From: Sedimenticola sp.
GTDB taxonomy: Bacteria > Pseudomonadota > Gammaproteobacteria > Chromatiales > Chromatiaceae
NCBI GenBank assembly: GCA_011051655.1
Contig: DRKS01000013.1
Location: forward strand, 1 to 64,000
Direction of reading: 5' to 3'
DNA length: 64,000 bases
The notes beneath the pieces are model-generated. The model did no database searches. It saw nothing but the letters and a program-made list of their open reading frames with translations, and was not told where the DNA came from. The translations under genes were made by a program, and so were the position numbers. Positions 1 through 64,000 of this stretch are shown here, piece by piece (within the stretch, counting starts at the first letter, position 1; every line of letters begins with the position of its first letter).

Positions 1-41
1 CGCCTGGAGCGGATTTGGACCGCGCAGCGACCCCGAAGGGG

Positions 42-200
42 TGGAATACAGGGATGTATTCCATCAATCTGGCTTCGCATCTTGAACGATCAGCCTTGAA
101 TCATAGCTACGGCTATGCTTCGGCGGCCGATCGTCCAACCTGCTTTGCCTACATGGATGTAGGTACTTAGCGTGAGCAGGAGCGGAAGCTGCGCCAGCTT
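42..200. repeat. Array of four perfect hairpins (structured repeat)
   Basis: Four perfect inverted repeats lie about 45 bp apart: GGAATACA/TGTATTCC (43-50/55-62), CATAGC/GCTATG (102-107/112-117), CCTACAT/ATGTAGG (148-154/157-163) and AAGCTG/CAGCTT (186-191/195-200). No convincing gene covers the region. The regular spacing of unrelated stems resembles compound intergenic repeats (BIME-like) rather than a terminator, since no T-tract follows. Whether it recurs elsewhere in the genome cannot be seen here. Confidence 0.55.
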
Positions 201-217
201 GCCCCAAAAATCCAAAT

Positions 218-238
218 CCTGGTGAGAAATGCGGGCTA
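218..238 (+). repeat. Dispersed repeat, copy 1 (CCTGGTGAG...GCGGGCTA)
   Basis: A 21-bp sequence, CCTGGTGAGAAATGCGGGCT plus A, recurs near the other end of the window: inverted at 63129-63149 (one mismatch) and direct at 63260-63279 (one mismatch). It looks like the end sequence of an insertion element or a short dispersed repeat; I could not assign a family. Its last three bases form the stop codon of the minus-strand export gene that ends here. Confidence 0.5.
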
Positions 239-799
239 GGGCACCACAACCACGTCACCGCTTTCGAGAAGAATATTCTGTTCCAGTTCGCGGCCCTTCT
301 CCACCTCGCCGTAGTCGAAGGGGATGGCCTGCTGAACACCGCCCGAGCGGCGCAGTATCTTAATCTTGTCCAACTCCGCGAAAGGGGTGGTCCCGCCCGC
401 CTTGCTCAACGCCTGCATCACATCCAGCCGGCGGATGAATTCAAATTCACCCGGCCGGTTGACCCGCCCGATGACATAGATGGTGTTGCCGGAAATCTTC
501 TTGAGGGCCACCGTGACCACCGGCTCGGGAATATAGCGCTTCAGCCTTTCCGTGATCACCCCGGTCAGTTGCTCGATGGTGCGCCCCTCGGCGCTGACAT
601 CCCCCACCAGGGGGAAAGAGAGACCGCCGTCCGGCCGCACCAGCACCTCGCTCTGCATCCCCTCCTCCTTCCAGACCGCGATCTCCAGGATGTCCCCGGG
701 CTGGACCCTGTAGCCCTCGCCATCGGCCAAGGCTGCGGGAAGCGGCAGAAAGCATACCACCAGCAGTATCCCCAATGGCGTCAAACGCTGAAAAAGCAT
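236..799 (-). CDS. Polysaccharide biosynthesis/export protein (Wza-type, SLBB)
   Basis: A 187-residue exported protein. The N-terminus is a signal peptide (MLFQRLTPLGILLVVCFLP, cleavage probably after AALA). It is followed by the Poly_export domain opening YRVQPGDILEI and a beta-grasp SLBB-like domain containing VIGRVNRPGEF. Members of this family form periplasmic or outer-membrane parts of exopolysaccharide export channels, and short versions occur in PEP-CTERM/EPS gene sets, which suits the sorting-signal proteins next door. I chose the ATG at 799; the upstream in-frame TTG is unlikely. The stop codon falls inside a dispersed repeat, so a few C-terminal residues may have been lost to an insertion, although ending at GDVVVVP is close to normal for short members. 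Confidence 0.85.
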   Translation of the reverse strand: MLFQRLTPLGILLVVCFLPLPAALADGEGYRVQPGDILEIAVWKEEGMQSEVLVRPDGGLSFPLVGDVSAEGRTIEQLTGVITERLKRYIPEPVVTVALKKISGNTIYVIGRVNRPGEFEFIRRLDVMQALSKAGGTTPFAELDKIKILRRSGGVQQAIPFDYGEVEKGRELEQNILLESGDVVVVP

Positions 800-949
800 A
801 GTTTTGTTCCCATATCCCAAAAGGATTCCCCCGCTTATCGGATGAAATTCGGCCCCTCGCAGGGACCCTGAGACCGGCCGGTCAGGATAGCCGCCATTCC
901 GCTGATATTCAATATGTTATAGGGCTTATTTGGGCCGGCGCAGGAACGG

Positions 950-972
950 GGGCCCTGTTTGCAACAGGGCCC
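950..972. other. 10-bp perfect hairpin in the gap 800-1027
   Basis: GGGCCCTGTT and AACAGGGCCC form a perfect stem with a 3-nt loop, 55 bp downstream of the sorting-signal gene that ends at 1028. There is no T-tract on the outgoing minus strand, so it is not a standard intrinsic terminator; it may protect the transcript 3' end. Apart from this hairpin and an AT-rich stretch near 905-925 I see nothing in the gap. Confidence 0.4.
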
Positions 973-1027
973 GAGAGGAAGAAAAAAACCGGGAATACCG
1001 GGGAACGGGAGGCGATCCCTTGACCCG

Positions 1028-1690
1028 CTACCGGTTCGAGCCGCCCCTGCGACAATTTACCGCAACCAGGCCGATCAACGCGGAGCCAAAGAGGAAGACC
1101 GCCGGCGGCAGCGGCACATAGGAAACGCTGTCAATGACCACTTCCTGCAGGCTTATGCCATTCGGGGCAAAAATATTGACAAACTCCCAGTCGGGATTGG
1201 GACGCATTGTCCAATCCTCGAAAAAATAAAAGGCGCCGGGCGTAACGGCGGCGTCCACGACATGGCCGCCGAGAGAGCCCGCCACCGGCGCTCCGTCGTT
1301 CGCCCCCCACAGGTTCCATATGAGAGGCCCGTTACCGCTGTCCGCCGGATCGAAGAAGGTGACCTGAATCCGCATCTCCTTGACGAAGTTGTCCGGATCG
1401 ATGAAATTCGGCAGCCAGAAGTCGTAAAGCACGCCGCCGCCCGGCGCATCACTCATCTCCAGGCCGGGGAGGATGTCCCCCCCTCCCCACAACGGATAGG
1501 AACCGGGTTCATAGCCCCAGTCTTCAAGGATCAGGCCATTGCCATAATCCTCCCAGGAGGCCATGACCGAACCGGGTTGCCCCCGGTAGGGAGGTGGGTT
1601 TATATCGTCCGCCCACGCGGTGGCGGTCACCGCACCGGCCAGCGCCAGCAGGCCGGCCAGCAATCTATGAAGAAACCTGCGCATACACAT
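1028..1690 (-). CDS. VPLPA-type (PEP-CTERM-like) sorted surface protein
   Basis: A 220-residue protein of unknown function with a signal peptide (RRFLHRLLAGLLALAGAVTA, then AWA/DD) and a C-terminal sorting tail VPLPPAVFLFGSALIGLVAV followed by an arginine cluster. This is the VPLPA variant of the PEP-CTERM signal, recognised by exosortase-type transpeptidases. The middle is rich in Gly, Pro, Trp and Asp and looks like a secreted beta-rich domain, with two WNLWG/WEDYG-like stretches. The ATG at 1690 has AGGAA seven bases upstream; an in-frame TTG at 1708 lacks this. It is 51 bp downstream of a second VPLPA protein on the same strand, probably the same transcript. Confidence 0.8.
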   Translation of the reverse strand: MCMRRFLHRLLAGLLALAGAVTATAWADDINPPPYRGQPGSVMASWEDYGNGLILEDWGYEPGSYPLWGGGDILPGLEMSDAPGGGVLYDFWLPNFIDPDNFVKEMRIQVTFFDPADSGNGPLIWNLWGANDGAPVAGSLGGHVVDAAVTPGAFYFFEDWTMRPNPDWEFVNIFAPNGISLQEVVIDSVSYVPLPPAVFLFGSALIGLVAVNCRRGGSNR

Positions 1691-1741
1691 GTTTTTTTCC
1701 TGATACAAGAAGCAGAGCCGCCTCCCTGCAGCGGAAAATTA

Positions 1742-2524
1742 CTACGCTTGCGTCCGGCGCCTTCCCCAGCCCACGAGCCCCAGCAGGCCCGACCCGAAAA
1801 GAACCGCGGCAGCGGGCAGGGGGACAACGGCCGCCTTGCCGGATAATGTCAATTCTGTATTCAGGGTATCCACCGATATGGCCTGCAGAAAGCGATTCGA
1901 CAGCGCCGAGCCGTCATCCGACAAGGCCAAGGTGATTTTCCAAAGCTGTCCCGGCGCAAGGGTGGCCAGGTCCCACTGAAGCCCGAAGTCCACATCACAC
2001 GCGGCTCCACCGCATGCATCCATATCGTTCAGGCCGTTGTTGGCAATGATTTCAGTCGGCAGATCGACAGAGAACCAATCCTCGACCTGGTAGCGATCCG
2101 GCCCGCCCGGACCCTTGGCGGGCCAGGTCACCTTCGGCGTATCCATATAGCTGTCGGAGCCGTCGGCCTGCACATCGACCATGAAGCGGAGATCGCTGAA
2201 TGCGGCGGGGTCGTTGTTGGTGATCGAGTAGGTCACCTTCAGCATCGAGGTGCCCAATCCGCTGAGTTGGTAGCCATAGTCCAGGTTGGTCACAGCAGCA
2301 TGGCTGCCGGGTTTGTCGGTGGCCGCCAGGTCGCCCACGAACAGAAAGGGCTTCACATAGGCCAGCCCGGTGTACCCATAGCCGATATCATCGAAATCGC
2401 CATTCAGCCAGATATCACCGCTTGGCAAGGACATGGCCCCCAGCACCGAGCCGGCCGAGGCCATTGCCAAGGCGAAAAGAGCGGCCCGGCAGGCAGCAGT
2501 ATTTAAACCCAAACGTCTGATCAT
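1742..2524 (-). CDS. VPLPA-type (PEP-CTERM-like) sorted surface protein
   Basis: A 260-residue exported protein. Residues 1-29 form a signal peptide ending SVLGA. The body has regularly spaced beta-type segments and a CGGAACDVDFG stretch whose two cysteines may form a disulfide. The C-terminus is VPLPAAAVLFGSGLLGLVGW followed by RRR: the classic motif, hydrophobic helix and basic tail of VPLPA/PEP-CTERM sorting signals. GGGGGAG sits about 7 bases before the ATG. Unknown function; by family context a surface or extracellular-matrix protein. No exosortase (xrt) gene is in the window, so processing would depend on an enzyme encoded elsewhere. Confidence 0.82.
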   Translation of the reverse strand: MIRRLGLNTAACRAALFALAMASAGSVLGAMSLPSGDIWLNGDFDDIGYGYTGLAYVKPFLFVGDLAATDKPGSHAAVTNLDYGYQLSGLGTSMLKVTYSITNNDPAAFSDLRFMVDVQADGSDSYMDTPKVTWPAKGPGGPDRYQVEDWFSVDLPTEIIANNGLNDMDACGGAACDVDFGLQWDLATLAPGQLWKITLALSDDGSALSNRFLQAISVDTLNTELTLSGKAAVVPLPAAAVLFGSGLLGLVGWGRRRTQA

Positions 2525-2582
2525 TGTTTATCTCCCCCATGCGCCGCCTGATAGCAAACGGCCCAGATATACACCAAAACGC

Positions 2583-2603
2583 GCGCTGTGCAAAGCACAG
2601 CGC
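2583..2603 (-). terminator. Hairpin, weak intrinsic terminator of the gene ending at 2615
   Basis: GCGCTGTGC/GCACAGCGC form a perfect 9-bp stem with a 3-nt loop. On the minus strand it is followed by GCG and then only TTTT, so termination would be partial. It separates the unknown exported protein upstream from the VPLPA gene downstream. Confidence 0.45.
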
Positions 2604-2614
2604 ATGTCCGGTCC

Positions 2615-3757
2615 TCACTTTAGTGGTTCATCATCATTTTGATCGAATTCTTCGAACATGCGGACCAGGGGATATTCACGCACCATGCCGGCCGTGGTGG
2701 TCTGCATCTGTGACAACTCCACCTGTTCATCTTCGGTAAGATCACGCGGCACGGGCAACACCGCCATTTGCACGGCGGGCAACAGCAGGCCCACACCATT
2801 TTCCGAGGCGACCACCGTCAGCATGAGCCGCATATTCATCGCCTGAACCGGGCCCTGAAGGTCCGATGCGATATCCTCGGCTATTTCGCTCACAAGCTCA
2901 CTGCGCGTCTTGGCATTCTCCGCATGGGCCTTCGGATGCGGCCGGACTTCCTGCCAGCCCTGAACAATGGCCTCCTTCACCCCCCGGTCATCCATGACGA
3001 CCATGGCCTTCCCAGGGCCTGGCACCCACTGCAGCCTTTCATGGGCCTGCACGAACAGCCCCCGTGGAATAAGGACCATTTTTTCCACCGGAACGGAAGA
3101 AGGCGCCGCAGCCTTCAGCGGGCCACCGGCACTGGCCCATCCCAGGGCGATGGTGCGGACCGGCAGCATCTTTGCCTCCGCGGGGATCGGAAAAATCTCC
3201 TCCCCCGGCACCCTGAAGGTGCCTTTCAGGAAGTCAACGGCCTTTTCATAGGCCTCCCGGTCGGTCATCTTCACCGGCGGGAGCGCGGCCGGATCGATGA
3301 CCCTGTCGGCCTCCCGGTTCAAAAAGGCAACATTGCCCAATGCCAGATGCTTGCTGTAACGCAATACCTTGTATGCGCCTTTTCCCGACTCCAGGCCTTT
3401 ACTGGCGATACACTCATCCGTGGCCATGTCGCCGGTCGGGGTCGTCAGCTTACGGCATTCCGGGGAGAGGCTGGCGCCGCCGCGGCCGAACAGCGTCCTT
3501 ATCGCCCTGTAGGGGTTGAAACTCCGGCTCAAGGGTATGCCGAGCTTGGGATTCAGCAACTGGGCAACCAGCTTGGTATTGTCCTCGGTGATCAGCTCTT
3601 GAGGCAAGGCCGCCTCCACGAGTTTTCGCAGATCATCCGCCGACGGGCTGGGATCCTCCGTGGGACGATCACTGGCTTGGGATCCGAACGAAATGGCGAG
3701 CAGCAGCGCAGCCAAAGCGGCGATCCAGGGTTTGAAATAATGATTTAACATGTTCAT
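2615..3757 (-). CDS. Exported protein of unknown function
   Basis: A 380-residue protein that I do not recognise. It has a signal peptide (FKPWIAALAALLLAISFGS, cleavage near SQA/SD) and no further membrane segment. A central region (about residues 90-130) contains two cysteines (LSPECRKLTT and ATDECIA) that could form a disulfide. Two ATG codons lie at 3757 and 3751; GGAGGA directly abuts the first and is 6 bases from the second, so the second (protein starting MLNHYF) may be the true start. The neighbours are exported or cell-surface proteins. No catalytic motif is visible. Confidence 0.6.
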   Translation of the reverse strand: MNMLNHYFKPWIAALAALLLAISFGSQASDRPTEDPSPSADDLRKLVEAALPQELITEDNTKLVAQLLNPKLGIPLSRSFNPYRAIRTLFGRGGASLSPECRKLTTPTGDMATDECIASKGLESGKGAYKVLRYSKHLALGNVAFLNREADRVIDPAALPPVKMTDREAYEKAVDFLKGTFRVPGEEIFPIPAEAKMLPVRTIALGWASAGGPLKAAAPSSVPVEKMVLIPRGLFVQAHERLQWVPGPGKAMVVMDDRGVKEAIVQGWQEVRPHPKAHAENAKTRSELVSEIAEDIASDLQGPVQAMNMRLMLTVVASENGVGLLLPAVQMAVLPVPRDLTEDEQVELSQMQTTTAGMVREYPLVRMFEEFDQNDDEPLK

Positions 3758-3802
3758 TCCTCCGACATAATCAATTTCTTGCTAACGGGGCGATGCCTGA
3801 TC

Positions 3803-4720
3803 TTAAGGATTGAAGGCGGTCTCGCCCACTGAGTCGCAATTGACAATGTAGCGGTAGGCATACCAGTCACGATCCGTGGGATCGGAATAGACATTGTTGT
3901 AGCGTTCGTAATACAGCCGGGTCAGGGCATCGGAAGCAGTCGTGCCTATGGTGTAGGCCACCGGGCATTGCTCCTGGCAGGTTCCGAACACATTCCAGGG
4001 GTCATACCATGCGCAGTCCACCGTGCCGTCATACATGTTGCTGACCCAGGATCTGGCCATGGCGACGGAATGCGCATCATTGGCGAATTCCCGGTAATCG
4101 CTGTCAAAACTGCTGCCGATCCACATGATGCCGTGGAACCCGTCCCACTGGTGGGCGCGCCGCCCCGTGGGCGGGCTGTCGTAAGGATCGTACATCGCTT
4201 CCCGAATGCCCGGGAGATTGTCATCATCGGCGCTATAGCAGGATGAAACGTGGATGAATTCAAGATCCCAATCACCTACCCACATATCGTCTGCCGATCC
4301 GCCGGCGTCAAGGGCGCAATGTCCGCTCCAGCGGAAACGCATAGTGCCCTGCCAGTGATCCCCGCTATCGGAGCCATGGGTCGCAATCATGGCGGCGTCG
4401 GCTTCATCGATATAGTTGTAATCGCGGCAACCGGAATTCCAGTCAGGATCGCAAAAACGCCGGATGGTCATATTGCCGTTGGTATATTGCCCATCCTTGG
4501 TATGGCCCTTGCTGCCCATCTTGTCATACCATTTGTCCACCATGGTCGGCCAGTGGGAACGATCGCCGCCGCCACAGCCGCCGGAACCGGAGGGCACAAA
4601 ATCCCCTATTGCGAATACTTTCACCTCCATCGCCAGGACGCCGGCCGGCGCTGCAAGCGCCAACAGCAGCGCCAACAGCACCCGTCTCCGGCAGTGGGAT
4701 AACTTGATTTTCCTGGTCAT
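3803..4720 (-). CDS. Exported DUF6345-like protein with His-Cys dyad
   Basis: A 305-residue protein starting at the ATG at 4720, which has GAGGAGG upstream; longer in-frame starts would overlap the next gene. Residues 1-30 are a signal peptide (LLALLLALAAPAGVLA). The motifs MIATHGSDSG (His115) and FIHVSSCYSAD (Cys161) are arranged like the His-Gly and Cys of clan CD cysteine peptidases (caspases, gingipains). The protein has many Trp and Asp residues and about ten cysteines, in line with an extracellular enzyme. I believe it corresponds to the family called DUF6345, but that is from memory. Peptidase activity is inference; a structural prediction would be the main test. Confidence 0.6.
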   Translation of the reverse strand: MTRKIKLSHCRRRVLLALLLALAAPAGVLAMEVKVFAIGDFVPSGSGGCGGGDRSHWPTMVDKWYDKMGSKGHTKDGQYTNGNMTIRRFCDPDWNSGCRDYNYIDEADAAMIATHGSDSGDHWQGTMRFRWSGHCALDAGGSADDMWVGDWDLEFIHVSSCYSADDDNLPGIREAMYDPYDSPPTGRRAHQWDGFHGIMWIGSSFDSDYREFANDAHSVAMARSWVSNMYDGTVDCAWYDPWNVFGTCQEQCPVAYTIGTTASDALTRLYYERYNNVYSDPTDRDWYAYRYIVNCDSVGETAFNP

Positions 4721-4781
4721 AGTTGCCTCCTCACATGACAGTGAATTGCCTGGGATACCAGGCCCGATATCTGACGCCAAT

Positions 4782-5030
4782 CTAATTCGTTCTCTTTGGC
4801 GCATACGCATATACCGCCTTGCCCGCCGTTACCTGTTTCGATACGACCTGTTTCCAGACCAAATAGTCGAGGGCGGCCTGGACACTCTCATAGGCCCGCT
4901 CATAATGATGCCGCGCCAGCCACCATTTGGTTATGCCTTCGAGGCTATCGGTCGCGCGCGGGTGCGCCGCCAGGTAGTCCTCAATATCCCTGGCGAGAGC
5001 CAGCACCTCGTCATCATCCGGGGGGTTCAT
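4782..5030 (-). CDS. Small hypothetical protein (82 aa)
   Basis: A small acidic-to-neutral, mainly alpha-helical protein beginning MNPPDDDEVLALARDIEDYL, with a Trp/His-rich middle (ITKWWLARHHYERAYESV). The layout suggests a three-helix bundle or a winged-helix-like fold, but no family is recognised. The ATG at 5030 is preceded by AAGGG; a longer in-frame start at 5108 is less likely. It lies 61 bp upstream of the DUF6345-like gene on the same strand. It could be a regulator, but nothing proves this. Confidence 0.5.
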   Translation of the reverse strand: MNPPDDDEVLALARDIEDYLAAHPRATDSLEGITKWWLARHHYERAYESVQAALDYLVWKQVVSKQVTAGKAVYAYAPKRTN

Positions 5031-5296
5031 TGGGTTGGGCGCACCCTTGGTCACTTGGTTTCGGCTTTGGGTACAGTAGTGGGTGCAAGTTATGCGCCAG
5101 TCTGACAATCCGGCTAACAGCCTGATTTTTCAAGGACCAGTTTATGCCGCGTCTTAAAGGCGGGTAGAGCGTGACCCGGAACCCATCCGGGTTGCATCAA
5201 GCTAACACTTTGAAAACACATATAAATACAGAACAACCGGACGCCAGAACGGCGGGGCGATAATTACCCGGCAAAAAACAAGGAAAGAGACCGGGT

Positions 5297-6691
5297 TCAG
5301 CCGGCCCTGTGATACTTCTTTTTGTCTATGCCGTGCTTTTTGAGGAGCTTTCCAATGGCGCGCCGCTCCTTGCCGGCGCGCATTGCGGCCAGGGTGACAT
5401 TGCCGCCGCACTCTTCCATCAGCCAGCAGAGATAGGTCTTTTCAAAATTGGTGATGACCTCCCCCTTTGCATCCGCGAACCCCAGATCGAAGCTCACCTG
5501 CCGCCGCCGGTCCGGCCTGGCCCTGCGCCGCTCCCGGCGGGCCGGATCCGGTGGCTGGGCATAGAGGTATCGGCCTTCGGAAAGCAGAAACTCGCGATGA
5601 ATGAAATTCTCAAGCTCCCGCACATTACCCGGCCAGTCGTATCTTCTGATCCACCTCAGGGTGCTGGGATGCAGGATTTTATCAGGCTGATCGTAACGAA
5701 TGCGCAACCGCCGCATGAATTCCCGGGCCAGGATGACCGCATCGTCCCCCCGTTCGCGCAAAGGAGGCAGACTGGCGTTCAGGACATTGAGCCGGAACAG
5801 CAGGTCCTGGCGAAACAGCCCCTGAGTCACGAGTTCCTCCAGGGGCCGGTTGCTCACCGCAATGATGCGGACATCCGCCTCTTTCAGCACCCGCTCCCCC
5901 AGGGGCCGGTATCTTTGATCCTGGAGAAAACGCAGCAGCGTGACCTGCGCCTTCTGGGTCAGGGCGTCCACTTCGTCCAGAAACAGGGTGCCGCCCTGGG
6001 CCTGTTCCACAACCCCGGTCTGCGCCTGGCCCGCGTCCGTGTACGCGCCCTTCGCATGGCCAAACAGCTCATTCTCGATGAGGCTGTCGGGCAATGCGCC
6101 GCAGTTGATGGGGATGAAGGGAAAATCCCTGCGGTCACTCAAATAATGTATGGCCCGTGCGGCAAGCTCCTTACCGGTGCCGGTCTGGCCTTCCAGGAGC
6201 ACGGGGGCGTCACATTGTGCAATCTTCTTTATCCGCGCCAGCAGATTCAGGAACTTTTCAGACTGGCCCACCAGATTGAACGCCACGAACTCCTCGGCAA
6301 TCCCCGGGTCGGCGGCCGGCGGGGCGGGACGATGGGATATCAGCCTTGCCATGCGCAGGGCCAGCTCCTCTCTTTGGCATGGCCAATAGACAAAGTCATG
6401 ACCGAGCCTGAAGATGCTCTCGTCCAGCCGCGCATCGCTTCCTTCGATCACCAGGAACGAGGGGTTTTTGTTCCTGGTCGCAAGCAGCCGGAGCAGAGGA
6501 TCCTGCTGCAGCCCGCCCGGGCCCAGAAGCAAAACCAAGGGATCGTATGGTCTTCTCAGGGTGACGGCCGGTAGATCGTCCGGCCCCAGTTGTTCGACCG
6601 CGTATCCAATGGCGCCAAAGGCATTGGATACGGCCTCACACTGTGACGACGCGCCAACCGGCAGTAAAAACATCTGTACTTCAGTATTCAC
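5297..6691 (-). CDS. AAA+ enhancer-binding-type regulator (PrsR/VpsR-like)
   Basis: A 464-residue regulator with three parts. Residues 1-125 are receiver-like but without an obvious phospho-acceptor aspartate pocket. Residues 135-380 are the AAA+ domain, with Walker A GQTGTGKE (168-175) and Walker B GGTLFLDE (233-240). A C-terminal helix-turn-helix contains GGNVTLAAMRAGKERRAI. The sigma-54 contact loop, normally GAFTGA, reads GAYTDA (215-220), a departure at a critical glycine. That and the weak receiver recall VpsR, a c-di-GMP-responsive regulator of exopolysaccharide genes that works with sigma-70, as well as PrsR of PEP-CTERM systems. The start is GTG at 6691, or ATG at 6673; neither has a strong ribosome site. 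It probably controls the surface genes downstream. Confidence 0.75.
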   Translation of the reverse strand: MNTEVQMFLLPVGASSQCEAVSNAFGAIGYAVEQLGPDDLPAVTLRRPYDPLVLLLGPGGLQQDPLLRLLATRNKNPSFLVIEGSDARLDESIFRLGHDFVYWPCQREELALRMARLISHRPAPPAADPGIAEEFVAFNLVGQSEKFLNLLARIKKIAQCDAPVLLEGQTGTGKELAARAIHYLSDRRDFPFIPINCGALPDSLIENELFGHAKGAYTDAGQAQTGVVEQAQGGTLFLDEVDALTQKAQVTLLRFLQDQRYRPLGERVLKEADVRIIAVSNRPLEELVTQGLFRQDLLFRLNVLNASLPPLRERGDDAVILAREFMRRLRIRYDQPDKILHPSTLRWIRRYDWPGNVRELENFIHREFLLSEGRYLYAQPPDPARRERRRARPDRRRQVSFDLGFADAKGEVITNFEKTYLCWLMEECGGNVTLAAMRAGKERRAIGKLLKKHGIDKKKYHRAG

Positions 6692-6749
6692 ACCTTGTAT
6701 TTCCGTGCTTCAGCATCAATCGGCCGGCGCAGTTTTACATACCAGTCGA

Positions 6750-8423
6750 TTAATTCCCACCGTATTGCTTCAGTACCTTGAGGCAACCGGCACTTACCCT
6801 GCTCAGCCGGATGTCTGCGCCTTCCCCGCCGGCCATGAGCGCATTGAGCCGCAGTTGCGCCCGCTTTTCTCCCAGGCTCTCGGCCACCCGGTACCAGCAA
6901 TAGGCCATGTCCGGATTCGCCTTGCTGAACGCCGTTTGTTCCGGCCGGAAATCCTTGGCCTTGAACAGGTTCGGATCATACATGGCGCCGATGGCGAGGG
7001 CCGACCAGGCATCCCCCTTGCGGGCGGCGGTCTTGAACAGCAGCAGCGCCTTGTCCGGGTCCTTGGCCTGAAGGAACCACAGGCCGTACTGACGCACCTT
7101 CGCGGCATCCATGTACTGCACCGTCTCGCGCAGCCTGAACCAGGCCGGCAGCCGCCCCGGCGGGGCGATCTGGGGCAGCGGCGGTTCCGGGAATACCGAC
7201 AGCGACTGGCGCCCCGTATCCACCAGGCAGCGCTCAAGATCCGCCTGCATGGCCGACAATGCAGACCGGGCCTCCGCCACCAGGGCGCCGCAACGCTCCC
7301 CTTCAGCCAGTGCCGCCCCGGTGTCCCCGGCCAGGCTCTCCCACTCCTGATCAATGGCCTCTATGCGCTGCTCCGATGTCAACACCGGCGCCGAAATGGC
7401 CACGCGGAATCCCACCGTATCCAGGCGATTCGCTTTTCCGACCGCGGGATTGAACTGGGGATGCTCCCGGCGCCAGGAGGTGCGCAGGGTGTTGCGCCAA
7501 CTGCGGAAGTGCCCGCCCTTGACCAGAAAACCGCCGGCCTGCCCATGCAGGCGCCCGTTGGTGCTGAGACGGAAAAGATCGAACACCAATTCGGCGGCAT
7601 TGCCCAGGATATCGTACAAGCCCAGCGGATTCGGCTTCAGCGACCCCACCGGCCGCGGCTTGAAGCTTGAAGATACGGACTCCCGGATCCAGGCATAATC
7701 CGTCACCTCCCCGTCCATTGGAAAAAGCGACTTCCGAAACGCCGCCTCGTCCACCAGGCTGCCGCCGCGGGCGGCGTACTCCCACTCCACTTCCGTGGGC
7801 AGGCGCAAATAGCCGGGAATGCCGTCTTCCCGGGGCAGCCTCTCCCGGGCGTTCTCATACAGCCACTCGGTATAGCGCCGGGTGAATTCCACTGCGTCAT
7901 ACCAGGAGATCCTGACCGCCGGACGGCGCCCCCTGTTTTTTTCAGGGCAGTCTTCCATCACTGCCCGGTATTGCAGGTCCGTCACCTCGTACTTGCCGAG
8001 ATAATAATAGCGCCTGGCCCTGGGGTCCTGGTCCTCGCCGCTGAAGGCGCCCGAAATGAAGGCGGCGCGCCTGTAATCCAGCGGGGCGTCCAGTTCGCTC
8101 GGGCTGCCCAGCTCGATCCGTTGTTCACCCAGCCAACCCTCATTGCCCCCCACCTCGATCCGGCGGAACACCATGGCCCCGCCACAGGGCAGCGGCAGCA
8201 TCAGTTCGCCGTCCTCCGCGCCCTCCTCCACCGGTCGGGGGTCAAACTCATCCTCATCCCAGCGGGGAACCTCGATGGCGGAGGGGGCGCCGAACATCTC
8301 GCGGAACTGGCCATACGCCTCCGCATCGTCCAGGGCCGGTGGGGACCCGGCCTGATCCACCGCCATTGACGGCCAGGAGAACAACAAGAAGAGAAGGCCA
8401 GCAATGGATTTGCTAAAGCTCAC
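6750..8423 (-). CDS. SUMF1/FGE-fold sensor protein with Sel1 tail (TagR-like)
   Basis: A 557-residue exported protein with three parts: signal peptide (IAGLLFLLFSWPSMA), formylglycine-generating-enzyme fold at about residues 75-350 (YYLGKYEVTDLQYRAVM, RLPTEVEWEYAARGG, NPLGLYDILGNAAELVFD, VGFRVA), and a coiled segment then Sel1/TPR-like repeats at about 430-557. The cysteines of active FGE are absent where expected (the GGHFRSWRNTLRTSW stretch), so it is probably a binding protein, as is TagR of the type VI threonine-phosphorylation pathway. The GTG start at 8423 lies inside the upstream permease gene and has AAGGGG six bases before it, giving an 11-bp overlap and likely translational coupling. 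It is the last gene of a five-gene operon. Confidence 0.75.
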   Translation of the reverse strand: MSFSKSIAGLLFLLFSWPSMAVDQAGSPPALDDAEAYGQFREMFGAPSAIEVPRWDEDEFDPRPVEEGAEDGELMLPLPCGGAMVFRRIEVGGNEGWLGEQRIELGSPSELDAPLDYRRAAFISGAFSGEDQDPRARRYYYLGKYEVTDLQYRAVMEDCPEKNRGRRPAVRISWYDAVEFTRRYTEWLYENARERLPREDGIPGYLRLPTEVEWEYAARGGSLVDEAAFRKSLFPMDGEVTDYAWIRESVSSSFKPRPVGSLKPNPLGLYDILGNAAELVFDLFRLSTNGRLHGQAGGFLVKGGHFRSWRNTLRTSWRREHPQFNPAVGKANRLDTVGFRVAISAPVLTSEQRIEAIDQEWESLAGDTGAALAEGERCGALVAEARSALSAMQADLERCLVDTGRQSLSVFPEPPLPQIAPPGRLPAWFRLRETVQYMDAAKVRQYGLWFLQAKDPDKALLLFKTAARKGDAWSALAIGAMYDPNLFKAKDFRPEQTAFSKANPDMAYCWYRVAESLGEKRAQLRLNALMAGGEGADIRLSRVSAGCLKVLKQYGGN

Positions 8424-9657
8424 GCAGCCCCTTCGACGGTTCGATCCGGGTGGCGCGGTAAGCGGCCAGGGCCGATGAAAGAAGGGCGCAGAGCAGGGTC
8501 GCCGCCAGGCTGAAGGCCAGGTGGGACGGCAGCAGGCGGCACAGCCCCTCGAACTGGCCGGACGCCCGGGCGAAATAATTGTTGATCAGAATACTGATGA
8601 ACCCGAAAAGCACAATCGCCAGCCCCCCGCCGCACAAGGCGATGAGCGCAGACTGAACCATGGGGAAGAACATAATGACCGATGAGGGAAACCCCAGCAG
8701 TTGCAGCACGCTCAGCTCCCGGCGTTTGCGCTCGACATTCACCCACATGCTGGCGCCGAAAGAGAGCAAATAACCCGCCACCCCGATAAAGGCGATCATC
8801 AGATAGGTGGAGGTGAGATAGCGGTCGAACAGCCTCACCTCTTCGATGGCCTTGGCCTGGGTGATCACTTCATAACCCTGCCCGCCGCCGGCCAGCAGAT
8901 CACGCACGACCGGAACATCGTCCAGGCCGCGGACATAGAGACGAAAACCGGAAAAATAGCGGGGGCCGCTGAAGGGTTCGCCCTCGCCCCAGCCCAGTTC
9001 CGGAACGGCATAACCGTCCCGGTAGTCCTCGATGGCGGCCAGCAGTTGGGGTGAAACAAAGCCGCCCTTGCGGGCGAACACGCTGTCCGGGACCACCCCG
9101 GTCACCCGGAGTAAAACCTGTTCCCGCGACCACCGGCCACCCCGCTTGCGCCGCACGCTGGCCTTGACTCTGTCACCCGTCTTGGCCCCCATCAGCCGGG
9201 CGGTCCGGGCGGAAATGACAATGGACTCTTTGTCCGCAGGCGCCTTGGCATGGCCCTGGAGCAACGGATCCCCCGGGGCGGAGGGAATCAGCTCCACCGT
9301 GGCGCGCTCCCCCCCCGGCCCTTCGGGGCGCAGATCGATCGTGGCCGCCGCGCCCCTGGTGCGGGGGATGACGAAGGCGACCTCATCCCGGGCCGCCATG
9401 TTCTCGAACCAGTCCTGATCGAAACGCCCATGGCCGACCAGGCGGATCTCCCGGTTCCGGGGGTCTTCCACCAGCTCACGCGCAAGATTGTCGATAACAC
9501 CAAACTTGAGGCCGAACAGCACCAACAGCGGGGTAAGGACAGCCGCCAGCGCCAACACCAGCACCAATGAGGCCAGCTTCTGGTGCAACAGATCCCGCGC
9601 CGCCAGCCGGGCGATCTGGGACGCTGTGGCGCCTGAATTGCCGGCCGGAGCACTCAC
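8413..9657 (-). CDS. FtsX/LolE-like ABC transporter permease (TagS-like)
   Basis: A 414-residue inner-membrane protein with the FtsX/MacB-type layout: a first membrane helix at about residues 28-51, a large periplasmic domain (60-270), then three membrane helices (YLMIAFIGVAGYLLSFGA; FPMVQSALIALCGGGLAIVL; LAFSLAATLLCALLSSALAA). The cytoplasmic loop NVERKRRELSVLQLLGF is the coupling motif typical of the family. The start is GTG at 9657, overlapping the stop of the ATPase gene by 4 bp (GTGA), so the two are translated together. With the LolD-like partner it would form a mechanotransmission complex rather than a classical importer. The neighbourhood with an FGE-fold protein and a vWA protein matches TagT-TagS of type VI signalling. 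Confidence 0.8.
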   Translation of the reverse strand: MSAPAGNSGATASQIARLAARDLLHQKLASLVLVLALAAVLTPLLVLFGLKFGVIDNLARELVEDPRNREIRLVGHGRFDQDWFENMAARDEVAFVIPRTRGAAATIDLRPEGPGGERATVELIPSAPGDPLLQGHAKAPADKESIVISARTARLMGAKTGDRVKASVRRKRGGRWSREQVLLRVTGVVPDSVFARKGGFVSPQLLAAIEDYRDGYAVPELGWGEGEPFSGPRYFSGFRLYVRGLDDVPVVRDLLAGGGQGYEVITQAKAIEEVRLFDRYLTSTYLMIAFIGVAGYLLSFGASMWVNVERKRRELSVLQLLGFPSSVIMFFPMVQSALIALCGGGLAIVLFGFISILINNYFARASGQFEGLCRLLPSHLAFSLAATLLCALLSSALAAYRATRIEPSKGLREL

Positions 9658-10379
9658 GAGTGAAACTCCGATCGCAATACGCCTTTCTCATCCACCTGCT
9701 CATGATGAAGCCTGGTCAGCCCCAGCTCAGTGACCCGCGCCCAATCATGACTGGCCACCAGAAGCGTTATGTTGCGCTGGGCCGCCAACTCCACAAAAAG
9801 CTCCATCACCTCGGCCGCCGTATGCGGATCCAGCGAAGCGGTGGGCTCATCCGCCAGAACCACACTGGGCTCATGGGACAGGGCGCGGGCCACGGCCACC
9901 CGCTGGCGCTGCCCTACCGACAGGGTGGCGGGCAACTTTTCAAGCTGATCGCCGATCTTCAGGCGCTCGGCCAGGGCCCGGGGCACGCCATTCACGGGGA
10001 GACCGCACAGGCGCCGCGGCAATTCGATGTTCTCGCGCACGGTGATGAAAGGGAGCAACCCGCCGGTCTGGAGGACATAGCCGATATGGCGTCCGCGAAG
10101 CCCCGCCAGCCGATCCATGCGGCGACTGCTCCAGGCCTCATGGATGTCAGTGCTGTTTCCCGTTTCCGGCTCAAAACGGAATGCTTTACTGGTGGTGGGC
10201 TCCAGGGTCATGGCCAGGATATCCAGCAGGGTGCTCTTGCCACAGCCGCTCTGCCCCAGCACCGCGATCCGCTGGCCGGCCTTGATGTCCAGGCGGGGAA
10301 TCGAGAGTTGGAACTCCTCGTCCGGTGCGGCCCATGTTTTTGTCACACCGCGCAGGCTGAATATGGTGCGGGCGCTCAT
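9654..10379 (-). CDS. LolD/MacB-like ABC transporter ATPase (TagT-like)
   Basis: A 241-residue ATP-binding subunit. Walker A GQSGCGKST (42-50), Q-loop near VLQTGGLLP (102-110), signature LSVGQ (153-157) and Walker B VVLADEP (173-179) are intact, followed by TASLD and the switch histidine in LLVASHDWARVT. It belongs to the LolD/FtsE/MacB branch that works with FtsX-fold permeases, encoded immediately downstream with a 4-bp overlap. It acts at the cytoplasmic face of the inner membrane. The ATG at 10379 is 34 bp after the stop of the vWA gene, in the same operon. Confidence 0.87.
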   Translation of the reverse strand: MSARTIFSLRGVTKTWAAPDEEFQLSIPRLDIKAGQRIAVLGQSGCGKSTLLDILAMTLEPTTSKAFRFEPETGNSTDIHEAWSSRRMDRLAGLRGRHIGYVLQTGGLLPFITVRENIELPRRLCGLPVNGVPRALAERLKIGDQLEKLPATLSVGQRQRVAVARALSHEPSVVLADEPTASLDPHTAAEVMELFVELAAQRNITLLVASHDWARVTELGLTRLHHEQVDEKGVLRSEFHS

Positions 10380-10413
10380 GAGGCGGGGTTCGGCGAATTC
10401 ACTATATTCTGAT

Positions 10414-12387
10414 TCAGGGCAGATCGGTCAGGGAGATCGGATAGACCGCATCGCCCTTGATGCGGCCGTCATCCAGCGTGATCCACAGGTCCTGGTTGTC
10501 GTGGATGTCCTGGTAGAGCTGAATCTTGGCCTCGATGTCGTCGATCACCTCCTGGCGTTCACCGGCGCCCATGGCCAGCCAGGACTCCTTGTCGATCCCG
10601 GTGAGGGCGCTCTGATAAGGCAGGCCCTCGAGATATTCCCCAAGCACCACCGAGTCCCCCAGGGTCTTGGCGCGGGCCAGCTCGGAGGAGTCCCGCTGGG
10701 CCAGGATCAGCAGTTTGCGCACCTGGGTGAAAAAGTCCTGGGGGGCCAGCTCGGTCAGATCGCCCGCCTCTATGATTTGCCGCAACGCCATCTGCAGGTC
10801 ACTGAGCTGGTCCTTGGTCAGCAGCACCCGGATCTCCAACGCCAGCTTGCGCCGGTCCTGGGCGCTGCGCTCCGCCACCCAGGCCTCGAACACCTCCGGC
10901 GCCGGCGTGCCCTTGGTGCGCCCCAGGTAGGCCAGGCGCATGGCGTGGCCGAGCCTGTCGATATCCCTGCTGCGGCCGGCCTTCGCCCTGCTCTTGTTCC
11001 GGGCCCCTTCCAGATACGCCGCCGCTTCGGCCCCGAGCTGGCTGATCAGACCATCGGCCAGCTGCTCCACCTCGGCCCCGAATTGCCTGGCCCCGGCCGC
11101 AAGCGCATAGTAAAAGGGCGGCAGATTGGGCCAGCGCGACAGGGCCTTGTATTGGGCCTCGGCCCGTTCGTGATCATGCCTGCCTTCCGGCGTGCGCAGG
11201 TGCAGCGTCAACAAGGCCACACCCCGGGACTGGGCCTTGGAGTTCAGCTCCCGCGCATTGAGCCTGGTGGTGCTGTAACGGTTGCTGCCGGAACGGGCGC
11301 TGGCGTCGGTGACAAGCACCACGAAGCGCCCGCCATAGGGCTCCCAGTCCAGCCTGGTGAGGGCCGCATCGACGCCGGCGAAGGCGTCTTCGGAAAAGCC
11401 CTTGCTGGAGATCCCGGACTCCGTCATCGCCTTGGCCTCGGACAGCAGCGCCGCGCAATCACGACCGCCCTTGAAATCCGCAAACAATCTGGATGTGTAC
11501 TCGAGCTCCGGCCGGGCCTTCAGGCTGTCGCGGAAGCCGATGAGTGCAAAATGGAAGCGATCCCGCCACTTTGTGGTCTGGGTCTTTTCACAGATGCGCC
11601 TTATGGCGTCCCGGGTCTGGTCGATATAGGGGCCCATGGAGCGAGTGGTGTCGATGACGAAGGCGATGGCCACCTTAAAGCCCGCAAGCGGATCGCCCTC
11701 CTGGCCGGCGACCGGCCTGACGGTCTCTTTCTGGATATTCTTATTGACCACCGCCACCTTCAGCACCTTGGTGGAAAAATCATCATCCGCTTCGAAATGG
11801 TCGAGAATAGGAAGAAGATAAAAATTCCGGCGGGGGTCGATGAAGGTGTCCGGCTCCATGGCGATGACCGGGGAATCCGCCACGCCCTTTTCCGCCTCCT
11901 TGCGGAAATGTCCGGCCAGCCCTGCGCCGATTTCGGATTCGAGCACCTCGACCAGGGTCTCGCGATCACGAAAGAACAGGGCCGGCAGCCGGTTCCCCGG
12001 CCTGGTGAAAAGCCCCACCAGCATTTGCCGCCATTCCACCAGCTGCTTTGCCGGAATCCAGCCGCTGATATTCCCGCGGCTGGAGGGGCTGACCTGCATC
12101 CACTGCGCGCCATCGACCAGTTTCCTGGCGTAAACGTAGAAGATCGAAAACGGCGGCACGCGGGATATCACCCGGGCCCGGGCGTCGGGGGCCTCGTGGA
12201 TTTCCGCGCCCACGCGGGTCAGCACGCGCTGATAGAGGGTCTTCTTGCCTTCCATCCGCAGCGGGCGAAGGGGTTCCTGCCCCGCGGCCACCCCGGCCAG
12301 GGCAAGCCCGGCGAACGCCAGCACCAGCGACAGGGCCAGGCCCCCGCCGGCGCGCAGTAACGTCCGCCTTGGATCTCTGACTCGCAT
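10414..12387 (-). CDS. Exported vWA-domain protein (PpkA periplasmic part-like)
   Basis: A 657-residue protein with an N-terminal signal or anchor (LALSLVLAFAGLALAGVAAG), an SH3-like region (about 50-125, YQRVLTRVGAEIHEAPDARA...SGWIPAKQLVEW) and a von Willebrand factor A domain starting at VAIAFVIDTTRSMGPYIDQ (about 239-257). The metal site keeps D246, T248 and S250. A long helical C-terminal region follows. The order SH3-like, then vWA resembles the periplasmic half of the type VI kinase PpkA, but the cytoplasmic kinase domain is missing. Upstream by 25 bp is a Sel1 protein; downstream are the ATPase, permease and FGE-fold genes. I infer a periplasmic partner of the TagR-like protein. Some annotators may call it simply a vWA protein. 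Confidence 0.78.
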   Translation of the reverse strand: MRVRDPRRTLLRAGGGLALSLVLAFAGLALAGVAAGQEPLRPLRMEGKKTLYQRVLTRVGAEIHEAPDARARVISRVPPFSIFYVYARKLVDGAQWMQVSPSSRGNISGWIPAKQLVEWRQMLVGLFTRPGNRLPALFFRDRETLVEVLESEIGAGLAGHFRKEAEKGVADSPVIAMEPDTFIDPRRNFYLLPILDHFEADDDFSTKVLKVAVVNKNIQKETVRPVAGQEGDPLAGFKVAIAFVIDTTRSMGPYIDQTRDAIRRICEKTQTTKWRDRFHFALIGFRDSLKARPELEYTSRLFADFKGGRDCAALLSEAKAMTESGISSKGFSEDAFAGVDAALTRLDWEPYGGRFVVLVTDASARSGSNRYSTTRLNARELNSKAQSRGVALLTLHLRTPEGRHDHERAEAQYKALSRWPNLPPFYYALAAGARQFGAEVEQLADGLISQLGAEAAAYLEGARNKSRAKAGRSRDIDRLGHAMRLAYLGRTKGTPAPEVFEAWVAERSAQDRRKLALEIRVLLTKDQLSDLQMALRQIIEAGDLTELAPQDFFTQVRKLLILAQRDSSELARAKTLGDSVVLGEYLEGLPYQSALTGIDKESWLAMGAGERQEVIDDIEAKIQLYQDIHDNQDLWITLDDGRIKGDAVYPISLTDLP

Positions 12388-12412
12388 CTCAGGTCTGCAT
12401 GGGAACCGCCGG

Positions 12413-12934
12413 TTATCGCTTCATTTTCTGCAAAATCCGCTGGGCCGCCGTATCTCCCCTCTCTGCTTCCTCCCGCAGGTGGGCAATCAATCTGTTGCGC
12501 CGCGATTCAGCCTGCGGCTCCCCGTTTTTCAGCGCCTGATCGTACCATTGCAGCGCCTTGCGGGGGTTTGGCTTGGTGAAGGCCGTCTTGCTGGGGTCGA
12601 AGTGCTCGATGGCGAAGGTTGCCGGATCGTACATCTCGCCGATGACCATGGCCGACCAGCCGTCGCCCTTCCTGGCCGCCTGCTTGAACAGCAGAAAGGC
12701 CTTGTCCGGGTCCCCCGCCTGGAAGAACCTCAGGCCGTGCTGGCGGATCTCCGCGCCTTCCTTGTCCGCCAGGCTCTCGATCAGCCGCTCCCAGGGCAAA
12801 GGCTCCACCTTGGCGGCCGGCGCCTCGGTCAGGCTCGCGGGCGCCCTGGGGGTGCGCGAAGACATCAGCCAGGCGGCCCCCGCCCCCAACAGAACGATCA
12901 GGGCCGCAACCGGGATCCAGGCCTTTGTTTTCAT
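12413..12934 (-). CDS. Membrane-anchored Sel1-repeat protein
   Basis: A 173-residue protein with an N-terminal membrane helix (WIPVAALIVLLGAGAAWLM) and Sel1/TPR-like repeats (AFLLFKQAARKGDGWSAMVIGEMYDP; WYDQALKNGEPQAESRRNRL). The repeats are clearly related to the C-terminal part of the FGE-fold protein at the end of the same operon: DKAFLLFKQAARKGDGWSAM here, DKALLLFKTAARKGDAWSAL there. This suggests the tail of that gene arose by duplication or fusion of this module. It is the first gene of the five-gene minus-strand operon. Likely role: a scaffold at the inner membrane for the neighbouring sensing complex. Confidence 0.75.
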   Translation of the reverse strand: MKTKAWIPVAALIVLLGAGAAWLMSSRTPRAPASLTEAPAAKVEPLPWERLIESLADKEGAEIRQHGLRFFQAGDPDKAFLLFKQAARKGDGWSAMVIGEMYDPATFAIEHFDPSKTAFTKPNPRKALQWYDQALKNGEPQAESRRNRLIAHLREEAERGDTAAQRILQKMKR

Positions 12935-12959
12935 TCAGCGCAATCCAGGAGCCTCGGGT

Positions 12960-13409
12960 TTAGGATGGACTGGCTGCACAGGGGGCGATTTCAACCAGAT
13001 CCAGCTCGAAATTTAGCGCCTTTCCCGCCATGGGGTGGTTTCCGTCCACCGTGATGCTGTCATCATTGACCTCGGTCACGGTCAGGATATGGGTTTGTCC
13101 ATCCGGGCTGCTGGCCTGGAGCTGGAGGCCAACGGCCAGTTCGATCTCCTCCGGGATCTCCGCCCGGTCGACCTGCTGCACCAGCTGGGGCCGGTGTTCG
13201 CCATAGGCCTCTTCCGCGGGGATATGGATGGTTTTCTTCTCCCCCACGCTCATGCCTTCCAGCCCCCGCTCGAAACCCGGTATGACTTCGCCTTTGCCGA
13301 GGGTGACCACCAGGGGCTCCGCCCCCACGGATGTATCGAACTGGGTGCCGTCATCGAAGGTGCCCGTGTAGTGAACTTTCACCGTGTCGCCGGATTTGGC
13401 CTGGGTCAT
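12960..13409 (-). CDS. FKBP-type peptidyl-prolyl isomerase (SlyD/FkpB-like)
   Basis: A cytoplasmic prolyl isomerase of 149 residues. The FKBP fold is clear: VKVHYTGTFDDGTQFDTS, LGKGEVIPGFERGLEGMSVGE, then an insert-in-flap domain (about 70-125) with EEAYGEHRPQLVQQV and VDGNHPMAGKALNFELDLVEI, as in SlyD and FkpB. The metal-binding His/Cys tail of E. coli SlyD is absent. I start at the ATG at 13409, which has AGAGGA upstream; an in-frame TTG at 13430 would add seven residues. The gene stands alone on the minus strand between the sensing operon and the helicase. Confidence 0.9.
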   Translation of the reverse strand: MTQAKSGDTVKVHYTGTFDDGTQFDTSVGAEPLVVTLGKGEVIPGFERGLEGMSVGEKKTIHIPAEEAYGEHRPQLVQQVDRAEIPEEIELAVGLQLQASSPDGQTHILTVTEVNDDSITVDGNHPMAGKALNFELDLVEIAPCAASPS

Positions 13410-13549
13410 TTTATGATCCTCTGTTTTCAATTTAATTTAAAGAATCCGCAGTATACCAGACAGGGTAAATATTCCAGCGGCGCGCTCCAGGCGTCAACAC
13501 CGGCGGGGCCGGGGTAACGCGTAAAAATCATCCGGCGCTTTGCCGCGGG

Positions 13550-15322
13550 TCAGCCCCGTTTCCCGGGCGCGCGGGCCCTGGGGCCCTGCCGCCCGGATTT
13601 CCCGTCCGGCTTCCCGGAGCCGCTTTGCCTCCTTCCGGGCGCATGCCCTCTTCCGCCCGCGCCGCCTTCATCCAGGCGCCGGATGCGCAGCGCCTGGCCG
13701 CACACATAGACCCTGCGCAGGTGCTTTTCGATCTCCCGCGGCATGCCTTCCGGCAGGTCCACGGTGCTGTAGTCATCATGAATGCCGATATAGCCGATGT
13801 ATTTGCCCTCGACACCCGCCTCGTTGGCGATGGCGCCGACGATTTCGCGGGGGCCCGCCCCGTGCCGGCGTCCCACCTCTATGCGGTAGCGGACGCGGGG
13901 GATGCCATCGTCCTCACGCTCCTTCCCACCGCCCTTGCCGGCATCCCTCTGTTTCCGCCGCCCCGGTTCGGGACGCTGCCGCCGCGGCGGGCCCTTCAGC
14001 TCCTCCACCACGAAGGGCCGCTCCCGCTGGCTCAGATAAGTAAGGGCGGCGGCGATGTCCATGACCGCCATCTCCTGCTCGTTTTCGATACGGCTCACCA
14101 GGCGATAATAAAAATCCAGGTCCTGGGTCCTTACTGTCTCCCGCAGGAGTTCCATGAACCGCTCGATGCGGTGTTCACCCAGGTCATCCGCCGACGGCAG
14201 GGTCATTGGCGGAATCTTCTGGCGCGTGGCCCGCTCGATGGATTTGAGCAGGTGGCGCTCACGGGGGGCCACGAACAACAGGGCCTTGCCTTCCCGGCCG
14301 GCCCGGCCGGTGCGGCCGATACGGTGGACATAGGCCTCCGGGTCATAGGGGATATCGTAGTTGACCACATGGCTGATGCGCTCGACATCCAGCCCCCGGG
14401 CGGCGATATCCGTGGCCACCACAATGTCCAGCTTGCCGCGCCTCAGGCGCTCGACGGTGCGCTCGCGCATGGTCTGGTTCATATCCCCGTTGAGCGCCTC
14501 GGCGGAGAAGCCGTGGGCCTCCAGCTTCTCCGCCACTTCCGCCGTGGCGGTCTTGGTGCGCACGAAGACGATCATGGCGTCGAATTCCTCCACCTCGAGC
14601 ACCCGCGTGAGGGCATCCATTTTGTGGGAGGGCGTCACCACGCAGTGGCGTTGTTCGATGGTGGTGACCGTTTCGGTCTTGCCGGCCACCTTGATCTCAA
14701 CGGGATCATGCAGATGCCTTCTGGCGACGCGGCGGATAGCGCCCGGCATGGTGGCGGAAAACAGGGCGACGCGCCGCTTCCCGGGGGCCTGCTCGAAAAT
14801 CCATTCGATGTCATCCACAAACCCCATGTTCAGCATCTCATCGGCCTCATCCAGCACCAGGGTCTTGAGGCCCTTCAGCGAGAGGCTGCCCCGGCGCAGA
14901 TGATCCATGACGCGCCCGGGCGTCCCGACGATGACATGGACGCCGCGTTTGAGCTGGCGCAGCTGGGTGGACATGCCCGTACCGCCATACAGGGGCAAGA
15001 CATGAAATCCCTTCATATTGTGGGCATAACTCTGGAACGCCTCGGCCACCTGCAGGGCCAGCTCCCGCGTCGGGGCGAGCACCAATGCCTGGGGGTCGCG
15101 GCTCTTCAAATCGATCATGCTCAGCACCGGCAGGGCAAACGCCGCTGTCTTGCCGGTTCCCGTCTGGGCCTGCCCCAGGAGATCCCGCCCCTCCAGAAGA
15201 TGCGGGATGCACTGTTCCTGAATTGGCGTAGGGGTCTCATAGCCAAGGTCCTGTATGGCCTCGAGCACAGCGGGGGCAAGTCCGAGACGGCCGAAACCGG
15301 CGGACGAAGGGGCGGAATCCAT
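13550..15322 (-). CDS. deaD: DEAD-box ATP-dependent RNA helicase
   Basis: A 590-residue RNA helicase of the DeaD/CsdA group. All core motifs are present: Q motif with PTPIQEQCIP, Walker A AQTGTGKT, PTRELALQ, DEAD box (VLDEADEML), SAT (FSATMP), and the second RecA domain with ARGLDVERIS and HRIGRTGRAGREG. The C-terminus carries a DbpA-type RNA-binding domain (RYRIEVGRRHGAGPREIVGA...GYIGIHDDYSTVDLP) and ends in a basic Gly/Arg-rich tail. These enzymes act in ribosome assembly and cold-shock mRNA turnover. The ATG at 15322 has GAGGT about 8 bases upstream and is preferred over one at 15352. It is divergent from ccsA, sharing the 154-bp gap. Confidence 0.93.
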   Translation of the reverse strand: MDSAPSSAGFGRLGLAPAVLEAIQDLGYETPTPIQEQCIPHLLEGRDLLGQAQTGTGKTAAFALPVLSMIDLKSRDPQALVLAPTRELALQVAEAFQSYAHNMKGFHVLPLYGGTGMSTQLRQLKRGVHVIVGTPGRVMDHLRRGSLSLKGLKTLVLDEADEMLNMGFVDDIEWIFEQAPGKRRVALFSATMPGAIRRVARRHLHDPVEIKVAGKTETVTTIEQRHCVVTPSHKMDALTRVLEVEEFDAMIVFVRTKTATAEVAEKLEAHGFSAEALNGDMNQTMRERTVERLRRGKLDIVVATDIAARGLDVERISHVVNYDIPYDPEAYVHRIGRTGRAGREGKALLFVAPRERHLLKSIERATRQKIPPMTLPSADDLGEHRIERFMELLRETVRTQDLDFYYRLVSRIENEQEMAVMDIAAALTYLSQRERPFVVEELKGPPRRQRPEPGRRKQRDAGKGGGKEREDDGIPRVRYRIEVGRRHGAGPREIVGAIANEAGVEGKYIGYIGIHDDYSTVDLPEGMPREIEKHLRRVYVCGQALRIRRLDEGGAGGRGHAPGRRQSGSGKPDGKSGRQGPRARAPGKRG

Positions 15323-15476
15323 GGAAATACCTCGGGTTGGGAGACGACCCATCGAATTCGATCGATGGAGGGGCCGGAAAAAAGGGGGTCATCATAACAG
15401 ATTGCAGGCAGCAGGATGACAAACCGGCCGAAATCGGATAGTTTGGCCGCCTTTCAAGATCCACCGGCCCGCCCTC

Positions 15477-16244
15477 ATGCCCGATCCCGCGCTAATCGTC
15501 CGCTACGCCATTACCGCCGCCACCGGCCTGCTGGGGCTGGCGGTCGTCTTTTCCATGTTCGGCAGGCGCAAAGGCGCAACGATTTCACTGGCGGCATTTT
15601 TTTGCCTGAGCATTCTCTTTTTCGGTATCCGCGCCTATCTGAAGGATTTCTTTCCCTTCACGGACAAGGTCGAATCCTTCATGACCCTGTCGGTATTGAT
15701 CGCGCTTTGCGGCATGATCTACCGCAACAAGGTCTCGAACAAGGAGTTTACAACCCTGCTGCTGCTCTCCTTTGCGGCGGCCGTTACGACCTTTGCATTC
15801 AACGACCAGATACGCTTTCCGACTGCCTATCTCAGGACCATCTGGTACCCGGCCCATGTGCCGTTCTCCTTCGCCGCCTATGCCTTCTGGTTTCTGGCGG
15901 GGATCAATGCCCTGTTTGCCATTCGCACCATAAAGACCTCGGCCGGCGGCGTTCCGGACAGGCCCCTGATCACCCGGCTGAACCGCAACGGGTTCATCTT
16001 CTTCACCCTGGCGATGCTGTTCGGCGGGATCTGGGGATACCTGGCGTGGGGCTCCTATTTCATGTGGGATCCGAAGATCCTGTGGTCCGTCATCCTGTGG
16101 CTCTATTACGGAAACCTGCTGCATATCGACAATCTGCCCCGGTTCCGGAAGTGGAAGATCCCACTCTATATCGTCGGCATGGGCATCATCATGATCACCT
16201 TTGTCGGCACCGGTTTCTTCTCCCGCTCCATCCATAAGTTCTGA
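15477..16244 (+). CDS. ccsA: Cytochrome c biogenesis protein CcsA-like
   Basis: A 255-residue integral membrane protein with about seven or eight helices. The haem-handling signature WGSYFMWDPKILWSVILWLY, preceded by GGIWGYLA, matches the tryptophan-rich WWD region of CcsA/CcmC/CcmF proteins. With ResB (next gene, 2 bp away) it forms the system II cytochrome c synthase that exports haem and attaches it to apocytochromes outside the membrane. The ATG at 15477 has no strong ribosome site. The protein is at the short end of the CcsA range. The gene pair is a two-gene operon. Confidence 0.85.
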   Translation: MPDPALIVRYAITAATGLLGLAVVFSMFGRRKGATISLAAFFCLSILFFGIRAYLKDFFPFTDKVESFMTLSVLIALCGMIYRNKVSNKEFTTLLLLSFAAAVTTFAFNDQIRFPTAYLRTIWYPAHVPFSFAAYAFWFLAGINALFAIRTIKTSAGGVPDRPLITRLNRNGFIFFTLAMLFGGIWGYLAWGSYFMWDPKILWSVILWLYYGNLLHIDNLPRFRKWKIPLYIVGMGIIMITFVGTGFFSRSIHKF

Positions 16245-16246
16245 CC

Positions 16247-17275
16247 ATGTTCTATCGCCTGATACAAATCCTCGGGAACCGGAATGCCGGCTTTGTCCTC
16301 TGCCTGATTGTGGTGCTGAACCTGGCGGCGGGCAGCCTGGTCATGAACATGCACCCGGATCTCTATCCGCCCTTTTTTCCCTTCGATCTCAATTTCTTTT
16401 TCCGGCCGGCCATGGGCGTCCACTGGTGGCTCTATCTCTTGCTGGTGACCTTCAGCCTGTTTGGCATCAACCTGATTGCCTGCCTCCTGGAATCCGTCGT
16501 ACGGCTGTGCAACACCACTACAGGCCGGGTGAGACTCTATGTGGGGCTGCTTTTCCATGCCGCCGTCATCCTGACCCTGGCCGCCCATTTTTATGACGGC
16601 TTTTACGGCGGCTCCAGGCAGTTGATGATCACGCCGGAGGCCACGGCCATAGAGGGGATCGGGGATGTCAGCGCCAAATCCATCGCCAGCACCTACCATC
16701 CCGACGGCTCCCTCAAGGACACCGAAGCGGTGCTCCACATCCAGCTCAAGGATGGCGGCGCGCTTGAAAAGACCATCGCCTATAACCAGCCCGCCCTTTT
16801 TGACGGGGCGCAGCGGGAGATCATTATCCAAGGCGGGCAGGAACAACCCGTGGGCATCATACTGATGCGCAAAGACGATGGCGAAGAATTCCCCATGATG
16901 CCCTACAGGCCCCAGGAGCTGCCCGGCGGCCGGCTTACGCTTCAGGGCGTTTATAAAACGAAGACGGGCATCCTGGTGGCCCGGTTTGTGTGGGAACGGA
17001 TTTCCCAGCAGCCCCAGCTCCTGAGCATGGCCCTGCACCGCCGGATGGCGCGGCACAACAAAATCACCGTCGCCGGCAAGACCTACGGCTACAAGGAAAT
17101 GATCGAGGCCCCCGTTGCCGCGGTCATGGTGCGTTACAACCCGTCCATCCCCATCATCCTGATCAGCCTGCTGGTGGCCACCATCGGGACGGTGTTGCAG
17201 ATCCAATATGCCCGTATGCAATCGAAACGCGGCAACAGCACCAATCAGGCCGCCGCTGGTCGGGGCCATGCCTGA
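16247..17275 (+). CDS. resB: Cytochrome c biogenesis protein ResB-like
   Basis: A 342-residue protein with the ResB layout: two early membrane helices (AGFVLCLIVVLNLAAGSLVM; WWLYLLLVTFSLFGINLIAC), a third near residue 100 (LYVGLLFHAAVILTLAAHF), a large periplasmic domain (about 120-300) and a final helix (SIPIILISLLVATIGTVLQI). It would work with CcsA as the periplasmic chaperone/ligase part of system II cytochrome c maturation. Sequence conservation with classic ResB is modest, and the typical family member is longer. The gene starts two bases after the ccsA stop, so they are co-translated. Confidence 0.8.
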   Translation: MFYRLIQILGNRNAGFVLCLIVVLNLAAGSLVMNMHPDLYPPFFPFDLNFFFRPAMGVHWWLYLLLVTFSLFGINLIACLLESVVRLCNTTTGRVRLYVGLLFHAAVILTLAAHFYDGFYGGSRQLMITPEATAIEGIGDVSAKSIASTYHPDGSLKDTEAVLHIQLKDGGALEKTIAYNQPALFDGAQREIIIQGGQEQPVGIILMRKDDGEEFPMMPYRPQELPGGRLTLQGVYKTKTGILVARFVWERISQQPQLLSMALHRRMARHNKITVAGKTYGYKEMIEAPVAAVMVRYNPSIPIILISLLVATIGTVLQIQYARMQSKRGNSTNQAAAGRGHA

Positions 17276-17336
17276 AAAAAGCCAAAAAAAGCGTTTACTA
17301 TGAGGATTCCGGACGATAAAGTACACGCCCTAAATA

Positions 17337-17468
17337 TGGTATATTCGCCGCAAGTATGAGCATGCGGGCGGGAAGTCCGGGATGAACAACCTCCCGGACA
17401 CAAACGAACCACCAAGGCGAGAACGAATTCACTAGCTAATGCCTGAATCCTCGGGTTCGGGTTTTTTT
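17337..17468 (+). ncRNA. Candidate small RNA or aconitase leader with terminator
   Basis: Between resB and aconitase, an extended -10 element (TGGTATATT, 17337-17345) is followed by a perfect hairpin GTCCGGGA/TCCCGGAC (17375-17382/17392-17399), an unpaired stretch rich in AACNACC-like sequence, and a terminator hairpin CCTGAATC/GGTTCGGG (17442-17449/17454-17461) with seven T residues. An RNA of about 117 nt would result, ending 51 bp before the aconitase ATG. It could be a free small RNA or an attenuating leader. No known family is recognised and the -35 box is weak. Confidence 0.5.
17442..17468 (+). terminator. Intrinsic terminator upstream of aconitase
   Basis: An 8-bp stem (two G-U pairs) with loop CTCG is followed by TTTTTTT. 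It may end the ccsA-resB transcript or a separate small RNA that starts near 17351, or act as an attenuator for the aconitase operon. The aconitase gene has its own ribosome site (GAGGGG) downstream. Confidence 0.75.
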
Positions 17469-17518
17469 ACGGCACATCACTCGGCACCATTCCGATCAAC
17501 CATGAGGGGTACATTCCA

Positions 17519-19441
17519 ATGAAGCCGTTATCCTTGACCGAAAAAATCCTGCTGGACCATCTGGTGGATGGCGACACGCTGCCACCCGCGGGAGAAGTCA
17601 TCAAAATCAAGATAGATGAGGCCTTTACACAGGATGCCACCGGCACCATGTGCATGCTTCAGCTGGAGGCCATGGGCATCAAGCGGGTCAAGCCCCTGTC
17701 CGTGAACTTCGTGGACCACAGTATGCTGCAGGTCGGCTTCCGCAACCCCGACGACCATGAATACCTGAAGACCGTGGCCGAGAAGCTGGGTATCGTCTAC
17801 TCCCCGGCGGGCACCGGCATTTGTCACTTCCTGAACATGGAAAACTTCGTCAAGCCCGGCATGACCGGCGTCGGCGCCGACAGCCACACCGTCAACGCCG
17901 GCGGCTGCGGCGCCATCTTCATGGGCGCCGGCGGCTATGACGTGGCCCTGGCCATGGCCACCGGCCAATACAGCATGCCCATGCCCCAGGTGGTCAAGGT
18001 CAACCTCACCGGCGCGCTGAAGCCGGGGGTCATGGCCATGGACGTGATCCTGAAGATGCTGGAGATCAACGGCGTCAAGGGCGGCAAGGGCATCATTTTC
18101 GAATACGGCGGCCCCGGCGTCGCCAACCTGTCGCTCACCGAACGCGCCACCATCACCAACATGGGCGCCGAGATGGGGGCCACCACCTCCATCTTCCCCA
18201 GCGACGAGCGCACCCGGGAGTTCCTGGCCAGCCACGGCCGCCCCGAGGATTACAAGCCCCTGGCCGCCGATGAGGGCGCCGAATACGCGCGCATCATCGA
18301 CATCGACCTCTCCGCCCTGGAGCCGCTGATCGCCCTCTACCCCTCCCCGGGCAACGTGGAGACCGTGGCCGCCCACGCCGGCACCAAGATCAACCAGGTC
18401 TCCGTCGGCAGCTGCACCAACAGCTCCTATGAGAACATCGCCTCCTTCGCCGAGGTGCTGAAGGGCAAGCGCGTGGCGGTGGACACCCTGCTCTATCCCG
18501 GCTCCCGCGCCGTGGCCATGCAACTGGCCGAGGCCGGCTACATCACCTCCCTGTACCACTCCGGCGTGCGCATCCAGGAGAACGGCTGCGGCGCCTGCAT
18601 CGGCCAGGGCGGCTCCCCGGTGAGCAACGGCATTTCCCTGCGCACCTTCAACCGCAACTTCCCCAAGCGCTCCGGCACCGAGACCGCCCAGGTGCACCTG
18701 GTCAGCCCGCTGGTGGCGGCCGCCTCCGCCCTGACCGGCGAGATCACCCTGCCGCCGGCCCAGCCCATCGAGTTCAAGCAGCAGCCCGCCGTGCTCGACA
18801 CCGACTCCTTCATCATGCCCCTGCCGCCGGAAGAGGCGGAGAAGGTGGAGGTCATCCGCGGACCCAACATCATGGCCCTGCCGGATTTCGACCCCCTGCC
18901 CGACCGGCTGGAGGGCGAGGTCCTGCTCAAGCTGGGCGACAACATCAGCACCGACGACATCCAGCCCGCCGGGACCTTCCTGCCCCTGCGCTCCAACGTC
19001 AAGGAGTACGCCATGCAGGCCACCTTCAGCCAAGTGGACCCCAGCTTCTCCAAGCGCGCCGTCGCCCACCGCGATGCCGGGGGACACGGCTTCATCGTCG
19101 CCCGCGAGAACTATGGCCAGGGCAGCTCCCGCGAACATGCCGCCCTCTGCCCCCGCTGGCTGGGCGTACGTGCCGTGGTGGTGGCCCAGTTCGCCCGCAT
19201 CCACGTGGCCAATCTGGTCAACTTCGGCATCGTGCCCCTGACCTTCGCCAACGAGGCGGACTACGACAAGATCAGCCAGGGCGACACCGTCTCCCTGGAC
19301 GTCTCCAACCTGGAAGGCGATCTGTTCCTGGAGGTCAAGGGCGAGAAGATTCCGCTGAACCCGGCCTTCGAGCCGGGCGACGTGGAAACCCTGAAGGCCG
19401 GCGGCGCGCTGCCTCTGTTCAAAGCAACCTACAAAGGATAA
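17519..19441 (+). CDS. acnA: Aconitate hydratase
   Basis: A 640-residue aconitase of the compact bacterial type, shorter than the roughly 890-residue AcnA of E. coli. It interconverts citrate and isocitrate through a 4Fe-4S cluster whose ligands are visible as C299 (VGSCTNSSYENIAS) and C357/C360 (ENGCGACIGQGG). The swivel domain near the C-terminus contains GQGSSREHAALCPRWLG, including the substrate-binding serine and arginine. It is the first gene of an operon with pntA and pntB, on the opposite strand to icd, ATP citrate lyase and mdh. In a reductive TCA cycle it would run from isocitrate to citrate. The ATG has GAGGGG about 8 bases upstream. Confidence 0.94.
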   Translation: MKPLSLTEKILLDHLVDGDTLPPAGEVIKIKIDEAFTQDATGTMCMLQLEAMGIKRVKPLSVNFVDHSMLQVGFRNPDDHEYLKTVAEKLGIVYSPAGTGICHFLNMENFVKPGMTGVGADSHTVNAGGCGAIFMGAGGYDVALAMATGQYSMPMPQVVKVNLTGALKPGVMAMDVILKMLEINGVKGGKGIIFEYGGPGVANLSLTERATITNMGAEMGATTSIFPSDERTREFLASHGRPEDYKPLAADEGAEYARIIDIDLSALEPLIALYPSPGNVETVAAHAGTKINQVSVGSCTNSSYENIASFAEVLKGKRVAVDTLLYPGSRAVAMQLAEAGYITSLYHSGVRIQENGCGACIGQGGSPVSNGISLRTFNRNFPKRSGTETAQVHLVSPLVAAASALTGEITLPPAQPIEFKQQPAVLDTDSFIMPLPPEEAEKVEVIRGPNIMALPDFDPLPDRLEGEVLLKLGDNISTDDIQPAGTFLPLRSNVKEYAMQATFSQVDPSFSKRAVAHRDAGGHGFIVARENYGQGSSREHAALCPRWLGVRAVVVAQFARIHVANLVNFGIVPLTFANEADYDKISQGDTVSLDVSNLEGDLFLEVKGEKIPLNPAFEPGDVETLKAGGALPLFKATYKG

Positions 19442-19447
19442 TCCGGC

Positions 19448-21019
19448 ATGGCTATGAAGATCGGCATTCCAAAAGAGGTCCATGAGGGGGAGCGGCGCGT
19501 CGCCGCAACCCCGGAGACCGCTGAACGCATTCAGAAACTGGGGTTCTCAGTGGCCATCGAGGCCGGGGCCGGCGCCGGGGCCAACTTTTCCGACGACGCC
19601 TACCGCGAGGCGGGCGTGGAAGTGGTGGAGGACACAAAGGCCCTGTGGGCCCAGTCGGACATCGTGCTGAAGGTGCGGGCGCCGGAGCCCCATCCGGCCC
19701 TGGGGGTCCACGAGAGTGAGCTGCTGCACGAAGGCGCCACTCTCATCAGCTTCATCTGGCCCGCCCAGAACGAGGACCTGATGAACAAGCTCAAGGCGCG
19801 CAAGGCCACCGTCCTGGCCATGGACAGCGTGCCCCGCATCTCCCGCGCCCAGAAGCTGGACGCCCTGAGCTCCATGGCCAACATCGCCGGCTACCGCGCC
19901 GTGGTGGAGGCATCCAACCGGTTCGGACGTTTCTTCACCGGCCAGGTGACCGCCGCCGGCAAGGTGCCGCCGGCCAAGATCCTGGTGATCGGTGCCGGCG
20001 TCGCCGGGCTGGCCGCCATCGGCGCGGCCAGCAGCATGGGCGCCATCGTGCGCGCCTTCGACACCCGCCCCGAGGTGAAGGAGCAGGTGGAGAGCATGGG
20101 GGCCGAGTTCCTCATGCTCGATTTCGAGGAACAGGAAGACGGCTCCCCCGGCACCGGCTACGCCAAGACCATGAGCAAGGAGTTCATCGAGGCGGAGATG
20201 AAGCTGTTCGCCGAGCAGGCGATGGAGGTGGACATCATCATCACCACCGCCCTGATCCCCGGCAAGCCGGCTCCCGAGCTGATCACCTCCGGCATGGTGG
20301 AATCCATGAAAGACGGCAGCGTCATCGTGGATCTGGCCGCCGAGCAGGGGGGCAACTGCGCCCTCACCGAGCCCGGCAAGGTGGTCACCAGGCACGGCGT
20401 CACCATCATCGGCTACACCGATCTGCCCAGCCGCCTGGCCACCCAGTCCAGCCAGCTCTACGGCACCAACCTGCGGCACCTGCTGACGGACCTGACCCCC
20501 GAAAAGAACGGCGAGATCCTGGTGAACATGGAGGATGACGTCATCCGCGGCGCCACCGTCATCAAGGAAGGCGAGATCACCTGGCCGCCACCGCCGATCC
20601 AGGTCTCCGCGGCCCCCGCCAAGCCGGCCCCGGCCGTGGCGGCGCCGCCTCAGCCGGAAGAGAAGGAGGAGGAGAAGAACAAGTACGCCGGCCTCATCGG
20701 CCTGGGCATCGGCGGCGCCCTGATCGCCGCCATGGGGCAGGTCTCCCCACCGGAGTTCCTGGCCCACTTCACCGTGTTCGTGCTTGCCTGCTTCGTCGGC
20801 TACATGGTGATCTGGAACGTGACCCCGGCCCTGCACACCCCGCTCATGAGCGTGACCAACGCCATCAGCGGCATTATCGTGGTGGGCGCACTGCTGCAGG
20901 TATCGAGTTCCAGCGGCCTGGTGGTGTTTCTGGCCTTTATCGCCATTCTGATCGCCACCATCAACATCGCGGGCGGTTTCGCCGTGACTCAGCGCATGCT
21001 GAAGATGTTCCAGAAATAA
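19448..21019 (+). CDS. pntA: Proton-translocating NAD(P) transhydrogenase, alpha subunit
   Basis: A 523-residue PntA. Domain I (about 1-380) binds NAD(H), with [20 protein letters not shown] at the start and the Rossmann motif [16 protein letters not shown] proline/alanine-rich linker ([20 protein letters not shown]) leads to about four membrane helices ([13 protein letters not shown] onward). With PntB it moves hydride between NADH and NADP coupled to proton flow, providing NADPH for the NADP-type isocitrate dehydrogenase and biosynthesis. It begins 6 bp after aconitase and ends 6 bp before pntB, so the three genes are one operon. Confidence 0.95.
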
Positions 21020-21025
21020 GGGGAT

Positions 21026-22450
21026 GTGGAAATGAGTTCAGGTTTACAAACAGCTTTCTACATCATCTCGGCGGTGCTCTTCATCCTGGCCCTGGGCGGC
21101 CTGAGCCATCCGGAAACGGCCCGCCGCGGCAACCTCTACGGCATAGTCGGCATGGCCCTGGCACTGATCGCCACCATCTTCGGCGAACAGGTCCACGGCG
21201 GCGGCTACGCCTGGCTGGCGGTGGCCATGATCATCGGCAGCGGCATCGGCGGCTATCTGGCCCTCAAGGTCCAGATGACCGAAATGCCGGAACTGGTGGC
21301 CATTCTGCACAGCTTCGTCGGCATGGCCGCGGTGCTGGTGGGCTACGCCGGTTATTTCGGGCCTTCGGCCGACAGCGGCGGCCACGCCCTCAGCGGAGCG
21401 GCCGTCACCATCCACGAGATCGAGATCTACCTCGGGGTGCTGATCGGCGCCGTCACCTTCACCGGCTCGGTGGTCGCCTTCGGCAAGCTCAAGGGCATCA
21501 TCACCAGCAAGCCGGTGCTGCTGCCCGGCCGTCACTGGCTGAACCTCGGCCTGGGGGTCGTCTGCGTCTTCCTGGCCACCGGCTTCGTGGGCGGTGAGCA
21601 CAGCACGGGCGCCATCGCCGCGCTCATCGTCATGACCATTATCGCCTTCGCCTTCGGGGTTCACATGGTGATGGCCATCGGCGGCGCGGACATGCCCGTG
21701 GTGGTCTCCATGCTCAACAGCTACTCGGGATGGGCGGCGGCGGCCACCGGCTTCATGCTGAACAACGACCTGCTGATCGTCACCGGCGCACTGGTGGGCT
21801 CCAGCGGCGCCATCCTCTCCTATATCATGTGCCGGGCCATGAACCGCAAGTTCCTGGCGGTTATCGCGGGCGGATTCGGCACGGCGGGCGGGACGGCGGC
21901 CGCGGGCGACGGCGAGCAGCAGGAGTACGCCCCCGCCACCTCCCCGGAGGAAGTGGCCGAGTTGCTGGACAGCTCCAAGCAGGTGATCATCGTGCCCGGT
22001 TACGGTATGGCGGTGGCCCAGGCCCAGCACACCATCAACGAGATCACGCGCAAGCTGCGCGCCAAGGACATCAACGTGCGATTCGCCATCCATCCCGTAG
22101 CGGGGCGCATGCCGGGCCACATGAACGTCCTGCTGGCCGAGGCCAAGGTGCCCTATGACATCGTGCTGGAAATGGATGAGATCAACGAGGACTTCCCGGA
22201 GACGGATGCCGTCCTGGTCATTGGCGCCAACGATATCGTCAACCCCAGCGCCCTGGACGACCCCAACAGCCCCATCGCCGGCATGCCGGTGCTGGAGGTC
22301 TGGAAGGCGGGCACCGTGGTGGTCATGAAGCGTGGCAAGGGAACAGGCTACGCCGGCGTGGACAATCCCCTGTTTTTCAGGGACAACACCCGCATGCTGT
22401 ACGGCGACGCCAAGGCCAGCGCGGACGCCATCCTGTCCAACCTCGGCTGA
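21026..22450 (+). CDS. pntB: Proton-translocating NAD(P) transhydrogenase, beta subunit
   Basis: A 474-residue PntB with about eight or nine N-terminal membrane helices (residues 1-290) and the NADP(H)-binding domain III at the C-terminus ([53 protein letters not shown]). Length and motifs are those of a complete subunit. The preceding segment [20 protein letters not shown]-like helices carry the expected polar residues. It closes the acnA-pntA-pntB operon and is followed by a strong terminator. Confidence 0.95.
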
Positions 22451-22489
22451 TCTGATGATCTACCCAATTTAAATTTGGGACAAAAAAGG

Positions 22490-22519
22490 CCCTCCCCAGA
22501 CCGGGGAGGGTCTTTTTTT
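22490..22519. terminator. Bidirectional intrinsic terminator between pntB and pagL
   Basis: CCCTCCCC/GGGGAGGG form a perfect 8-bp stem with a 5-nt loop. On the plus strand it is followed by TCTTTTTTTTT; on the minus strand by CCTTTTTT. It therefore ends both pntB and the convergent pagL-like gene. Confidence 0.9.
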
Positions 22520-22522
22520 TTG

Positions 22523-23095
22523 TTAAAACCGAAAGCCCAGGCGCAAGCCAAGCGTATCCATTCCCTCATTGGGGGAAGTCAGATAAGCGTTGGATACATG
22601 ATCAAAGGCAACAGACAGGCGCACACTCTGGCTAAATGAATAACCAACCTCTATTGGAAACCTTACCAATACCCTTGAGCCCAACTCTTTTTTTCCTTCC
22701 TCTGATGTATCTATTTCACCGTCATGCACGGCCAATCCCGCACCCAGGTTCAAGAATATACCTGACTTAAAGTCATACTCCCAAAGGAGTCCGGCATAGA
22801 CCTTATTAGTATCCCCACTATCATTAACGCTGATGCCGATATTAGGGCGCACATATCCGGAAAGCAGATCAAAGCTCGCAGAACCGAAGATATACTCGGC
22901 GTTGTAATCTATGCCACCTTCACGGCGGAAGCCACTCCATAAACCGTCTACATCGTGGGCCAATATTCCAAATCGCACCTCGGATTTCCGCGTCCTCCCT
23001 TGCCCATCCGCAGTAGTTTCAGCATGGGCATAAGAGGCTATGCCCAGGAATGCAATGAAGGCCATGGAGAGCAATCCATGGCTCCGGGTCGACAT
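22523..23095 (-). CDS. pagL: PagL-like lipid A 3-O-deacylase (outer-membrane barrel)
   Basis: A 190-residue exported protein beginning MSTRSHGLLSMAFIAF with a signal peptide cleaved near AHA/ET, followed by an eight-stranded-type beta-barrel of alternating residues and a terminal phenylalanine (LGLRLGFRF), typical of outer-membrane proteins. The C-terminal part has FDHVSNAYLTSPNEGMD: His-x-Ser plus a downstream Glu, which match the His-Ser-Glu triad of PagL. Such enzymes remove an acyl chain from lipid A. An in-frame start at 23239 would add 48 residues that do not look like a signal sequence, so I prefer 23095, although its ribosome site is weak. Confidence 0.78.
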   Translation of the reverse strand: MSTRSHGLLSMAFIAFLGIASYAHAETTADGQGRTRKSEVRFGILAHDVDGLWSGFRREGGIDYNAEYIFGSASFDLLSGYVRPNIGISVNDSGDTNKVYAGLLWEYDFKSGIFLNLGAGLAVHDGEIDTSEEGKKELGSRVLVRFPIEVGYSFSQSVRLSVAFDHVSNAYLTSPNEGMDTLGLRLGFRF

Positions 23096-23346
23096 CAGTT
23101 GCTTAGTGCCCCCACCTGTTGATGAGTACGCACGCTTTTTAGCGGGAAATATGGATCTATCGTTAAGAAGAAAAACCGAACCCACCATAGCGGCGCTGAA
23201 GCGCCCTTGAATAAAAAGCATTATTAGTCTCCCTGTCACTGTCTGTGGATTCAGCCCCGATCCATTTTTAGAGCAACATTCATCATTGTCAACCGCATGA
23301 CATACATCCAGTGGAACAGAGGGGCATTATTACTACAAAAAGAAAA

Positions 23347-23371
23347 AGGCGCATCCAAAATGGATGCGCCT
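23347..23371 (-). terminator. Intrinsic terminator after icd
   Basis: AGGCGCATCC/GGATGCGCCT form a perfect 10-bp stem. On the minus strand the hairpin is followed by TTTTTCTTTTTG, a standard intrinsic terminator for the isocitrate dehydrogenase gene about 110 bp upstream. A second imperfect hairpin with arms AACCCTG/CAGGGTT lies at about 23402-23422. Confidence 0.85.
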
Positions 23372-23430
23372 CCCCTGTTGCAGTTTACGCCGTGGGAGAG
23401 AAACCCTGAACCAACCAGGGTTCTCCTGCC

Positions 23431-26179
<2,749 letters not shown>

Positions 26180-28942
26180 TTAGCCTACATAGGTGACCTT
26201 GCTGGCCGGGGTGCGGGTGTCCATGTTGCGGCCGCGGTTGGTATGGTCGTCGATCTCCGCCGCGCTGCCGATCATGCGTCCGTACACGAACACGGTGAAG
26301 GCGGCCGCTTCAAGCTGCTGCTCGGTGACCTTGCCTTCGGCATAGGGCCGCCACAGCATCTTGAGCAGGATCACCGCAATCACGGCATCCACGTTGACGC
26401 AGTAGACGTTCTTGCTGACGCCCACCTTGCACAGGGCCTCCACCAGTTCGTGGTAGTACTCCAGGAAGATGTTGTAGGCCCCCTGCTTTTTGATCAGGTC
26501 CCGCACGAACACTTCCCGGGGGTCGAAATTGACATCCTTGCCCTTGAACACCGGATGGTTGATGCAGGGGATCTTGGCGTAGGACAGTTCACCCGCGGCC
26601 TTGGCCTTGGTCTTGTACTCCTTGTACTCCTTGGCGTACTTGAGGGCCATGCCGGCGAGATCCAGGCCGTGGTCGGGATCCCCCGGATCCTTGAGGCCGG
26701 AGTCCCTGAACTGCTGCATCAGGAAGGCCATGGCCTCGAAGCCGTTGCCGCCGTGGGCGTAGCCGGTGTGGGAGAGGAAACCAAGATAGCATTTGTTGAC
26801 CTGCACCCGCTCCGGCACCTCGGGACCGTCGGCGCTGACCGCGCCCTTGGCCCCCTGGGCGGAGATGGTGCCGGGGCCGTTGGTGGTCAGCAGGCCCAGC
26901 AGGATGGACAGGGCGAACAGCTCGCCCTCGTCCGCCTTCCTGCTCAGCAGCGCCAGGTGGGCCGTCTCGGTGAAGCCCCAGTCGTTCATCAGCTCCTGCT
27001 CGCTGACGCCGCAGAAGCTCCCTTCCTGCTGCTGATCGGCGGCGCCGGAAGAGCCTATCAGGGTGCTGAAGATGCGCAGGTGCCAGGGCATGTTCACCAG
27101 GGTGAACACGGAGACCCGCTTGTGCATCAGGGGCTTCCATACCAGGTGGCTGGCCGCCGCGGCCGGGATGGCATCCTCGGCGACGGCCTTGCCGGTGCGC
27201 TCGGCCAGGGCCTCGAGAAAGCGCAGGAAAACGGATTTGACGCCGCGGCTCTTCAGCGCCGCCAGCATGCCTTCGCTGCGGACCGTGGCGCTGTCCGCCA
27301 GCAGGGCGTCGGCGGCGGAGCCGGAAGCAGCCTCTTCCACCTGGGCGCCGATGTCGAAGTCCTCGTCGGCCGGATCGGACAGGCCGGACTGGCCGAACAG
27401 GTCTTTCAGGGCCTCGGCCGCAGCCTTGGCGCCGGCCACCTCGTTGGGACCGACAATCGCCAGCGCGGAGGCAAGCACGGTATTGGGGCTGTTACCCGCC
27501 GCGCGGGCCGCATCGGCCGCGGCTATGGTCATTTCCCCGGCCTGATTCACATAGGCGTTGAGGACCACGTTCACCAGGGCCCGGCCGTTCTCATCCGGAT
27601 ACTCACGGGCCAGCGCCAGCACCAGGTTCTCCTCGAAGCTGTGGGTCGAGGCATCCAGGACGCTCACGCCCTGGAGGCGGCTCACCTGGGTCTTCGGGTC
27701 CATCATGGAGGCGCCGGAGGCGTCCTTCATGGACTGGCGCGGGAAGACCACGCCCACCTGCTTGGCCAGGGCGGCGATCTGCTCATTGTAGGGCGGCATG
27801 GCCTCCACCACCGGCAGATCCAGCTCCGGCGGCAGGCCGATATCCAGGTCGCTGGCGAACCAGGGCTTCAGGGAGAGATCGCCCCTGGGCTCGAAGTCGG
27901 GCTCAACGCCGTTGAGGGCCATGACCGCCGTCATGGCCGCCGGGATGTGAGCGATATTGGTCACCACCGCGCCCTTGGCGGTGCAGACCGGGTTTTCCGG
28001 GGTGTACAGGGCGTCCACCCCGAACTTCTCCATGAACCAGCGCTCCTTGGCCTCGGCATTGTCGCCGGAGCCGGCAATGGCCCCGGCATGGCCGCAGGCG
28101 CGGGTCAGCTTGGCCTTCCAGCGGCCCACCACGCAGGCCACCACGGGCTTTTTGAATACCACGTCCTGCTCGTAATAACCGCCGGGCTCGATGTACATCA
28201 CCGCCCCCTTGCTGCGGTCATCGTTTTGGAAGGCGTGGGCGAATTCCGGGGCGGCGAAGTGGATGTAGACATCCTTGCCGGAGGAGATGGAAGCCGTGGT
28301 GCCCCAGCCCGCCGTCAGCAGATAGGTCGCGATGGTGGTGGTAAAGTTACCGGAATTGGAGAACAGGGCGATGGAGCCCGGCACCAGGGATTCCTCGGGG
28401 GCGTTGCCGCCCAGGGCGCCGCCGATGCGCACGTGATGGTGGGCGTCGGCGATGCCGAGGCAGTTGGCGCCAAAGGCGTCCACGCCCTGCTGCTGGCAAT
28501 ACTGGCGAATGATGCGGGCATCCGACAGGGGCACCTTCTCGGTGAGGATGACCACCTTGTTGATGTCCGGGTTGACCCGCACCGCCTCGATGACCGAGTC
28601 CTTCACGCCGGAGGGCGGCACATAGACCACGGCCACGTTGAACTGGTGACCCGCCTCCAGCGCCTCGGCCACGTTGTTGTAAACGGGAATGTCGCCGATC
28701 TCGGTCTTCATCACCGAGCCGGAACGGCCCGGCATGGTGCCGCAGACGATATTGCCGCCGGAATAGACATGGCTGACGGGGGTTACGGTGCGGCTCTCGC
28801 CGCCCAAAATATTCAATACGCACACCCGGTCTTCCTTGGTGGCGATCTGCTCCAGGGAATCGATTCCCACATAGTAATGCTCAAAAGCCGCTACGCCGCG
28901 CGGAATCCGGCTACGCTTTCCAGAACTGGTTATGGATGACAT
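26180..28942 (-). CDS. aclA: ATP citrate lyase, large subunit (CoA-ligase + citrate synthase domains)
   Basis: A 920-residue subunit. Residues 1-330 are like succinyl-CoA synthetase alpha, with the CoA-binding fold and the phosphohistidine loop GHAGAIAGSGD (His285). The C-terminal part (about 600-920) is citrate-synthase-like (NKCYLGFLSHTGYAHGGNGF; EVFVRDLIKKQGAYNIFLEY). A linker of about 250 residues in between makes it some 300 residues longer than the roughly 608-residue AclA of Chlorobium. Together with the small subunit it cleaves citrate with ATP and CoA to acetyl-CoA and oxaloacetate, the key step of the reductive TCA cycle. The length and pairing fit the type II enzyme reported from gammaproteobacterial tubeworm symbionts; that assignment is inference. 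Upstream by 44 bp is the small-subunit gene. Confidence 0.88.
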   Translation of the reverse strand: MSSITSSGKRSRIPRGVAAFEHYYVGIDSLEQIATKEDRVCVLNILGGESRTVTPVSHVYSGGNIVCGTMPGRSGSVMKTEIGDIPVYNNVAEALEAGHQFNVAVVYVPPSGVKDSVIEAVRVNPDINKVVILTEKVPLSDARIIRQYCQQQGVDAFGANCLGIADAHHHVRIGGALGGNAPEESLVPGSIALFSNSGNFTTTIATYLLTAGWGTTASISSGKDVYIHFAAPEFAHAFQNDDRSKGAVMYIEPGGYYEQDVVFKKPVVACVVGRWKAKLTRACGHAGAIAGSGDNAEAKERWFMEKFGVDALYTPENPVCTAKGAVVTNIAHIPAAMTAVMALNGVEPDFEPRGDLSLKPWFASDLDIGLPPELDLPVVEAMPPYNEQIAALAKQVGVVFPRQSMKDASGASMMDPKTQVSRLQGVSVLDASTHSFEENLVLALAREYPDENGRALVNVVLNAYVNQAGEMTIAAADAARAAGNSPNTVLASALAIVGPNEVAGAKAAAEALKDLFGQSGLSDPADEDFDIGAQVEEAASGSAADALLADSATVRSEGMLAALKSRGVKSVFLRFLEALAERTGKAVAEDAIPAAAASHLVWKPLMHKRVSVFTLVNMPWHLRIFSTLIGSSGAADQQQEGSFCGVSEQELMNDWGFTETAHLALLSRKADEGELFALSILLGLLTTNGPGTISAQGAKGAVSADGPEVPERVQVNKCYLGFLSHTGYAHGGNGFEAMAFLMQQFRDSGLKDPGDPDHGLDLAGMALKYAKEYKEYKTKAKAAGELSYAKIPCINHPVFKGKDVNFDPREVFVRDLIKKQGAYNIFLEYYHELVEALCKVGVSKNVYCVNVDAVIAVILLKMLWRPYAEGKVTEQQLEAAAFTVFVYGRMIGSAAEIDDHTNRGRNMDTRTPASKVTYVG

Positions 28943-28986
28943 GCTGAACCTCTATTCTTTGATTCTGTAACTGACCGTGACTTGTA

Positions 28987-30282
28987 TCAGGCTGCCGCTT
29001 CGGGCTTGTAGTCGATGCCCATCGCCTTGGCGATGGCCTCTCTGCCGCCCTTGTGCCGCATCCAGTCGTCGATGTCTTTGGCATAGTTCACCACGCCACT
29101 CATGGATGAATCGAAGCCGAACATGCGGTAGGGGATTTTCAGGCCGTCCAGGGTGTCTTTGAGGTAGCCCATGCCGCGGATCAGGTTGGGTCCGCCACGG
29201 CCCACCACCACGTAGAGGGGCTTGGGTCCGTTGGCGTTGAAATAATCACGCAGGGCGTCGCCCATGGCGCGGAAGGTCTCGAAGATGTCGGTGTTGTTGG
29301 CCTTGCCGCCGATGATGAACAGGACGTTGCTCTGCGCCAGCCAGTACTTATAGGTGATCCGGCTGATCTCGTACATCTTCTCGTAAGGCGGGTTGCCGCC
29401 GAAATCGGAGGAGATGATGCCGGCGTCGCCCAGCAGCTCGGTCACCAGGGCGTTGGCGCCGCCGCCGAAGGTCATGGCGGTGATGGTGCCCTGATCGTTG
29501 GTGACGAACACGTCCGACTGGCCCTGGTAGGTCCGCAACTGGTTCACTTCGCGCTCGTAGTCGGTCAGCTCGGAGCTGTCCAGATCGGAAGGCAGGCGCA
29601 AACGCTTGTAGCTGGGATCATCCGTATCGAAAGAGCACTTGAAATCACAGGCCACCGGCACCAGGCGCCCTTTCTTGTTGGGCATCATGCGGATGGGATT
29701 CAGCTCCAGCATGTTCATGCCGTAGTTGTGATACAGATCCCACAGCTTGGGCAGATTCTGCACCAGCGGGCTGATGATCTCGTTGGGGGCGCCCAGACGG
29801 CGCAGGGTGTTGGAGATGACGAAGCCCTTGAGGCCGGTCAGGGGATCGAACGGCACCGTGGCGATCTTGTCCGCCGGCAGCTCCTCGATGTCTACACCGC
29901 CGTGGTGGGTAATGGTGAGGGTCGGAGCCCGGTACTTGGTGCTGTCCGTGATGGAGACATAGATCTCGTATTCGGCCGGGATGGCGCTTTCAAAGGTGAC
30001 GCCCTCCGCCTTGGCCTGGGTGGTGCCATGCATGTGCTTGGCAAAGTAGAGGCGCTCCTTTTCATTGATGGCGGTCTCCAGGTCCTTGGCGAAACCGATC
30101 AGGCCGGCCTTGCCCTTCTTGCCCACGCCGCCCTTGAACACAGGCTTTACCAGCACCATGCCCCACTTTTTGATCATCTCCCGGATCTCGTCCGTACTCG
30201 CCTCCGGCCCGAGAATCTCCGAGCGGGGAAAGTCCACGTAATCGAGGAGCTTGGAACCCCACAACATGCCTGTGATTTGCAT
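28987..30282 (-). CDS. aclB: ATP citrate lyase, small subunit (ATP-grasp)
   Basis: A 431-residue protein related to succinyl-CoA synthetase beta. The ATP-grasp part covers about residues 30-240 (VLVKPVFKGGVGKKGKAGL; MLELNPIRMMPNK with the Glu-Asn metal site), and a CoA-ligase domain follows (AMTFGGGANALVTELLGD; FIIGGKANNTDIFETFRAMG). The GG(G/K)AN repeats are typical of the family. It supplies the ATP site for citrate phosphorylation and pairs with the large subunit encoded 44 bp downstream. AAGGAG lies about 8 bases before the ATG. Upstream, a long heptamer repeat separates it from mdh. Confidence 0.9.
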   Translation of the reverse strand: MQITGMLWGSKLLDYVDFPRSEILGPEASTDEIREMIKKWGMVLVKPVFKGGVGKKGKAGLIGFAKDLETAINEKERLYFAKHMHGTTQAKAEGVTFESAIPAEYEIYVSITDSTKYRAPTLTITHHGGVDIEELPADKIATVPFDPLTGLKGFVISNTLRRLGAPNEIISPLVQNLPKLWDLYHNYGMNMLELNPIRMMPNKKGRLVPVACDFKCSFDTDDPSYKRLRLPSDLDSSELTDYEREVNQLRTYQGQSDVFVTNDQGTITAMTFGGGANALVTELLGDAGIISSDFGGNPPYEKMYEISRITYKYWLAQSNVLFIIGGKANNTDIFETFRAMGDALRDYFNANGPKPLYVVVGRGGPNLIRGMGYLKDTLDGLKIPYRMFGFDSSMSGVVNYAKDIDDWMRHKGGREAIAKAMGIDYKPEAAA

Positions 30283-30333
30283 TTGTTGACTCCTTATAGA
30301 TATATAAAGATTTAAGCTTCAAGTATTGATTTG

Positions 30334-30480
30334 GCTGTTAGCTGTTAGCTGTTAGCTGTTAGCTGTTAGCTGTTAGCTGTTAGCTGTTAGCTGTTAGCTG
30401 TTAGCTGTTAGCTGTTAGCTGTTAGCTGAATGCTAATTGCTAATCGCTAACCGCTAATTGCTAATCGCTAACCGCTATCA
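30334..30480. repeat. Heptamer tandem repeat B (21 units, mdh-aclB junction)
   Basis: Thirteen perfect GCTGTTA units (30334-30424) run in phase into eight variant units: GCTGAAT, GCTAATT, GCTAATC, GCTAACC, GCTAATT, GCTAATC, GCTAACC, GCTATCA. Every unit is exactly 7 bp, so the array is 147 bp. It begins one base after the mdh stop codon on the transcribed strand and fills most of the gap to aclB. Confidence 0.95.
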
Positions 30481-30481
30481 T

Positions 30482-31417
30482 CTAGAGCCCGGTTTCCTCG
30501 ACGGTTGTCTTCACCGCCTCCAGGGTCTTGTCGAACATCGCCTGCTCCTCCGGCGTCAGTTCGAACTCGAGAATCTTCTCCAGGCCGCCGGCGCCGATGA
30601 CGCAGGGCACGCCCATAAAATAACCGTCGACGCCGTATTCGCCCTCGCACAGGCCGGCGGAGGAAATCACCCGCTTCTTGTCCTTCAGATAGGCCTCGAC
30701 CATTTCGCAGCAGGATGCGGCCGGGCTGAAGTAGGCACTGCCATTGCCCAGCAGCTTGACCACTTCGGTGCCGGCCTCGCGGGTGCGGTCGGAGATGGCA
30801 TCAATTTTCTCTTTGGGGAGCAGCGCCTCGAGGGGCACGCCGCCGACAGTGGCGGTACGGACCAGGGGGATCATGGTGGGGCCATGGCCACCCAGCACGA
30901 TGGCGGATACATCTTCGGAGGACAACCCGGTCTCCATGGCCACGAAGGCCTTGAAGCGTCCGCTGTCCAGGGCGCCCGCCATGCCGATGACCCGCTCCTT
31001 CGGCAGGCCGGAGAGCTTGTAGAAGGCATAGACCATGGCGTCCAGGGGATTGGTGGTGAGGATCACGAAGGCGTTGGGGGCGTGTTCTTTCACCTTGTCC
31101 GCCACGTTTCGGATAATGCCCAGGTTGATTTCCAGGAGATCATCCCGGGTCATGCCGGGTTTTCTCGGCAGACCGGCGGTGATCACCACCACGTCGGCGC
31201 CCTCGATATCCGCATAATCCCCGGTGCCCGACAGGTTGACGTCATATCCGCCATGAGGCCGCAGCGCCATCATATCCAGGGCCTTGCCCTTCATGGGATC
31301 GGACAGTTCGGGACGATCCAGTATTACCACGTCACCCAACTCTTTCTGAGCGATAAGGAGCGCCAGGATACTTCCAATCTGGCCGCCCCCAATCAAAGCA
31401 ATTTTTTTCCTGGACAT
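30482..31417 (-). CDS. mdh: Malate dehydrogenase
   Basis: A 311-residue MDH of the lactate-dehydrogenase-like type. The NAD-binding loop GGGQIG (10-15) and Asp34 at the end of the second strand (VVILDRPE) favour NAD. The substrate loop has GLPRKPGMTRDDLL with the arginines that select dicarboxylates, and the catalytic histidine is H178 (GGHGPTMIP). It reduces oxaloacetate to malate in the reductive TCA direction, using the oxaloacetate released by ATP citrate lyase. It is probably the first gene of the mdh-aclB-aclA operon (minus strand). Confidence 0.94.
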   Translation of the reverse strand: MSRKKIALIGGGQIGSILALLIAQKELGDVVILDRPELSDPMKGKALDMMALRPHGGYDVNLSGTGDYADIEGADVVVITAGLPRKPGMTRDDLLEINLGIIRNVADKVKEHAPNAFVILTTNPLDAMVYAFYKLSGLPKERVIGMAGALDSGRFKAFVAMETGLSSEDVSAIVLGGHGPTMIPLVRTATVGGVPLEALLPKEKIDAISDRTREAGTEVVKLLGNGSAYFSPAASCCEMVEAYLKDKKRVISSAGLCEGEYGVDGYFMGVPCVIGAGGLEKILEFELTPEEQAMFDKTLEAVKTTVEETGL

Positions 31418-32094
31418 TTCGTCTACTCCTTACACCTAGTTATGAAGAGATTCACCCCAGGGCTTCACTGGCCCAGCGGGGCTGATCGCTTGTTCATTAT
31501 GGATTTCTCGGGGAATGCAGAGAGATATTCGCGGTGGCCCTGGACAATAAGGGCGAAATATAAAGGAAGCGCCGGCTCCTGTGTATCCCCAATTTACGCC
31601 TAAACCAGTTTTACGGCCCTCATAACCCGCCTCAACAGTATAAAAATGGGGTGCGCCGCGGCGCCCAAAGCCGGCCGCCCCGGCGAAAATCGGCGTATCC
31701 TACCACAAGCCCGCATCGGGATGCCTGTAAAATTTACCTCGATTTGCATAAACGGCGGCCATCCTCCCGCCCCAGCGGCTGTCACCGGATGCGCCGCCAT
31801 TTTCACTTCCGCACCACGGCGGGGCTTCTTTATAAATAAGAGGCTTTCAGACCGCACCAAAACCCCTGCCCAGGGGCCGGCCGCAACGACAACAATATTT
31901 GTCATTTCATGCAGTTACGGCTGGCACAGCGAAGCGGGCACAAGAGCCTGGCCGTCATGGCCGCAAAGAAAATGCACAATAATCCAGCTCTGTCAATCTT
32001 GCACAAGGGTGCATCATGGGGTTGAATATGCCCCTCGCCGCCCGGAGGCAGCCCCATATTGGGCACTGATCCTAATTTACAAACGAGGTCGGGA
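31418..32094. other. 677-bp divergent control region, mdh / hdrC
   Basis: This stretch separates the minus-strand mdh-aclBA operon from the plus-strand hdr/frd/flx operon and must hold both promoters. I see a short inverted pair, GGGGTTGAATATGCCCC (about 32018-32034), shortly before hdrC and an AT-rich stretch near 31550-31565 above mdh, but no certain promoter or operator. A plus-strand open frame through 31646-32101 has no ribosome site and reads as chance. Confidence 0.4.
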
Positions 32095-32487
32095 ATGCTG
32101 ATCAACCCCGCTGCAAAAGACCTGAAAGCAATAAGAGAACTCGAGCTGGCCACCGGAGAGACCATCTCCGATTGCTACCAGTGCGGCAAATGCACCGCGG
32201 GCTGCCCGGCCTCCATGGACCCGCCGCCCAGCGTCCTGATCCAGCTTCTCAAGCTCGGCCAGTTCGAGATGGCGCGCAATGCCGAATCGATCTGGTCCTG
32301 CATGGCCTGCCTGACCTGTTCCGAACGCTGCCCCAAGAACGTCAGCCCGGCGGCCATCATCGAGGGACTCAAAAACCTGCACCTGCGAAACCAGGATCCC
32401 AGGGTCTGCCTTGAATCGATGAGCCGGAACTTCCTCGCCCACTCACCCCAGATGGCCGTTGTCAGCGGCTTTCGCAAATTCATATAA
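32095..32487 (+). CDS. hdrC: Heterodisulfide reductase-like subunit C
   Basis: A 130-residue ferredoxin-like subunit with two 4Fe-4S motifs: CYQCGKCTAGCPA and CMACLTCSERCPK. It passes electrons between HdrA and HdrB. The start at 32095 (MLINPAAK) has CGAGGTCGG upstream; an in-frame ATG at 32059 has none. It is the first gene of a long operon with hdrB, a soluble fumarate reductase and the flx genes, all on the plus strand. Confidence 0.9.
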   Translation: MLINPAAKDLKAIRELELATGETISDCYQCGKCTAGCPASMDPPPSVLIQLLKLGQFEMARNAESIWSCMACLTCSERCPKNVSPAAIIEGLKNLHLRNQDPRVCLESMSRNFLAHSPQMAVVSGFRKFI

Positions 32488-32503
32488 ACATTAAGGAATC
32501 CGG

Positions 32504-33415
32504 ATGTCAGAAAAGCCTGTTCGTATTCCCTACTATCCCGGCTGCACCCTGAAGACCAAGGCGCTGGGATTCGAGCGCTCCGCCATGGACTGCGCCGAGG
32601 TCATCGGCTTCGAAATGGACGAGCTGAAGGATTGGAACTGCTGCGGCGCCTCCTATCCGTTGACCAAGGACAACCTGATGGGTCTCACCGCCCCCACCAA
32701 TATCCTGGTGGAGGCCGAGAAGCGCTGCCAGAAGGAAGAAGTGGATCCTAACCTGATCACCCTCTGCACCTTCTGTTACAACACCCTGAAGCGCACGGAA
32801 TATGCGTTTCAGCAGGACGAGAGCAAACTCGAAACCATCAACGCCTTCCTCGACCGCAAATATGACGGATCCATACGGGTGGTCCATTACCTGGAGTACC
32901 TGCGCGACGTCATCGGCTTCGACAACGTGGCCAAGATGGTCAAGACCGATCTGAGCAAATACCGGGTGGCCCCCTACTACGGCTGCCTGCTGCTGAAGCC
33001 GAAAAAGGAGATCGGGCTGGACGATCCCGAAGACCCGGTCATCCTGCACGATTTCCTCGACGCCCTGGGCTGCAAGGTGGTGGATTTTCCCGGCCAGGTG
33101 GACTGCTGCGGCTCCTACCTGGTGATGCGGGAGCCGGAGAAGGTATCGCAGCTCTCCTATGACATCCTTGCCGAGGCGGCGGAATATGGCGCCCAGGCCC
33201 TGGTCACCGCCTGCCCCCTGTGCCAGTCCAACCTGGACAAGAGCCAGAGCGACGAGACCCGGTTCAGCGGCCTCGACGGGGTGCCGGTGCTCTATTTCAC
33301 CCAGCTTCTAGCCATCGCCTTTGGCCTGGACACAGAGAATCACCAGCTTGAAGACCATTTCATCGACCCGCGGCCCGTATTCGCCGCGGCCGGTGCGGAT
33401 GGCGAAAGCGACTAG
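32504..33415 (+). CDS. hdrB: Heterodisulfide reductase-like subunit B
   Basis: A 303-residue protein with two complete cysteine-rich CCG domains: YPGC...WNCCGA...LCTFCYNTL and YYGC...VDCCGS...ACPLCQSNL. In methanogens these hold the non-cubane clusters that split the CoM-CoB disulfide. Here the disulfide substrate is unknown. In methanogen thiol:fumarate reductase the B subunit is a fusion of an FrdB-like and an HdrB-like part. The separate frdB immediately downstream looks like the unfused state, suggesting HdrB serves the fumarate reductase. Confidence 0.9.
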   Translation: MSEKPVRIPYYPGCTLKTKALGFERSAMDCAEVIGFEMDELKDWNCCGASYPLTKDNLMGLTAPTNILVEAEKRCQKEEVDPNLITLCTFCYNTLKRTEYAFQQDESKLETINAFLDRKYDGSIRVVHYLEYLRDVIGFDNVAKMVKTDLSKYRVAPYYGCLLLKPKKEIGLDDPEDPVILHDFLDALGCKVVDFPGQVDCCGSYLVMREPEKVSQLSYDILAEAAEYGAQALVTACPLCQSNLDKSQSDETRFSGLDGVPVLYFTQLLAIAFGLDTENHQLEDHFIDPRPVFAAAGADGESD

Positions 33416-33440
33416 TTCGAGCTTGATCAGGAGTCAGTCC

Positions 33441-34229
33441 GTGACTAAATCTACACAAGACAACAAGCCAATCATGGTTGGCGACCGGACCATCCCGCCG
33501 CCGGATGCCCGCTTCATCACCATCAGCATCATGGGACAGCCCTACGAGGTGCCCGAGACCCTGACCATCCTCAAGGCGATGGAGTACGCCGGCTATCAGT
33601 TCAAGCGCGGCTGCGGCTGCCGCGGCGGCATCTGCGGCGCCTGCGGCACCTTCTACCGCATCGAGGGGGATCACACCCTGCGCACCGGCCTGGCCTGCCA
33701 GACCGTGGTGGAGCCCGGCATGATCCTGGCCCAGGTGCCGTTCTTCCCCTCCAACCGGGCGCCGGATCTGGATCTCGACACCAAGACGCCGGCAGACGAG
33801 CAGATCGCCACCCTCTACCCCGAGATCTTCCGCTGTGTCGGCTGCGGCACCTGCACCCGCACCTGCCCCATGGACATCGACGTCATGGGCTACATCGCCT
33901 ACTTCAAGCGCGGCGACATCAAGGGCGGGGCGGAAAAATCCTTCGACTGCATCATGTGCGGCCTGTGCGCCAGCCGCTGCCCGGCCAACATCTCCCAGTT
34001 CAACGTGGCCATGACCGCCCGGCGCATCACCGGCGCCCGGCTGACCCCCAGATCCGAGGTCACCGCCGCCCGGGCGGAGCAGGTCCGCTCCGGCCGCTAC
34101 GAGCCCATGCTGGCCGAGCTGTGCGAAATGAGCGCCGAGGATCTCAAAACCCTTTATGTAGAACGCGAGCGCGAACCCGACCTGGCCAAGCCAGGCGAGT
34201 GGATGCCCAAAGACCAGACCAAACTATAA
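33441..34229 (+). CDS. Fumarate reductase/succinate dehydrogenase iron-sulfur subunit (TfrB-like, no HdrB part)
   Basis: A 262-residue subunit with a 2Fe-2S plant-type site (CGCRGGICGAC...LAC) and two bacterial ferredoxin motifs (CVGCGTCTRTCPM; CIMCGLCASRCPA). I choose a GTG start at 33441 because AGGAG lies 7 bases before it and the upstream frame overlaps hdrB. It transfers electrons to the flavoprotein encoded 12 bp downstream. No membrane-anchor subunit gene is nearby, so the enzyme should be soluble and fed by the Hdr/Flx proteins rather than by quinol. Confidence 0.88.
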   Translation: MTKSTQDNKPIMVGDRTIPPPDARFITISIMGQPYEVPETLTILKAMEYAGYQFKRGCGCRGGICGACGTFYRIEGDHTLRTGLACQTVVEPGMILAQVPFFPSNRAPDLDLDTKTPADEQIATLYPEIFRCVGCGTCTRTCPMDIDVMGYIAYFKRGDIKGGAEKSFDCIMCGLCASRCPANISQFNVAMTARRITGARLTPRSEVTAARAEQVRSGRYEPMLAELCEMSAEDLKTLYVEREREPDLAKPGEWMPKDQTKL

Positions 34230-34241
34230 GCCGAGGTAATC

Positions 34242-35912
34242 ATGTCCGAAGGTTACACTCCCGAAATGCTGGACCTGATCAAACGGGTCGAGGCCAGCCG
34301 CCCCCAGCGTCTCGCCGAATCCCGCGCCGGCAAGGCCTTTCCCGCCATGTCCATGGACCAGCGCGACGAAGTCCTGAACCAGTACCACCCCGACTACACC
34401 GATGAAGGGCGGCGCGCATTGGGAATCGGCCCGAACAAGGGCGAGGTCTACCCCGAAGAGCTCATCGACCTGCTGGAATCCCGCAGCATGCTGGAATCCG
34501 TCAAGGCGGACCTCTCCAAACCCGACTACGAGACCGACGTGCTGGTCATCGGCGGCGGTGGCGGCGGCAGCTCCGCGGCCCTGACCGCGGCGGCCGAAGG
34601 CCTGAACGTCATCCTGGCCACCAAGCTGCGCCACGGCGACTCCAACACCGTCATGGCGGAAGGCGGCATCCAGGGCGCCGACCAGGAGCCCGACTCACCC
34701 TATTTCCACTACCTGGATGTCATCGGCGGCGGACACTTCACCAACGAGCGCTCACTGGTGGCCGCCCTGACCAACGATGCCCCGCTGATCATCGAGTGGC
34801 TGGAATCCCTCGGCATGATGTTCGACAAGCATCCCGACGGCCGCATGAAGACCCGCCACGGCGGCGGCACCAGCCGCAAGCGCATGCACTCCGCCGGCGA
34901 CATGACCGGCGCCGAGATCATGCGGGTGCTGCGCGACGAGACCCGCAATCGCAAGGACAAGATCAGGATCCTGGAGTTCTCCCCCGCCATCGAGCTGCTG
35001 ATGGACAAAGACGGCCGCTGCGCCGGCGCCGTCCTCAACAACCTGGAGACCGGGGCCTATTACACCGTCAAGGCCAAGGCCACGGTGATCGCCACCGGCG
35101 GCACCGGCCGCCTGCACTACCGCGGCTTCGCCTGCACCAACCACTACGGCGCCACCGGCGACGGCCTGGTGATGGCCTACCGCGCCGGCGCCAGGCTGGG
35201 CTACATGGATTCCGTGCAGTACCACCCCACCGGCACCGCCTATCCCGAGCAGAACGTGGGCCTGCTGGTGACCGAGAAGGTGCGCGGTCTCGGCGGCCAG
35301 TTGCTGAACATCGACGGCGAGCAGTTCGTGTTCCCGCTGGAGCCCCGGGACGTGGAGTCCGCCGCCATCATCCGCGAGTGCGTCGGCCGGGGCAATGGCG
35401 TGAAAACGCCCACCGGCCGCCTCGGCGTCTGGCTGGACTCGCCGCTCATCGACGAGCTGCACGGCCCCGGCACGGTGCAGCGCGAGCTGCCCGCCAAGTA
35501 CATCCAGTTCAAGCGCTTCGGCATCGACATTGCCAAGGTACCCATGCTGGTCTACCCCACCCTGCACTATCAGAACGGCGGCATCGCCATCAACGACCAG
35601 TCGGAGACCACCGTCCCCGGCCTCTATGCGGCGGGCGAGACCACCGGCGGCGTGCACGGCCACAACCGCCTCATGGGCAACTCATTGCTGGACATCCTGG
35701 TATTCGGCCGCCGCGCCGGCAGCGCCGCCGCCAAGGCCATCGCCGCGGGCGCGGAACCCGGGCCGGGCACCCTGGAGCATCTGGTCCAGTACGGCAAGGA
35801 GCTCAGCGACGCCGGCCTGGACCGCGGCGCCATCAGCCCCATGATCCTGCCCAACTATGCAACTGACGAAATCCGGCAGCGCCGCTGGGACGTTAAGTCT
35901 CCGACCGTTTAA
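34242..35912 (+). CDS. Fumarate reductase flavoprotein subunit (TfrA/FrdA-like)
   Basis: A 556-residue flavoprotein. The FAD-binding Rossmann motif DVLVIGGGGGGSSAALTAA lies at about residue 90, after an N-terminal extension of about 85 residues. HGGGTSRKRMHSAGDMTG carries the conserved His and Arg of the substrate site, and GETTGGVHGHNRLMGNSLLD is the C-terminal FAD signature. It reduces fumarate to succinate in the reductive TCA cycle. The association with hdrB and hdrA suggests a thiol or ferredoxin/NADH-linked electron supply. Its product is followed by a heptamer repeat before hdrA. Confidence 0.9.
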   Translation: MSEGYTPEMLDLIKRVEASRPQRLAESRAGKAFPAMSMDQRDEVLNQYHPDYTDEGRRALGIGPNKGEVYPEELIDLLESRSMLESVKADLSKPDYETDVLVIGGGGGGSSAALTAAAEGLNVILATKLRHGDSNTVMAEGGIQGADQEPDSPYFHYLDVIGGGHFTNERSLVAALTNDAPLIIEWLESLGMMFDKHPDGRMKTRHGGGTSRKRMHSAGDMTGAEIMRVLRDETRNRKDKIRILEFSPAIELLMDKDGRCAGAVLNNLETGAYYTVKAKATVIATGGTGRLHYRGFACTNHYGATGDGLVMAYRAGARLGYMDSVQYHPTGTAYPEQNVGLLVTEKVRGLGGQLLNIDGEQFVFPLEPRDVESAAIIRECVGRGNGVKTPTGRLGVWLDSPLIDELHGPGTVQRELPAKYIQFKRFGIDIAKVPMLVYPTLHYQNGGIAINDQSETTVPGLYAAGETTGGVHGHNRLMGNSLLDILVFGRRAGSAAAKAIAAGAEPGPGTLEHLVQYGKELSDAGLDRGAISPMILPNYATDEIRQRRWDVKSPTV

Positions 35913-35913
35913 C

Positions 35914-35948
35914 TTCGGTTTGCGGTTATCGGTTTACGGTTAACGGTT
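35914..35948. repeat. Heptamer tandem repeat C (frdA-hdrA junction)
   Basis: Five 7-bp units of the form NNCGGTT: TTCGGTT, TGCGGTT, ATCGGTT, TACGGTT, AACGGTT. The array starts one base after the frdA stop. Confidence 0.85.
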
Positions 35949-36055
35949 TAAAAGCATGGCACGAACCAATATTTCAACTCCCTCCGGCGCCCCGCCAGGG
36001 GCGTATCGCGGAACAGAATTGGCTGACAGTTGCCAGCCGAAAAGGAGTCGTATTT

Positions 36056-38104
36056 ATGGCTAAAATCGGCGTCTTTGTCTGTCAGTGCGGCAACAACATC
36101 GCCCGCACCGTCGATACTGCCGCGGTGGCGAAGGACGCCAGCGAGCAGAACGGCGTGGTGCACGTGGAAGACTACAAATTCATGTGCTCCGCGCCGGGAC
36201 AGGAAATGTTCAAGAAGGCGATCAAGGAAAAGGGCCTGGACGCCTGTATCGTCGCCGCCTGCAGCCCCAAGATGCACGAGGCCACCTTCCGCAAGGCGGC
36301 GGAGGCCGCCGGCCTGAACCCCTTCAAGGTGGAAATCGCCAACATCCGCGAACAGTGCTCCTGGGTGCACGACGACAAGGAAATCGGCACCGCCAAGTCA
36401 AAGGATCTGACCCACATGATGATCGAGCGGATCAAGTTCAACCGTCCGCTGGAGCGCTACGTCATGCCCCTGACCAAGCGCACCCTGATCCTCGGCGGCG
36501 GCATCGCCGGCATCCAGGCCGCCCTGGACCTGGCCAACGCCGGCATCGAGGTCCACATCGTGGAGCGCGAGCCCTCCCTGGGGGGCAACATGGCGCGGCT
36601 GTCCGAGACCTTCCCCACCCTGGACTGCTCCCAGTGCATCATGACCCCGAAGATGGTGGAGGTGCTGGACCATCCCCTGATCACCGTCCACGCCTATGCC
36701 GAACTGCAAAAGCTAGAGGGCTTCATCGGCAACTTCCGCGCCACCATCCTGCAGAAGGCCAAGTTCGTCATCGACGACCTGTGCACCGGCTGCGGCGAGT
36801 GCTGGGAGAAGTGCCCCTTCTCGGTGGAGAGTGAGTTCGAGATGGGCCTGGTCAAGCGTCCGATCATTTACATCCCGTTTCCCCAGGCGGTACCGACAGT
36901 GCCGGTCATCGACAAGACCGAATGCCCCAAGATCCTCAAGGACAAGTGCGGCCTCTGCGCCCAGGTGTGCGGACCGGACTGCATCGACTTCACCCAGCAG
37001 GACGAGATCAAAGAGATCGAGTTCGGCGCCGTCATCGTGGCCACCGGCTTCCAGCTCATGCCCAACGTCTACCGCGAGTACGGCGGCTGGCGCCCGCCCC
37101 ACATGACCCCCAAGAAGCTCACCAAGAAAGAGCGCGCGGCCCTGCCCCGCTCCGGCGCGGGACGCCTGGTGGATGTCATTAACGGCCTGGAGTTCGAGCG
37201 CCTGGCGTCGGCCTCCGGCCCCACCGGCGGCCAGATCCGCCGCCCCTCCGACGGCAAGATTCCGGAAACGGTGGTGTTCATCGCCTGCGTGGGCTCCCGT
37301 GACTGCAACAAGGGCGTGGAGTACTGCTCCAAGATCTGCTGCATGTACACCGCCAAGCACACCATGCTGTATCAGCACTCAGTGCACCACGGCAAGGCCT
37401 ATGTCTTCTACATGGACATCCGCGCCGGCGGCAAGGGCTACGAGGAATTCATCAACCGGGCCCAGAACGAAGGGGCCCAGTACATCCGCGGCCGGGTCTC
37501 CCGCCTGTCCAAGAAGGGCGACAAGATCCTGGTCAAGGGCGCCGACACCCTCACCGGACAGGCCGTGGACGTGGAGGCCGACATGGTGGTGCTGGCCACC
37601 GCCATGGTGCCCCAGGGGGACGCGGAAGAAACGGCCCAGATCCTCGGCATCGGCTACGACAAGCACGGCTTCTACTCCGAGCAGCACCCCAAGCTGATGC
37701 CCGTGGATTCTTCCACCGGCGGCATCTTCCTGGCGGGCACCTGCCAGGGCGTGAAGGACATCCCGGAAACGGTGGCCCAGGCCTCCGCGGCGGCCTCCAA
37801 GGTGCTGGCGCTGTTCTCCAAGGAGGAGTTGCAGCGGGACCCCGAAGTCGCCATCGTGGACCAGGAAAAGTGCATGAACTGCTGGGACTGCGTCACCGTC
37901 TGCCCCTACCTCGCCATCGACCGGGTGGAGCTGAAGGACCGCAACGGCAACTTCCGCAAGTGGGCGGCCCAGGTCAACCCGGGGCTGTGCCAGGGCTGCG
38001 GCCTGTGCAACACCGCCTGCCGCTCCAAGAGCATCGAACTCCAGGGCTATACCAATGAACAGGTCTACGCCCAGATCACCGCCTTCGGTGGAGAATTTGT
38101 TTAA
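36056..38104 (+). CDS. hdrA: Heterodisulfide reductase-like subunit A (FAD, Fe-S)
   Basis: A 682-residue HdrA. The N-terminal part has VFVCQCGNNI and further cysteines; the FAD fold starts at LILGGGIAGIQAALDLANAG (about 143-162). A CSQC site follows, then 4Fe-4S motifs CTGCGECWEKCP and CGLCAQVCGPDC, and two C-terminal ferredoxin motifs, CMNCWDCVTVCP and CQGCGLCNTACR. HdrA is the bifurcating flavin subunit in methanogen and bacterial Hdr complexes. Here it would split electrons from NADH (via FlxA-D) between ferredoxin and the HdrBC/fumarate side. AAGGAG precedes the ATG. Length is normal for HdrA. Confidence 0.93.
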   Translation: MAKIGVFVCQCGNNIARTVDTAAVAKDASEQNGVVHVEDYKFMCSAPGQEMFKKAIKEKGLDACIVAACSPKMHEATFRKAAEAAGLNPFKVEIANIREQCSWVHDDKEIGTAKSKDLTHMMIERIKFNRPLERYVMPLTKRTLILGGGIAGIQAALDLANAGIEVHIVEREPSLGGNMARLSETFPTLDCSQCIMTPKMVEVLDHPLITVHAYAELQKLEGFIGNFRATILQKAKFVIDDLCTGCGECWEKCPFSVESEFEMGLVKRPIIYIPFPQAVPTVPVIDKTECPKILKDKCGLCAQVCGPDCIDFTQQDEIKEIEFGAVIVATGFQLMPNVYREYGGWRPPHMTPKKLTKKERAALPRSGAGRLVDVINGLEFERLASASGPTGGQIRRPSDGKIPETVVFIACVGSRDCNKGVEYCSKICCMYTAKHTMLYQHSVHHGKAYVFYMDIRAGGKGYEEFINRAQNEGAQYIRGRVSRLSKKGDKILVKGADTLTGQAVDVEADMVVLATAMVPQGDAEETAQILGIGYDKHGFYSEQHPKLMPVDSSTGGIFLAGTCQGVKDIPETVAQASAAASKVLALFSKEELQRDPEVAIVDQEKCMNCWDCVTVCPYLAIDRVELKDRNGNFRKWAAQVNPGLCQGCGLCNTACRSKSIELQGYTNEQVYAQITAFGGEFV

Positions 38105-38140
38105 GACAAGGTTTTCAGGATGCAGAAAACCCCTGTGGCA

Positions 38141-38195
38141 ACTGATGACTGACAACTGCAACTGATGACTGACAACTGATAACTGACGACTGAAC
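38141..38195. repeat. Heptamer tandem repeat D (hdrA-flxD junction)
   Basis: Eight units, seven of them 7 bp: ACTGATG, ACTGACA, ACTGCA (6 bp), ACTGATG, ACTGACA, ACTGATA, ACTGACG, ACTGAAC. The array ends three bases before the flxD ATG, replacing the usual ribosome site region. Confidence 0.9.
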
Positions 38196-38198
38196 AGC

Positions 38199-38684
38199 AT
38201 GGGTAAGAAAATCGAAAGACACGCCTTTGAGCCGAAGATCATGGCCTTCGTGTGCAAATGGTGCACCTATTCCGGGGCCGATCTCGCCGGCACCAGTCGC
38301 ATGGACTATTCGCCCAACGTGCGCATGGTGCGCCTGCCCTGCTCCGGCCGCATCGATCCCCAGTTCATGATCAAGGCCTTCGAGCAAGGCGCGGACGGCG
38401 TGGTGGTCTCCGGCTGTCATCCCGGCGACTGCCACTATAACGAGGGCAACTACTACGCCCGCCGCCGCAACACCGCCTTTCGCGAGCTGATGGACTTCAA
38501 CGGCATAGACATCGAGCGCATCGAGTTCTCCTGGATCTCCGCCGCCGAGGCCATCAAGTGGACCGAGGTGATCGACAATTTCACCGACAAGGTGCGGGAA
38601 CTCGGGCCCCACGCCCAATACAGCGACGACGTGGTGGACCCCTATGCCGAGTTTCTGGTGCAGAAAGATCGGGAGACGGCATGA
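38199..38684 (+). CDS. flxD: MvhD/FlxD-like electron-transfer subunit
   Basis: A 161-residue protein with the MvhD cysteine pattern: FVCKWCTYSGADLAG, MVRLPCSGRID and VVSGCHPGDCHY, which bind one 2Fe-2S cluster and link the electron donor module to HdrA. It has no clear ribosome-binding site because the heptamer array runs up to the start codon. Its stop overlaps the next start (ATGA), so the two are coupled. The set flxD-flxC-flxB-flxA with hdrABC matches the FlxABCD-HdrABC complexes of sulfate reducers, which take electrons from NADH. Confidence 0.87.
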   Translation: MGKKIERHAFEPKIMAFVCKWCTYSGADLAGTSRMDYSPNVRMVRLPCSGRIDPQFMIKAFEQGADGVVVSGCHPGDCHYNEGNYYARRRNTAFRELMDFNGIDIERIEFSWISAAEAIKWTEVIDNFTDKVRELGPHAQYSDDVVDPYAEFLVQKDRETA

Positions 38685-39574
38685 TAGAGCAAATCCGCAA
38701 CCAGGCCCGCCAACTGCTGGAGAATGGCGAGGTGGACGTGGTCATCGGCTACGCCGAAGGCAGCGACCCCACCCGCACGACGCCTGTCTTCGTGCGCAAG
38801 CCGGAGGACGTGGACCGGCTCATCTATGACGCGCGCTGCATCAACTCCCTGCCCCTCTATCTGAACAAGCGCCACGAATACACCAAGAAGGGCTGGAAAA
38901 AGACCGGCATCATCGGCAAGGGCTGCGACATCCGCGCCATCACCCAGCTCATCGCCGAAAACCAGTTGAGACGGGACGAGGTCTACATCCTCGGCGTCCC
39001 CTGCGAGGGTGTGGTGTCCCATTTCGAGAAGTGGGACGGCAGCCTGCACGACGGCAACCGGGCCAGCAAGTGCACCGACTGCGACGTCATGATCCCGCTG
39101 GACACCGACTTCTTCCCCGGTGAAAAACCGGAGGTCGACCGTTCCGGCCCCTACAAGGTCACCTCCCCCAAGGTGGCCAACCTCATGGGCATGGAAAACG
39201 ACCAGCGCTTCGCCTTCTGGCGGGACGATTTCGACCGCTGCTTCAAGTGCTACGCCTGCCGCGAGGTCTGCCCCCACTGCTCCTGCAACGTCTGCATCAC
39301 GGATGAAACGACACCGAGCTGGATCGATCCGGCCGCCCACAAGAAAGGCGTCTTCTCCTGGCACCTGACCCGGGCCATGCACCTGGTGGGCCGCTGCACC
39401 GGCTGCGGCGAATGCACCCGGGCCTGTCCCATGGACATCCAGGTGGACCTGTTCAACCAGCGCATGAAAGAGATCGTCCAGGAAAACTACGGATACAAAT
39501 CGGGCTACTCCCTGGAGGAGAAGCATCCCTTGATCACCTACAAGGTCGACGATCGCGAGGACTTTATTAAATAA
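38681..39574 (+). CDS. flxC: FlxC-like 4Fe-4S protein (F420 hydrogenase beta-like)
   Basis: A 297-residue iron-sulfur protein starting at the ATG at 38681, which overlaps the flxD stop by 4 bp and has GGGAGA upstream. It contains GKGCDIRAITQLIAENQLRR and PCEGVVSHF, typical of the coenzyme-F420-hydrogenase beta-like fold, then KCTDCD and two cluster motifs, CFKCYACREVCPHCSCNVC and CTGCGECTRACPM. The role is to pass electrons within the NADH-oxidising module. The name rests on gene order and motifs. Confidence 0.8.
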   Translation: MIEQIRNQARQLLENGEVDVVIGYAEGSDPTRTTPVFVRKPEDVDRLIYDARCINSLPLYLNKRHEYTKKGWKKTGIIGKGCDIRAITQLIAENQLRRDEVYILGVPCEGVVSHFEKWDGSLHDGNRASKCTDCDVMIPLDTDFFPGEKPEVDRSGPYKVTSPKVANLMGMENDQRFAFWRDDFDRCFKCYACREVCPHCSCNVCITDETTPSWIDPAAHKKGVFSWHLTRAMHLVGRCTGCGECTRACPMDIQVDLFNQRMKEIVQENYGYKSGYSLEEKHPLITYKVDDREDFIK

Positions 39575-39620
39575 GCTCCAGTTGTCACGGCGCAGGGGAC
39601 AAAGGGCGGAGAGCCCCTCC

Positions 39621-39644
39621 CTGACAACTGACAACTGACAACTG
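39621..39644. repeat. Heptamer tandem repeat E (flxC-flxB junction)
   Basis: Three perfect CTGACAA units plus CTG, in the 85-bp gap before flxB. Confidence 0.8.
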
Positions 39645-39659
39645 CCCCTTTGATTATTT

Positions 39660-40739
39660 ATGAGAACAGCAACCATACAGAAAAGCGATCTTGGCAAGGC
39701 CATTGACCTTCTGGTGCAGGCCGACCTGCGGGTGATCGCCCCGCGCCTTCAGCCACGCCTGGAGGAGGATGGGCCGGACGCCATCGATGTGCTCACCCTG
39801 GTCGAAGTCAAATCCGGCGAGAACCATCAAGTTGGCGAAGGCCTGCTTCCCCTCAACGGGGTCAAGGAATTCCTGTTCGCCAAGCACGAACCCCTGTTCG
39901 CCTACGAGAAGCGGGGCAAAAAGATCGACATCATCCCGGTGCATCACGAGTATCCGCGCACCGTCATCGTCGGCGTGCGTCCCTGTGACGCCGCCTCCAT
40001 CGCCTCCCTGAACGCGGTTTTCTCCGACGCCAACGCCGGTTTCGAGGACCCCTTCTTCACCAGGCGGCGGGAGCGCACCACCATCGTCACCTACTCCTGC
40101 ACCGCCCCGGACGCCAGTTGCTTCTGCACCTCCGTGGATCTGGCCCCCGACAGCTCCAGGGGATCGGACCTGCACTTTACCGAGATCGGCGGCGACCTCA
40201 TTCACGTAGAGGTCCTGACCGAGGCGGGGGAAGCCATCGCCAACCTGCTGGAATCCCTGCTCGAAGGCGAAGGCGACCAGCAACAGCGTGAAAAGGCCGG
40301 CGCGGCGGTAAAGGAAAAACTCACCCGCATACGCGACGCCGCCCCCATCAAGGACTGGCTGGACAACCTCGACAACTTCGACGACGAGATGTGGGAGCGC
40401 CTGGGCGAAAAATGCATCGGCTGCGGCTCCTGCACCTTCCTGTGCCCGACCTGTCACTGCTTCGATATCGTGGACGAGAACAAAGGCTCCAAGGGCTACC
40501 GGGTCAAGTTCTGGGATTCCTGCCAGTTCGACCACTTCACCCTGCACGCCTCCGGTCACAACCCGCGGGACTGGCAATACAAGCGCTACCGCAACCGGTT
40601 CAACTGCAAGTTCAAGATCTACCCGGAGAAATTCGAGCAGCAGGGTTGCGTCGGCTGCGGGCGCTGCATCCGCGGCTGCCCGGTCAACCTGGACATCACC
40701 GAGTATATGGCGGAAGTGGCCGCCAAGGCGGCCGGTTGA
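39660..40739 (+). CDS. flxB: FlxB-like iron-sulfur protein (AsrA-like)
   Basis: A 359-residue protein similar in layout to subunit A of anaerobic sulfite reductase and to hydrogenase-linked 4Fe-4S subunits. An N-terminal half has KEFLFAKHEPLFAYEK and VIVGVRPCDAASI, then CTAPDASCFC. The C-terminal half holds two ferredoxin motifs, CIGCGSCTFLCPTC and CVGCGRCIRGCPV. With FlxA it should form the NAD(P)H-oxidising part of the complex. The ATG at 39660 lacks a good ribosome site; the stop codon lies in heptamer array F. Confidence 0.82.
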   Translation: MRTATIQKSDLGKAIDLLVQADLRVIAPRLQPRLEEDGPDAIDVLTLVEVKSGENHQVGEGLLPLNGVKEFLFAKHEPLFAYEKRGKKIDIIPVHHEYPRTVIVGVRPCDAASIASLNAVFSDANAGFEDPFFTRRRERTTIVTYSCTAPDASCFCTSVDLAPDSSRGSDLHFTEIGGDLIHVEVLTEAGEAIANLLESLLEGEGDQQQREKAGAAVKEKLTRIRDAAPIKDWLDNLDNFDDEMWERLGEKCIGCGSCTFLCPTCHCFDIVDENKGSKGYRVKFWDSCQFDHFTLHASGHNPRDWQYKRYRNRFNCKFKIYPEKFEQQGCVGCGRCIRGCPVNLDITEYMAEVAAKAAG

Positions 40740-40763
40740 CAGTTGGCAGTTGACGGTTAAAAA
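40736..40763. repeat. Heptamer tandem repeat F (upstream of the pseudogene)
   Basis: TTGACAG, TTGGCAG, TTGACGG, then TTAAAAA. The flxB stop codon TGA is inside the first unit. TTGACAG is the reverse complement of CTGTCAA, so this array is a strand-flipped version of the ACTGTCA-type units at 41128. Confidence 0.75.
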
Positions 40764-40784
40764 ACAGAGAGGTTGGAAAAAATC

Positions 40785-41141
40785 ATGAGCGCTTCATTTG
40801 GGGACTTGGAAGTCTGGAAGAGATCATGCCGACTGGCTGTCAAAGTCTACGAGGTATTGAGCGATTGCCGTGATTATTGATTGAGAGATCAGATGCTGCG
40901 GGCATCTATATCGATCCCATCAAATATCGCAGAAGGCAGTGAAAGAAACAGTATCCCTGATTTTCAGAGGTTCTTGGCTATCGCAAAAGGCTCAGCTGCG
41001 GAGTTGAGAACACAAGTATACATTGCACGAGAGGTTGACATTATTGCTAATAGTGACACGAAAGGCTTTATACAAGAGTTGAAATCCATCTCGAAGATGC
41101 TCCAGGCATTGCAGAAGTCGCTAAATAACTGTCAACTGTAA
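40785..41141 (+). pseudogene. Four-helix bundle (23S rRNA intervening-sequence) protein, one nonsense codon
   Basis: The frame from the ATG at 40785 reads MSASFGDLEVWKRSCRLAVK..., a clear member of the four-helix-bundle family, and continues after an in-frame TGA at 40878-40880 with LRDQMLRASISIPSNIAEGS to the stop at 41141. Homologues normally read CRDYGLRDQ here, so GGA to TGA (one base) explains the stop. The reading frame is otherwise intact over 118 codons, so the damage is recent, or the two halves are made separately. It is wedged between flxB and flxA and flanked on both sides by heptamer arrays. Function of the family is unknown; members also occur inside rRNA intervening sequences. 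Confidence 0.85.
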
Positions 41142-41155
41142 ACTGTAAACTGTAA
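41128..41155. repeat. Heptamer tandem repeat G (end of the pseudogene)
   Basis: ACTGTCA followed by three ACTGTAA units, then ACCG. The pseudogene stop TAA is part of the second unit. The array ends 14 bp before the flxA ATG. Confidence 0.88.
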
Positions 41156-41169
41156 ACCGATATATACCT

Positions 41170-42006
41170 ATGACCAATATTTATCAACCCCATCTAATGA
41201 CCATTGCCAAGGTCATCCAGGAAGCACCGGGGATCAAGACCTTTCATCTGAAGTTCCAGGACGACAAGGTGCGGGAGAGCTTCAGCTTCAAGGCCGGCCA
41301 ATTCGCGGAGTACTCCGCCTTCGGCGCCGGTGAAAGCACCTTCTGCATAGCCTCGTCCCCCACCCGCATGGATCATATCGAGTGCTGTTTCCGCCAGGTG
41401 GGCAAGGTCACCACGGCCCTGGCCAATCTCACGGAAGGGGACACCATCGGCTTCCGCGGCCCCTATGGCAACGTGTTCCCCATCGAAGAGTGGGAGGGCA
41501 AGAACCTCATCTTCATCGGCGGCGGCATCGCCCTGCCCCCGCTGCGCTCCGTCATCTGGAACGTGCTGGACCTGCGTGACAAATACAAGGACATCTCCAT
41601 CGTCTATGGCGCCAAAACCGTGGAAGACCTGGTCTACAAGCGGGAGATCGCCCAGTGGGAGGAAAGGCCGGACGTCAACATGGTCAAGACGGTCGACCCC
41701 GGCGGCGAAACCGACGACTGGGACGGTCACGTGGGTTTCGTGCCCCATGTCCTGGAAAACGACTTCGCCCCCAGCCCGGACAACACCGTCGCCATCGTCT
41801 GCGGCCCGCCCATCATGATCAAGTTCACCTTCGAGGCCCTGGAACGCCTGGGCTTCGAGCAGAGCCAGATGATCACCACCCTGGAGAACCGCATGAAGTG
41901 CGGCCTGGGCAAATGCGGCCGCTGCAATATCGGCTCCACCTACGTCTGCATCGACGGCCCCGTCTTCAGGGCCGAGGAGTTGGCGGCACTGCCGCAGGAG
42001 TTCTGA
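41170..42006 (+). CDS. flxA: FlxA-like NAD(P)H/FAD oxidoreductase (AsrB-like)
   Basis: A 278-residue ferredoxin-reductase-fold protein: FAD domain (about 10-100; FKAGQFAEYS, then TFCIASSP), NAD domain (about 105-235; LIFIGGGIALPPLRSVIW; AIVCGPPIMIKFT) and a C-terminal 2Fe-2S site, MKCGLGKCGRCNIGSTYVC. It is the entry point for NAD(P)H electrons in the predicted Flx-Hdr complex. It is the last gene of the operon and is followed by a strong terminator. The pseudogene and repeats lie between it and flxB. Confidence 0.88.
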   Translation: MTNIYQPHLMTIAKVIQEAPGIKTFHLKFQDDKVRESFSFKAGQFAEYSAFGAGESTFCIASSPTRMDHIECCFRQVGKVTTALANLTEGDTIGFRGPYGNVFPIEEWEGKNLIFIGGGIALPPLRSVIWNVLDLRDKYKDISIVYGAKTVEDLVYKREIAQWEERPDVNMVKTVDPGGETDDWDGHVGFVPHVLENDFAPSPDNTVAIVCGPPIMIKFTFEALERLGFEQSQMITTLENRMKCGLGKCGRCNIGSTYVCIDGPVFRAEELAALPQEF

Positions 42007-42019
42007 TTTCAGATCCCCG

Positions 42020-42056
42020 GGCGGTCCGGCTTGCAAAGAGCCGGACCGCCTTTTTT
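42020..42056 (+). terminator. Intrinsic terminator of the hdr-frd-flx operon
   Basis: A perfect 12-bp stem, GGCGGTCCGGCT/AGCCGGACCGCC (42020-42031/42039-42050), with a 7-nt loop followed by six T residues. Confidence 0.95.
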
Positions 42057-42090
42057 ATATCCGGCCGCGATTCGGCGTCACGGAAATTAT

Positions 42091-42561
42091 TCAGCGCAGG
42101 GTCTCAAACCGGAAAGGCGCCGCCAGAATACCTTTATCCGTACCGGCCAGCACCGTGGCCTCCCAGGTCATACGCTCCATTATGCACACGGACAACACCC
42201 CGGAACCGGCATAACGGCCGGCAGACTGCCGTTCCAGGCGCGGCCGGTTGAATCCCATGTTCATACCGACGCCACGAAAATCCACCTCCACGGAGCGCAC
42301 GTCCAGCCCTTGTGCCTGCACTTGCAGTTGCAGGGTTCTCAATCCCTCGATGGGGCGGGGAGAAATAGAAAAGACAAGCCGGCCGCCATCCGGAAACACG
42401 GCCTCACAGGGTTCTTTCTGAAGATCACAGGAGGCATCCAGCGGCGCAATCATTGCGATATCACCTGGCGTCTGGCGCCAGATCTGAAGGCCCGCAATGG
42501 CAATGACAGCAATCAACACCACGGTAGTGGCGGTCATCCATATTCTGTAGCTGATCTGCAT
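42091..42561 (-). CDS. Membrane-anchored periplasmic protein beside copper chaperone
   Basis: A 156-residue protein with one N-terminal membrane helix (WMTATTVVLIAVIAIAGLQI) and a periplasmic beta-sandwich-like domain. It contains GVGMNMGFNRPRLE and a C-terminal half GRYAGSGVLSVCIMERMTWEA, resembling FixH/YtkA-like domains found next to copper proteins. The methionines of GMNMG could bind copper, but this is inference. The start at 42561 is 5 bp after the stop of the upstream PCu(A)C gene, so both form one operon. Confidence 0.65.
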   Translation of the reverse strand: MQISYRIWMTATTVVLIAVIAIAGLQIWRQTPGDIAMIAPLDASCDLQKEPCEAVFPDGGRLVFSISPRPIEGLRTLQLQVQAQGLDVRSVEVDFRGVGMNMGFNRPRLERQSAGRYAGSGVLSVCIMERMTWEATVLAGTDKGILAAPFRFETLR

Positions 42562-42565
42562 GGAA

Positions 42566-43018
42566 TCAGAAACGAAACCCTTCCCGGCGCACCACAAACT
42601 CGATCTCAAACCTCGATCCGTCTGCAAAGGCCAGCGTTATGGGCGCCCGGTCTCCCTCTCTCAGCACCTTTTTTGGCTTTATCAGCATCAGATGATAACC
42701 ACCCGGCTCGAACCGTAACGCCGCCCGCGGCGCTATCTCAACCTGCCCCTCATGCACCATTCGCGCCATACCGGTACCCTTGTCATATAGCGTACGGTGG
42801 ATCTCAATGGATTCGAATACCGTACTGGCGGCGCCGACCAGCATCCTGGGCTGATCCGTGCCGTTGTCAATAGCGAAATATCCCGCCTGAGCCACCGCAT
42901 TGGGCGGCGCTTCCGATATCCAGGCATCACGCAGCGCCAGCTCTCCCTCGGAACAGCCCACAATCCCCCACGCCAGGAACAGGATGCACAGCAACCGGCA
43001 AACAGAAAAAATGCTCAT
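42566..43018 (-). CDS. PCu(A)C-type periplasmic copper chaperone lipoprotein
   Basis: A 150-residue lipoprotein (lipobox GIVGC, Cys22). The copper site of the family, H(M)x10M...HxM, is visible as His in IEIHRTLYDKGTGMARMVH and Met/His in GGYHLMLIKP. These proteins deliver Cu(I) to the CuA or CuB centre of cytochrome oxidases. The membrane protein downstream is probably its partner. Confidence 0.88.
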   Translation of the reverse strand: MSIFSVCRLLCILFLAWGIVGCSEGELALRDAWISEAPPNAVAQAGYFAIDNGTDQPRMLVGAASTVFESIEIHRTLYDKGTGMARMVHEGQVEIAPRAALRFEPGGYHLMLIKPKKVLREGDRAPITLAFADGSRFEIEFVVRREGFRF

Positions 43019-43093
43019 CTATGGAGTGAGTAGTATCAATCTCAGCGGGGAATCCAGTATAGGCAGTACCGGAACGGGCCGGAATGCGGCAAA

Positions 43094-43207
43094 ATGACGC
43101 ATATTTACGGCTTGATCAACCAACCCCATTGTCACCTTCAAGACAAACCACAACGACCCTGCCTCTGCGGCAGCGGCAAGAAGTACAAGAAATGCTGTCT
43201 CAAATGA
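43094..43207 (+). CDS. SEC-C motif microprotein (37 aa)
   Basis: A 37-codon gene, MTHIYGLINQPHCHLQDK... ending in RPCLCGSGKKYKKCCLK. The last 17 residues are a full SEC-C zinc motif (CxC...CC), known from the C-terminus of SecA and from many small or defence-linked proteins, where it binds ribosomes or SecB. The protein is nearly only the motif. There is no strong ribosome site (the preceding bases are GGCAAA). It lies 24 bp before the WYL regulator on the same strand. Confidence 0.7.
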   Translation: MTHIYGLINQPHCHLQDKPQRPCLCGSGKKYKKCCLK

Positions 43208-43231
43208 AACCTGCCCCACGGACAGCCCCCC

Positions 43232-44203
43232 ATGGACAAATTCGACCGGATCTACGACCTGCATAAAATCCTCTCCGCACGCCGCCGGCCGGTGTCTCTC
43301 ACGGACCTGACCGCCGAGCTGGAGTGCTCGGCGGCCACCGCCAAGCGCATCATCCGGCAGATGCGCGACTACCTCGGCGCCCCCATCACCTACGACCGGC
43401 AACTGAACGGCTACCACTACGACCACCAGGGAGAACATCCCTACGAACTCCCCGGCCTCTGGTTCAGCGCCTCCGAACTCTACGCCCTGCTCGCCTGCCA
43501 CCAACTGTTGATCCAGACAGATCCCGGACTGCTGGCCGAAGAACTCGGCCCGCTGGAACAGCGCTGTCAGAAAATACTCGAACACGAGCACCTGGGAGGT
43601 GGTCAACTGCTGCACCGGGTGCGCATCCTGGCCATGGGAAAACGCCAATCGGAACAGCGCAGCTTCCGGCAGGCCGCCACCGGCCTGCTGCAACGCAAAC
43701 GCCTGCACATCCGCTACCACGCCCGCACCAACAACCGCAGCAGCGAACGCACCATCTCACCCCAGCGGCTCACCCACTACCGCGACAACTGGTACCTCGA
43801 CGCCTGGTGTCACGACAGAGACGCATTCCGCACCTTCACCCTGGACCGCATCGAACAGATCCGCCTGCTGGACCAACCCGCCCGCGACTGCACCGAACAG
43901 GAACTCGACAATCACTTCGCCACCGCCTACGGCATCTTCGCCGGCCAGCCGGACAACACCGCCGTACTCCACTTCAGCGCCGAACGCGCCCGCTGGGTGG
44001 CCGAAGAAGAATGGCACCCCCAACAGCAAGGCCGCTGGCTGGAAGACGGCCGCTACGAACTGCGCATCCCCTACGGCGACCCCCGCGAACTGGTGATGGA
44101 CATCCTCAAATACGGCCCCGACGTCGAAGTAACAGAACCGCCCGCGCTGCGCCAAACAATCATCGACCGCCTGACCGCCGCCCTCGGCCGCTACGGAAAA
44201 TAA
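43232..44203 (+). CDS. WYL-domain transcriptional regulator
   Basis: A 323-residue regulator: an N-terminal winged helix (about 1-60; FDRIYDLHKILSARRRPVS...SAATAKRIIRQMRD) and a WYL domain (about 140-230; LHIRYHARTNNRSSERTISP, RDNWYLDAWCHDR, TFTLDRIEQIRLLD) plus a C-terminal WCX-like region. WYL proteins sense nucleic acids or nucleotides and often repress defence or CRISPR genes, as BrxR/CapW do. It is 1.9 kb from cas3 and on the same strand, with unrelated genes between, so control of the cas operon is only a guess. Confidence 0.88.
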   Translation: MDKFDRIYDLHKILSARRRPVSLTDLTAELECSAATAKRIIRQMRDYLGAPITYDRQLNGYHYDHQGEHPYELPGLWFSASELYALLACHQLLIQTDPGLLAEELGPLEQRCQKILEHEHLGGGQLLHRVRILAMGKRQSEQRSFRQAATGLLQRKRLHIRYHARTNNRSSERTISPQRLTHYRDNWYLDAWCHDRDAFRTFTLDRIEQIRLLDQPARDCTEQELDNHFATAYGIFAGQPDNTAVLHFSAERARWVAEEEWHPQQQGRWLEDGRYELRIPYGDPRELVMDILKYGPDVEVTEPPALRQTIIDRLTAALGRYGK

Positions 44204-44260
44204 TGCACCGCTTGAACAACCTCCGGCGACAAACCAGCCATCTCTTTTAACCTCCCCTGA

Positions 44261-44296
44261 CCTCCCCCTTCGTCAAAGGGGGATTGAGGGGGATTT
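44261..44296. repeat. MITE-like repeat copy 1 (CCTCCCCCTT...AGGGGGATTT)
   Basis: A 36-bp element with internal inverted repeat CCCCCTT/AAGGGGG (loop CGTCA) and tail ATTGAGGGGGATTT. Three copies occur within 700 bp, flanking the HIRAN gene. A short extra piece, inverted, is at about 63830-63850. Similar C-run/G-run elements are frequent intergenic repeats in Gammaproteobacteria. Confidence 0.85.
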
Positions 44297-44378
44297 ACTA
44301 AATTTTTTCCACAGGCTCACGTTTTGAGCCACCGCCTGTGCTATCAATACCGTAAATAGAAAAAGCGGAGCCACCATC

Positions 44379-44786
44379 ATGCACAGACGAACCTTCATCC
44401 ACACCCTGATCAGCGGTCTCGGCATCCTCGGTTTCCAAGGCGCCATGCACCGGACAAACGGCATTTCACGGAAAATCCTGCTCCAGGAATCGCCCCTCGC
44501 CGGCTACCAGTACCACCGCGCCCCCGGCGTCTGGCCCTTCCTCCGGGAAGGGGAACAACTGCGCCTGATCAGAGAACCACACAACCGCCACGACCCCAAC
44601 GCCATCGCCGTCTGGTTCAAAAACGACATGCTGGGTTACGTCCCCCGCCGGGAAAACAGAACCCTGGCCCAGGTGATGGACCGTGGAGAGAAACTGAAGG
44701 CCCGCATCACTCGTCTGCTCGTGGAATCTGATCCGTGGCAGCGGCTACGGTTTGAGGTATTTCTCGATGGCCGGGCCATAACCTGA
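44379..44786 (+). CDS. Tat-exported HIRAN-domain protein
   Basis: A 135-residue protein. The N-terminus MHRRTFIHTLISGLGILGF fits a twin-arginine signal (RRTF followed by a hydrophobic stretch). The rest is a single HIRAN domain: SPLAGYQYHRAPGVWPFLR, LRLIREPHNRHDPNAIAVWF, LGYVPRRENRTLAQVMDRG. HIRAN domains bind DNA ends, usually fused to SNF2 helicases inside cells; an exported stand-alone copy is unusual. The flanking repeats suggest a mobile or recently moved segment. Function unknown. Confidence 0.8.
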   Translation: MHRRTFIHTLISGLGILGFQGAMHRTNGISRKILLQESPLAGYQYHRAPGVWPFLREGEQLRLIREPHNRHDPNAIAVWFKNDMLGYVPRRENRTLAQVMDRGEKLKARITRLLVESDPWQRLRFEVFLDGRAIT

Positions 44787-44828
44787 TCAAAAATCATGTC
44801 CAAGCCATCTACAAACAACAATACGTGA

Positions 44829-44860
44829 CCTCCCCCTTTGCTAAAGGGGGATTGAGGGGG
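44829..44860. repeat. MITE-like repeat copy 2
   Basis: CCTCCCCCTTTG/CTAAAGGGGGATTGAGGGGG. Same element as at 44261, located 42 bp after the HIRAN stop. Confidence 0.85.
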
Positions 44861-44894
44861 TGGGCTATATGCCATAAAACCTGACCGGCCATTG

Positions 44895-44930
44895 CCTCCC
44901 CCTTTGGCAAAGGGGAATTGAGGGGGATTT
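44895..44930. repeat. MITE-like repeat copy 3
   Basis: Third copy with GGCAAAGGGGAATTGAGGGG in its right half. It lies 34 bp after copy 2, both in the same orientation as copy 1. Confidence 0.85.
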
Positions 44931-45261
44931 ATCGAGAGCCTCATCCCCCAGCAGCCAATTCGTACCAAGGGTGGACCTTTGATTATCAATAAGTTAGCGG
45001 ACGAGAATGAAATAAGTCACACAAATGGTATGCGACAGTTCACTCCCATTTTGATATGAACGGCGTAAGATGGAGTTGTTTCGAAAACCACAAGAGCCCT
45101 GGTGCAGTGCAGTGCCTCAAGCAAACTTCCAGGTCATGGCAATTGGGGAAAAAACAACCGGCACCGCCTCATCTGGTGAAGCTGAGTTGTGCTACGAAAG
45201 CCGCAAGGGTGAGCATTCTTCTGGAGGTGGCCTGAGCCGCAGGAGGGATTGAAATGGTCGG
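44931..45261. other. 331-bp gap with no supported gene
   Basis: No convincing gene. A 60-codon plus-strand frame (45070-45252) has no ribosome site and no recognisable domain. The segment is moderately AT-rich at its left end and may hold remnants of mobile DNA; I recognise nothing specific. Confidence 0.4.
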
Positions 45262-45558
45262 TTATCTATTTGGTCTTTTGTCCGGATCATGGGCCTTCAT
45301 ATACTCCCGCAACAGGGTATTGATCTCCGTCTGGTATCCCTTACCGCGCGCTTTGAACCACGTAAGAACATCCCTGTCGATACGCAACGTTACCTGCTGC
45401 TTCCCAGGCCAGGATTTCAGCCCTTTACGCACAATGCCCTTGGCAAACATCTCCGGCGTAACTTCCGGATTTTCTGACATATTGATCTCCTCATCCGTCA
45501 GGGCATCGACCCTCTTCCAATCAGTTTGGGAGGTGGTTGAAGAAGCTTTCTTGCTCAT
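45262..45558 (-). CDS. brnA: BrnA-type antitoxin
   Basis: A 98-residue antitoxin beginning MSKKASSTTSQTDWKRVDAL. The middle has the BrnA sequence EEINMSENPEVTPEMFAKG and the C-terminal ribbon-helix-helix KQQVTLRIDRDVLTWFKARGKGYQTEINTLLREYM split over two stretches. It neutralises BrnT and represses the pair. Its start lies inside brnT (38-bp overlap). Confidence 0.93.
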   Translation of the reverse strand: MSKKASSTTSQTDWKRVDALTDEEINMSENPEVTPEMFAKGIVRKGLKSWPGKQQVTLRIDRDVLTWFKARGKGYQTEINTLLREYMKAHDPDKRPNR

Positions 45559-45796
45559 GTTTGGTTGCCTTTCGTATCGAGATGATGCGGATGGTATCGA
45601 CATCTTCGGTGTGTACCACCGAAACGACGCGACCCTCCAGAAAACCGAATGTAATGAAGCGCTGTTCGCCGTAATCAACCCGGCCATCTTCAAGAGAGAG
45701 TGTCACACCTTCGAAGACCTGCTTACATCCAACAAAGTCGATGCCATGTTTTTGGATGTTGGCGAGACGTTTGGCTTCATCCCATTCGAATCTCAT
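45521..45796 (-). CDS. brnT: BrnT-type ribonuclease toxin
   Basis: A 91-residue toxin of the BrnT/RelE-like fold: FEWDEAKRLANIQKHGIDF at the start, FEGVTLSLEDGR, then VVSVVHTEDVDTIRIISIRK with the basic catalytic patch. BrnT cleaves RNA and stops translation. It is first in the operon and diverges from the cas operon; the shared gap (45797-46082) contains the predicted cas guide RNA. Confidence 0.93.
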   Translation of the reverse strand: MRFEWDEAKRLANIQKHGIDFVGCKQVFEGVTLSLEDGRVDYGEQRFITFGFLEGRVVSVVHTEDVDTIRIISIRKATKHEQESFFNHLPN

Positions 45797-45799
45797 GCA

Positions 45800-45830
45800 A
45801 TTACCCTTGATTGTAGTTACAAAACGTCAA
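45800..45830 (-). promoter_or_regulatory. brnTA promoter with TGTA-GT-TACA operator
   Basis: On the minus strand TTGACG (45825-45830) is followed after 19 bp by TAATTG-like sequence (about 45800-45805). Between them is the palindrome TTGTAGTTACAA (45811-45822), a fitting site for the ribbon-helix-helix antitoxin. Confidence 0.5.
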
Positions 45831-45894
45831 TACGAAAAGCCTGGACTTTATTATCTAAATCTGAAGTGTAAGAGGAGGCGCGAAATAAATCAAC

Positions 45895-45913
45895 TTCATG
45901 TTAGTTTTATTAG
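45895..45913 (+). promoter_or_regulatory. Predicted self-target of the cas guide RNA (TTC PAM + 16 bp)
   Basis: TTC (45895-45897) is followed by ATGTTAGTTTTATTAG (45898-45913). This matches 15 of the first 16 bases of the pseudo-spacer at 45987; the one mismatch is at position 6, a position that is flipped out and not read in type I effector complexes. The bound complex would cover the -35 box that starts two bases further on. Confidence 0.75.
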
Positions 45914-45914
45914 A

Positions 45915-45944
45915 TTGACAAATTTCTTATTCAATCGGTATCCT
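45915..45944 (+). promoter_or_regulatory. Promoter of the guide RNA and probably the cas operon
   Basis: TTGACA (45915-45920), an 18-bp spacer, and TATCCT (45939-45944). The predicted start, near 45951, falls exactly at the first degenerate repeat. No other good promoter lies between here and cas3, so readthrough from this start may express the cas genes. Confidence 0.7.
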
Positions 45945-45952
45945 TTAATGGT

Positions 45953-46057
45953 GGTTTCCGATGCTGGGCATCGGCCTCATTGAAGGATGTTCGTTTTATT
46001 AGTAAGGACATGAAATTGAAAATATTCCGGGGCAGCAGGCCCCGGCCTCATTGCCAA
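45953..46057 (+). ncRNA. crRNA-like guide from a degenerate two-repeat mini-array (CreR-like)
   Basis: Pseudo-repeat 1 (45953-45986) and pseudo-repeat 2 (46022-46057) enclose a 35-nt spacer (45987-46021), the normal spacer size of the main array. Both keep the repeat architecture. The main repeat has stem CCGTGGC/GCCACGG; pseudo-repeat 1 has CCGATGC/GCATCGG (two compensatory pair changes) and pseudo-repeat 2 has CCGGGGC/GCCCCGG (one). The 3' handle CCTCATTGAAGC is CCTCATTGAAGG in the first copy, and CCTCATTG is kept in the second. A Cas6-type domain (in Csb2) could therefore cut both and release a crRNA. It ends 25 bp before cas3. I infer a regulatory guide as in CreR (Cas-regulating RNA) circuits. 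Confidence 0.82.
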
Positions 46058-46082
46058 TTAACGAGACAAACAGGACAGGAAG

Positions 46083-48483
46083 ATGGATAGCATTGGTCCG
46101 CAACAGAGTTATCAACGCTTTTTTCAAATAGCCATGGGAGCGGAAAAGAAGCCCTTTCCATATCAGACCAAACTGGCAACAGAGACTTGGCCGGACCTGC
46201 TGGAGATTCCAACCGGACTTGGAAAGACCGCCGCAGTGATTTTGGCTTGGCTCTATAAACGAAAAAACAGAGACTCCGATACCCCCGGGCGCTTGATCTA
46301 CTGCCTGCCGATGCGCGTACTGGTAGAGCAGACTCAACGCAACGCCGAACAATGGATAAAAGCACTTGGACTGAGCAATGATGTCTCCGTGCATTTGCTG
46401 ATGGGCGGAGAGGAGTGTCTCCGCAAGGCAGCCTGGGCTGATTCTCCGGAGCAGGCGTGCATCCTGATCGGCACCCAGGACATGCTGCTCTCCCGTGCCT
46501 TGATGCGAGGCTACGGCATGAGCCGGTATCAGTGGCCCATGCACTTCGGCCTGCTGCATAACGATGCGCTGTGGATCTATGACGAGATCCAGCTCATGGG
46601 GGCAGGGCTGCCCACCACAGCACAATTGGAGGCGTTCCGGAGGGAATTCCCACTGGGGGCGCGAAGCCGCAGCCTGTGGCTCTCGGCCACCCTTCACCCC
46701 GATTGGCTGGCGACAGTTGATCTCAAGCCCCATCTTGCTTCACTCCGCCATGACACGCTGGGAGATGAAGACAGGCAACATCCTGCCGTCCGGCAGCGTA
46801 CCCAGGCCCGCAAGATTTTGAGCAAAGCCGACATCGCTCTGACCGGAGCCACCAAGGCGGACACGGCCTCTTACATCACGGCGTTGGCGGACCGGGTTCG
46901 CCAGACCCATATGGATAACAGCAACACCATCGTCATCCTGAACCGGGTCGAGCGGGCTCAGGCGGTTTATCAGGAGCTCGCCAAACAGATGCCGGAAGTG
47001 GAGCGCCTCCTTATCCATGCCCGCTTCCGCCCCGGCGAGCGCCGAGCCCAGGCGGAAAAACTTACGGAAGAACCGGGACCCCAGGGGAGGATCATCATCG
47101 CCACACAAGCCATCGAGGCGGGTGTTGATATCAGCTCGGCCATCCTCTTTACCGAACTGGCCCCCTGGTCCTCCCTGGTGCAGCGTTTCGGCCGCTGCAA
47201 CCGCTATGGCGAACAGCCGGTGGCCCATATCCACTGGATCGATATTGCAACCGATGCTAAACCCGATACCGCGCTGCCCTACGATCCCGCCGTCCTGGAT
47301 GCCAGCCGCGAACAGCTGCTGAACCTCGAAGAGGCTGGCCCGGCCTCATTACCAAAAGTGAGCGGTGAGCGCCCCCTGTCGCCGGTGATCCGTCGCAAGG
47401 ATCTGCTGGATCTCTTCAATACCGATCCCGACCTGTCGGGCTTTGATGTGGATATTTCCATGTACATCCGAGACCAGGGCCCGCCGCAGATCCAGGTCTT
47501 CTGGCGCGACTTCGACGATCAACCCGGCGACCAGGAACCGCCACAGCGGGATGAACTCTGTCCCGCCTCCATGGGGCAGATTGAGGCCTACCTGAAACCC
47601 GACAAGCGCCGAGCCTGGCAGTGGGATGGTCTCTCCGACCAGTGGCGGCCGGTGCAAAAGGGCCAACTCCGGCCGGGCCAGATATTGCTGCTGCGCAATA
47701 GCGATGGCGGTTATGACGACAAGCTGGGGTTCGAGGCCGGAACCAAAACACCCGTGCCTCCCATCCCCCTTGAGAAGAGCGAAGCCAATGGCGCCTATAG
47801 CGGCGATCCCGACAGCCGCCAGACCAAAGCCATTCCGTTGGCCAGACATCTGACCAACGTACATCAGACCGCCCGGAAACTGACGAAAACCCTCGGCATC
47901 GAGTTGTTTGCCGATACCGTCTGCCAGGCCGCTCTGTGGCATGACGTGGGCAAGTCGCATTCGGAGTTCCAGAAAACCCTCTATGGACAGGAGCGGGAAG
48001 CCGCTGAACCCCTGCTGGCGAAATCGAGCAGAAAAGGGAAACACAAGCGCGAATATCTGCGCCACGAACTCGCCTCCATGCTGGCGTGGCTGGAGCACGG
48101 CGAGCGTGACAAGTGGCACGACCTGATCGCCTACCTGATCCTCGCCCACCACGGCAAGGTCCGCACCAGTATCCGCGCCATGCCGGATGAAGAGCCACCG
48201 AAGGAGGATTGGATCAAGCAACACGATCTGAACAACCCCCTCTACGCCCGCGGCATCTGGGAAGGGGACAAACTGCCCGCCCTGGAGATCGCAGGTGTCC
48301 CGATCCCCGAAACCCGCCTGCGGCTCGATCTCATGCGCCTGGGCCAGAGCGAACAGGGCGCCTCATGGACCGCCAGGGTACAGCAACTTCTGCACCAGCA
48401 TGGGCCTTTCCAGTTGGCTTGGCTGGAGACCCTGGTGCGGATCGCCGACTGGCGGGCCACCGCCGAGGAACAGGAGAAGGACG

Positions 48484-48491
<8 letters not shown>
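46083..48491 (+). CDS. cas3: Cas3 helicase-nuclease, C-terminal HD (type I-G)
   Basis: An 802-residue Cas3. The helicase comes first: Walker A PTGLGKT (43-49), DExH-box variant IYDEIQL, LSATL, and motif VI SLVQRFGRCNRYGE. The HD nuclease is at the C-terminus with LWHDVGKSHSEF (H620, D621) after HLTNVHQTARKL. This reversed order is typical of I-U/I-G systems. It is recruited by the effector complex to unwind and degrade target DNA. AGGA sits 7 bases before the ATG. The 3' end overlaps csx17 by 8 bp. The gap to the upstream guide RNA is 25 bp. Confidence 0.95.
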
Positions 48492-51607
<3,116 letters not shown>

Positions 51608-51610
51608 CCC

Positions 51611-53107
51611 ATGCTCACCATCGAACTGAAATTTGTGGCTGGGCGCTATCACGCCACCCCGTGGGGGCGCCACGTCAATGAAGCGGATGTGGCCTGGCCG
51701 CCGGATGCCTGGCGGGTCATCCGGGCCCTGATCGCCACTTGGCACCGCAAGCTGGACAAGGATCGCTATCCCGAAACCCTGCTCTCCAGCCTGGTGGAGC
51801 GCTTGGCTGAATCCCTGCCCCGCTACCATCTGCCCGGCGCCGTGCATACCCACACCCGCCACTACATGCCGATTCGCTCAGGCAAGGCGGAAAAACCGAT
51901 TCTGGTCTACGACGCCTTCGCCAGGATCGCCGCCAGTGAGCCCATCATAATGGCTTGGCCCGACCTTTCCCTTGGTCGGGAAGAGCAGGCCCTGCTAGAT
52001 GAATTGCTGACCTGCATGGGCTACCTGGGACGAGCCGAGAGCTGGCTGGAGGCCAGGCGCCTGGAACAGTGGGAAGGTAAGTTCAACTGCGTGCCGGGCG
52101 ACCAGGCACTGGATGCCGAGACCGGCGAACTGCGAGAGATCGTGCGTTGCCTGGCGCCGCTCTCAAACGCAGAGTATCGGGCCCTGCGCACCAACCAGTT
52201 AGCGGCGCAAGACCAAAGGGGGCAAACGAGGCTGGCCAAAACCCTCCCGGAATCCCTCCTGGATGCCCTGCGTCTGGAGACGGCCGACCTGCAAAAAGCT
52301 GGCTGGAGCCAGCCGCCAGCAGCACAGAGTATCTGCTATCTGCGGGAACTGAATAGCCTAAAGCCCCAATCATTCCCAAAAACCAAAGTAACAAGCTGCA
52401 CCCATGATACCGCCCGCTTCATGCTGATCGGAAAACCACTGCCCCGCATTGAAAATGCAGTAAAGGTCGGAGAGTGGATGCGGCTCGCAGTATTGAGCAA
52501 GGCCAAGGGCGTATTCGGCGAAAACGCCATCCCCGCCTGCCTCTCAGGCCATGGGCTACCCAAGGGCAACCGCCACCAACACGCCTTCTTCCTGCCCGAG
52601 GATGCCGACGACGATGGCCATATCGACCATATCTGGGTCCATGTGCCGCAAGGGCTCAGCCATGACAGCCGGCGGGCACTGGGGCGCTTAACCCACCTGA
52701 AAGGACGGGACGGCGGCGAGTGGCAGCTGGTTTTAGAAACCACCGCCCAACGCGAACAATTCGCCGATGCCGCCCCGGTGGGAACCGCCGGATGCTGGGT
52801 ATCCACGACCCCCTATCTCCACCCCTGGCATCTCAAGAAAAAACTCACGGTAGAGGATCAGATCCGCCGTGAATGCCGCGCACGGGGCATACCCGAGCCG
52901 GAAACGATGGAGCAGCTTCCGGAAATCACCATCCATGGCAAATCAAGACGAGCGATCCATTTCCATCGTTTCCGCTCCAAACGCGGCCTAACTCAGCCCG
53001 ACACCCACGGCAGTTTTTGGCGGCTCACCTTTGCCAAACCCGTTCAAGGGCCATTGGCCCTGGGATTTGGCTGCCACTTCGGCCTGGGCCTGTTCAAGCC
53101 CATCTGA
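51611..53107 (+). CDS. csb2: Csb2 (Cas5-Cas6 fusion, GSU0054 family)
   Basis: A 498-residue protein. The N-terminal part (about 1-250) is Cas5-like (LTIELKFVAGRYHATPWGRH), and the C-terminal part is Cas6-like, ending in the glycine-rich RAMP loop LALGFGCHFGLGLFKP. In I-G systems it processes the pre-crRNA at the repeat hairpin and caps the 5' handle. It would also be the enzyme that cuts the degenerate repeats in front of cas3. Candidate catalytic histidines include those in NRHQHAFF. Confidence 0.92.
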   Translation: MLTIELKFVAGRYHATPWGRHVNEADVAWPPDAWRVIRALIATWHRKLDKDRYPETLLSSLVERLAESLPRYHLPGAVHTHTRHYMPIRSGKAEKPILVYDAFARIAASEPIIMAWPDLSLGREEQALLDELLTCMGYLGRAESWLEARRLEQWEGKFNCVPGDQALDAETGELREIVRCLAPLSNAEYRALRTNQLAAQDQRGQTRLAKTLPESLLDALRLETADLQKAGWSQPPAAQSICYLRELNSLKPQSFPKTKVTSCTHDTARFMLIGKPLPRIENAVKVGEWMRLAVLSKAKGVFGENAIPACLSGHGLPKGNRHQHAFFLPEDADDDGHIDHIWVHVPQGLSHDSRRALGRLTHLKGRDGGEWQLVLETTAQREQFADAAPVGTAGCWVSTTPYLHPWHLKKKLTVEDQIRRECRARGIPEPETMEQLPEITIHGKSRRAIHFHRFRSKRGLTQPDTHGSFWRLTFAKPVQGPLALGFGCHFGLGLFKPI

Positions 53108-53118
53108 GGACAGCTGTC

Positions 53119-54192
53119 ATGGATGAAACACAATTCCACCCCAATGACCGTGTCTTCCACCCCATCTTTGGCTATGGGACGGTGGTTGAGGTCGGGGAAG
53201 ACAGTGAACAGCTTTCCGTCCATTTCGATGGCTATGCCACGAAGTGGCTGGCGCTTAAATACGCCTTTTTGCGGTTGGTGACGCCCGAAGAGGAGGCTTC
53301 GGAAACGGCCAGGGCCGTCTCCTGGCTCGATACCTTTGTATTCGAGGAAGAGGGCGATCATTACTTTGGCACCCGCTGGACCCCTTTTTTCGATGACGCC
53401 GAAGGTTTCTTTCAGCGGCTGCCGGAGATTCTGCCGAAGGCCATCCCACTACAAGGCTATGGCGACTTTTTTCCGCCTCCACACCAATATCCGCCCGATT
53501 GGTCTAAGGTGCGGTACCTTGCCTGGCCGGATGTTCACCAAGCTGTGTTGCTGGCAATCAAGGAGAATGAGGGCCGGGAATCTGAGCTGGTCTCGCTCTT
53601 TCCTCACTGCCGCAGCGGCATGGAACATACGGTGACCATCGAGCGCGTGCTGGTTTGGAAAGACAGTTGCGAGGCGCAGATCGATGGAGTCGTTGGCCCC
53701 GCCTGTATCACCTTCTTCGACACCCTGTATGGCGTGAATCGTGGCTGGTACGAATCGGGGCGGGATCTTCAGTTCATTCTCACCGGCATCGCCTACGATG
53801 CCTGTAAGGCCCCGATTCAGGAGTTCGATATCCCCCCATCCGAAGTAGATGCATCCATACGAGAAAAAGCAAAACAGAACGGCATCGATCTCACCGAATT
53901 GCCGTCAAAGATAGACACCCGCCACATGCAGATACTGCTCCCCATTCCGGATTGGGACAGGGATGACTACCAGTTCCACGGGCCGGTGAAATCGGTGAAG
54001 GAGACGGTGATGCTGAATCAGCCGGGGTGGCTGATACGGACTGCTTTGGTGCGCGGGATGGAGGACGACAGGGAGTACGATTTCGATATCCTCATCACCC
54101 GCAAGGCGTGGGAAGGCGATGAGCCGCCCAGGGCCGGCGAAAATATCGAAGGGGCGATGTGGCTCCAGGGTTATCTCTGGTCGGCGAGGTAA
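53119..54192 (+). CDS. Ancillary protein in the cas operon: UvrD-type Tudor domain + unknown domain
   Basis: A 357-residue protein, ATG at 53119 with GAGGA 8 bases upstream, 11 bp after csb2 on the same strand. Residues 1-55 (HPNDRVFHPIFGYGTVVEVG...VHFDGYATKWLALKYAFLRL) resemble the Tudor-like C-terminal domain of UvrD/PcrA helicases, which binds RNA polymerase or nucleic acid. The remaining about 300 residues have no motif I know; they are Trp-, Tyr- and Asp-rich with a beta pattern (WYESGRDLQFILTGIAYDA; MQILLPIPDWDRDDYQFHG). It is not a core I-G gene. Its place in the operon suggests an accessory role in interference or its control. Confidence 0.7.
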   Translation: MDETQFHPNDRVFHPIFGYGTVVEVGEDSEQLSVHFDGYATKWLALKYAFLRLVTPEEEASETARAVSWLDTFVFEEEGDHYFGTRWTPFFDDAEGFFQRLPEILPKAIPLQGYGDFFPPPHQYPPDWSKVRYLAWPDVHQAVLLAIKENEGRESELVSLFPHCRSGMEHTVTIERVLVWKDSCEAQIDGVVGPACITFFDTLYGVNRGWYESGRDLQFILTGIAYDACKAPIQEFDIPPSEVDASIREKAKQNGIDLTELPSKIDTRHMQILLPIPDWDRDDYQFHGPVKSVKETVMLNQPGWLIRTALVRGMEDDREYDFDILITRKAWEGDEPPRAGENIEGAMWLQGYLWSAR

Positions 54193-54206
54193 GGAGTATC
54201 GTGCCG

Positions 54207-54545
54207 CTACATCCCCATCACCGCCAACAAGCTCCTCTCCACCGCCGTCATCTCTTCGGGAGTCAAGCGCGTGATCGGCCCTTCGCCAAAACGGCTGCGG
54301 TCCAGGGCGCGGGGATGCTCCACCATGGCGTAGCAATCCTGGAGCAGGCGGTCACGGGCAGTAATTTGGATGCGCATGGGGGCGAAGGCTGGGCGGTATT
54401 GGGTGGTGAGTGGGATGGTGATGATGGTGGGTAGCTCAGTGGTGAGGAGCCGGTCCTCCTGCATGATGATGACCGGGCGTTGTTTGCCGATTTCAGCCCC
54501 TTTGTTGGGGTTGTGGTTGGCGATCCAGATCTCACCCCGGCGCAT
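54207..54545 (-). CDS. MazF/PemK-type mRNA interferase toxin
   Basis: A 112-residue toxin (MRRGEIWIANHNPNKGAEIGK..., QRPVIIMQEDRLL, IPLTTQYRP). The family cuts mRNA at short sequences. It is encoded antisense to the cas genes, between the ancillary gene and cas4-cas1, and its start overlaps the antitoxin stop by one base (TAATG). Confidence 0.9.
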   Translation of the reverse strand: MRRGEIWIANHNPNKGAEIGKQRPVIIMQEDRLLTTELPTIITIPLTTQYRPAFAPMRIQITARDRLLQDCYAMVEHPRALDRSRFGEGPITRLTPEEMTAVERSLLAVMGM

Positions 54546-54853
54546 TATTTCCACCACTTCTGGTTAGGGTCGATGCCTGCTGCGCGGTCTGATTCGATGA
54601 TGGCATCAAGCCCTTCATCGATTGAGTCAAAGTCGTTGGCGATTTCGAGCGATTCGGCCACGGCGGCAGGGTTGGCGGCCAGTGCCTTGGCGGCGGCCGC
54701 CAATTGCGCCATAAACCGCTCTTTCTCACGGCGAGCCAGATATTCGGCAATGGCCTCGCGAGCCACTTCGGAGCGAGGCTTGCCCTCGAGGTCGGACTCA
54801 TGACTGAGCCGGGCTTCAAGCTCTTCAGGAAGTCTTATGCTGATAGCGGCCAT
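54545..54853 (-). CDS. Ribbon-helix-helix antitoxin of the MazF-type pair
   Basis: A 102-residue antitoxin starting MAAISIRLPEELEARLSHES, a ribbon-helix-helix, followed by a helical toxin-binding tail (FDSIDEGLDAIIESDRAAG). The start at 54853 is preferred over 54877 because it gives the RHH directly. The promoter region is shared, divergently, with cas4-cas1. Confidence 0.87.
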   Translation of the reverse strand: MAAISIRLPEELEARLSHESDLEGKPRSEVAREAIAEYLARREKERFMAQLAAAAKALAANPAAVAESLEIANDFDSIDEGLDAIIESDRAAGIDPNQKWWK

Positions 54854-54879
54854 ATTGAATTTCTCTTTGAATGACAATC

Positions 54880-54921
54880 TGTATTACAAAATATAGTTTC
54901 AGGTGGACTTGAATACAAGTC
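54880..54921. promoter_or_regulatory. Divergent control region, antitoxin / cas4-cas1
   Basis: Contains the palindrome TGTATTACA (54880-54888), similar to operators at the other two toxin-antitoxin pairs, and an inverted repeat GACTTG/CAAGTC (54906-54911/54916-54921). Antitoxin binding here could also affect transcription of cas4-cas1. Confidence 0.5.
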
Positions 54922-54946
54922 ACCGGATTCACTAAGGAAACCACCC

Positions 54947-56659
54947 ATGGACCACGGCCCCCAACAAGAACTCCCCCTCTCCTTCCCGGAGTTCACCGGC
55001 GACATGCCGCTCATGCCGGCGCGGATGATCAACGAATATGTCTACTGCCCACGCCTTGCCTATCTGGAGTGGGTGCAGGGGGAGTGGGCAGATTCCGGGG
55101 ATACCGTTCACGGGCGCTGGGTGCACCGGCGGGTGGACAAGCCTGCGAAAGAGTTGCCGCCGCCGGAGAAAATCGAGCAAGAGGAGCGCTTCCACGCCCG
55201 CTCTATCACCCTCTCCTCCAACCGGCTCGGGCTGATCGCCAAGATGGATCTGGTGGAGGGCGACGGCGAAACCGTCACCCCGGTGGATTACAAACGCGGC
55301 AAGCGTCCCCATGTGGCCAAGGGCGCCTATGATCCGGAGCGGGTGCAACTCTGCGTTCAGGGCATGCTGCTGGAAGAGCATGGTTACCGGTGCGAGGAGG
55401 GGGTGCTCTATTTTGCCGGCTCCAGGGAGCGGGTCACGGTCCAATTCGACGAGGAACTGCGCAACAAAACCCTCTCCGCCATCAACGGCCTGCGGTTGTT
55501 CGCCGCGGGCGGCCATGCACCGTCACCGCTGGAGGAGAGCCCCAAGTGCCCGCGTTGCTCATTAGTGAGCATCTGTCTGCCAGACGAGGTCAACTTCTTC
55601 CGCCATGGCGGCGAGAATCCGCGCCCCCTCTCCGTCATGCGGGACGAGGCCCTGCCGCTGTACGTGCAGGCCCATCACGCCAAGGTGGCGAAGAAGGGCG
55701 AGGTGCTGGAGGTCTCGGTGGACGGCAAGCGAGTCACCCAGGTACGGCTGCTGGACGTCTCCCAACTGGTGTTGATGGGCAACGTCTACGTCACCTCGCC
55801 CTGCCTGCAGGAGTTGATGAAACGCGAGATCCCCATCACCTGGCACTCCTACGGTGGCTGGTTCTACGGTCACTCCGTCGGGGCGGGCCATAAAAACGTT
55901 GAACTGCGCACCGCCCAATACCAGGGGAGTTTCGACGAGCAGGTCTGCCTGCGCATTGCTCGAAACCTGGTGCACGATAAGATCCTCAATTGCCGCACCC
56001 TGCTCCGGCGCAACTGGAAGGGGGATGAAAGCAACAAACCCCTCATGCAGGACCTGAAGCGTGATGCCACCTGCGCCCTGCGTGCCCAAAGCATTGCCGA
56101 ACTGCTGGGTATCGAGGGGGCCGCGGCCGCCCGTTACTTCGGCAACTTTGCCCGGATGATCAAGCGGGATCCCAACAGCGACGGCTTTGCATTCGATTTC
56201 ACCCACCGCAACCGCCGCCCCCCCGCCGATCCCGTCAACGCCCTGCTCTCCTATGCGTATAGCCTGCTGTCACGCACCTGGCATGTCACCCTTGCGGCGG
56301 TGGGGTTCGATCCCTACCGCGGTTTCTACCACCAACCCCGTTATGGAAGGCCCGCATTGGCGCTGGATATGATGGAGCCCTTCAGGCCACTCATCGCCGA
56401 CTCCAGCGTCATCTCCGCCATCAACAACGGCGAGGTGCGGCCCAGCGATTTCATCAGTGCCGCCGGCAGCGTCAACCTTACCCCGGATGGGCGCAAACGC
56501 TTCATCGCCGCCTTGGAACGCCGGCTCACCCATGAGATCACCCACCCGGTATTCGGCTATAAGATAAGCTATCGCAGAGTGTTAGAGGTGCAGTCCCGAC
56601 TTCTTGGCCGCTTCCTGACCGGCGAAATCAACCAATTCCCCAACTTCATCACAAGGTGA
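54947..56659 (+). CDS. cas4-cas1: Cas4-Cas1 fusion protein
   Basis: A 570-residue fusion. The Cas4 part (about 1-215) has the iron-sulfur cysteines C34 (NEYVYCPRLAYLEW), C201, C204 and C210 (CPRCSLVSIC) and the nuclease core HARSITLSSNRLGLIAKMDL/VTPVDYKRGK. The Cas1 integrase (about 220-570) has NALLSYAYSLL, GFDPYRGFYHQPRYGRPALA and DMMEPFRPLIAD with the metal-binding residues. Cas4-Cas1 fusions are a mark of I-U/I-G systems; in Geobacter the fusion selects spacers with a TTN PAM. AAGGAA lies before the ATG. It is followed 4 bp later by cas2. Confidence 0.95.
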   Translation: MDHGPQQELPLSFPEFTGDMPLMPARMINEYVYCPRLAYLEWVQGEWADSGDTVHGRWVHRRVDKPAKELPPPEKIEQEERFHARSITLSSNRLGLIAKMDLVEGDGETVTPVDYKRGKRPHVAKGAYDPERVQLCVQGMLLEEHGYRCEEGVLYFAGSRERVTVQFDEELRNKTLSAINGLRLFAAGGHAPSPLEESPKCPRCSLVSICLPDEVNFFRHGGENPRPLSVMRDEALPLYVQAHHAKVAKKGEVLEVSVDGKRVTQVRLLDVSQLVLMGNVYVTSPCLQELMKREIPITWHSYGGWFYGHSVGAGHKNVELRTAQYQGSFDEQVCLRIARNLVHDKILNCRTLLRRNWKGDESNKPLMQDLKRDATCALRAQSIAELLGIEGAAAARYFGNFARMIKRDPNSDGFAFDFTHRNRRPPADPVNALLSYAYSLLSRTWHVTLAAVGFDPYRGFYHQPRYGRPALALDMMEPFRPLIADSSVISAINNGEVRPSDFISAAGSVNLTPDGRKRFIAALERRLTHEITHPVFGYKISYRRVLEVQSRLLGRFLTGEINQFPNFITR

Positions 56660-56663
56660 CGCC

Positions 56664-56954
56664 ATGGAAGAACATCTCTACATCGTCAGCTACGACATTC
56701 GCGACGCCAAGCGCTGGCGGGCCATCTTCAAACTCATGAAAGGTTATGGTGAATGGCTGCAACTCTCGGTATTCCAGTGCCGCATGAGCCGCAAGCGCCA
56801 TGCCGAACTGCTGGCCACACTGGATGAAATCATCCTGCACGACCATGACCACGTCTTGATGCTAGACTTGGGCATGGCCGACAGCGTGACTCCACGCATT
56901 GTCAGTCTTGGGAAGAGTTTCGAACCGGTAGTGCGGGAGCCGGTCATCATATAG
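56664..56954 (+). CDS. cas2: Cas2 adaptation protein
   Basis: A 96-residue Cas2 with YIVSYDIRDAKRWRAIFKLM (ferredoxin fold, metal Asp), GYGEWLQLSVFQCRMS and a beta C-terminal part. It forms the central dimer of the Cas1-Cas2 integrase. It starts 4 bp after cas4-cas1 and ends 247 bp before the first CRISPR repeat. Confidence 0.95.
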   Translation: MEEHLYIVSYDIRDAKRWRAIFKLMKGYGEWLQLSVFQCRMSRKRHAELLATLDEIILHDHDHVLMLDLGMADSVTPRIVSLGKSFEPVVREPVII

Positions 56955-57201
56955 CGACAAATAAGGCACGGCGCCGGTTCCCAGATAGCTTGAACTGCCT
57001 CCGCCAAACAAACGCGAGCGCTCCGGTAATGCGTAAAATCACAGGGAGCGCTCGCATCGCCATAGCTCTTTGAAAATACAGGAAATATAGAAAATGGCCA
57101 ATAGCACAATGCGAGGCCGAAAAGGTTTATTTTGCATTTACATCGCATGTGCTCGAAAATGCGCCCTTGAAGGGCATGGATTAAAGGGACATAGGAGGTC
57201 A
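56955..57201 (+). promoter_or_regulatory. CRISPR leader
   Basis: A 247-bp stretch between cas2 and the first repeat. An 11-bp inverted repeat GCGAGCGCTCC/GGAGCGCTCGC (57014-57024/57045-57055) may end the cas transcript. The right half (about 57065-57160) is AT-rich and presumably holds the array promoter and integration signals, though I cannot fix a -35/-10 pair. GGAGGTCA directly precedes the first repeat. Confidence 0.75.
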
Positions 57202-60200
57202 GTTATCCGTGGCAAATAGCCACGGCCTCATTGAAGCTGGTGGAGGGGCAGCGACACTGGCTGGACTGCATGGAGTTATCCGTGGCAAATAGCCACGGCC
57301 TCATTGAAGCACATGCACCAATCAAAGATAACCTGTCCTTTACCATGTTATCCGTGGCAAATAGCCACGGCCTCATTGAAGCAAGGGCTTGTGCGGTATC
57401 GGCTATTTCTGAAGACCCGTTATCCGTGGCAAATAGCCACGGCCTCATTGAAGCTTCTTTATTTTCCCGCTTTTAACTCCTTTATTGTGTTATCCGTGGC
57501 AAATAGCCACGGCCTCATTGAAGCAATTGGTTGGTGATAGCTTTTTCAATGATCTCAGCTCGTTATCCGTGGCAAATAGCCACGGCCTCATTGAAGCCGC
57601 CCCTGGCGGGCCAGGTCGTCCAGCGCCTCTTCAAGTTATCCGTGGCAAATAGCCACGGCCTCATTGAAGCAAGACCTAGGTGCTTCTCACAATACGCCCT
57701 ATCGTAGTTATCCGTGGCAAATAGCCACGGCCTCATTGAAGCCCAGATTTGAGGCCACCACGCCCATGGCAATGGCAGTTATCCGTGGCAAATAGCCACG
57801 GCCTCATTGAAGCCTACCAATACATGGGAATAACTACCGGGTGAAAATCCGTTATCCGTGGCAAATAGCCACGGCCTCATTGAAGCCCCTGTATCTTTCT
57901 GAAAAGCGTACATTTTACGGCCGTTATCCGTGGCAAATAGCCACGGCCTCATTGAAGCAACCTTTTTTTCATTCATCTGACAATGCCTTCAAAAAGTTAT
58001 CCGTGGCAAATAGCCACGGCCTCATTGAAGCATGCCTGGCCGCTTGCTGTGCATCCTGATGGACCTGTTATCCGTGGCAAATAGCCACGGCCTCATTGAA
58101 GCCCAGTAACCGCTTGCTGAGGTCCGTCGGCGAGCCAGGTTATCCGTGGCAAATAGCCACGGCCTCATTGAAGCTCGAAAGACAGACGAGGGCCTCGCCT
58201 GTGTCATAGTCAGTTATCCGTGGCAAATAGCCACGGCCTCATTGAAGCCCGGAAGCCTTGCACCGCATAAACAGGCGCTTTTCGTTATCCGTGGCAAATA
58301 GCCACGGCCTCATTGAAGCGGCGGACAAGCCGTTTTCCGCTCTGGTGCTTGATGGGTTATCCGTGGCAAATAGCCACGGCCTCATTGAAGCGTGATTCGA
58401 TAGGTCTCCCAAAGCTCGATATGCCGGGTTATCCGTGGCAAATAGCCACGGCCTCATTGAAGCGTCTTAATCGAGGAGGGGAACTTTTCCACCAGGTGGG
58501 GTTATCCGTGGCAAATAGCCACGGCCTCATTGAAGCTATGACTACGTCCGCACTCTCTCCGGCAGCCTTCTGGGTTATCCGTGGCAAATAGCCACGGCCT
58601 CATTGAAGCATTCGGGCGGAAACATCTTACCTTTCCGTCTTACCCGTTATCCGTGGCAAATAGCCACGGCCTCATTGAAGCTGTTACGTATCCGCTGATT
58701 AGTACCGTCGAATAAAAAGTTATCCGTGGCAAATAGCCACGGCCTCATTGAAGCCCCCGGGTTTCCTGCCGCTTGGTAATCGGAATAATAGGTTATCCGT
58801 GGCAAATAGCCACGGCCTCATTGAAGCTCGGGGAGACTAGTTTAAATGGCTTATCGTGTACAGGTTATCCGTGGCAAATAGCCACGGCCTCATTGAAGCA
58901 GACGGCGTAATGGCGGGAGTGTCGTTAGTCTGCAGTTATCCGTGGCAAATAGCCACGGCCTCATTGAAGCGCATCGTGATGCGTACGACGAAGATATTTA
59001 ACGCGAAGTTATCCGTGGCAAATAGCCACGGCCTCATTGAAGCGGAAAAAGCAACTCCCGGGTACAATCCCATAAAAGACGTTATCCGTGGCAAATAGCC
59101 ACGGCCTCATTGAAGCATTTCTTTGGGGGATGCGCAGCAGAAAGATGCCGGTTGTTATCCGTGGCAAATAGCCACGGCCTCATTGAAGCTCTGTTGGTAG
59201 CCGTTAATGGAACAAAAGTGATACCGGTTATCCGTGGCAAATAGCCACGGCCTCATTGAAGCGATGGTGATCATAGCTGTGAGTTCGAGACGTTGTATGT
59301 TATCCGTGGCAAATAGCCACGGCCTCATTGAAGCTGACCATGTTCAAGAATCTCTTTGATCCAGTCGCCGATGTTATCCGTGGCAAATAGCCACGGCCTC
59401 ATTGAAGCATATAGGCGGTTGTTCTTTATAGCTTTTTGTTCTAGTTATCCGTGGCAAATAGCCACGGCCTCATTGAAGCCCTAATTTGCAGGCCATTCAT
59501 TCCACAGAAGGGCGGGTTATCCGTGGCAAATAGCCACGGCCTCATTGAAGCGACGAAGCAGGAACGCAACTGCAATCAGGATCGGACGTTATCCGTGGCA
59601 AATAGCCACGGCCTCATTGAAGCAACAGATACGGAGAAGAGTCTGCCGGCAGGGTCGTGGGGTTATCCGTGGCAAATAGCCACGGCCTCATTGAAGCTTG
59701 TATATACTGATAATCGAGGGCACAAAACTTGCGTTATCCGTGGCAAATAGCCACGGCCTCATTGAAGCAGGCCAGCGAGCTGATACCGCCGCCAAGCGAC
59801 CTCAGTTATCCGTGGCAAATAGCCACGGCCTCATTGAAGCGGCGAGCAGTGCTGGCCCGCTTTCGTCAATGAGCGCAAGTTATCCGTGGCAAATAGCCAC
59901 GGCCTCATTGAAGCCGGATGCCGCATTTCAGCGCTGCGGCCAGGGCCACTGTTATCCGTGGCAAATAGCCACGGCCTCATTGAAGCAGCTCAGTTTCACG
60001 TTCCTTTCTTATCTTTTCTAAGTTATCCGTGGCAAATAGCCACGGCCTCATTGAAGCTAAGGTTTTTTCTTCTTTGAGGACAGGCACCACACCCGTTATC
60101 CGTGGCAAATAGCCACGGCCTCATTGAAGCTAATTCCTTAAGGGTATACCTAGTACTTTTAACACTGTTATCCGTGGCAAATAGCCACGGCCTCATTGAA

Positions 60201-61426
60201 GCTATAACAAATCCATGCAGCCTTTTATGCAGATTCATGGTTATCCGTGGCAAATAGCCACGGCCTCATTGAAGCTACAATAAGGTTGTAAATAAAAACC
60301 CTATCCTCTTTCGTTATCCGTGGCAAATAGCCACGGCCTCATTGAAGCATTAGTGTTCTTTCACTGCATTTTTGCCCCATCCTAAGTTATCCGTGGCAAA
60401 TAGCCACGGCCTCATTGAAGCGATATTGTGGAAGAGATAAATAATGATTTATTAGAGTTATCCGTGGCAAATAGCCACGGCCTCATTGAAGCTTCCCCGA
60501 CCTTATCCTGGGATGCGTTCTCAAGCGGTTATCCGTGGCAAATAGCCACGGCCTCATTGAAGCACGCCTGCGCTTTTTCGCCGCCCTGCGCATCTTTGGT
60601 TATCCGTGGCAAATAGCCACGGCCTCATTGAAGCTCCTTGGCCGCCTTTTTCCAGTCCTCCAGACTCACGTTATCCGTGGCAAATAGCCACGGCCTCATT
60701 GAAGCGTCTACGTTTCCGCCAAAAGCGAGGCGGGCTTTTCCGGTTATCCGTGGCAAATAGCCACGGCCTCATTGAAGCCCGTCCTATTTCCAGCAAACCC
60801 AGTTGACACAAATGGTTATCCGTGGCAAATAGCCACGGCCTCATTGAAGCTTGGCATGTCGTTGTCCTTAATAGGGGGTTGCGTGAAGTTATCCGTGGCA
60901 AATAGCCACGGCCTCATTGAAGCATTACAGGAGTTAAAAAACCAAATGGAGCGTACCTGGTTATCCGTGGCAAATAGCCACGGCCTCATTGAAGCTGCGG
61001 AATCATCGGATACTGTTGTTCGGCCACGGCGTTATCCGTGGCAAATAGCCACGGCCTCATTGAAGCGACAAGGTTGGGCCGGCCGGGGCGCCAGATTGCC
61101 CGGTTATCCGTGGCAAATAGCCACGGCCTCATTGAAGCTTCCTGGTGGATGAGTTGATTGCGCACTTGCATGGCGTTATCCGTGGCAAATAGCCACGGCC
61201 TCATTGAAGCACCAGGATGTATTCATCATCCAGCGTGCCGCCGCTGTTATCCGTGGCAAATAGCCACGGCCTCATTGAAGCCTCTCCCCACCGGCGGCTG
61301 TAGCCCAGTCGCTCCAGGTTATCCGTGGCAAATAGCCACGGCCTCATTGAAGGGGACACCAAATCCTGATCCCGAAAGAACTCGTTAAAAGTTATCCGTG
61401 GCAAATAGCCACGGCCTCATTGAAGC
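57202..61426 (+). CRISPR. Type I-G CRISPR array, 59 repeats, 58 spacers
   Basis: The repeat is 36 bp: GTTATCCGTGGC, loop AAATA, GCCACGG, CCTCATTGAAGC. Starts run from 57202, 57275, 57347 to 61246, 61318, 61391; I counted 59. Spacers are 34-38 bp (mean period 72.2 bp). The 7-bp stem CCGTGGC/GCCACGG suits Cas6-type processing. Repeats are essentially identical along the whole array; the only variant I noticed is the next-to-last (61318-61353), which ends in G instead of C. The final repeat is intact. All open frames inside the array are artefacts of the repeat. Confidence 0.99.
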
Positions 61427-61463
61427 ATAACTGGAGGAATTTACAGTGCAGCATTTATCAGCA

Positions 61464-61492
61464 GCCTCCCCCGCATACGCGGGGATCGACCG
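61464..61492 (+). CRISPR. Degenerate type I-E-like repeat (isolated)
   Basis: A 29-bp sequence with core CCCCCGCATACGCGGGGATC then GACCG, the form of a type I-E repeat. It lies 37 bp after the I-G array, in the same orientation, and is separated by 286 bp from the next I-E-like repeat. Confidence 0.7.
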
Positions 61493-61778
61493 CTGGCAAA
61501 TCGAGGGCCGGGATACACCCGCCGTTGCCGTATTCGAAACCGACCGCGCCGGCTGGGTGGGTGTCACCACCCACAAGCCCGACGAGGCGGCGGACCTGGA
61601 GCGGCAGAGCCGCAAAGGGGAAAGGGTGTGGGGAAGAGAGTGAGGCATGACGGCCTGCCCGTCATCCCCCATCCCGCGTCTCGTCTGTGGGTGGCAGGCA
61701 CCGTCGGACGCGTAGACCTTATATAGTATAGCCATGGCCGGCATATCCATAAAGATCGACTACGACAACCGCCAGATC

Positions 61779-61927
61779 GCCTTCCCCGCATGCGCGGGGA
61801 TCGACTCAGAGCATGCCACCAACTCACGCGTCAGCGAGTATTCCCCACACCCGTGGGAATGAACCGACAAGAAGACTGGCGACGTCCTCGATCTGCTCGT
61901 GTTCCCCACATGTAAACCGGCATGCAA
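61779..61927 (+). CRISPR. Remnant type I-E-like array, three degenerate repeats
   Basis: Repeats of 29 bp start at 61779 (TTCCCCGCATGCGCGGGGAT core), 61838 (GTATTCCCCACACCCGTGGG then AATGAACCG) and 61899 (GTGTTCCCCACATGT, then decayed). Intervals are 59 and 61 bp; 61 bp is the classic I-E period. No I-E cas genes are in the window. This is a decayed array or a fragment left after loss of a second CRISPR system. Confidence 0.75.
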
Positions 61928-61931
61928 AAAT

Positions 61932-61964
61932 GACCCACCCCGTAGGGTGGGTGCGGATTGAAAC
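61932..61964 (+). CRISPR. Solitary type I-C-like repeat (tentative)
   Basis: A 33-bp sequence with stem ACCCACCC/GGGTGGGT (loop CGTA) and the tail GCGGATTGAAAC, close to the tail of type I-C repeats (GTGGATTGAAAC). It stands alone directly after the I-E-like remnant. The GGGTGGGT hairpin is also a common intergenic sequence, so this may be chance. Confidence 0.4.
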
Positions 61965-62018
61965 ATAAAAGCTGCGGTCTGATGCTGGTTCGGAAAGTTT
62001 AGCCTGACCACTTGTCAT

Positions 62019-62052
62019 TCCCAGAACGGGGCCTATAACTCCCAAAATGGGA
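62019..62052 (+). promoter_or_regulatory. Tandem operators of the wHTH gene
   Basis: TCCCAAAATGGGA (62040-62052) is palindromic, and TCCCAGAACGGGG (62019-62031) is an imperfect second copy. Their centres are 21 bp apart, two helical turns, so dimers would bind on the same face. They lie just before the ATG at 62058 and are probably autoregulatory sites. Confidence 0.6.
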
Positions 62053-62057
62053 ATATT

Positions 62058-62294
62058 ATGGCGAAACGGGCAGTGACTAAAACAACATCCTTGGGCGATA
62101 CGCTTTTTACCAAGACCCAGCAGCAAGTGCTTGGGCTTCTCTTCGGGCAACCGGACCGGAGTTTTTATGCCAACGAGATTGTCAGGCATGCCGGGATGGG
62201 CATCGGCACGGTGCAGGGTGAGCTGGCCCGCTTGTCCGGGGCTGGGTTGCTGATAGTTAGCCGCCAAGGGGAACCAGAGATCGATAGGGTCTGA
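62058..62294 (+). pseudogene. Truncated winged-helix regulator (nucleotidyltransferase-linked type)
   Basis: 78 codons: MAKRAVTKTTSLGDTLFTKT then LGLLFGQPDRSFYANEIVRHAGMG, a complete winged-helix domain up to LLIVSRQGEPEIDRV. In the family as I know it, this domain is followed by about 100 residues, often a nucleotidyltransferase-like part, after a SRQGNQK-type junction. Here the frame ends in an unrelated short tail, so the 3' part seems deleted. The DNA-binding domain and its operators remain, so it may still repress. Confidence 0.6.
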
Positions 62295-62348
62295 CTCGAT
62301 TGATCTCTTGTGAAATGCTGCAAAGCGGATAGGGCAACCGGCTCTACC

Positions 62349-62651
62349 TCATCCTTCGGTGATGTCGTCATTGCTCCAATCTTCTCTGTGGTGCCAAATG
62401 CGCAGGATCAGCACAGACTGACGCAACGGGGTATAGCGTACGATATAGCTGCCCGGCACCAGATCCCTGAGCTGATCGGGATCGGGTGCGTGACTAACCG
62501 GGTGACCCAGTCGGGGTTGTCGAGATAGCTGTTTAATACCCGCGACCAACCGCCTGGCGATCTTGTCGGCTGCCAGCGGATTGTGTTCGGCTATGAACTC
62601 CCGCAGCCGTGCCATATCATCGATGGCTACATCCGTGTATTCGATCTTCAT
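62349..62651 (-). CDS. ParE-type toxin
   Basis: A 100-residue toxin of the ParE/RelE superfamily: IEYTDVAIDDMARLREFIAE, ARRLVAGIKQLSRQPRLGHP, YIVRYTPLRQSVLILRIWHH. ParE members block gyrase; RelE members cut mRNA, and the choice cannot be made here. Its start overlaps the antitoxin stop by 4 bp (ATGA). Confidence 0.9.
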   Translation of the reverse strand: MKIEYTDVAIDDMARLREFIAEHNPLAADKIARRLVAGIKQLSRQPRLGHPVSHAPDPDQLRDLVPGSYIVRYTPLRQSVLILRIWHHREDWSNDDITEG

Positions 62652-62914
62652 GGCTTCGGCGGCGGCAGCTCATCATCTTTACCCCAGCTCTCCAGCCAGG
62701 CATGCACTGCTTCACTATCAACCACCTTGCCTTGCCGCGCCGACTCCAGAGCCTCCAAGGTCTCCTGCCAGCGCTGCTGTTCCAGGGCATCACGTTGCAG
62801 AAACTCCCTGACCGCCTGATTGACTAGCCAGTTCTTACTGCGGTGGCGTCTTTCGGCGGCCGTTTTCAAGGGCTCTTCAAGGTCTGGTTGCAGGCGGATG
62901 CTGGTTACGGACAT
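62648..62914 (-). CDS. CopG-type ribbon-helix-helix antitoxin
   Basis: An 88-residue antitoxin: SVTSIRLQPDLEEPLKTAAE (RHH) and RHRSKNWLVNQAVREFLQRD, then an acidic/Trp-containing tail (HAWLESWGKDDELPPPKP) that would bind the toxin. CAGGAGAG precedes the ATG. Confidence 0.88.
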   Translation of the reverse strand: MSVTSIRLQPDLEEPLKTAAERRHRSKNWLVNQAVREFLQRDALEQQRWQETLEALESARQGKVVDSEAVHAWLESWGKDDELPPPKP

Positions 62915-62930
62915 GGTTTCTCTCCTGGCT

Positions 62931-62955
62931 GACTACAGTGTAATACATTGTAGTC
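62931..62955. promoter_or_regulatory. Operator of the ParE-type pair
   Basis: GACTACA/TGTAGTC (62931-62937/62949-62955) flank a smaller palindrome TGTAATACA (62939-62947), 17 bp upstream of the antitoxin start. Similar TGTA-n-TACA palindromes stand before the other two toxin-antitoxin pairs. Confidence 0.6.
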
Positions 62956-63128
62956 CATTTTATGGAAAACCCCACTGCTTCATCCGATAAGCCGTTGTAG
63001 CGTTACTCCTCCCGGAAGGTCTGCTTCAGCCCCATCGACCTGATAGTCGTCAAAACAACGGGGCGCATCAACCCCCTCTTTTCGTTTTACGGTGATCCGA
63101 TCAAATAGATCATGGGCGGGCGCTTTGC

Positions 63129-63279
63129 TAACCCGCATTTCTCACCAGGCGGACTTAATTCATTGAGAAAGTTACAAAATTCACATACTTAGCCTCATAA
63201 ACTGATGGTGGTTAATTTGTACTCTGTCCTGTTTGATTTTTGGAACAGAAGAATGGAATCCTGGTGAGATATGCGGGCT
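63129..63279. repeat. Inverted pair of the dispersed repeat (copies 2 and 3)
   Basis: Copy 2 is inverted at 63129-63149; copy 3 is direct at 63260-63279; both match the 21-bp repeat at 218-238 with one mismatch each. They enclose 110 bp without a gene, as in a small non-autonomous element or an insertion-sequence scar. The rest of the gap 62956-63428 holds AT-rich DNA and no supported gene. Confidence 0.55.
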
Positions 63280-63428
63280 GCTATCCCTGCATTCCCTGAC
63301 AATAATGACAATATATCAACATTAAAGATCACTAGTTGACACGCGGGCATTTTCAAAGGAGAATTCATTTGCATTTTTCAATCATTTTTCTGATCACTAT
63401 TTATTAATCTTTATGAGGAGCCATCATT

Positions 63429-63701
63429 ATGAAAAAGCCTGTTCACACCATCTTAATTACGACTGCTCTAATATCGGCTGCCGCCAATGCAAGCGAGTCA
63501 GCCGAGAAAGATGCTGTTTTTCACAATGAGCCGTCTTATGCTTGCAGGGTAATGCTGGAGCGCGGTTCGGAGATGTTCTGCCAAAAAGAGAAGGTTTTGG
63601 CTTTTCTCCAAAAAAAGAATCGCAAACTGGCGGCCATGGAGAGCGGGACGAAGGCGGCTGCCTCCCGAGAGGCGGCATCGCCTGCAACTTCGAAATTGTG
63701 A
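63429..63701 (+). CDS. Small exported protein of unknown function
   Basis: A 90-residue protein with signal peptide KPVHTILITTALISAAANAS (cleavage near ANA/SE). The mature part has two cysteines (YACRVMLERGSEMFCQKE) that may pair, then a Lys-rich helix and an Ala/Ser-rich tail. GAGGAG lies about 9 bases before the ATG and the upstream region is AT-rich (63360-63420), so expression is likely. No family recognised. Confidence 0.6.
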   Translation: MKKPVHTILITTALISAAANASESAEKDAVFHNEPSYACRVMLERGSEMFCQKEKVLAFLQKKNRKLAAMESGTKAAASREAASPATSKL

Positions 63702-64000
63702 GCGCCAGGTGATAATGGCACAAGGATGTGCCGTTTGGCGCCTTACCCACATTATGCGGGCGGGACACCCGCGCTCCTGACCATATAAACTGATTACATT
63801 GTGAAGCTGTTCAGTTGAGCAGCTTATGCTCCCCTCCCCCCTCAATCCCATCGCCATGAAGAAACGGATCTCCATGCTGTTTACGAAATGATCCGCTGAA
63901 TGTGCTTTTGGGTGTGACCATATGTCGCATTGTCTGAGGTCAGACTCTCGATATAGCATGCCCCACAAGGAGTTTTTGCTTTAACACTTGACAACCTTAT
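63702..64000. other. Right-end gap
   Basis: No gene is supported. It contains GCGGGCGGGACACCCGCGCT-type palindromic sequence (about 63757-63777), a 9-bp hairpin AAGCTGTTC/GAGCAGCTT (63804-63825) and a fragment of the MITE-like repeat (about 63830-63850, inverted). Confidence 0.4.

Follow-up and report, generated by a model that had tools for sequence, protein, structure and literature searches.

A stand-alone operon of Tag-family genes with a kinase-less Sel1 anchor in Sedimenticola sp., a possible sensor of envelope status

TagQRST is the device by which Pseudomonas aeruginosa retaliates after a type VI secretion system (T6SS) hit. Published work on P. aeruginosa shows a signalling use of this system (PMC6657622), and Tag-like genes have already been published beside srfABC, mostly without a T6SS (PMC3608642, PMC6950479). 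Here we compare with these systems a module carried by a 64,000-nucleotide stretch of Sedimenticola sp. DNA (the window), which belongs to an 85.8-kb contig. The module consists of five open frames at 6750-12934 on the minus strand, as in the initial annotation, in the order TM-Sel1 protein (SEL), exported vWA protein, LolD-like ATPase, FtsX-like permease and FGE-fold protein (Table 1). SEL and the vWA gene are separated by 25 bp, the vWA and ATPase genes by 34 bp, while ATPase and permease frames overlap by 4 bp and permease and FGE frames by 11 bp. Pfam matches were obtained to ABC_tran (1e-25), FtsX (8e-11), FGE-sulfatase (3e-31), Sel1 (3e-7) and, at its cut-off, VWA_4 (4e-6). Frames, spacing and domains thus bear out the tight five-gene operon proposed initially. 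Scans for sigma-70 promoters (3 vs 2.7) and terminators (8 vs 7.7) remained at chance level.

Table 1. Features of the module and its downstream neighbourhood (window coordinates)
Feature	Coordinates	Strand	Description
SEL	12413..12934	-	Inner-membrane anchor with periplasmic Sel1 domain; N-terminal TM by eye; Pfam and kinase-tail HMM
VWA	10414..12387	-	Exported; beta-rich N-terminal domain, vWA with DxTxS metal site, helical C-terminal part
ATP	9654..10379	-	TagT-like/LolD-like ABC ATPase; Walker A, signature and Walker B motifs (by eye)
PERM	8413..9657	-	TagS-like permease of FtsX/LolCE type
FGE	6750..8423	-	TagR-like exported FGE-fold protein without catalytic cysteines; fused C-terminal Sel1 domain
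S54	5297..6691	-	Sigma-54-dependent activator, same strand as the module, 58 bp downstream
Sigma-54-type promoter-like site	5083..5100	-	11/13 consensus positions; post hoc, weak

Homology to TagT, TagS, TagR and the periplasmic (vWA) part of PpkA, as first suggested, is supported by sequence comparison. The vWA-family profile matched frames of 1017-1189 aa in 6 genomes (642-663 bits, nearly all columns); 5 of these genomes were fetched and all 5 frames were kinase-vWA fusions. Homology with the C-terminal part of PpkA spans nearly the whole vWA protein. In these five related genomes, kinase-vWA, TagT, TagS and TagR follow the gene order of the window inside T6SS clusters. The T6SS-linked comparison rests on these loci (L195-L199) and that of Tistrella (L047), whose permease is 35% identical to the window one. 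We also observed that L196 has no ATPase and PP2C labels, probably an effect of ORF picking. Compared with TagQRST-PpkA (P. aeruginosa H1-T6SS; L195-L199), the window thus has homologues of the vWA part, the ATPase, the permease and the FGE-fold protein, arranged alike. Its locus differs in that a kinase domain, a phosphatase and T6SS genes are missing and no TagQ-like lipoprotein was detected, its vWA is a separate exported protein and its FGE protein bears a Sel1 tail. BLAST gave no match to the outer-membrane lipoprotein TagQ on the contig, low-complexity coiled coils being easily missed.

The closest architectures are srfABC-linked, a point absent from the initial annotation: 65 of the 80 nearest named loci adjoin srfB/srfC, mostly ordered srfA-srfB-srfC-SEL-VWA-ATP-PERM-FGE. 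The srfABC-linked tag operons (Xenorhabdus, oral Deltaproteobacteria, Klebsiella plasmid L044, Proteus) share with the window the SEL-VWA-ATP-PERM-FGE order and a SEL without kinase domain. They differ in that the window genome has no SrfB, the window SEL no cytoplasmic domain and the window locus no detected TagQ-like genes. The kinase-linked form of purple sulfur bacteria (L030, L106, L116, L124, L205-L207) has the same VWA-ATP-PERM-FGE order, and its kinase has at its end the Sel1 tail seen in SEL, whereas the window has no kinase at this position. Finally, a four-gene form, SEL-VWA-ATP-PERM, resembles the window by its TM-Sel1 protein, vWA protein, ABC pair, lack of kinase and, mostly, lack of T6SS, but has no FGE protein and belongs to a separate clade. 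In the vWA tree (125 frames, 5 omitted as fragments or duplicates) this clade is well supported and comprises 26 rows. A second module copy in the window's own genome is of this form, starting on contig C86 and continuing on C59 (145 identical end bases). Further trees were computed on 55 hand-picked rows and topology tests on 31 rows, likewise hand-picked. The backbone did not resolve, since neither the grouping of the window with the T6SS form (p-AU 0.37) nor that with the four-gene form (p-AU 0.39) was rejected. Two separate recruitments to T6SS (Pseudomonas-like and Tistrella) were also considered; this claim was dropped because a single clade was not rejected (p-AU 0.186). Clustering of ORFs from 47 non-srf loci and L049 returned the core genes, including shadow frames, and otherwise local gene order, with TagQ-like lipoproteins in 13 loci. 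Within the limits of the literature search made, the stand-alone four-gene and window types look undescribed.

We then considered the individual proteins. The initial 'SH3-vWA' label stood for its second half: besides VWA_4, residues about 236-451 of the AlphaFold model (pLDDT 82) superpose on integrin I domains (Z 19.0, rmsd 2.7, 187 aligned). SH3 had no Pfam match; the N-terminal part forms a confident beta domain in the model, a region hardly probed by the fold search. Searching PDB by sequence found no match for the vWA protein, and for the FGE protein and the permease only fold-level relatives. In FGE the catalytic cysteine pair follows a 'GG' motif, but in an alignment of 22 FGE-like proteins of this family none had a cysteine in the stretch behind the 'KGG' motif. 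The lack of cysteines, correctly noted at the outset, is therefore a family trait and not a quirk of the window copy. Sel1 is fused to the FGE C-terminus only in the window and in one other genome (G115) among 95 FGE-like ORFs; these two look like a new subtype. The G115 operon (L099), the only other of window type, is followed by MotA/ExbB-like and coiled-coil genes.

With the N-terminal TM placed by eye, the cytoplasmic tail of SEL is 4 residues long. An HMM of kinase tails (11 kinase ORFs, 7 used after removing duplicates and leaving out Tistrella) matched SEL at E 1.7e-14 (0/2000 shuffles) and 84 of 94 SEL ORFs at E<=1e-3. SEL is thus homologous to the extracytoplasmic tail of PpkA-like receptor kinases, with the kinase domain absent, an arrangement that looks new. 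BLAST with 44 queries found no kinase, PP2C, T6SS or Srf homologue, SrfC included, on the 85.8-kb contig, and SrfB was not found genome-wide. The early statement that kinase, phosphatase and secretion genes are missing is thus true of the 64-kb window and of the remaining contig, yet it fails for the whole genome, which carries TssK on C71.

We favour, with a probability of about 0.5, a model in which the operon is a stand-alone Tag-family sensor of envelope status, the sigma-54 activator being its likeliest local partner, and not a broken T6SS piece. By analogy with the LolCDE/MacB/FtsEX superfamily, ATP would drive movement of large periplasmic parts of the TagT-TagS-type ABC pair. Similarly, judging from TagQRST, the exported vWA protein, Sel1 anchor and FGE-fold protein would form a complex, a periplasmic half that detects damage to or strain on the envelope and passes the signal inwards. 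Anchors of related operons would bear the output on their cytoplasmic side, namely a kinase in purple bacteria and T6SS clusters and some other domain in the srfABC type. Since only a few residues of the window anchor reach the cytoplasm, the signal would have to exit via the ABC pair or a partner. The sigma-54 activator just downstream is a local candidate, and would give a transcriptional output rather than phosphorylation. Against this candidate, it lies beside no other module among the loci examined, including the G115 operon; in its favour, it has no close homologue in 54 relatives, and the window-type module likewise has none in relatives. A terminator-like stem follows the activator gene, such stems occurring at chance frequency. 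The sigma-54-type site precedes a small ORF (4782-5030) and a DUF6345 protein (3803-4810), and is one of 4 of this kind in the 64 kb. A search for sigma-54 sites ahead of the module and of T6SS genes gave best sites of 11/13 and a single one of 12/13 (L003:16576), the latter not ahead of T6SS core genes; none at the module was strong. A defence-system reading was dropped, PADLOC giving only generic AAA/ABC matches and CARF-type RtcR_PspF models for the AAA part of the activator.

Alternatively, instead of sensing, the operon could encode an envelope machine driven by ATP and similar in kind to LolCDE/MacB/FtsEX, which would move a lipoprotein or regulate a cell-wall enzyme via periplasmic vWA, FGE and Sel1 parts. 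The best-scoring models for the ATPase and the permease are those of LolD, LolC/E, FtsE/X and MacB, no gene for a cytoplasmic effector lies in the operon of the four-gene form, and 119 of the order's 210 genomes carry some member, a spread that a housekeeping-like role would predict. We consider this rather unlikely: all these scores are far under the curated cut-offs (127 bits vs 308 for LolD, the nearest ATPase model; 22 of 362 for LolC/E; 20 of 255 for FtsX), and kinase- and T6SS-bearing relatives, together with the published P. aeruginosa work, show signalling use.

The initial description of the module as lacking type VI secretion genes proved wrong genome-wide: TssK on C71 is accompanied by Fha, TssJ, TagF, PP2C and a PpkA-like Ser/Thr kinase. 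The module itself is not tied to T6SS. In a sample of 323 gammaproteobacteria, 40 genomes matched and 13 were dropped as generic vWA (<=57 bits, vWA domain only). Among the remaining 27 module genomes, 7 had TssK (20 had none), 3 SrfB and 18 neither, and association with TssK was not significant (p 0.29); conversely, 51 of 58 TssK genomes had no module. None of the module's genes was present in 20 T6SS loci from 20 genomes (4 module-bearing), so that a T6SS of this class usually works with no such module encoded alongside it. Close homologues are clearly not all found within complete T6SS clusters, L047 being the only such case among the 125 vWA frames. A module mostly away from T6SS supports in kind the early proposal of a different output. 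In the 55 nearest relatives, TssK and module did co-occur above chance (7/16 vs 6/39, p 0.037). This, the presence at C71 of Fha, TagF, PP2C and a kinase of 408 residues that has no vWA, and the separate neighbouring kinase and vWA genes in the Tistrella T6SS cluster would fit action in trans on the genome's T6SS, by activation of the vWA-less kinase. Besides the distribution above, the tail of this kinase does not look Sel1-like (by eye), module-less G218 has in its T6SS locus a kinase sharing this tail (35%, E 1e-11), and there are two module copies for one T6SS; action in trans is thus unlikely. Finally, a relic of an srfABC operon that lost srfABC and serves a SrfB/SrfC-type function, as the many srf-linked neighbours and a weak grouping of the window with some srf-type rows could suggest, is quite improbable given five intact frames and the absence of SrfB from the genome, and the subtype with its FGE-Sel1 fusion and long common stem in genomes of two families points to a maintained function.

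As the sensor is mostly away from T6SS in relatives, the favoured sensor model probably concerns a more general cell-envelope sensor. Tentatively, and with the odds rather against it, vWA-TagT-TagS(-TagR) could be a general unit whose output is set by the cytoplasmic side of the anchor, the window having been rewired to a sigma-54 output. Purple bacteria would then have a kinase on that side and the srfABC type a beta-rich domain, the Pseudomonas-type T6SS would have its kinase joined directly to the vWA part, and in the four-gene and window types the position would be empty. T6SS retaliation would be one use of the unit among several. If the TagQRST core mostly occurs without T6SS, its sensing and signalling could be examined in four- and five-gene operons with no secretion machine in the way, and the Sel1 tail common to kinases and kinase-less anchors offers a tangible starting point for asking how the periplasmic half communicates with the output.

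The five frames of the module are intact and form a real operon, as first annotated, on the minus strand from 12934 to 6750, transcribed in the order SEL, VWA, ATPase, permease and FGE-fold protein. The vWA fold of VWA was confirmed by an AlphaFold model (33 sequences, mean pLDDT 82); the N-terminal part is a beta domain, putatively SH3, barely probed by the fold search. Elsewhere in the window (46083-61400) lies a CRISPR locus encoding a Cas3 with C-terminal HD domain, a GSU0053-type protein, a Cas4-Cas1 fusion and Cas2, followed by an array of 59 repeats at 70-74-base spacing; it is presumably of type I-G (formerly I-U).

Proteins of the module and its neighbouring genes
Name	Description	Size	Coordinates	Strand	Remark
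SEL	Sel1 protein, N-terminal transmembrane segment	173 aa		minus	transmembrane segment by eye
VWA	exported vWA protein	657 aa		minus	signal peptide by eye
ATP	LolD-like ATPase	241 aa		minus	
PERM	FtsX-like permease	414 aa		minus	
FGE	exported FGE-fold protein	557 aa		minus	signal peptide by eye
FKBP gene			12960-13430	same as module	25 bp upstream
S54	sigma-54 activator		5297-6691	same as module	58 bp downstream

Profile A1, built from the family of VWA, matched in 15 of 358 genomes of the phylum, with frames of 1017-1189 aa in six genomes of one family (f145). In all five of these whose loci were read, a kinase domain is fused N-terminal to the vWA part, downstream of tssK-tssL-tssM-tagF; permease and FGE homologues come after it, the ATPase being labelled in four of five loci and PP2C likewise in four. 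This gene set is that of the published H1 type (PpkA with vWA, TagQRST): a passage of PMC3224232 gives PpkA an extracellular vWA domain, and sections of PMC6657622 and PMC10482370 place the TagQRST sensing genes in the H1-type set. In Tistrella, kinase and vWA are separate adjoining genes inside an annotated T6SS cluster. From these fusions and the Tistrella arrangement, the proposed homology to TagT, TagS, TagR and the periplasmic part of PpkA holds.

The Sel1 stretch of SEL also forms the end of the kinases found in purple sulfur bacteria. An HMM built from seven such kinase tails matched the window SEL (E 1.7e-14) and 84 of 94 SEL ORFs at E<=1e-3, against none of 2000 shuffled SEL sequences at E<=10. 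On this match, SEL stands in the receptor kinase's position, with the kinase domain missing. Among 95 FGE-like ORFs only two matched: the one in the window and its counterpart in G115, the genome with the only other window-type module. These two modules (vWA 68% and permease 73% identical) stand apart as a subtype of their own, sharing a long stem in the tree. The four-gene form (SEL-VWA-ATP-PERM), including a second copy in the window's genome (contigs C86/C59, 38% identical), is a well-supported clade; deeper branching order among forms was not separated. A divergent long form (L040, L042, L093, L204) branches outside all others, with a permease frame above 600 aa, FGE present and, in one locus, a tandem pair of vWA genes.

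The initial annotation had also seen no type VI secretion genes, which fails genome-wide: on another contig, C71, TssK adjoins Fha (FHA + T6SS_FHA_C), TssJ, TagF, a PP2C phosphatase and a 408-aa kinase (Pfam), and further frames read as TssL and TssM. TagRST and vWA homologues are absent from the 40 kb around this TssK. The T6SS genes of C71 are flanked by a PASTA-domain subtilase and two proteins resembling caspases (Peptidase_C14) (L002 9700-11418, L003 8101-10434, L002 12822-14912). None of 20 T6SS loci read, from 20 genomes of the family or class, carried a vWA, TagS, TagR or SEL label and 14 carried a kinase label, so that a kinase without TagQRST is the usual case here; a section of PMC10482370 reports the same for Serratia and Agrobacterium.

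Co-occurrence was counted in 323 gammaproteobacteria at least 90% complete, leaving out 13 further matches to generic vWA. A full-length family member was present in 27, TssK in 58 and SrfB in six. Seven of the 27 module genomes had TssK (Fisher p 0.29), on a separate contig every time, three had SrfB (p 0.009), and 18 had neither. The 55 nearest relatives point the opposite way: module in 16, TssK in 13, both in seven (p 0.037). Half of these 16 lacked TssK and SrfB, one of the eight being just 40% complete. Across the order, 119 of 210 genomes had some family member, at identity of 44% or less except for the window itself.

Architectures were counted in the best 80 of 514 relatives, the named loci nearest in sequence, so the sample leans to the closest relatives. 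There srfB or srfC adjoins the module in 65, a kinase label in four; seven have FGE without Srf or kinase, three the four-gene form and one another arrangement. Srf-type operons share the anchor of SEL but carry a different N-terminal domain. A TagQ-like lipoprotein follows FGE in many related loci, but not in the window. The plasmid collection gave 125 matching records, 114 from Klebsiella; plasmids opened from Klebsiella, Lelliottia and Gluconobacter read srfB-srfC-SEL-VWA-ATP-PERM-FGE, with annotated srfA also on the first two. Klebsiella plasmid NZ_CP102995.1 (IncFIB/IncHI1B type) carries srfABC-SEL-VWA-ATP-PERM-FGE at 98363-118243.

The cytoplasmic part of SEL is almost nil, and no effector gene was common to the stand-alone operons. 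S54 is the local candidate for the output: it lies on the module's strand at short distance (58 bp), and relatives lack close homologues both of S54 (threshold 1e-90, 54 relatives) and of a window-type module. However, it adjoins no other module, and in G115 a MotA/ExbB-like gene pair takes its place (L099 3005-5250; the second gene coiled-coil, with a MotB-like N-terminus by eye). S54 might instead serve the genes downstream (236-4810), which encode a polysaccharide export protein (Poly_export/SLBB) and other exported proteins, among them a DUF6345 protein; a sigma-54 promoter-like site, noted post hoc, lies directly behind S54, and a small ORF and the DUF6345 gene come after it.

Our literature search found no description of the stand-alone four-gene type, the window type or the relation of SEL to kinase tails. 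Part of a 2019 paper (PMC6950479) places genes for post-translational T6SS control next to srfABC in Xenorhabdus; on that precedent, Tag genes without T6SS are not a new idea. The module is genuine and intact, a variant of the Tag envelope sensor that belongs to a type mostly occurring without T6SS. Its relatives are found widely, which makes it more ordinary than first thought; they also make it more informative, since in them the sensor core is joined to different outputs.

Follow-up and report, generated by a model that had tools for sequence, protein, structure and literature searches.

A candidate Cas-regulating crRNA-like RNA in the leader of a type I-G cas operon

The window analysed here, a stretch of 64,000 nucleotides from Sedimenticola sp., carries a complete type I-G CRISPR-Cas locus followed by a CRISPR array (Table 1). 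The assignment to type I-G derives from a profile search in which cas3g, csx17, csb1, csb2, and a cas4-cas1 fusion were all present, with these five cas families scoring above the curated NCBIfam cut-offs. The main array is built from the repeat GTTATCCGTGGCAAATAGCCACGGCCTCATTGAAGC, which has a CCGTGGC/GCCACGG stem, and its spacers are 34–38 nt in length. The interval between csb2 and cas4-cas1 contains a 439-aa open reading frame (ORF; 52873–54192) with a weak match to the PcrA/UvrD tudor domain. A palindromic element (CCTCCCCCTTTG...AAAGGGGGATTGAGGGGG) occurs three times at 44250–44931, with the CRISPR locus downstream; these copies are possibly small mobile or intergenic repeats.

Table 1. 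Features of the type I-G locus and its surroundings, in window coordinates (CreR, Cas-regulating crRNA-like RNA).
Feature	Position	Strand	Basis or remark
brnA antitoxin gene	45262..45558	-	PF14384, E 4e-18
brnT toxin gene, divergent from cas3	45521..45796	-	PF04365, E 5e-26; start 102 nt from target
TTC, PAM-like triplet of target	45895..45897	+	sequence
Target (protospacer) of mini-array spacer	45898..45932	+	paired part 45898-45913; rest at about random match level
Predicted promoter TTGACA-18-TATCCT shared by mini-array and cas3 operon	45915..45944	+	consensus match; -35 at 45915-45920, second box at 45939-45944
Pseudo-repeat 1 (GTGGTTTCCGATGCTGGGCATCGGCCTCATTGAAGG)	45951..45986	+	sequence
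Pseudo-repeat 1 stem CCGATGC/GCATCGG	45958-45974	+	
Pseudo-repeat 1 cleavage context CCTC	45975-45978	+	Csb2 cut site predicted from T. sulfidiphilus (PMC9638904)
Pseudo-repeat 1 5′ handle ATTGAAGG	45979-45986	+	
Predicted mature CreR, 71 nt: 8-nt handle, 35-nt guide, then 28 nt of repeat 2 including the 3′ hairpin	45979..46049	+	predicted from the Csb2 cleavage rule
Mini-array spacer, 35 nt, guide part of proposed CreR	45987..46021	+	
Pseudo-repeat 2 (ATATTCCGGGGCAGCAGGCCCCGGCCTCATTGCCAA)	46022..46057	+	
Pseudo-repeat 2 stem CCGGGGC/GCCCCGG, then CCTC	46027-46045 (stem)	+	
Pseudo-repeat 2 degenerate handle ATTGCCAA	inside 46022..46057	+	
cas3 (Cas3g), operon gene 1	46083..48491	+	TIGR02621, E 3e-245
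cas8g/csx17	48490..50634	+	TIGR04113, E 2e-212
csb1/cas7	50651..51607	+	TIGR02570, E 8e-41
csb2 (Cas5-Cas6 fusion, crRNA processing)	51611..53107	+	TIGR02165, E 6e-60
cas4-cas1 fusion	54947..56659	+	NF049935, E 1e-252
Main CRISPR array, 59 repeats	57202..61426	+	

A first-pass annotation had proposed a degenerate mini-CRISPR directly upstream of cas3, and the sequence confirms it: two degenerate repeats flank a single 35-nt spacer. The stem changes described there as compensatory are real when both pseudo-repeats are set against the array stem. The accompanying claim that both repeats keep the tail of the array repeat holds for repeat 1, whose 5′ handle is retained, but not for repeat 2, which has lost the end of its handle, as it has in relatives. 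The near-identical repeats of an ordinary array are not seen here, since stem and handle vary between the two pseudo-repeats and also between these and the array. Single-sequence folding gives weak hairpin z-scores for the pseudo-repeats (−0.9 and −1.5), and therefore, the case for a guide RNA rests on the target match and on relatives rather than on the hairpins.

The promoter proposed for this element is present as a consensus match and ends just 5′ of repeat 1, with a predicted transcription start near 45951. Its significance is modest, a scan tool having found one such promoter against 0.8 expected; the best-of-region probability in shuffles is P = 0.0145. Csb2 is known to leave an 8-nt handle by cutting 4 nt 3′ of the stem (PMC9638904), and application of this rule to the mini-array predicts the 71-nt RNA listed in Table 1.

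The start of the spacer (ATGTTCGTTTTATTAGTAAGG...) recurs as a partial copy on the same strand, 89 nt upstream (ATGTTAGTTTTATTAG; 15 of 16 nt). The match begins at spacer nt 1, ends at nt 16, and has its sole mismatch at nt 6; after nt 17, similarity falls to background. The complementarity between the spacer and its own cas promoter is limited and of the seed type. The copy lies directly upstream of TTGACA with TTC before it, and the promoter −35 falls inside the 35-nt target. Within the 3.1-Mb assembly, the spacer 16-mer, with up to two mismatches allowed, occurs only at the spacer and at the target. The triplet flanking the target is TTC in the window and TTN in all 13 mini-array loci described below. 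When array spacers were searched for protospacers that would reveal the PAM, those of the window array gave no match to phage or plasmid records, and those of the L042 array (L numbers designate loci of the comparative sample) gave none to phages. One type I-G Cas4/1 recognises 5′-GAA-3′ in prespacers, which is TTC on the other strand (PMC10504553) and agrees with the window triplet, but the Bifidobacterium I-G system uses TAT (PMC12915315).

The same design had been seen in five loci before any masked scan, with unrelated spacers that each match their own upstream sequence. The sample as a whole comprises 95 distinct type I-G loci, drawn from genomes of the class and from Cas3g-based hits in several phyla. 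An initial repeat-independent scan for direct repeats was dominated by array copies, so arrays were masked thereafter; 77 of 88 scan matches were discarded as non-TT matches inside coding sequence and array remnants. Controls with permuted handles yielded up to five matches, once, at a looser threshold, and hence, a stricter seed rule and an architecture-first test were used. In the latter, mini-arrays were picked by architecture alone, with the target unused: a handle-like repeat 1, and a hairpin plus CCTCATTG-like repeat 2 at +55 to +66.

This returned 26 candidates, which, sorted by our judgement of position and repeat quality, comprised 13 true intergenic units near cas genes and 13 stretches of coding sequence or array remnants. 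A TTN-flanked target lies upstream in all 13 true units, at a distance of 47–420 nt: within 200 nt in 11 and, after a wider search, at 365 and 420 nt in L064 and L106. For each of the 13, none of 1,000 spacer shuffles matched as well as the real spacer within 500 nt, whereas the best matches of the rejected candidates equalled the null. Spacers vary between loci, yet each fits its own target. Of the 95 loci, 81 have no recognisable CreR, and therefore, CreR is not essential. Nor does every I-G mini-array target the cas promoter itself, because in L064 and L106 the target precedes other genes, at a distance of 365–420 nt. On the Cas3g tree, the trait has a scattered distribution (13 rows) that requires 11 changes, at least nine of them forced by starred branches. 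In L116 and L121, Thiosymbion loci that are sisters in this tree, the spacers are unrelated and so are the targets, yet each spacer still fits its own target, a pattern suggestive of rapid turnover of guide and target together; an alignment of their upstream regions revealed no clear homology.

Across the 13 loci, the number of matches at successive spacer positions is 12, 13, 13, 13, 13, 2, 13, 12, 12, 11, 13, 3, 11, 10, 10, 9, and 7, followed by about 3 of 13, which is background. No pairing is needed at spacer positions 6 and 12, and the matches run out near nt 17. A control for selection bias, in which the ignored positions were varied, gave 11 hits when 6 and 12 were ignored and 4–7 for any other phase. 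In type I effectors, guide nt 6 is unpaired. The structure of the I-G effector has every sixth base flipped out (PMC9638904), and the pattern seen here equals the published pairing rule for CreA, which demands exact, essential pairing at nt 1–5 and 7–11, with 6 and 12 free and a TTC PAM (PMC8501985). The CreA rule, applied strictly to the sample, returned 10 hits, nine of them true and one (L118) a chance match in coding sequence, versus 0–2 with permuted handles and one downstream. Target position 6, which is unpaired, is A in 11 of the 13 loci, and in 11 it does not match the guide; the A may reflect a preference of the flipped-out position.

The two repeats also divide their labour. In 11 loci, the 5′ handle is kept in repeat 1 (7.1 of 8 positions versus 4.5 of 8 in repeat 2, p = 0.002), and the stem is kept in repeat 2 (7.3 bp versus 4.3 bp in repeat 1, p = 0.012). 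This is as expected for one processed guide with a 5′ handle and a 3′ hairpin, and the opposite conservation of handle and stem argues against decay. The first-pass annotation had likewise favoured a crRNA-like RNA over decay, on the grounds of covariation. That argument is correct, yet weaker than the one now available: 13 of 13 I-G mini-arrays have a TTN-flanked upstream seed match, which strongly supports a crRNA-like RNA, with its function predicted from sequence. The target, the proposed repression of the operon's own promoter, and the link to the CreR class go beyond that annotation.

The reading favoured here, to which we assign a probability of roughly 0.87, is that 45951–46057 encodes a CreR that would act as the guide for repression of the cas3 operon by the type I-G Cascade; in other words, the CRISPR system most likely turns itself down through this guide. 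RNA polymerase would start at the TTGACA/TATCCT promoter, making the mini-array the 5′ leader of the cas3-csx17-csb1-csb2 mRNA. Csb2 would then cut 4 nt past each hairpin and release an RNA of about 71 nt that carries the repeat 1 handle and the repeat 2 hairpin; the degraded handle of repeat 2 would stop the remaining mRNA from serving as a guide. Csb1, Csb2, and Cas8g bound to this RNA would be led to 45898–45932 beside TTC, with pairing at nt 1–5 and 7–16. The resulting short R-loop is predicted to block polymerase at the −35, repressing the operon without licensing destruction by Cas3; the lack of any pairing past nt 17 would account for the operon's escape from destruction. Published CreRs suggest, by analogy, that the repression would be lifted by additional crRNA, by a shortage of free effector, or by an anti-CRISPR (PMC12737573).

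Degenerate repeats and a short unit would also be seen at the decaying end of an old array that has no function. A relic of this kind, however, would not keep a TTN-flanked match to the seed in every one of 13 cases, nor would it show opposite handle and stem conservation in its two repeats, which makes it very improbable. The similarity is, in form, a direct repeat inside one promoter region and might thus be taken for the duplicated operator of a DNA-binding regulator, with the adjoining hairpins unrelated. This is barely credible, since the match starts exactly at the handle/spacer junction, after TTN, and skips nt 6 and 12, and since the matched sequence differs by locus in a way predicted by no operator family. 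It is improbable, too, that the leader acts without a guide, with Csb2 binding and cutting the hairpins to tune the mRNA and the spacer being incidental. Both hairpins do lie within the predicted 5′ leader of cas3, Csb2 retains cleaved hairpins (PMC9638904), and such feedback may act alongside CreR; however, it leaves the match between spacer and promoter unexplained, and the unit is 200–300 nt from cas3 in L125 and L106.

The divergent brnTA operon offers another possible object of control. Here, the guide would repress brnTA, alone or together with cas3, and loss of Cascade would deregulate the toxin, an addiction arrangement akin to CreTA and CrePA. A brnTA pair diverges from the target in 5 of 14 guide loci (the window, L050, L074 of Thioalkalivibrio halophilus, L101, and L138), the 14 being the 13 mini-arrays plus the single-repeat L086, versus 1 of 81 loci without a guide (Fisher p = 2e-4). 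The distance from target to BrnT start is 88–108 nt in the four loci measured, the −35 of a candidate brnT promoter in the window (TTGATT-17-TACACT) adjoins the PAM-like TTC, and the L106 target sits between parD and parE. Against this, guide and target share the strand of the cas genes and overlie the cas −35, a protein antitoxin for BrnT already exists, and intact brnTA is missing from 9 of the 14 CreR loci; the brnT promoters are, moreover, post hoc consensus matches, with none convincing in L074. Repression of brnTA by the guide is regarded as unlikely, and the proposition that one I-G CreR complex, seated between divergent promoters, holds down both the cas operon and brnTA is similarly doubtful. 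If such dual control were true, CRISPR autoregulation and addiction would be one switch, with both flipped at once by an anti-CRISPR.

CreRs are already known for types I-B, I-E, and V-A (PMC13131331, PMC12737573). The window element shares with these a degenerate-repeat mini-CRISPR beside cas genes, a spacer partly complementary to the cas promoter, and the logic of autorepression; as in a CreR, one spacer lies between two degenerate repeats, outside the array, and is linked to cas genes. It differs in belonging to type I-G, with Csb2 processing, no separate Cas5/Cas6, Cas3 first in the operon, and the element itself in the cas3 leader, and in that repression is here predicted from sequence. 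With CreA of the CreTA systems of Haloarcula hispanica and Halobacterium hubeiense, it shares two degenerate repeats, the first more diverged in sequence, as well as seed pairing at nt 1–5 and 7–11, free nt 6 and 12, and a TTC triplet before the target (PMC8501985, PMC9458426). CreA, however, represses the RNA toxin creT, and the element is not taken for a CreTA: the predicted start at repeat 1 leaves no sequence for creT between promoter and repeat. CrePA, in which a protein toxin is repressed via CreA (PMC12737573), likewise has a protein toxin–antitoxin pair beside guide and target (brnTA here, parDE in L106); in contrast, the window target overlaps the cas promoter, and toxin control is putative.

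A literature search found no paper naming CreR and type I-G together, two key 2023 papers on CreR and mini-arrays being outside its scope. The 2023 survey "Widespread CRISPR-derived RNA regulatory elements in CRISPR-Cas systems" is said to describe mini-arrays that occur across a range of type I systems and partly match cas or cargo promoters, the same combination of mini-array and partial promoter match as in the window. CreR is a known kind of element, and no report of a type I-G example was found. The present case would extend RNA-guided CRISPR-Cas autorepression to type I-G, whose effector is the least understood of type I, and the 13 natural guide/target pairs show which bases pair in it (nt 1–5, 7–11, and 13–17). 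A practical prediction for work with I-G systems is that a guide controls the native cas promoter, which could then be derepressed deliberately in laboratory strains.

Several loci show further genes beside the guide or its target. In L106 (4148–4826), the target at 4467–4483 (TTC; nt 1–5 and 7–12 paired) lies between parD-like and parE-like genes, assigned by reading the sequences, and the order continues as parE, mini-array, cas3; this arrangement possibly represents a guide-controlled toxin in type I-G. In L086 (183–709), a single handle-like repeat directly 5′ of a PIN-domain-like (VapC-like) ORF has its target, flanked by TTA, 46 nt upstream; the repeat is without a normal hairpin, and GTGCCCTGAG/CTCAGGGCAC arms surround the spacer. 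In L064, from Candidatus Methylobacter oryzae, the target (in the region 8444–9727) follows a gene resembling a WYL-type regulator and precedes a 62–70-aa ORF, after which come the guide unit and then cas3. Small divergent ORFs with a membrane-like stretch, recognised by eye, start beside the target in L125 (6452–6610) and L042 (about 2800–2995) and could be either small toxins or chance ORFs.
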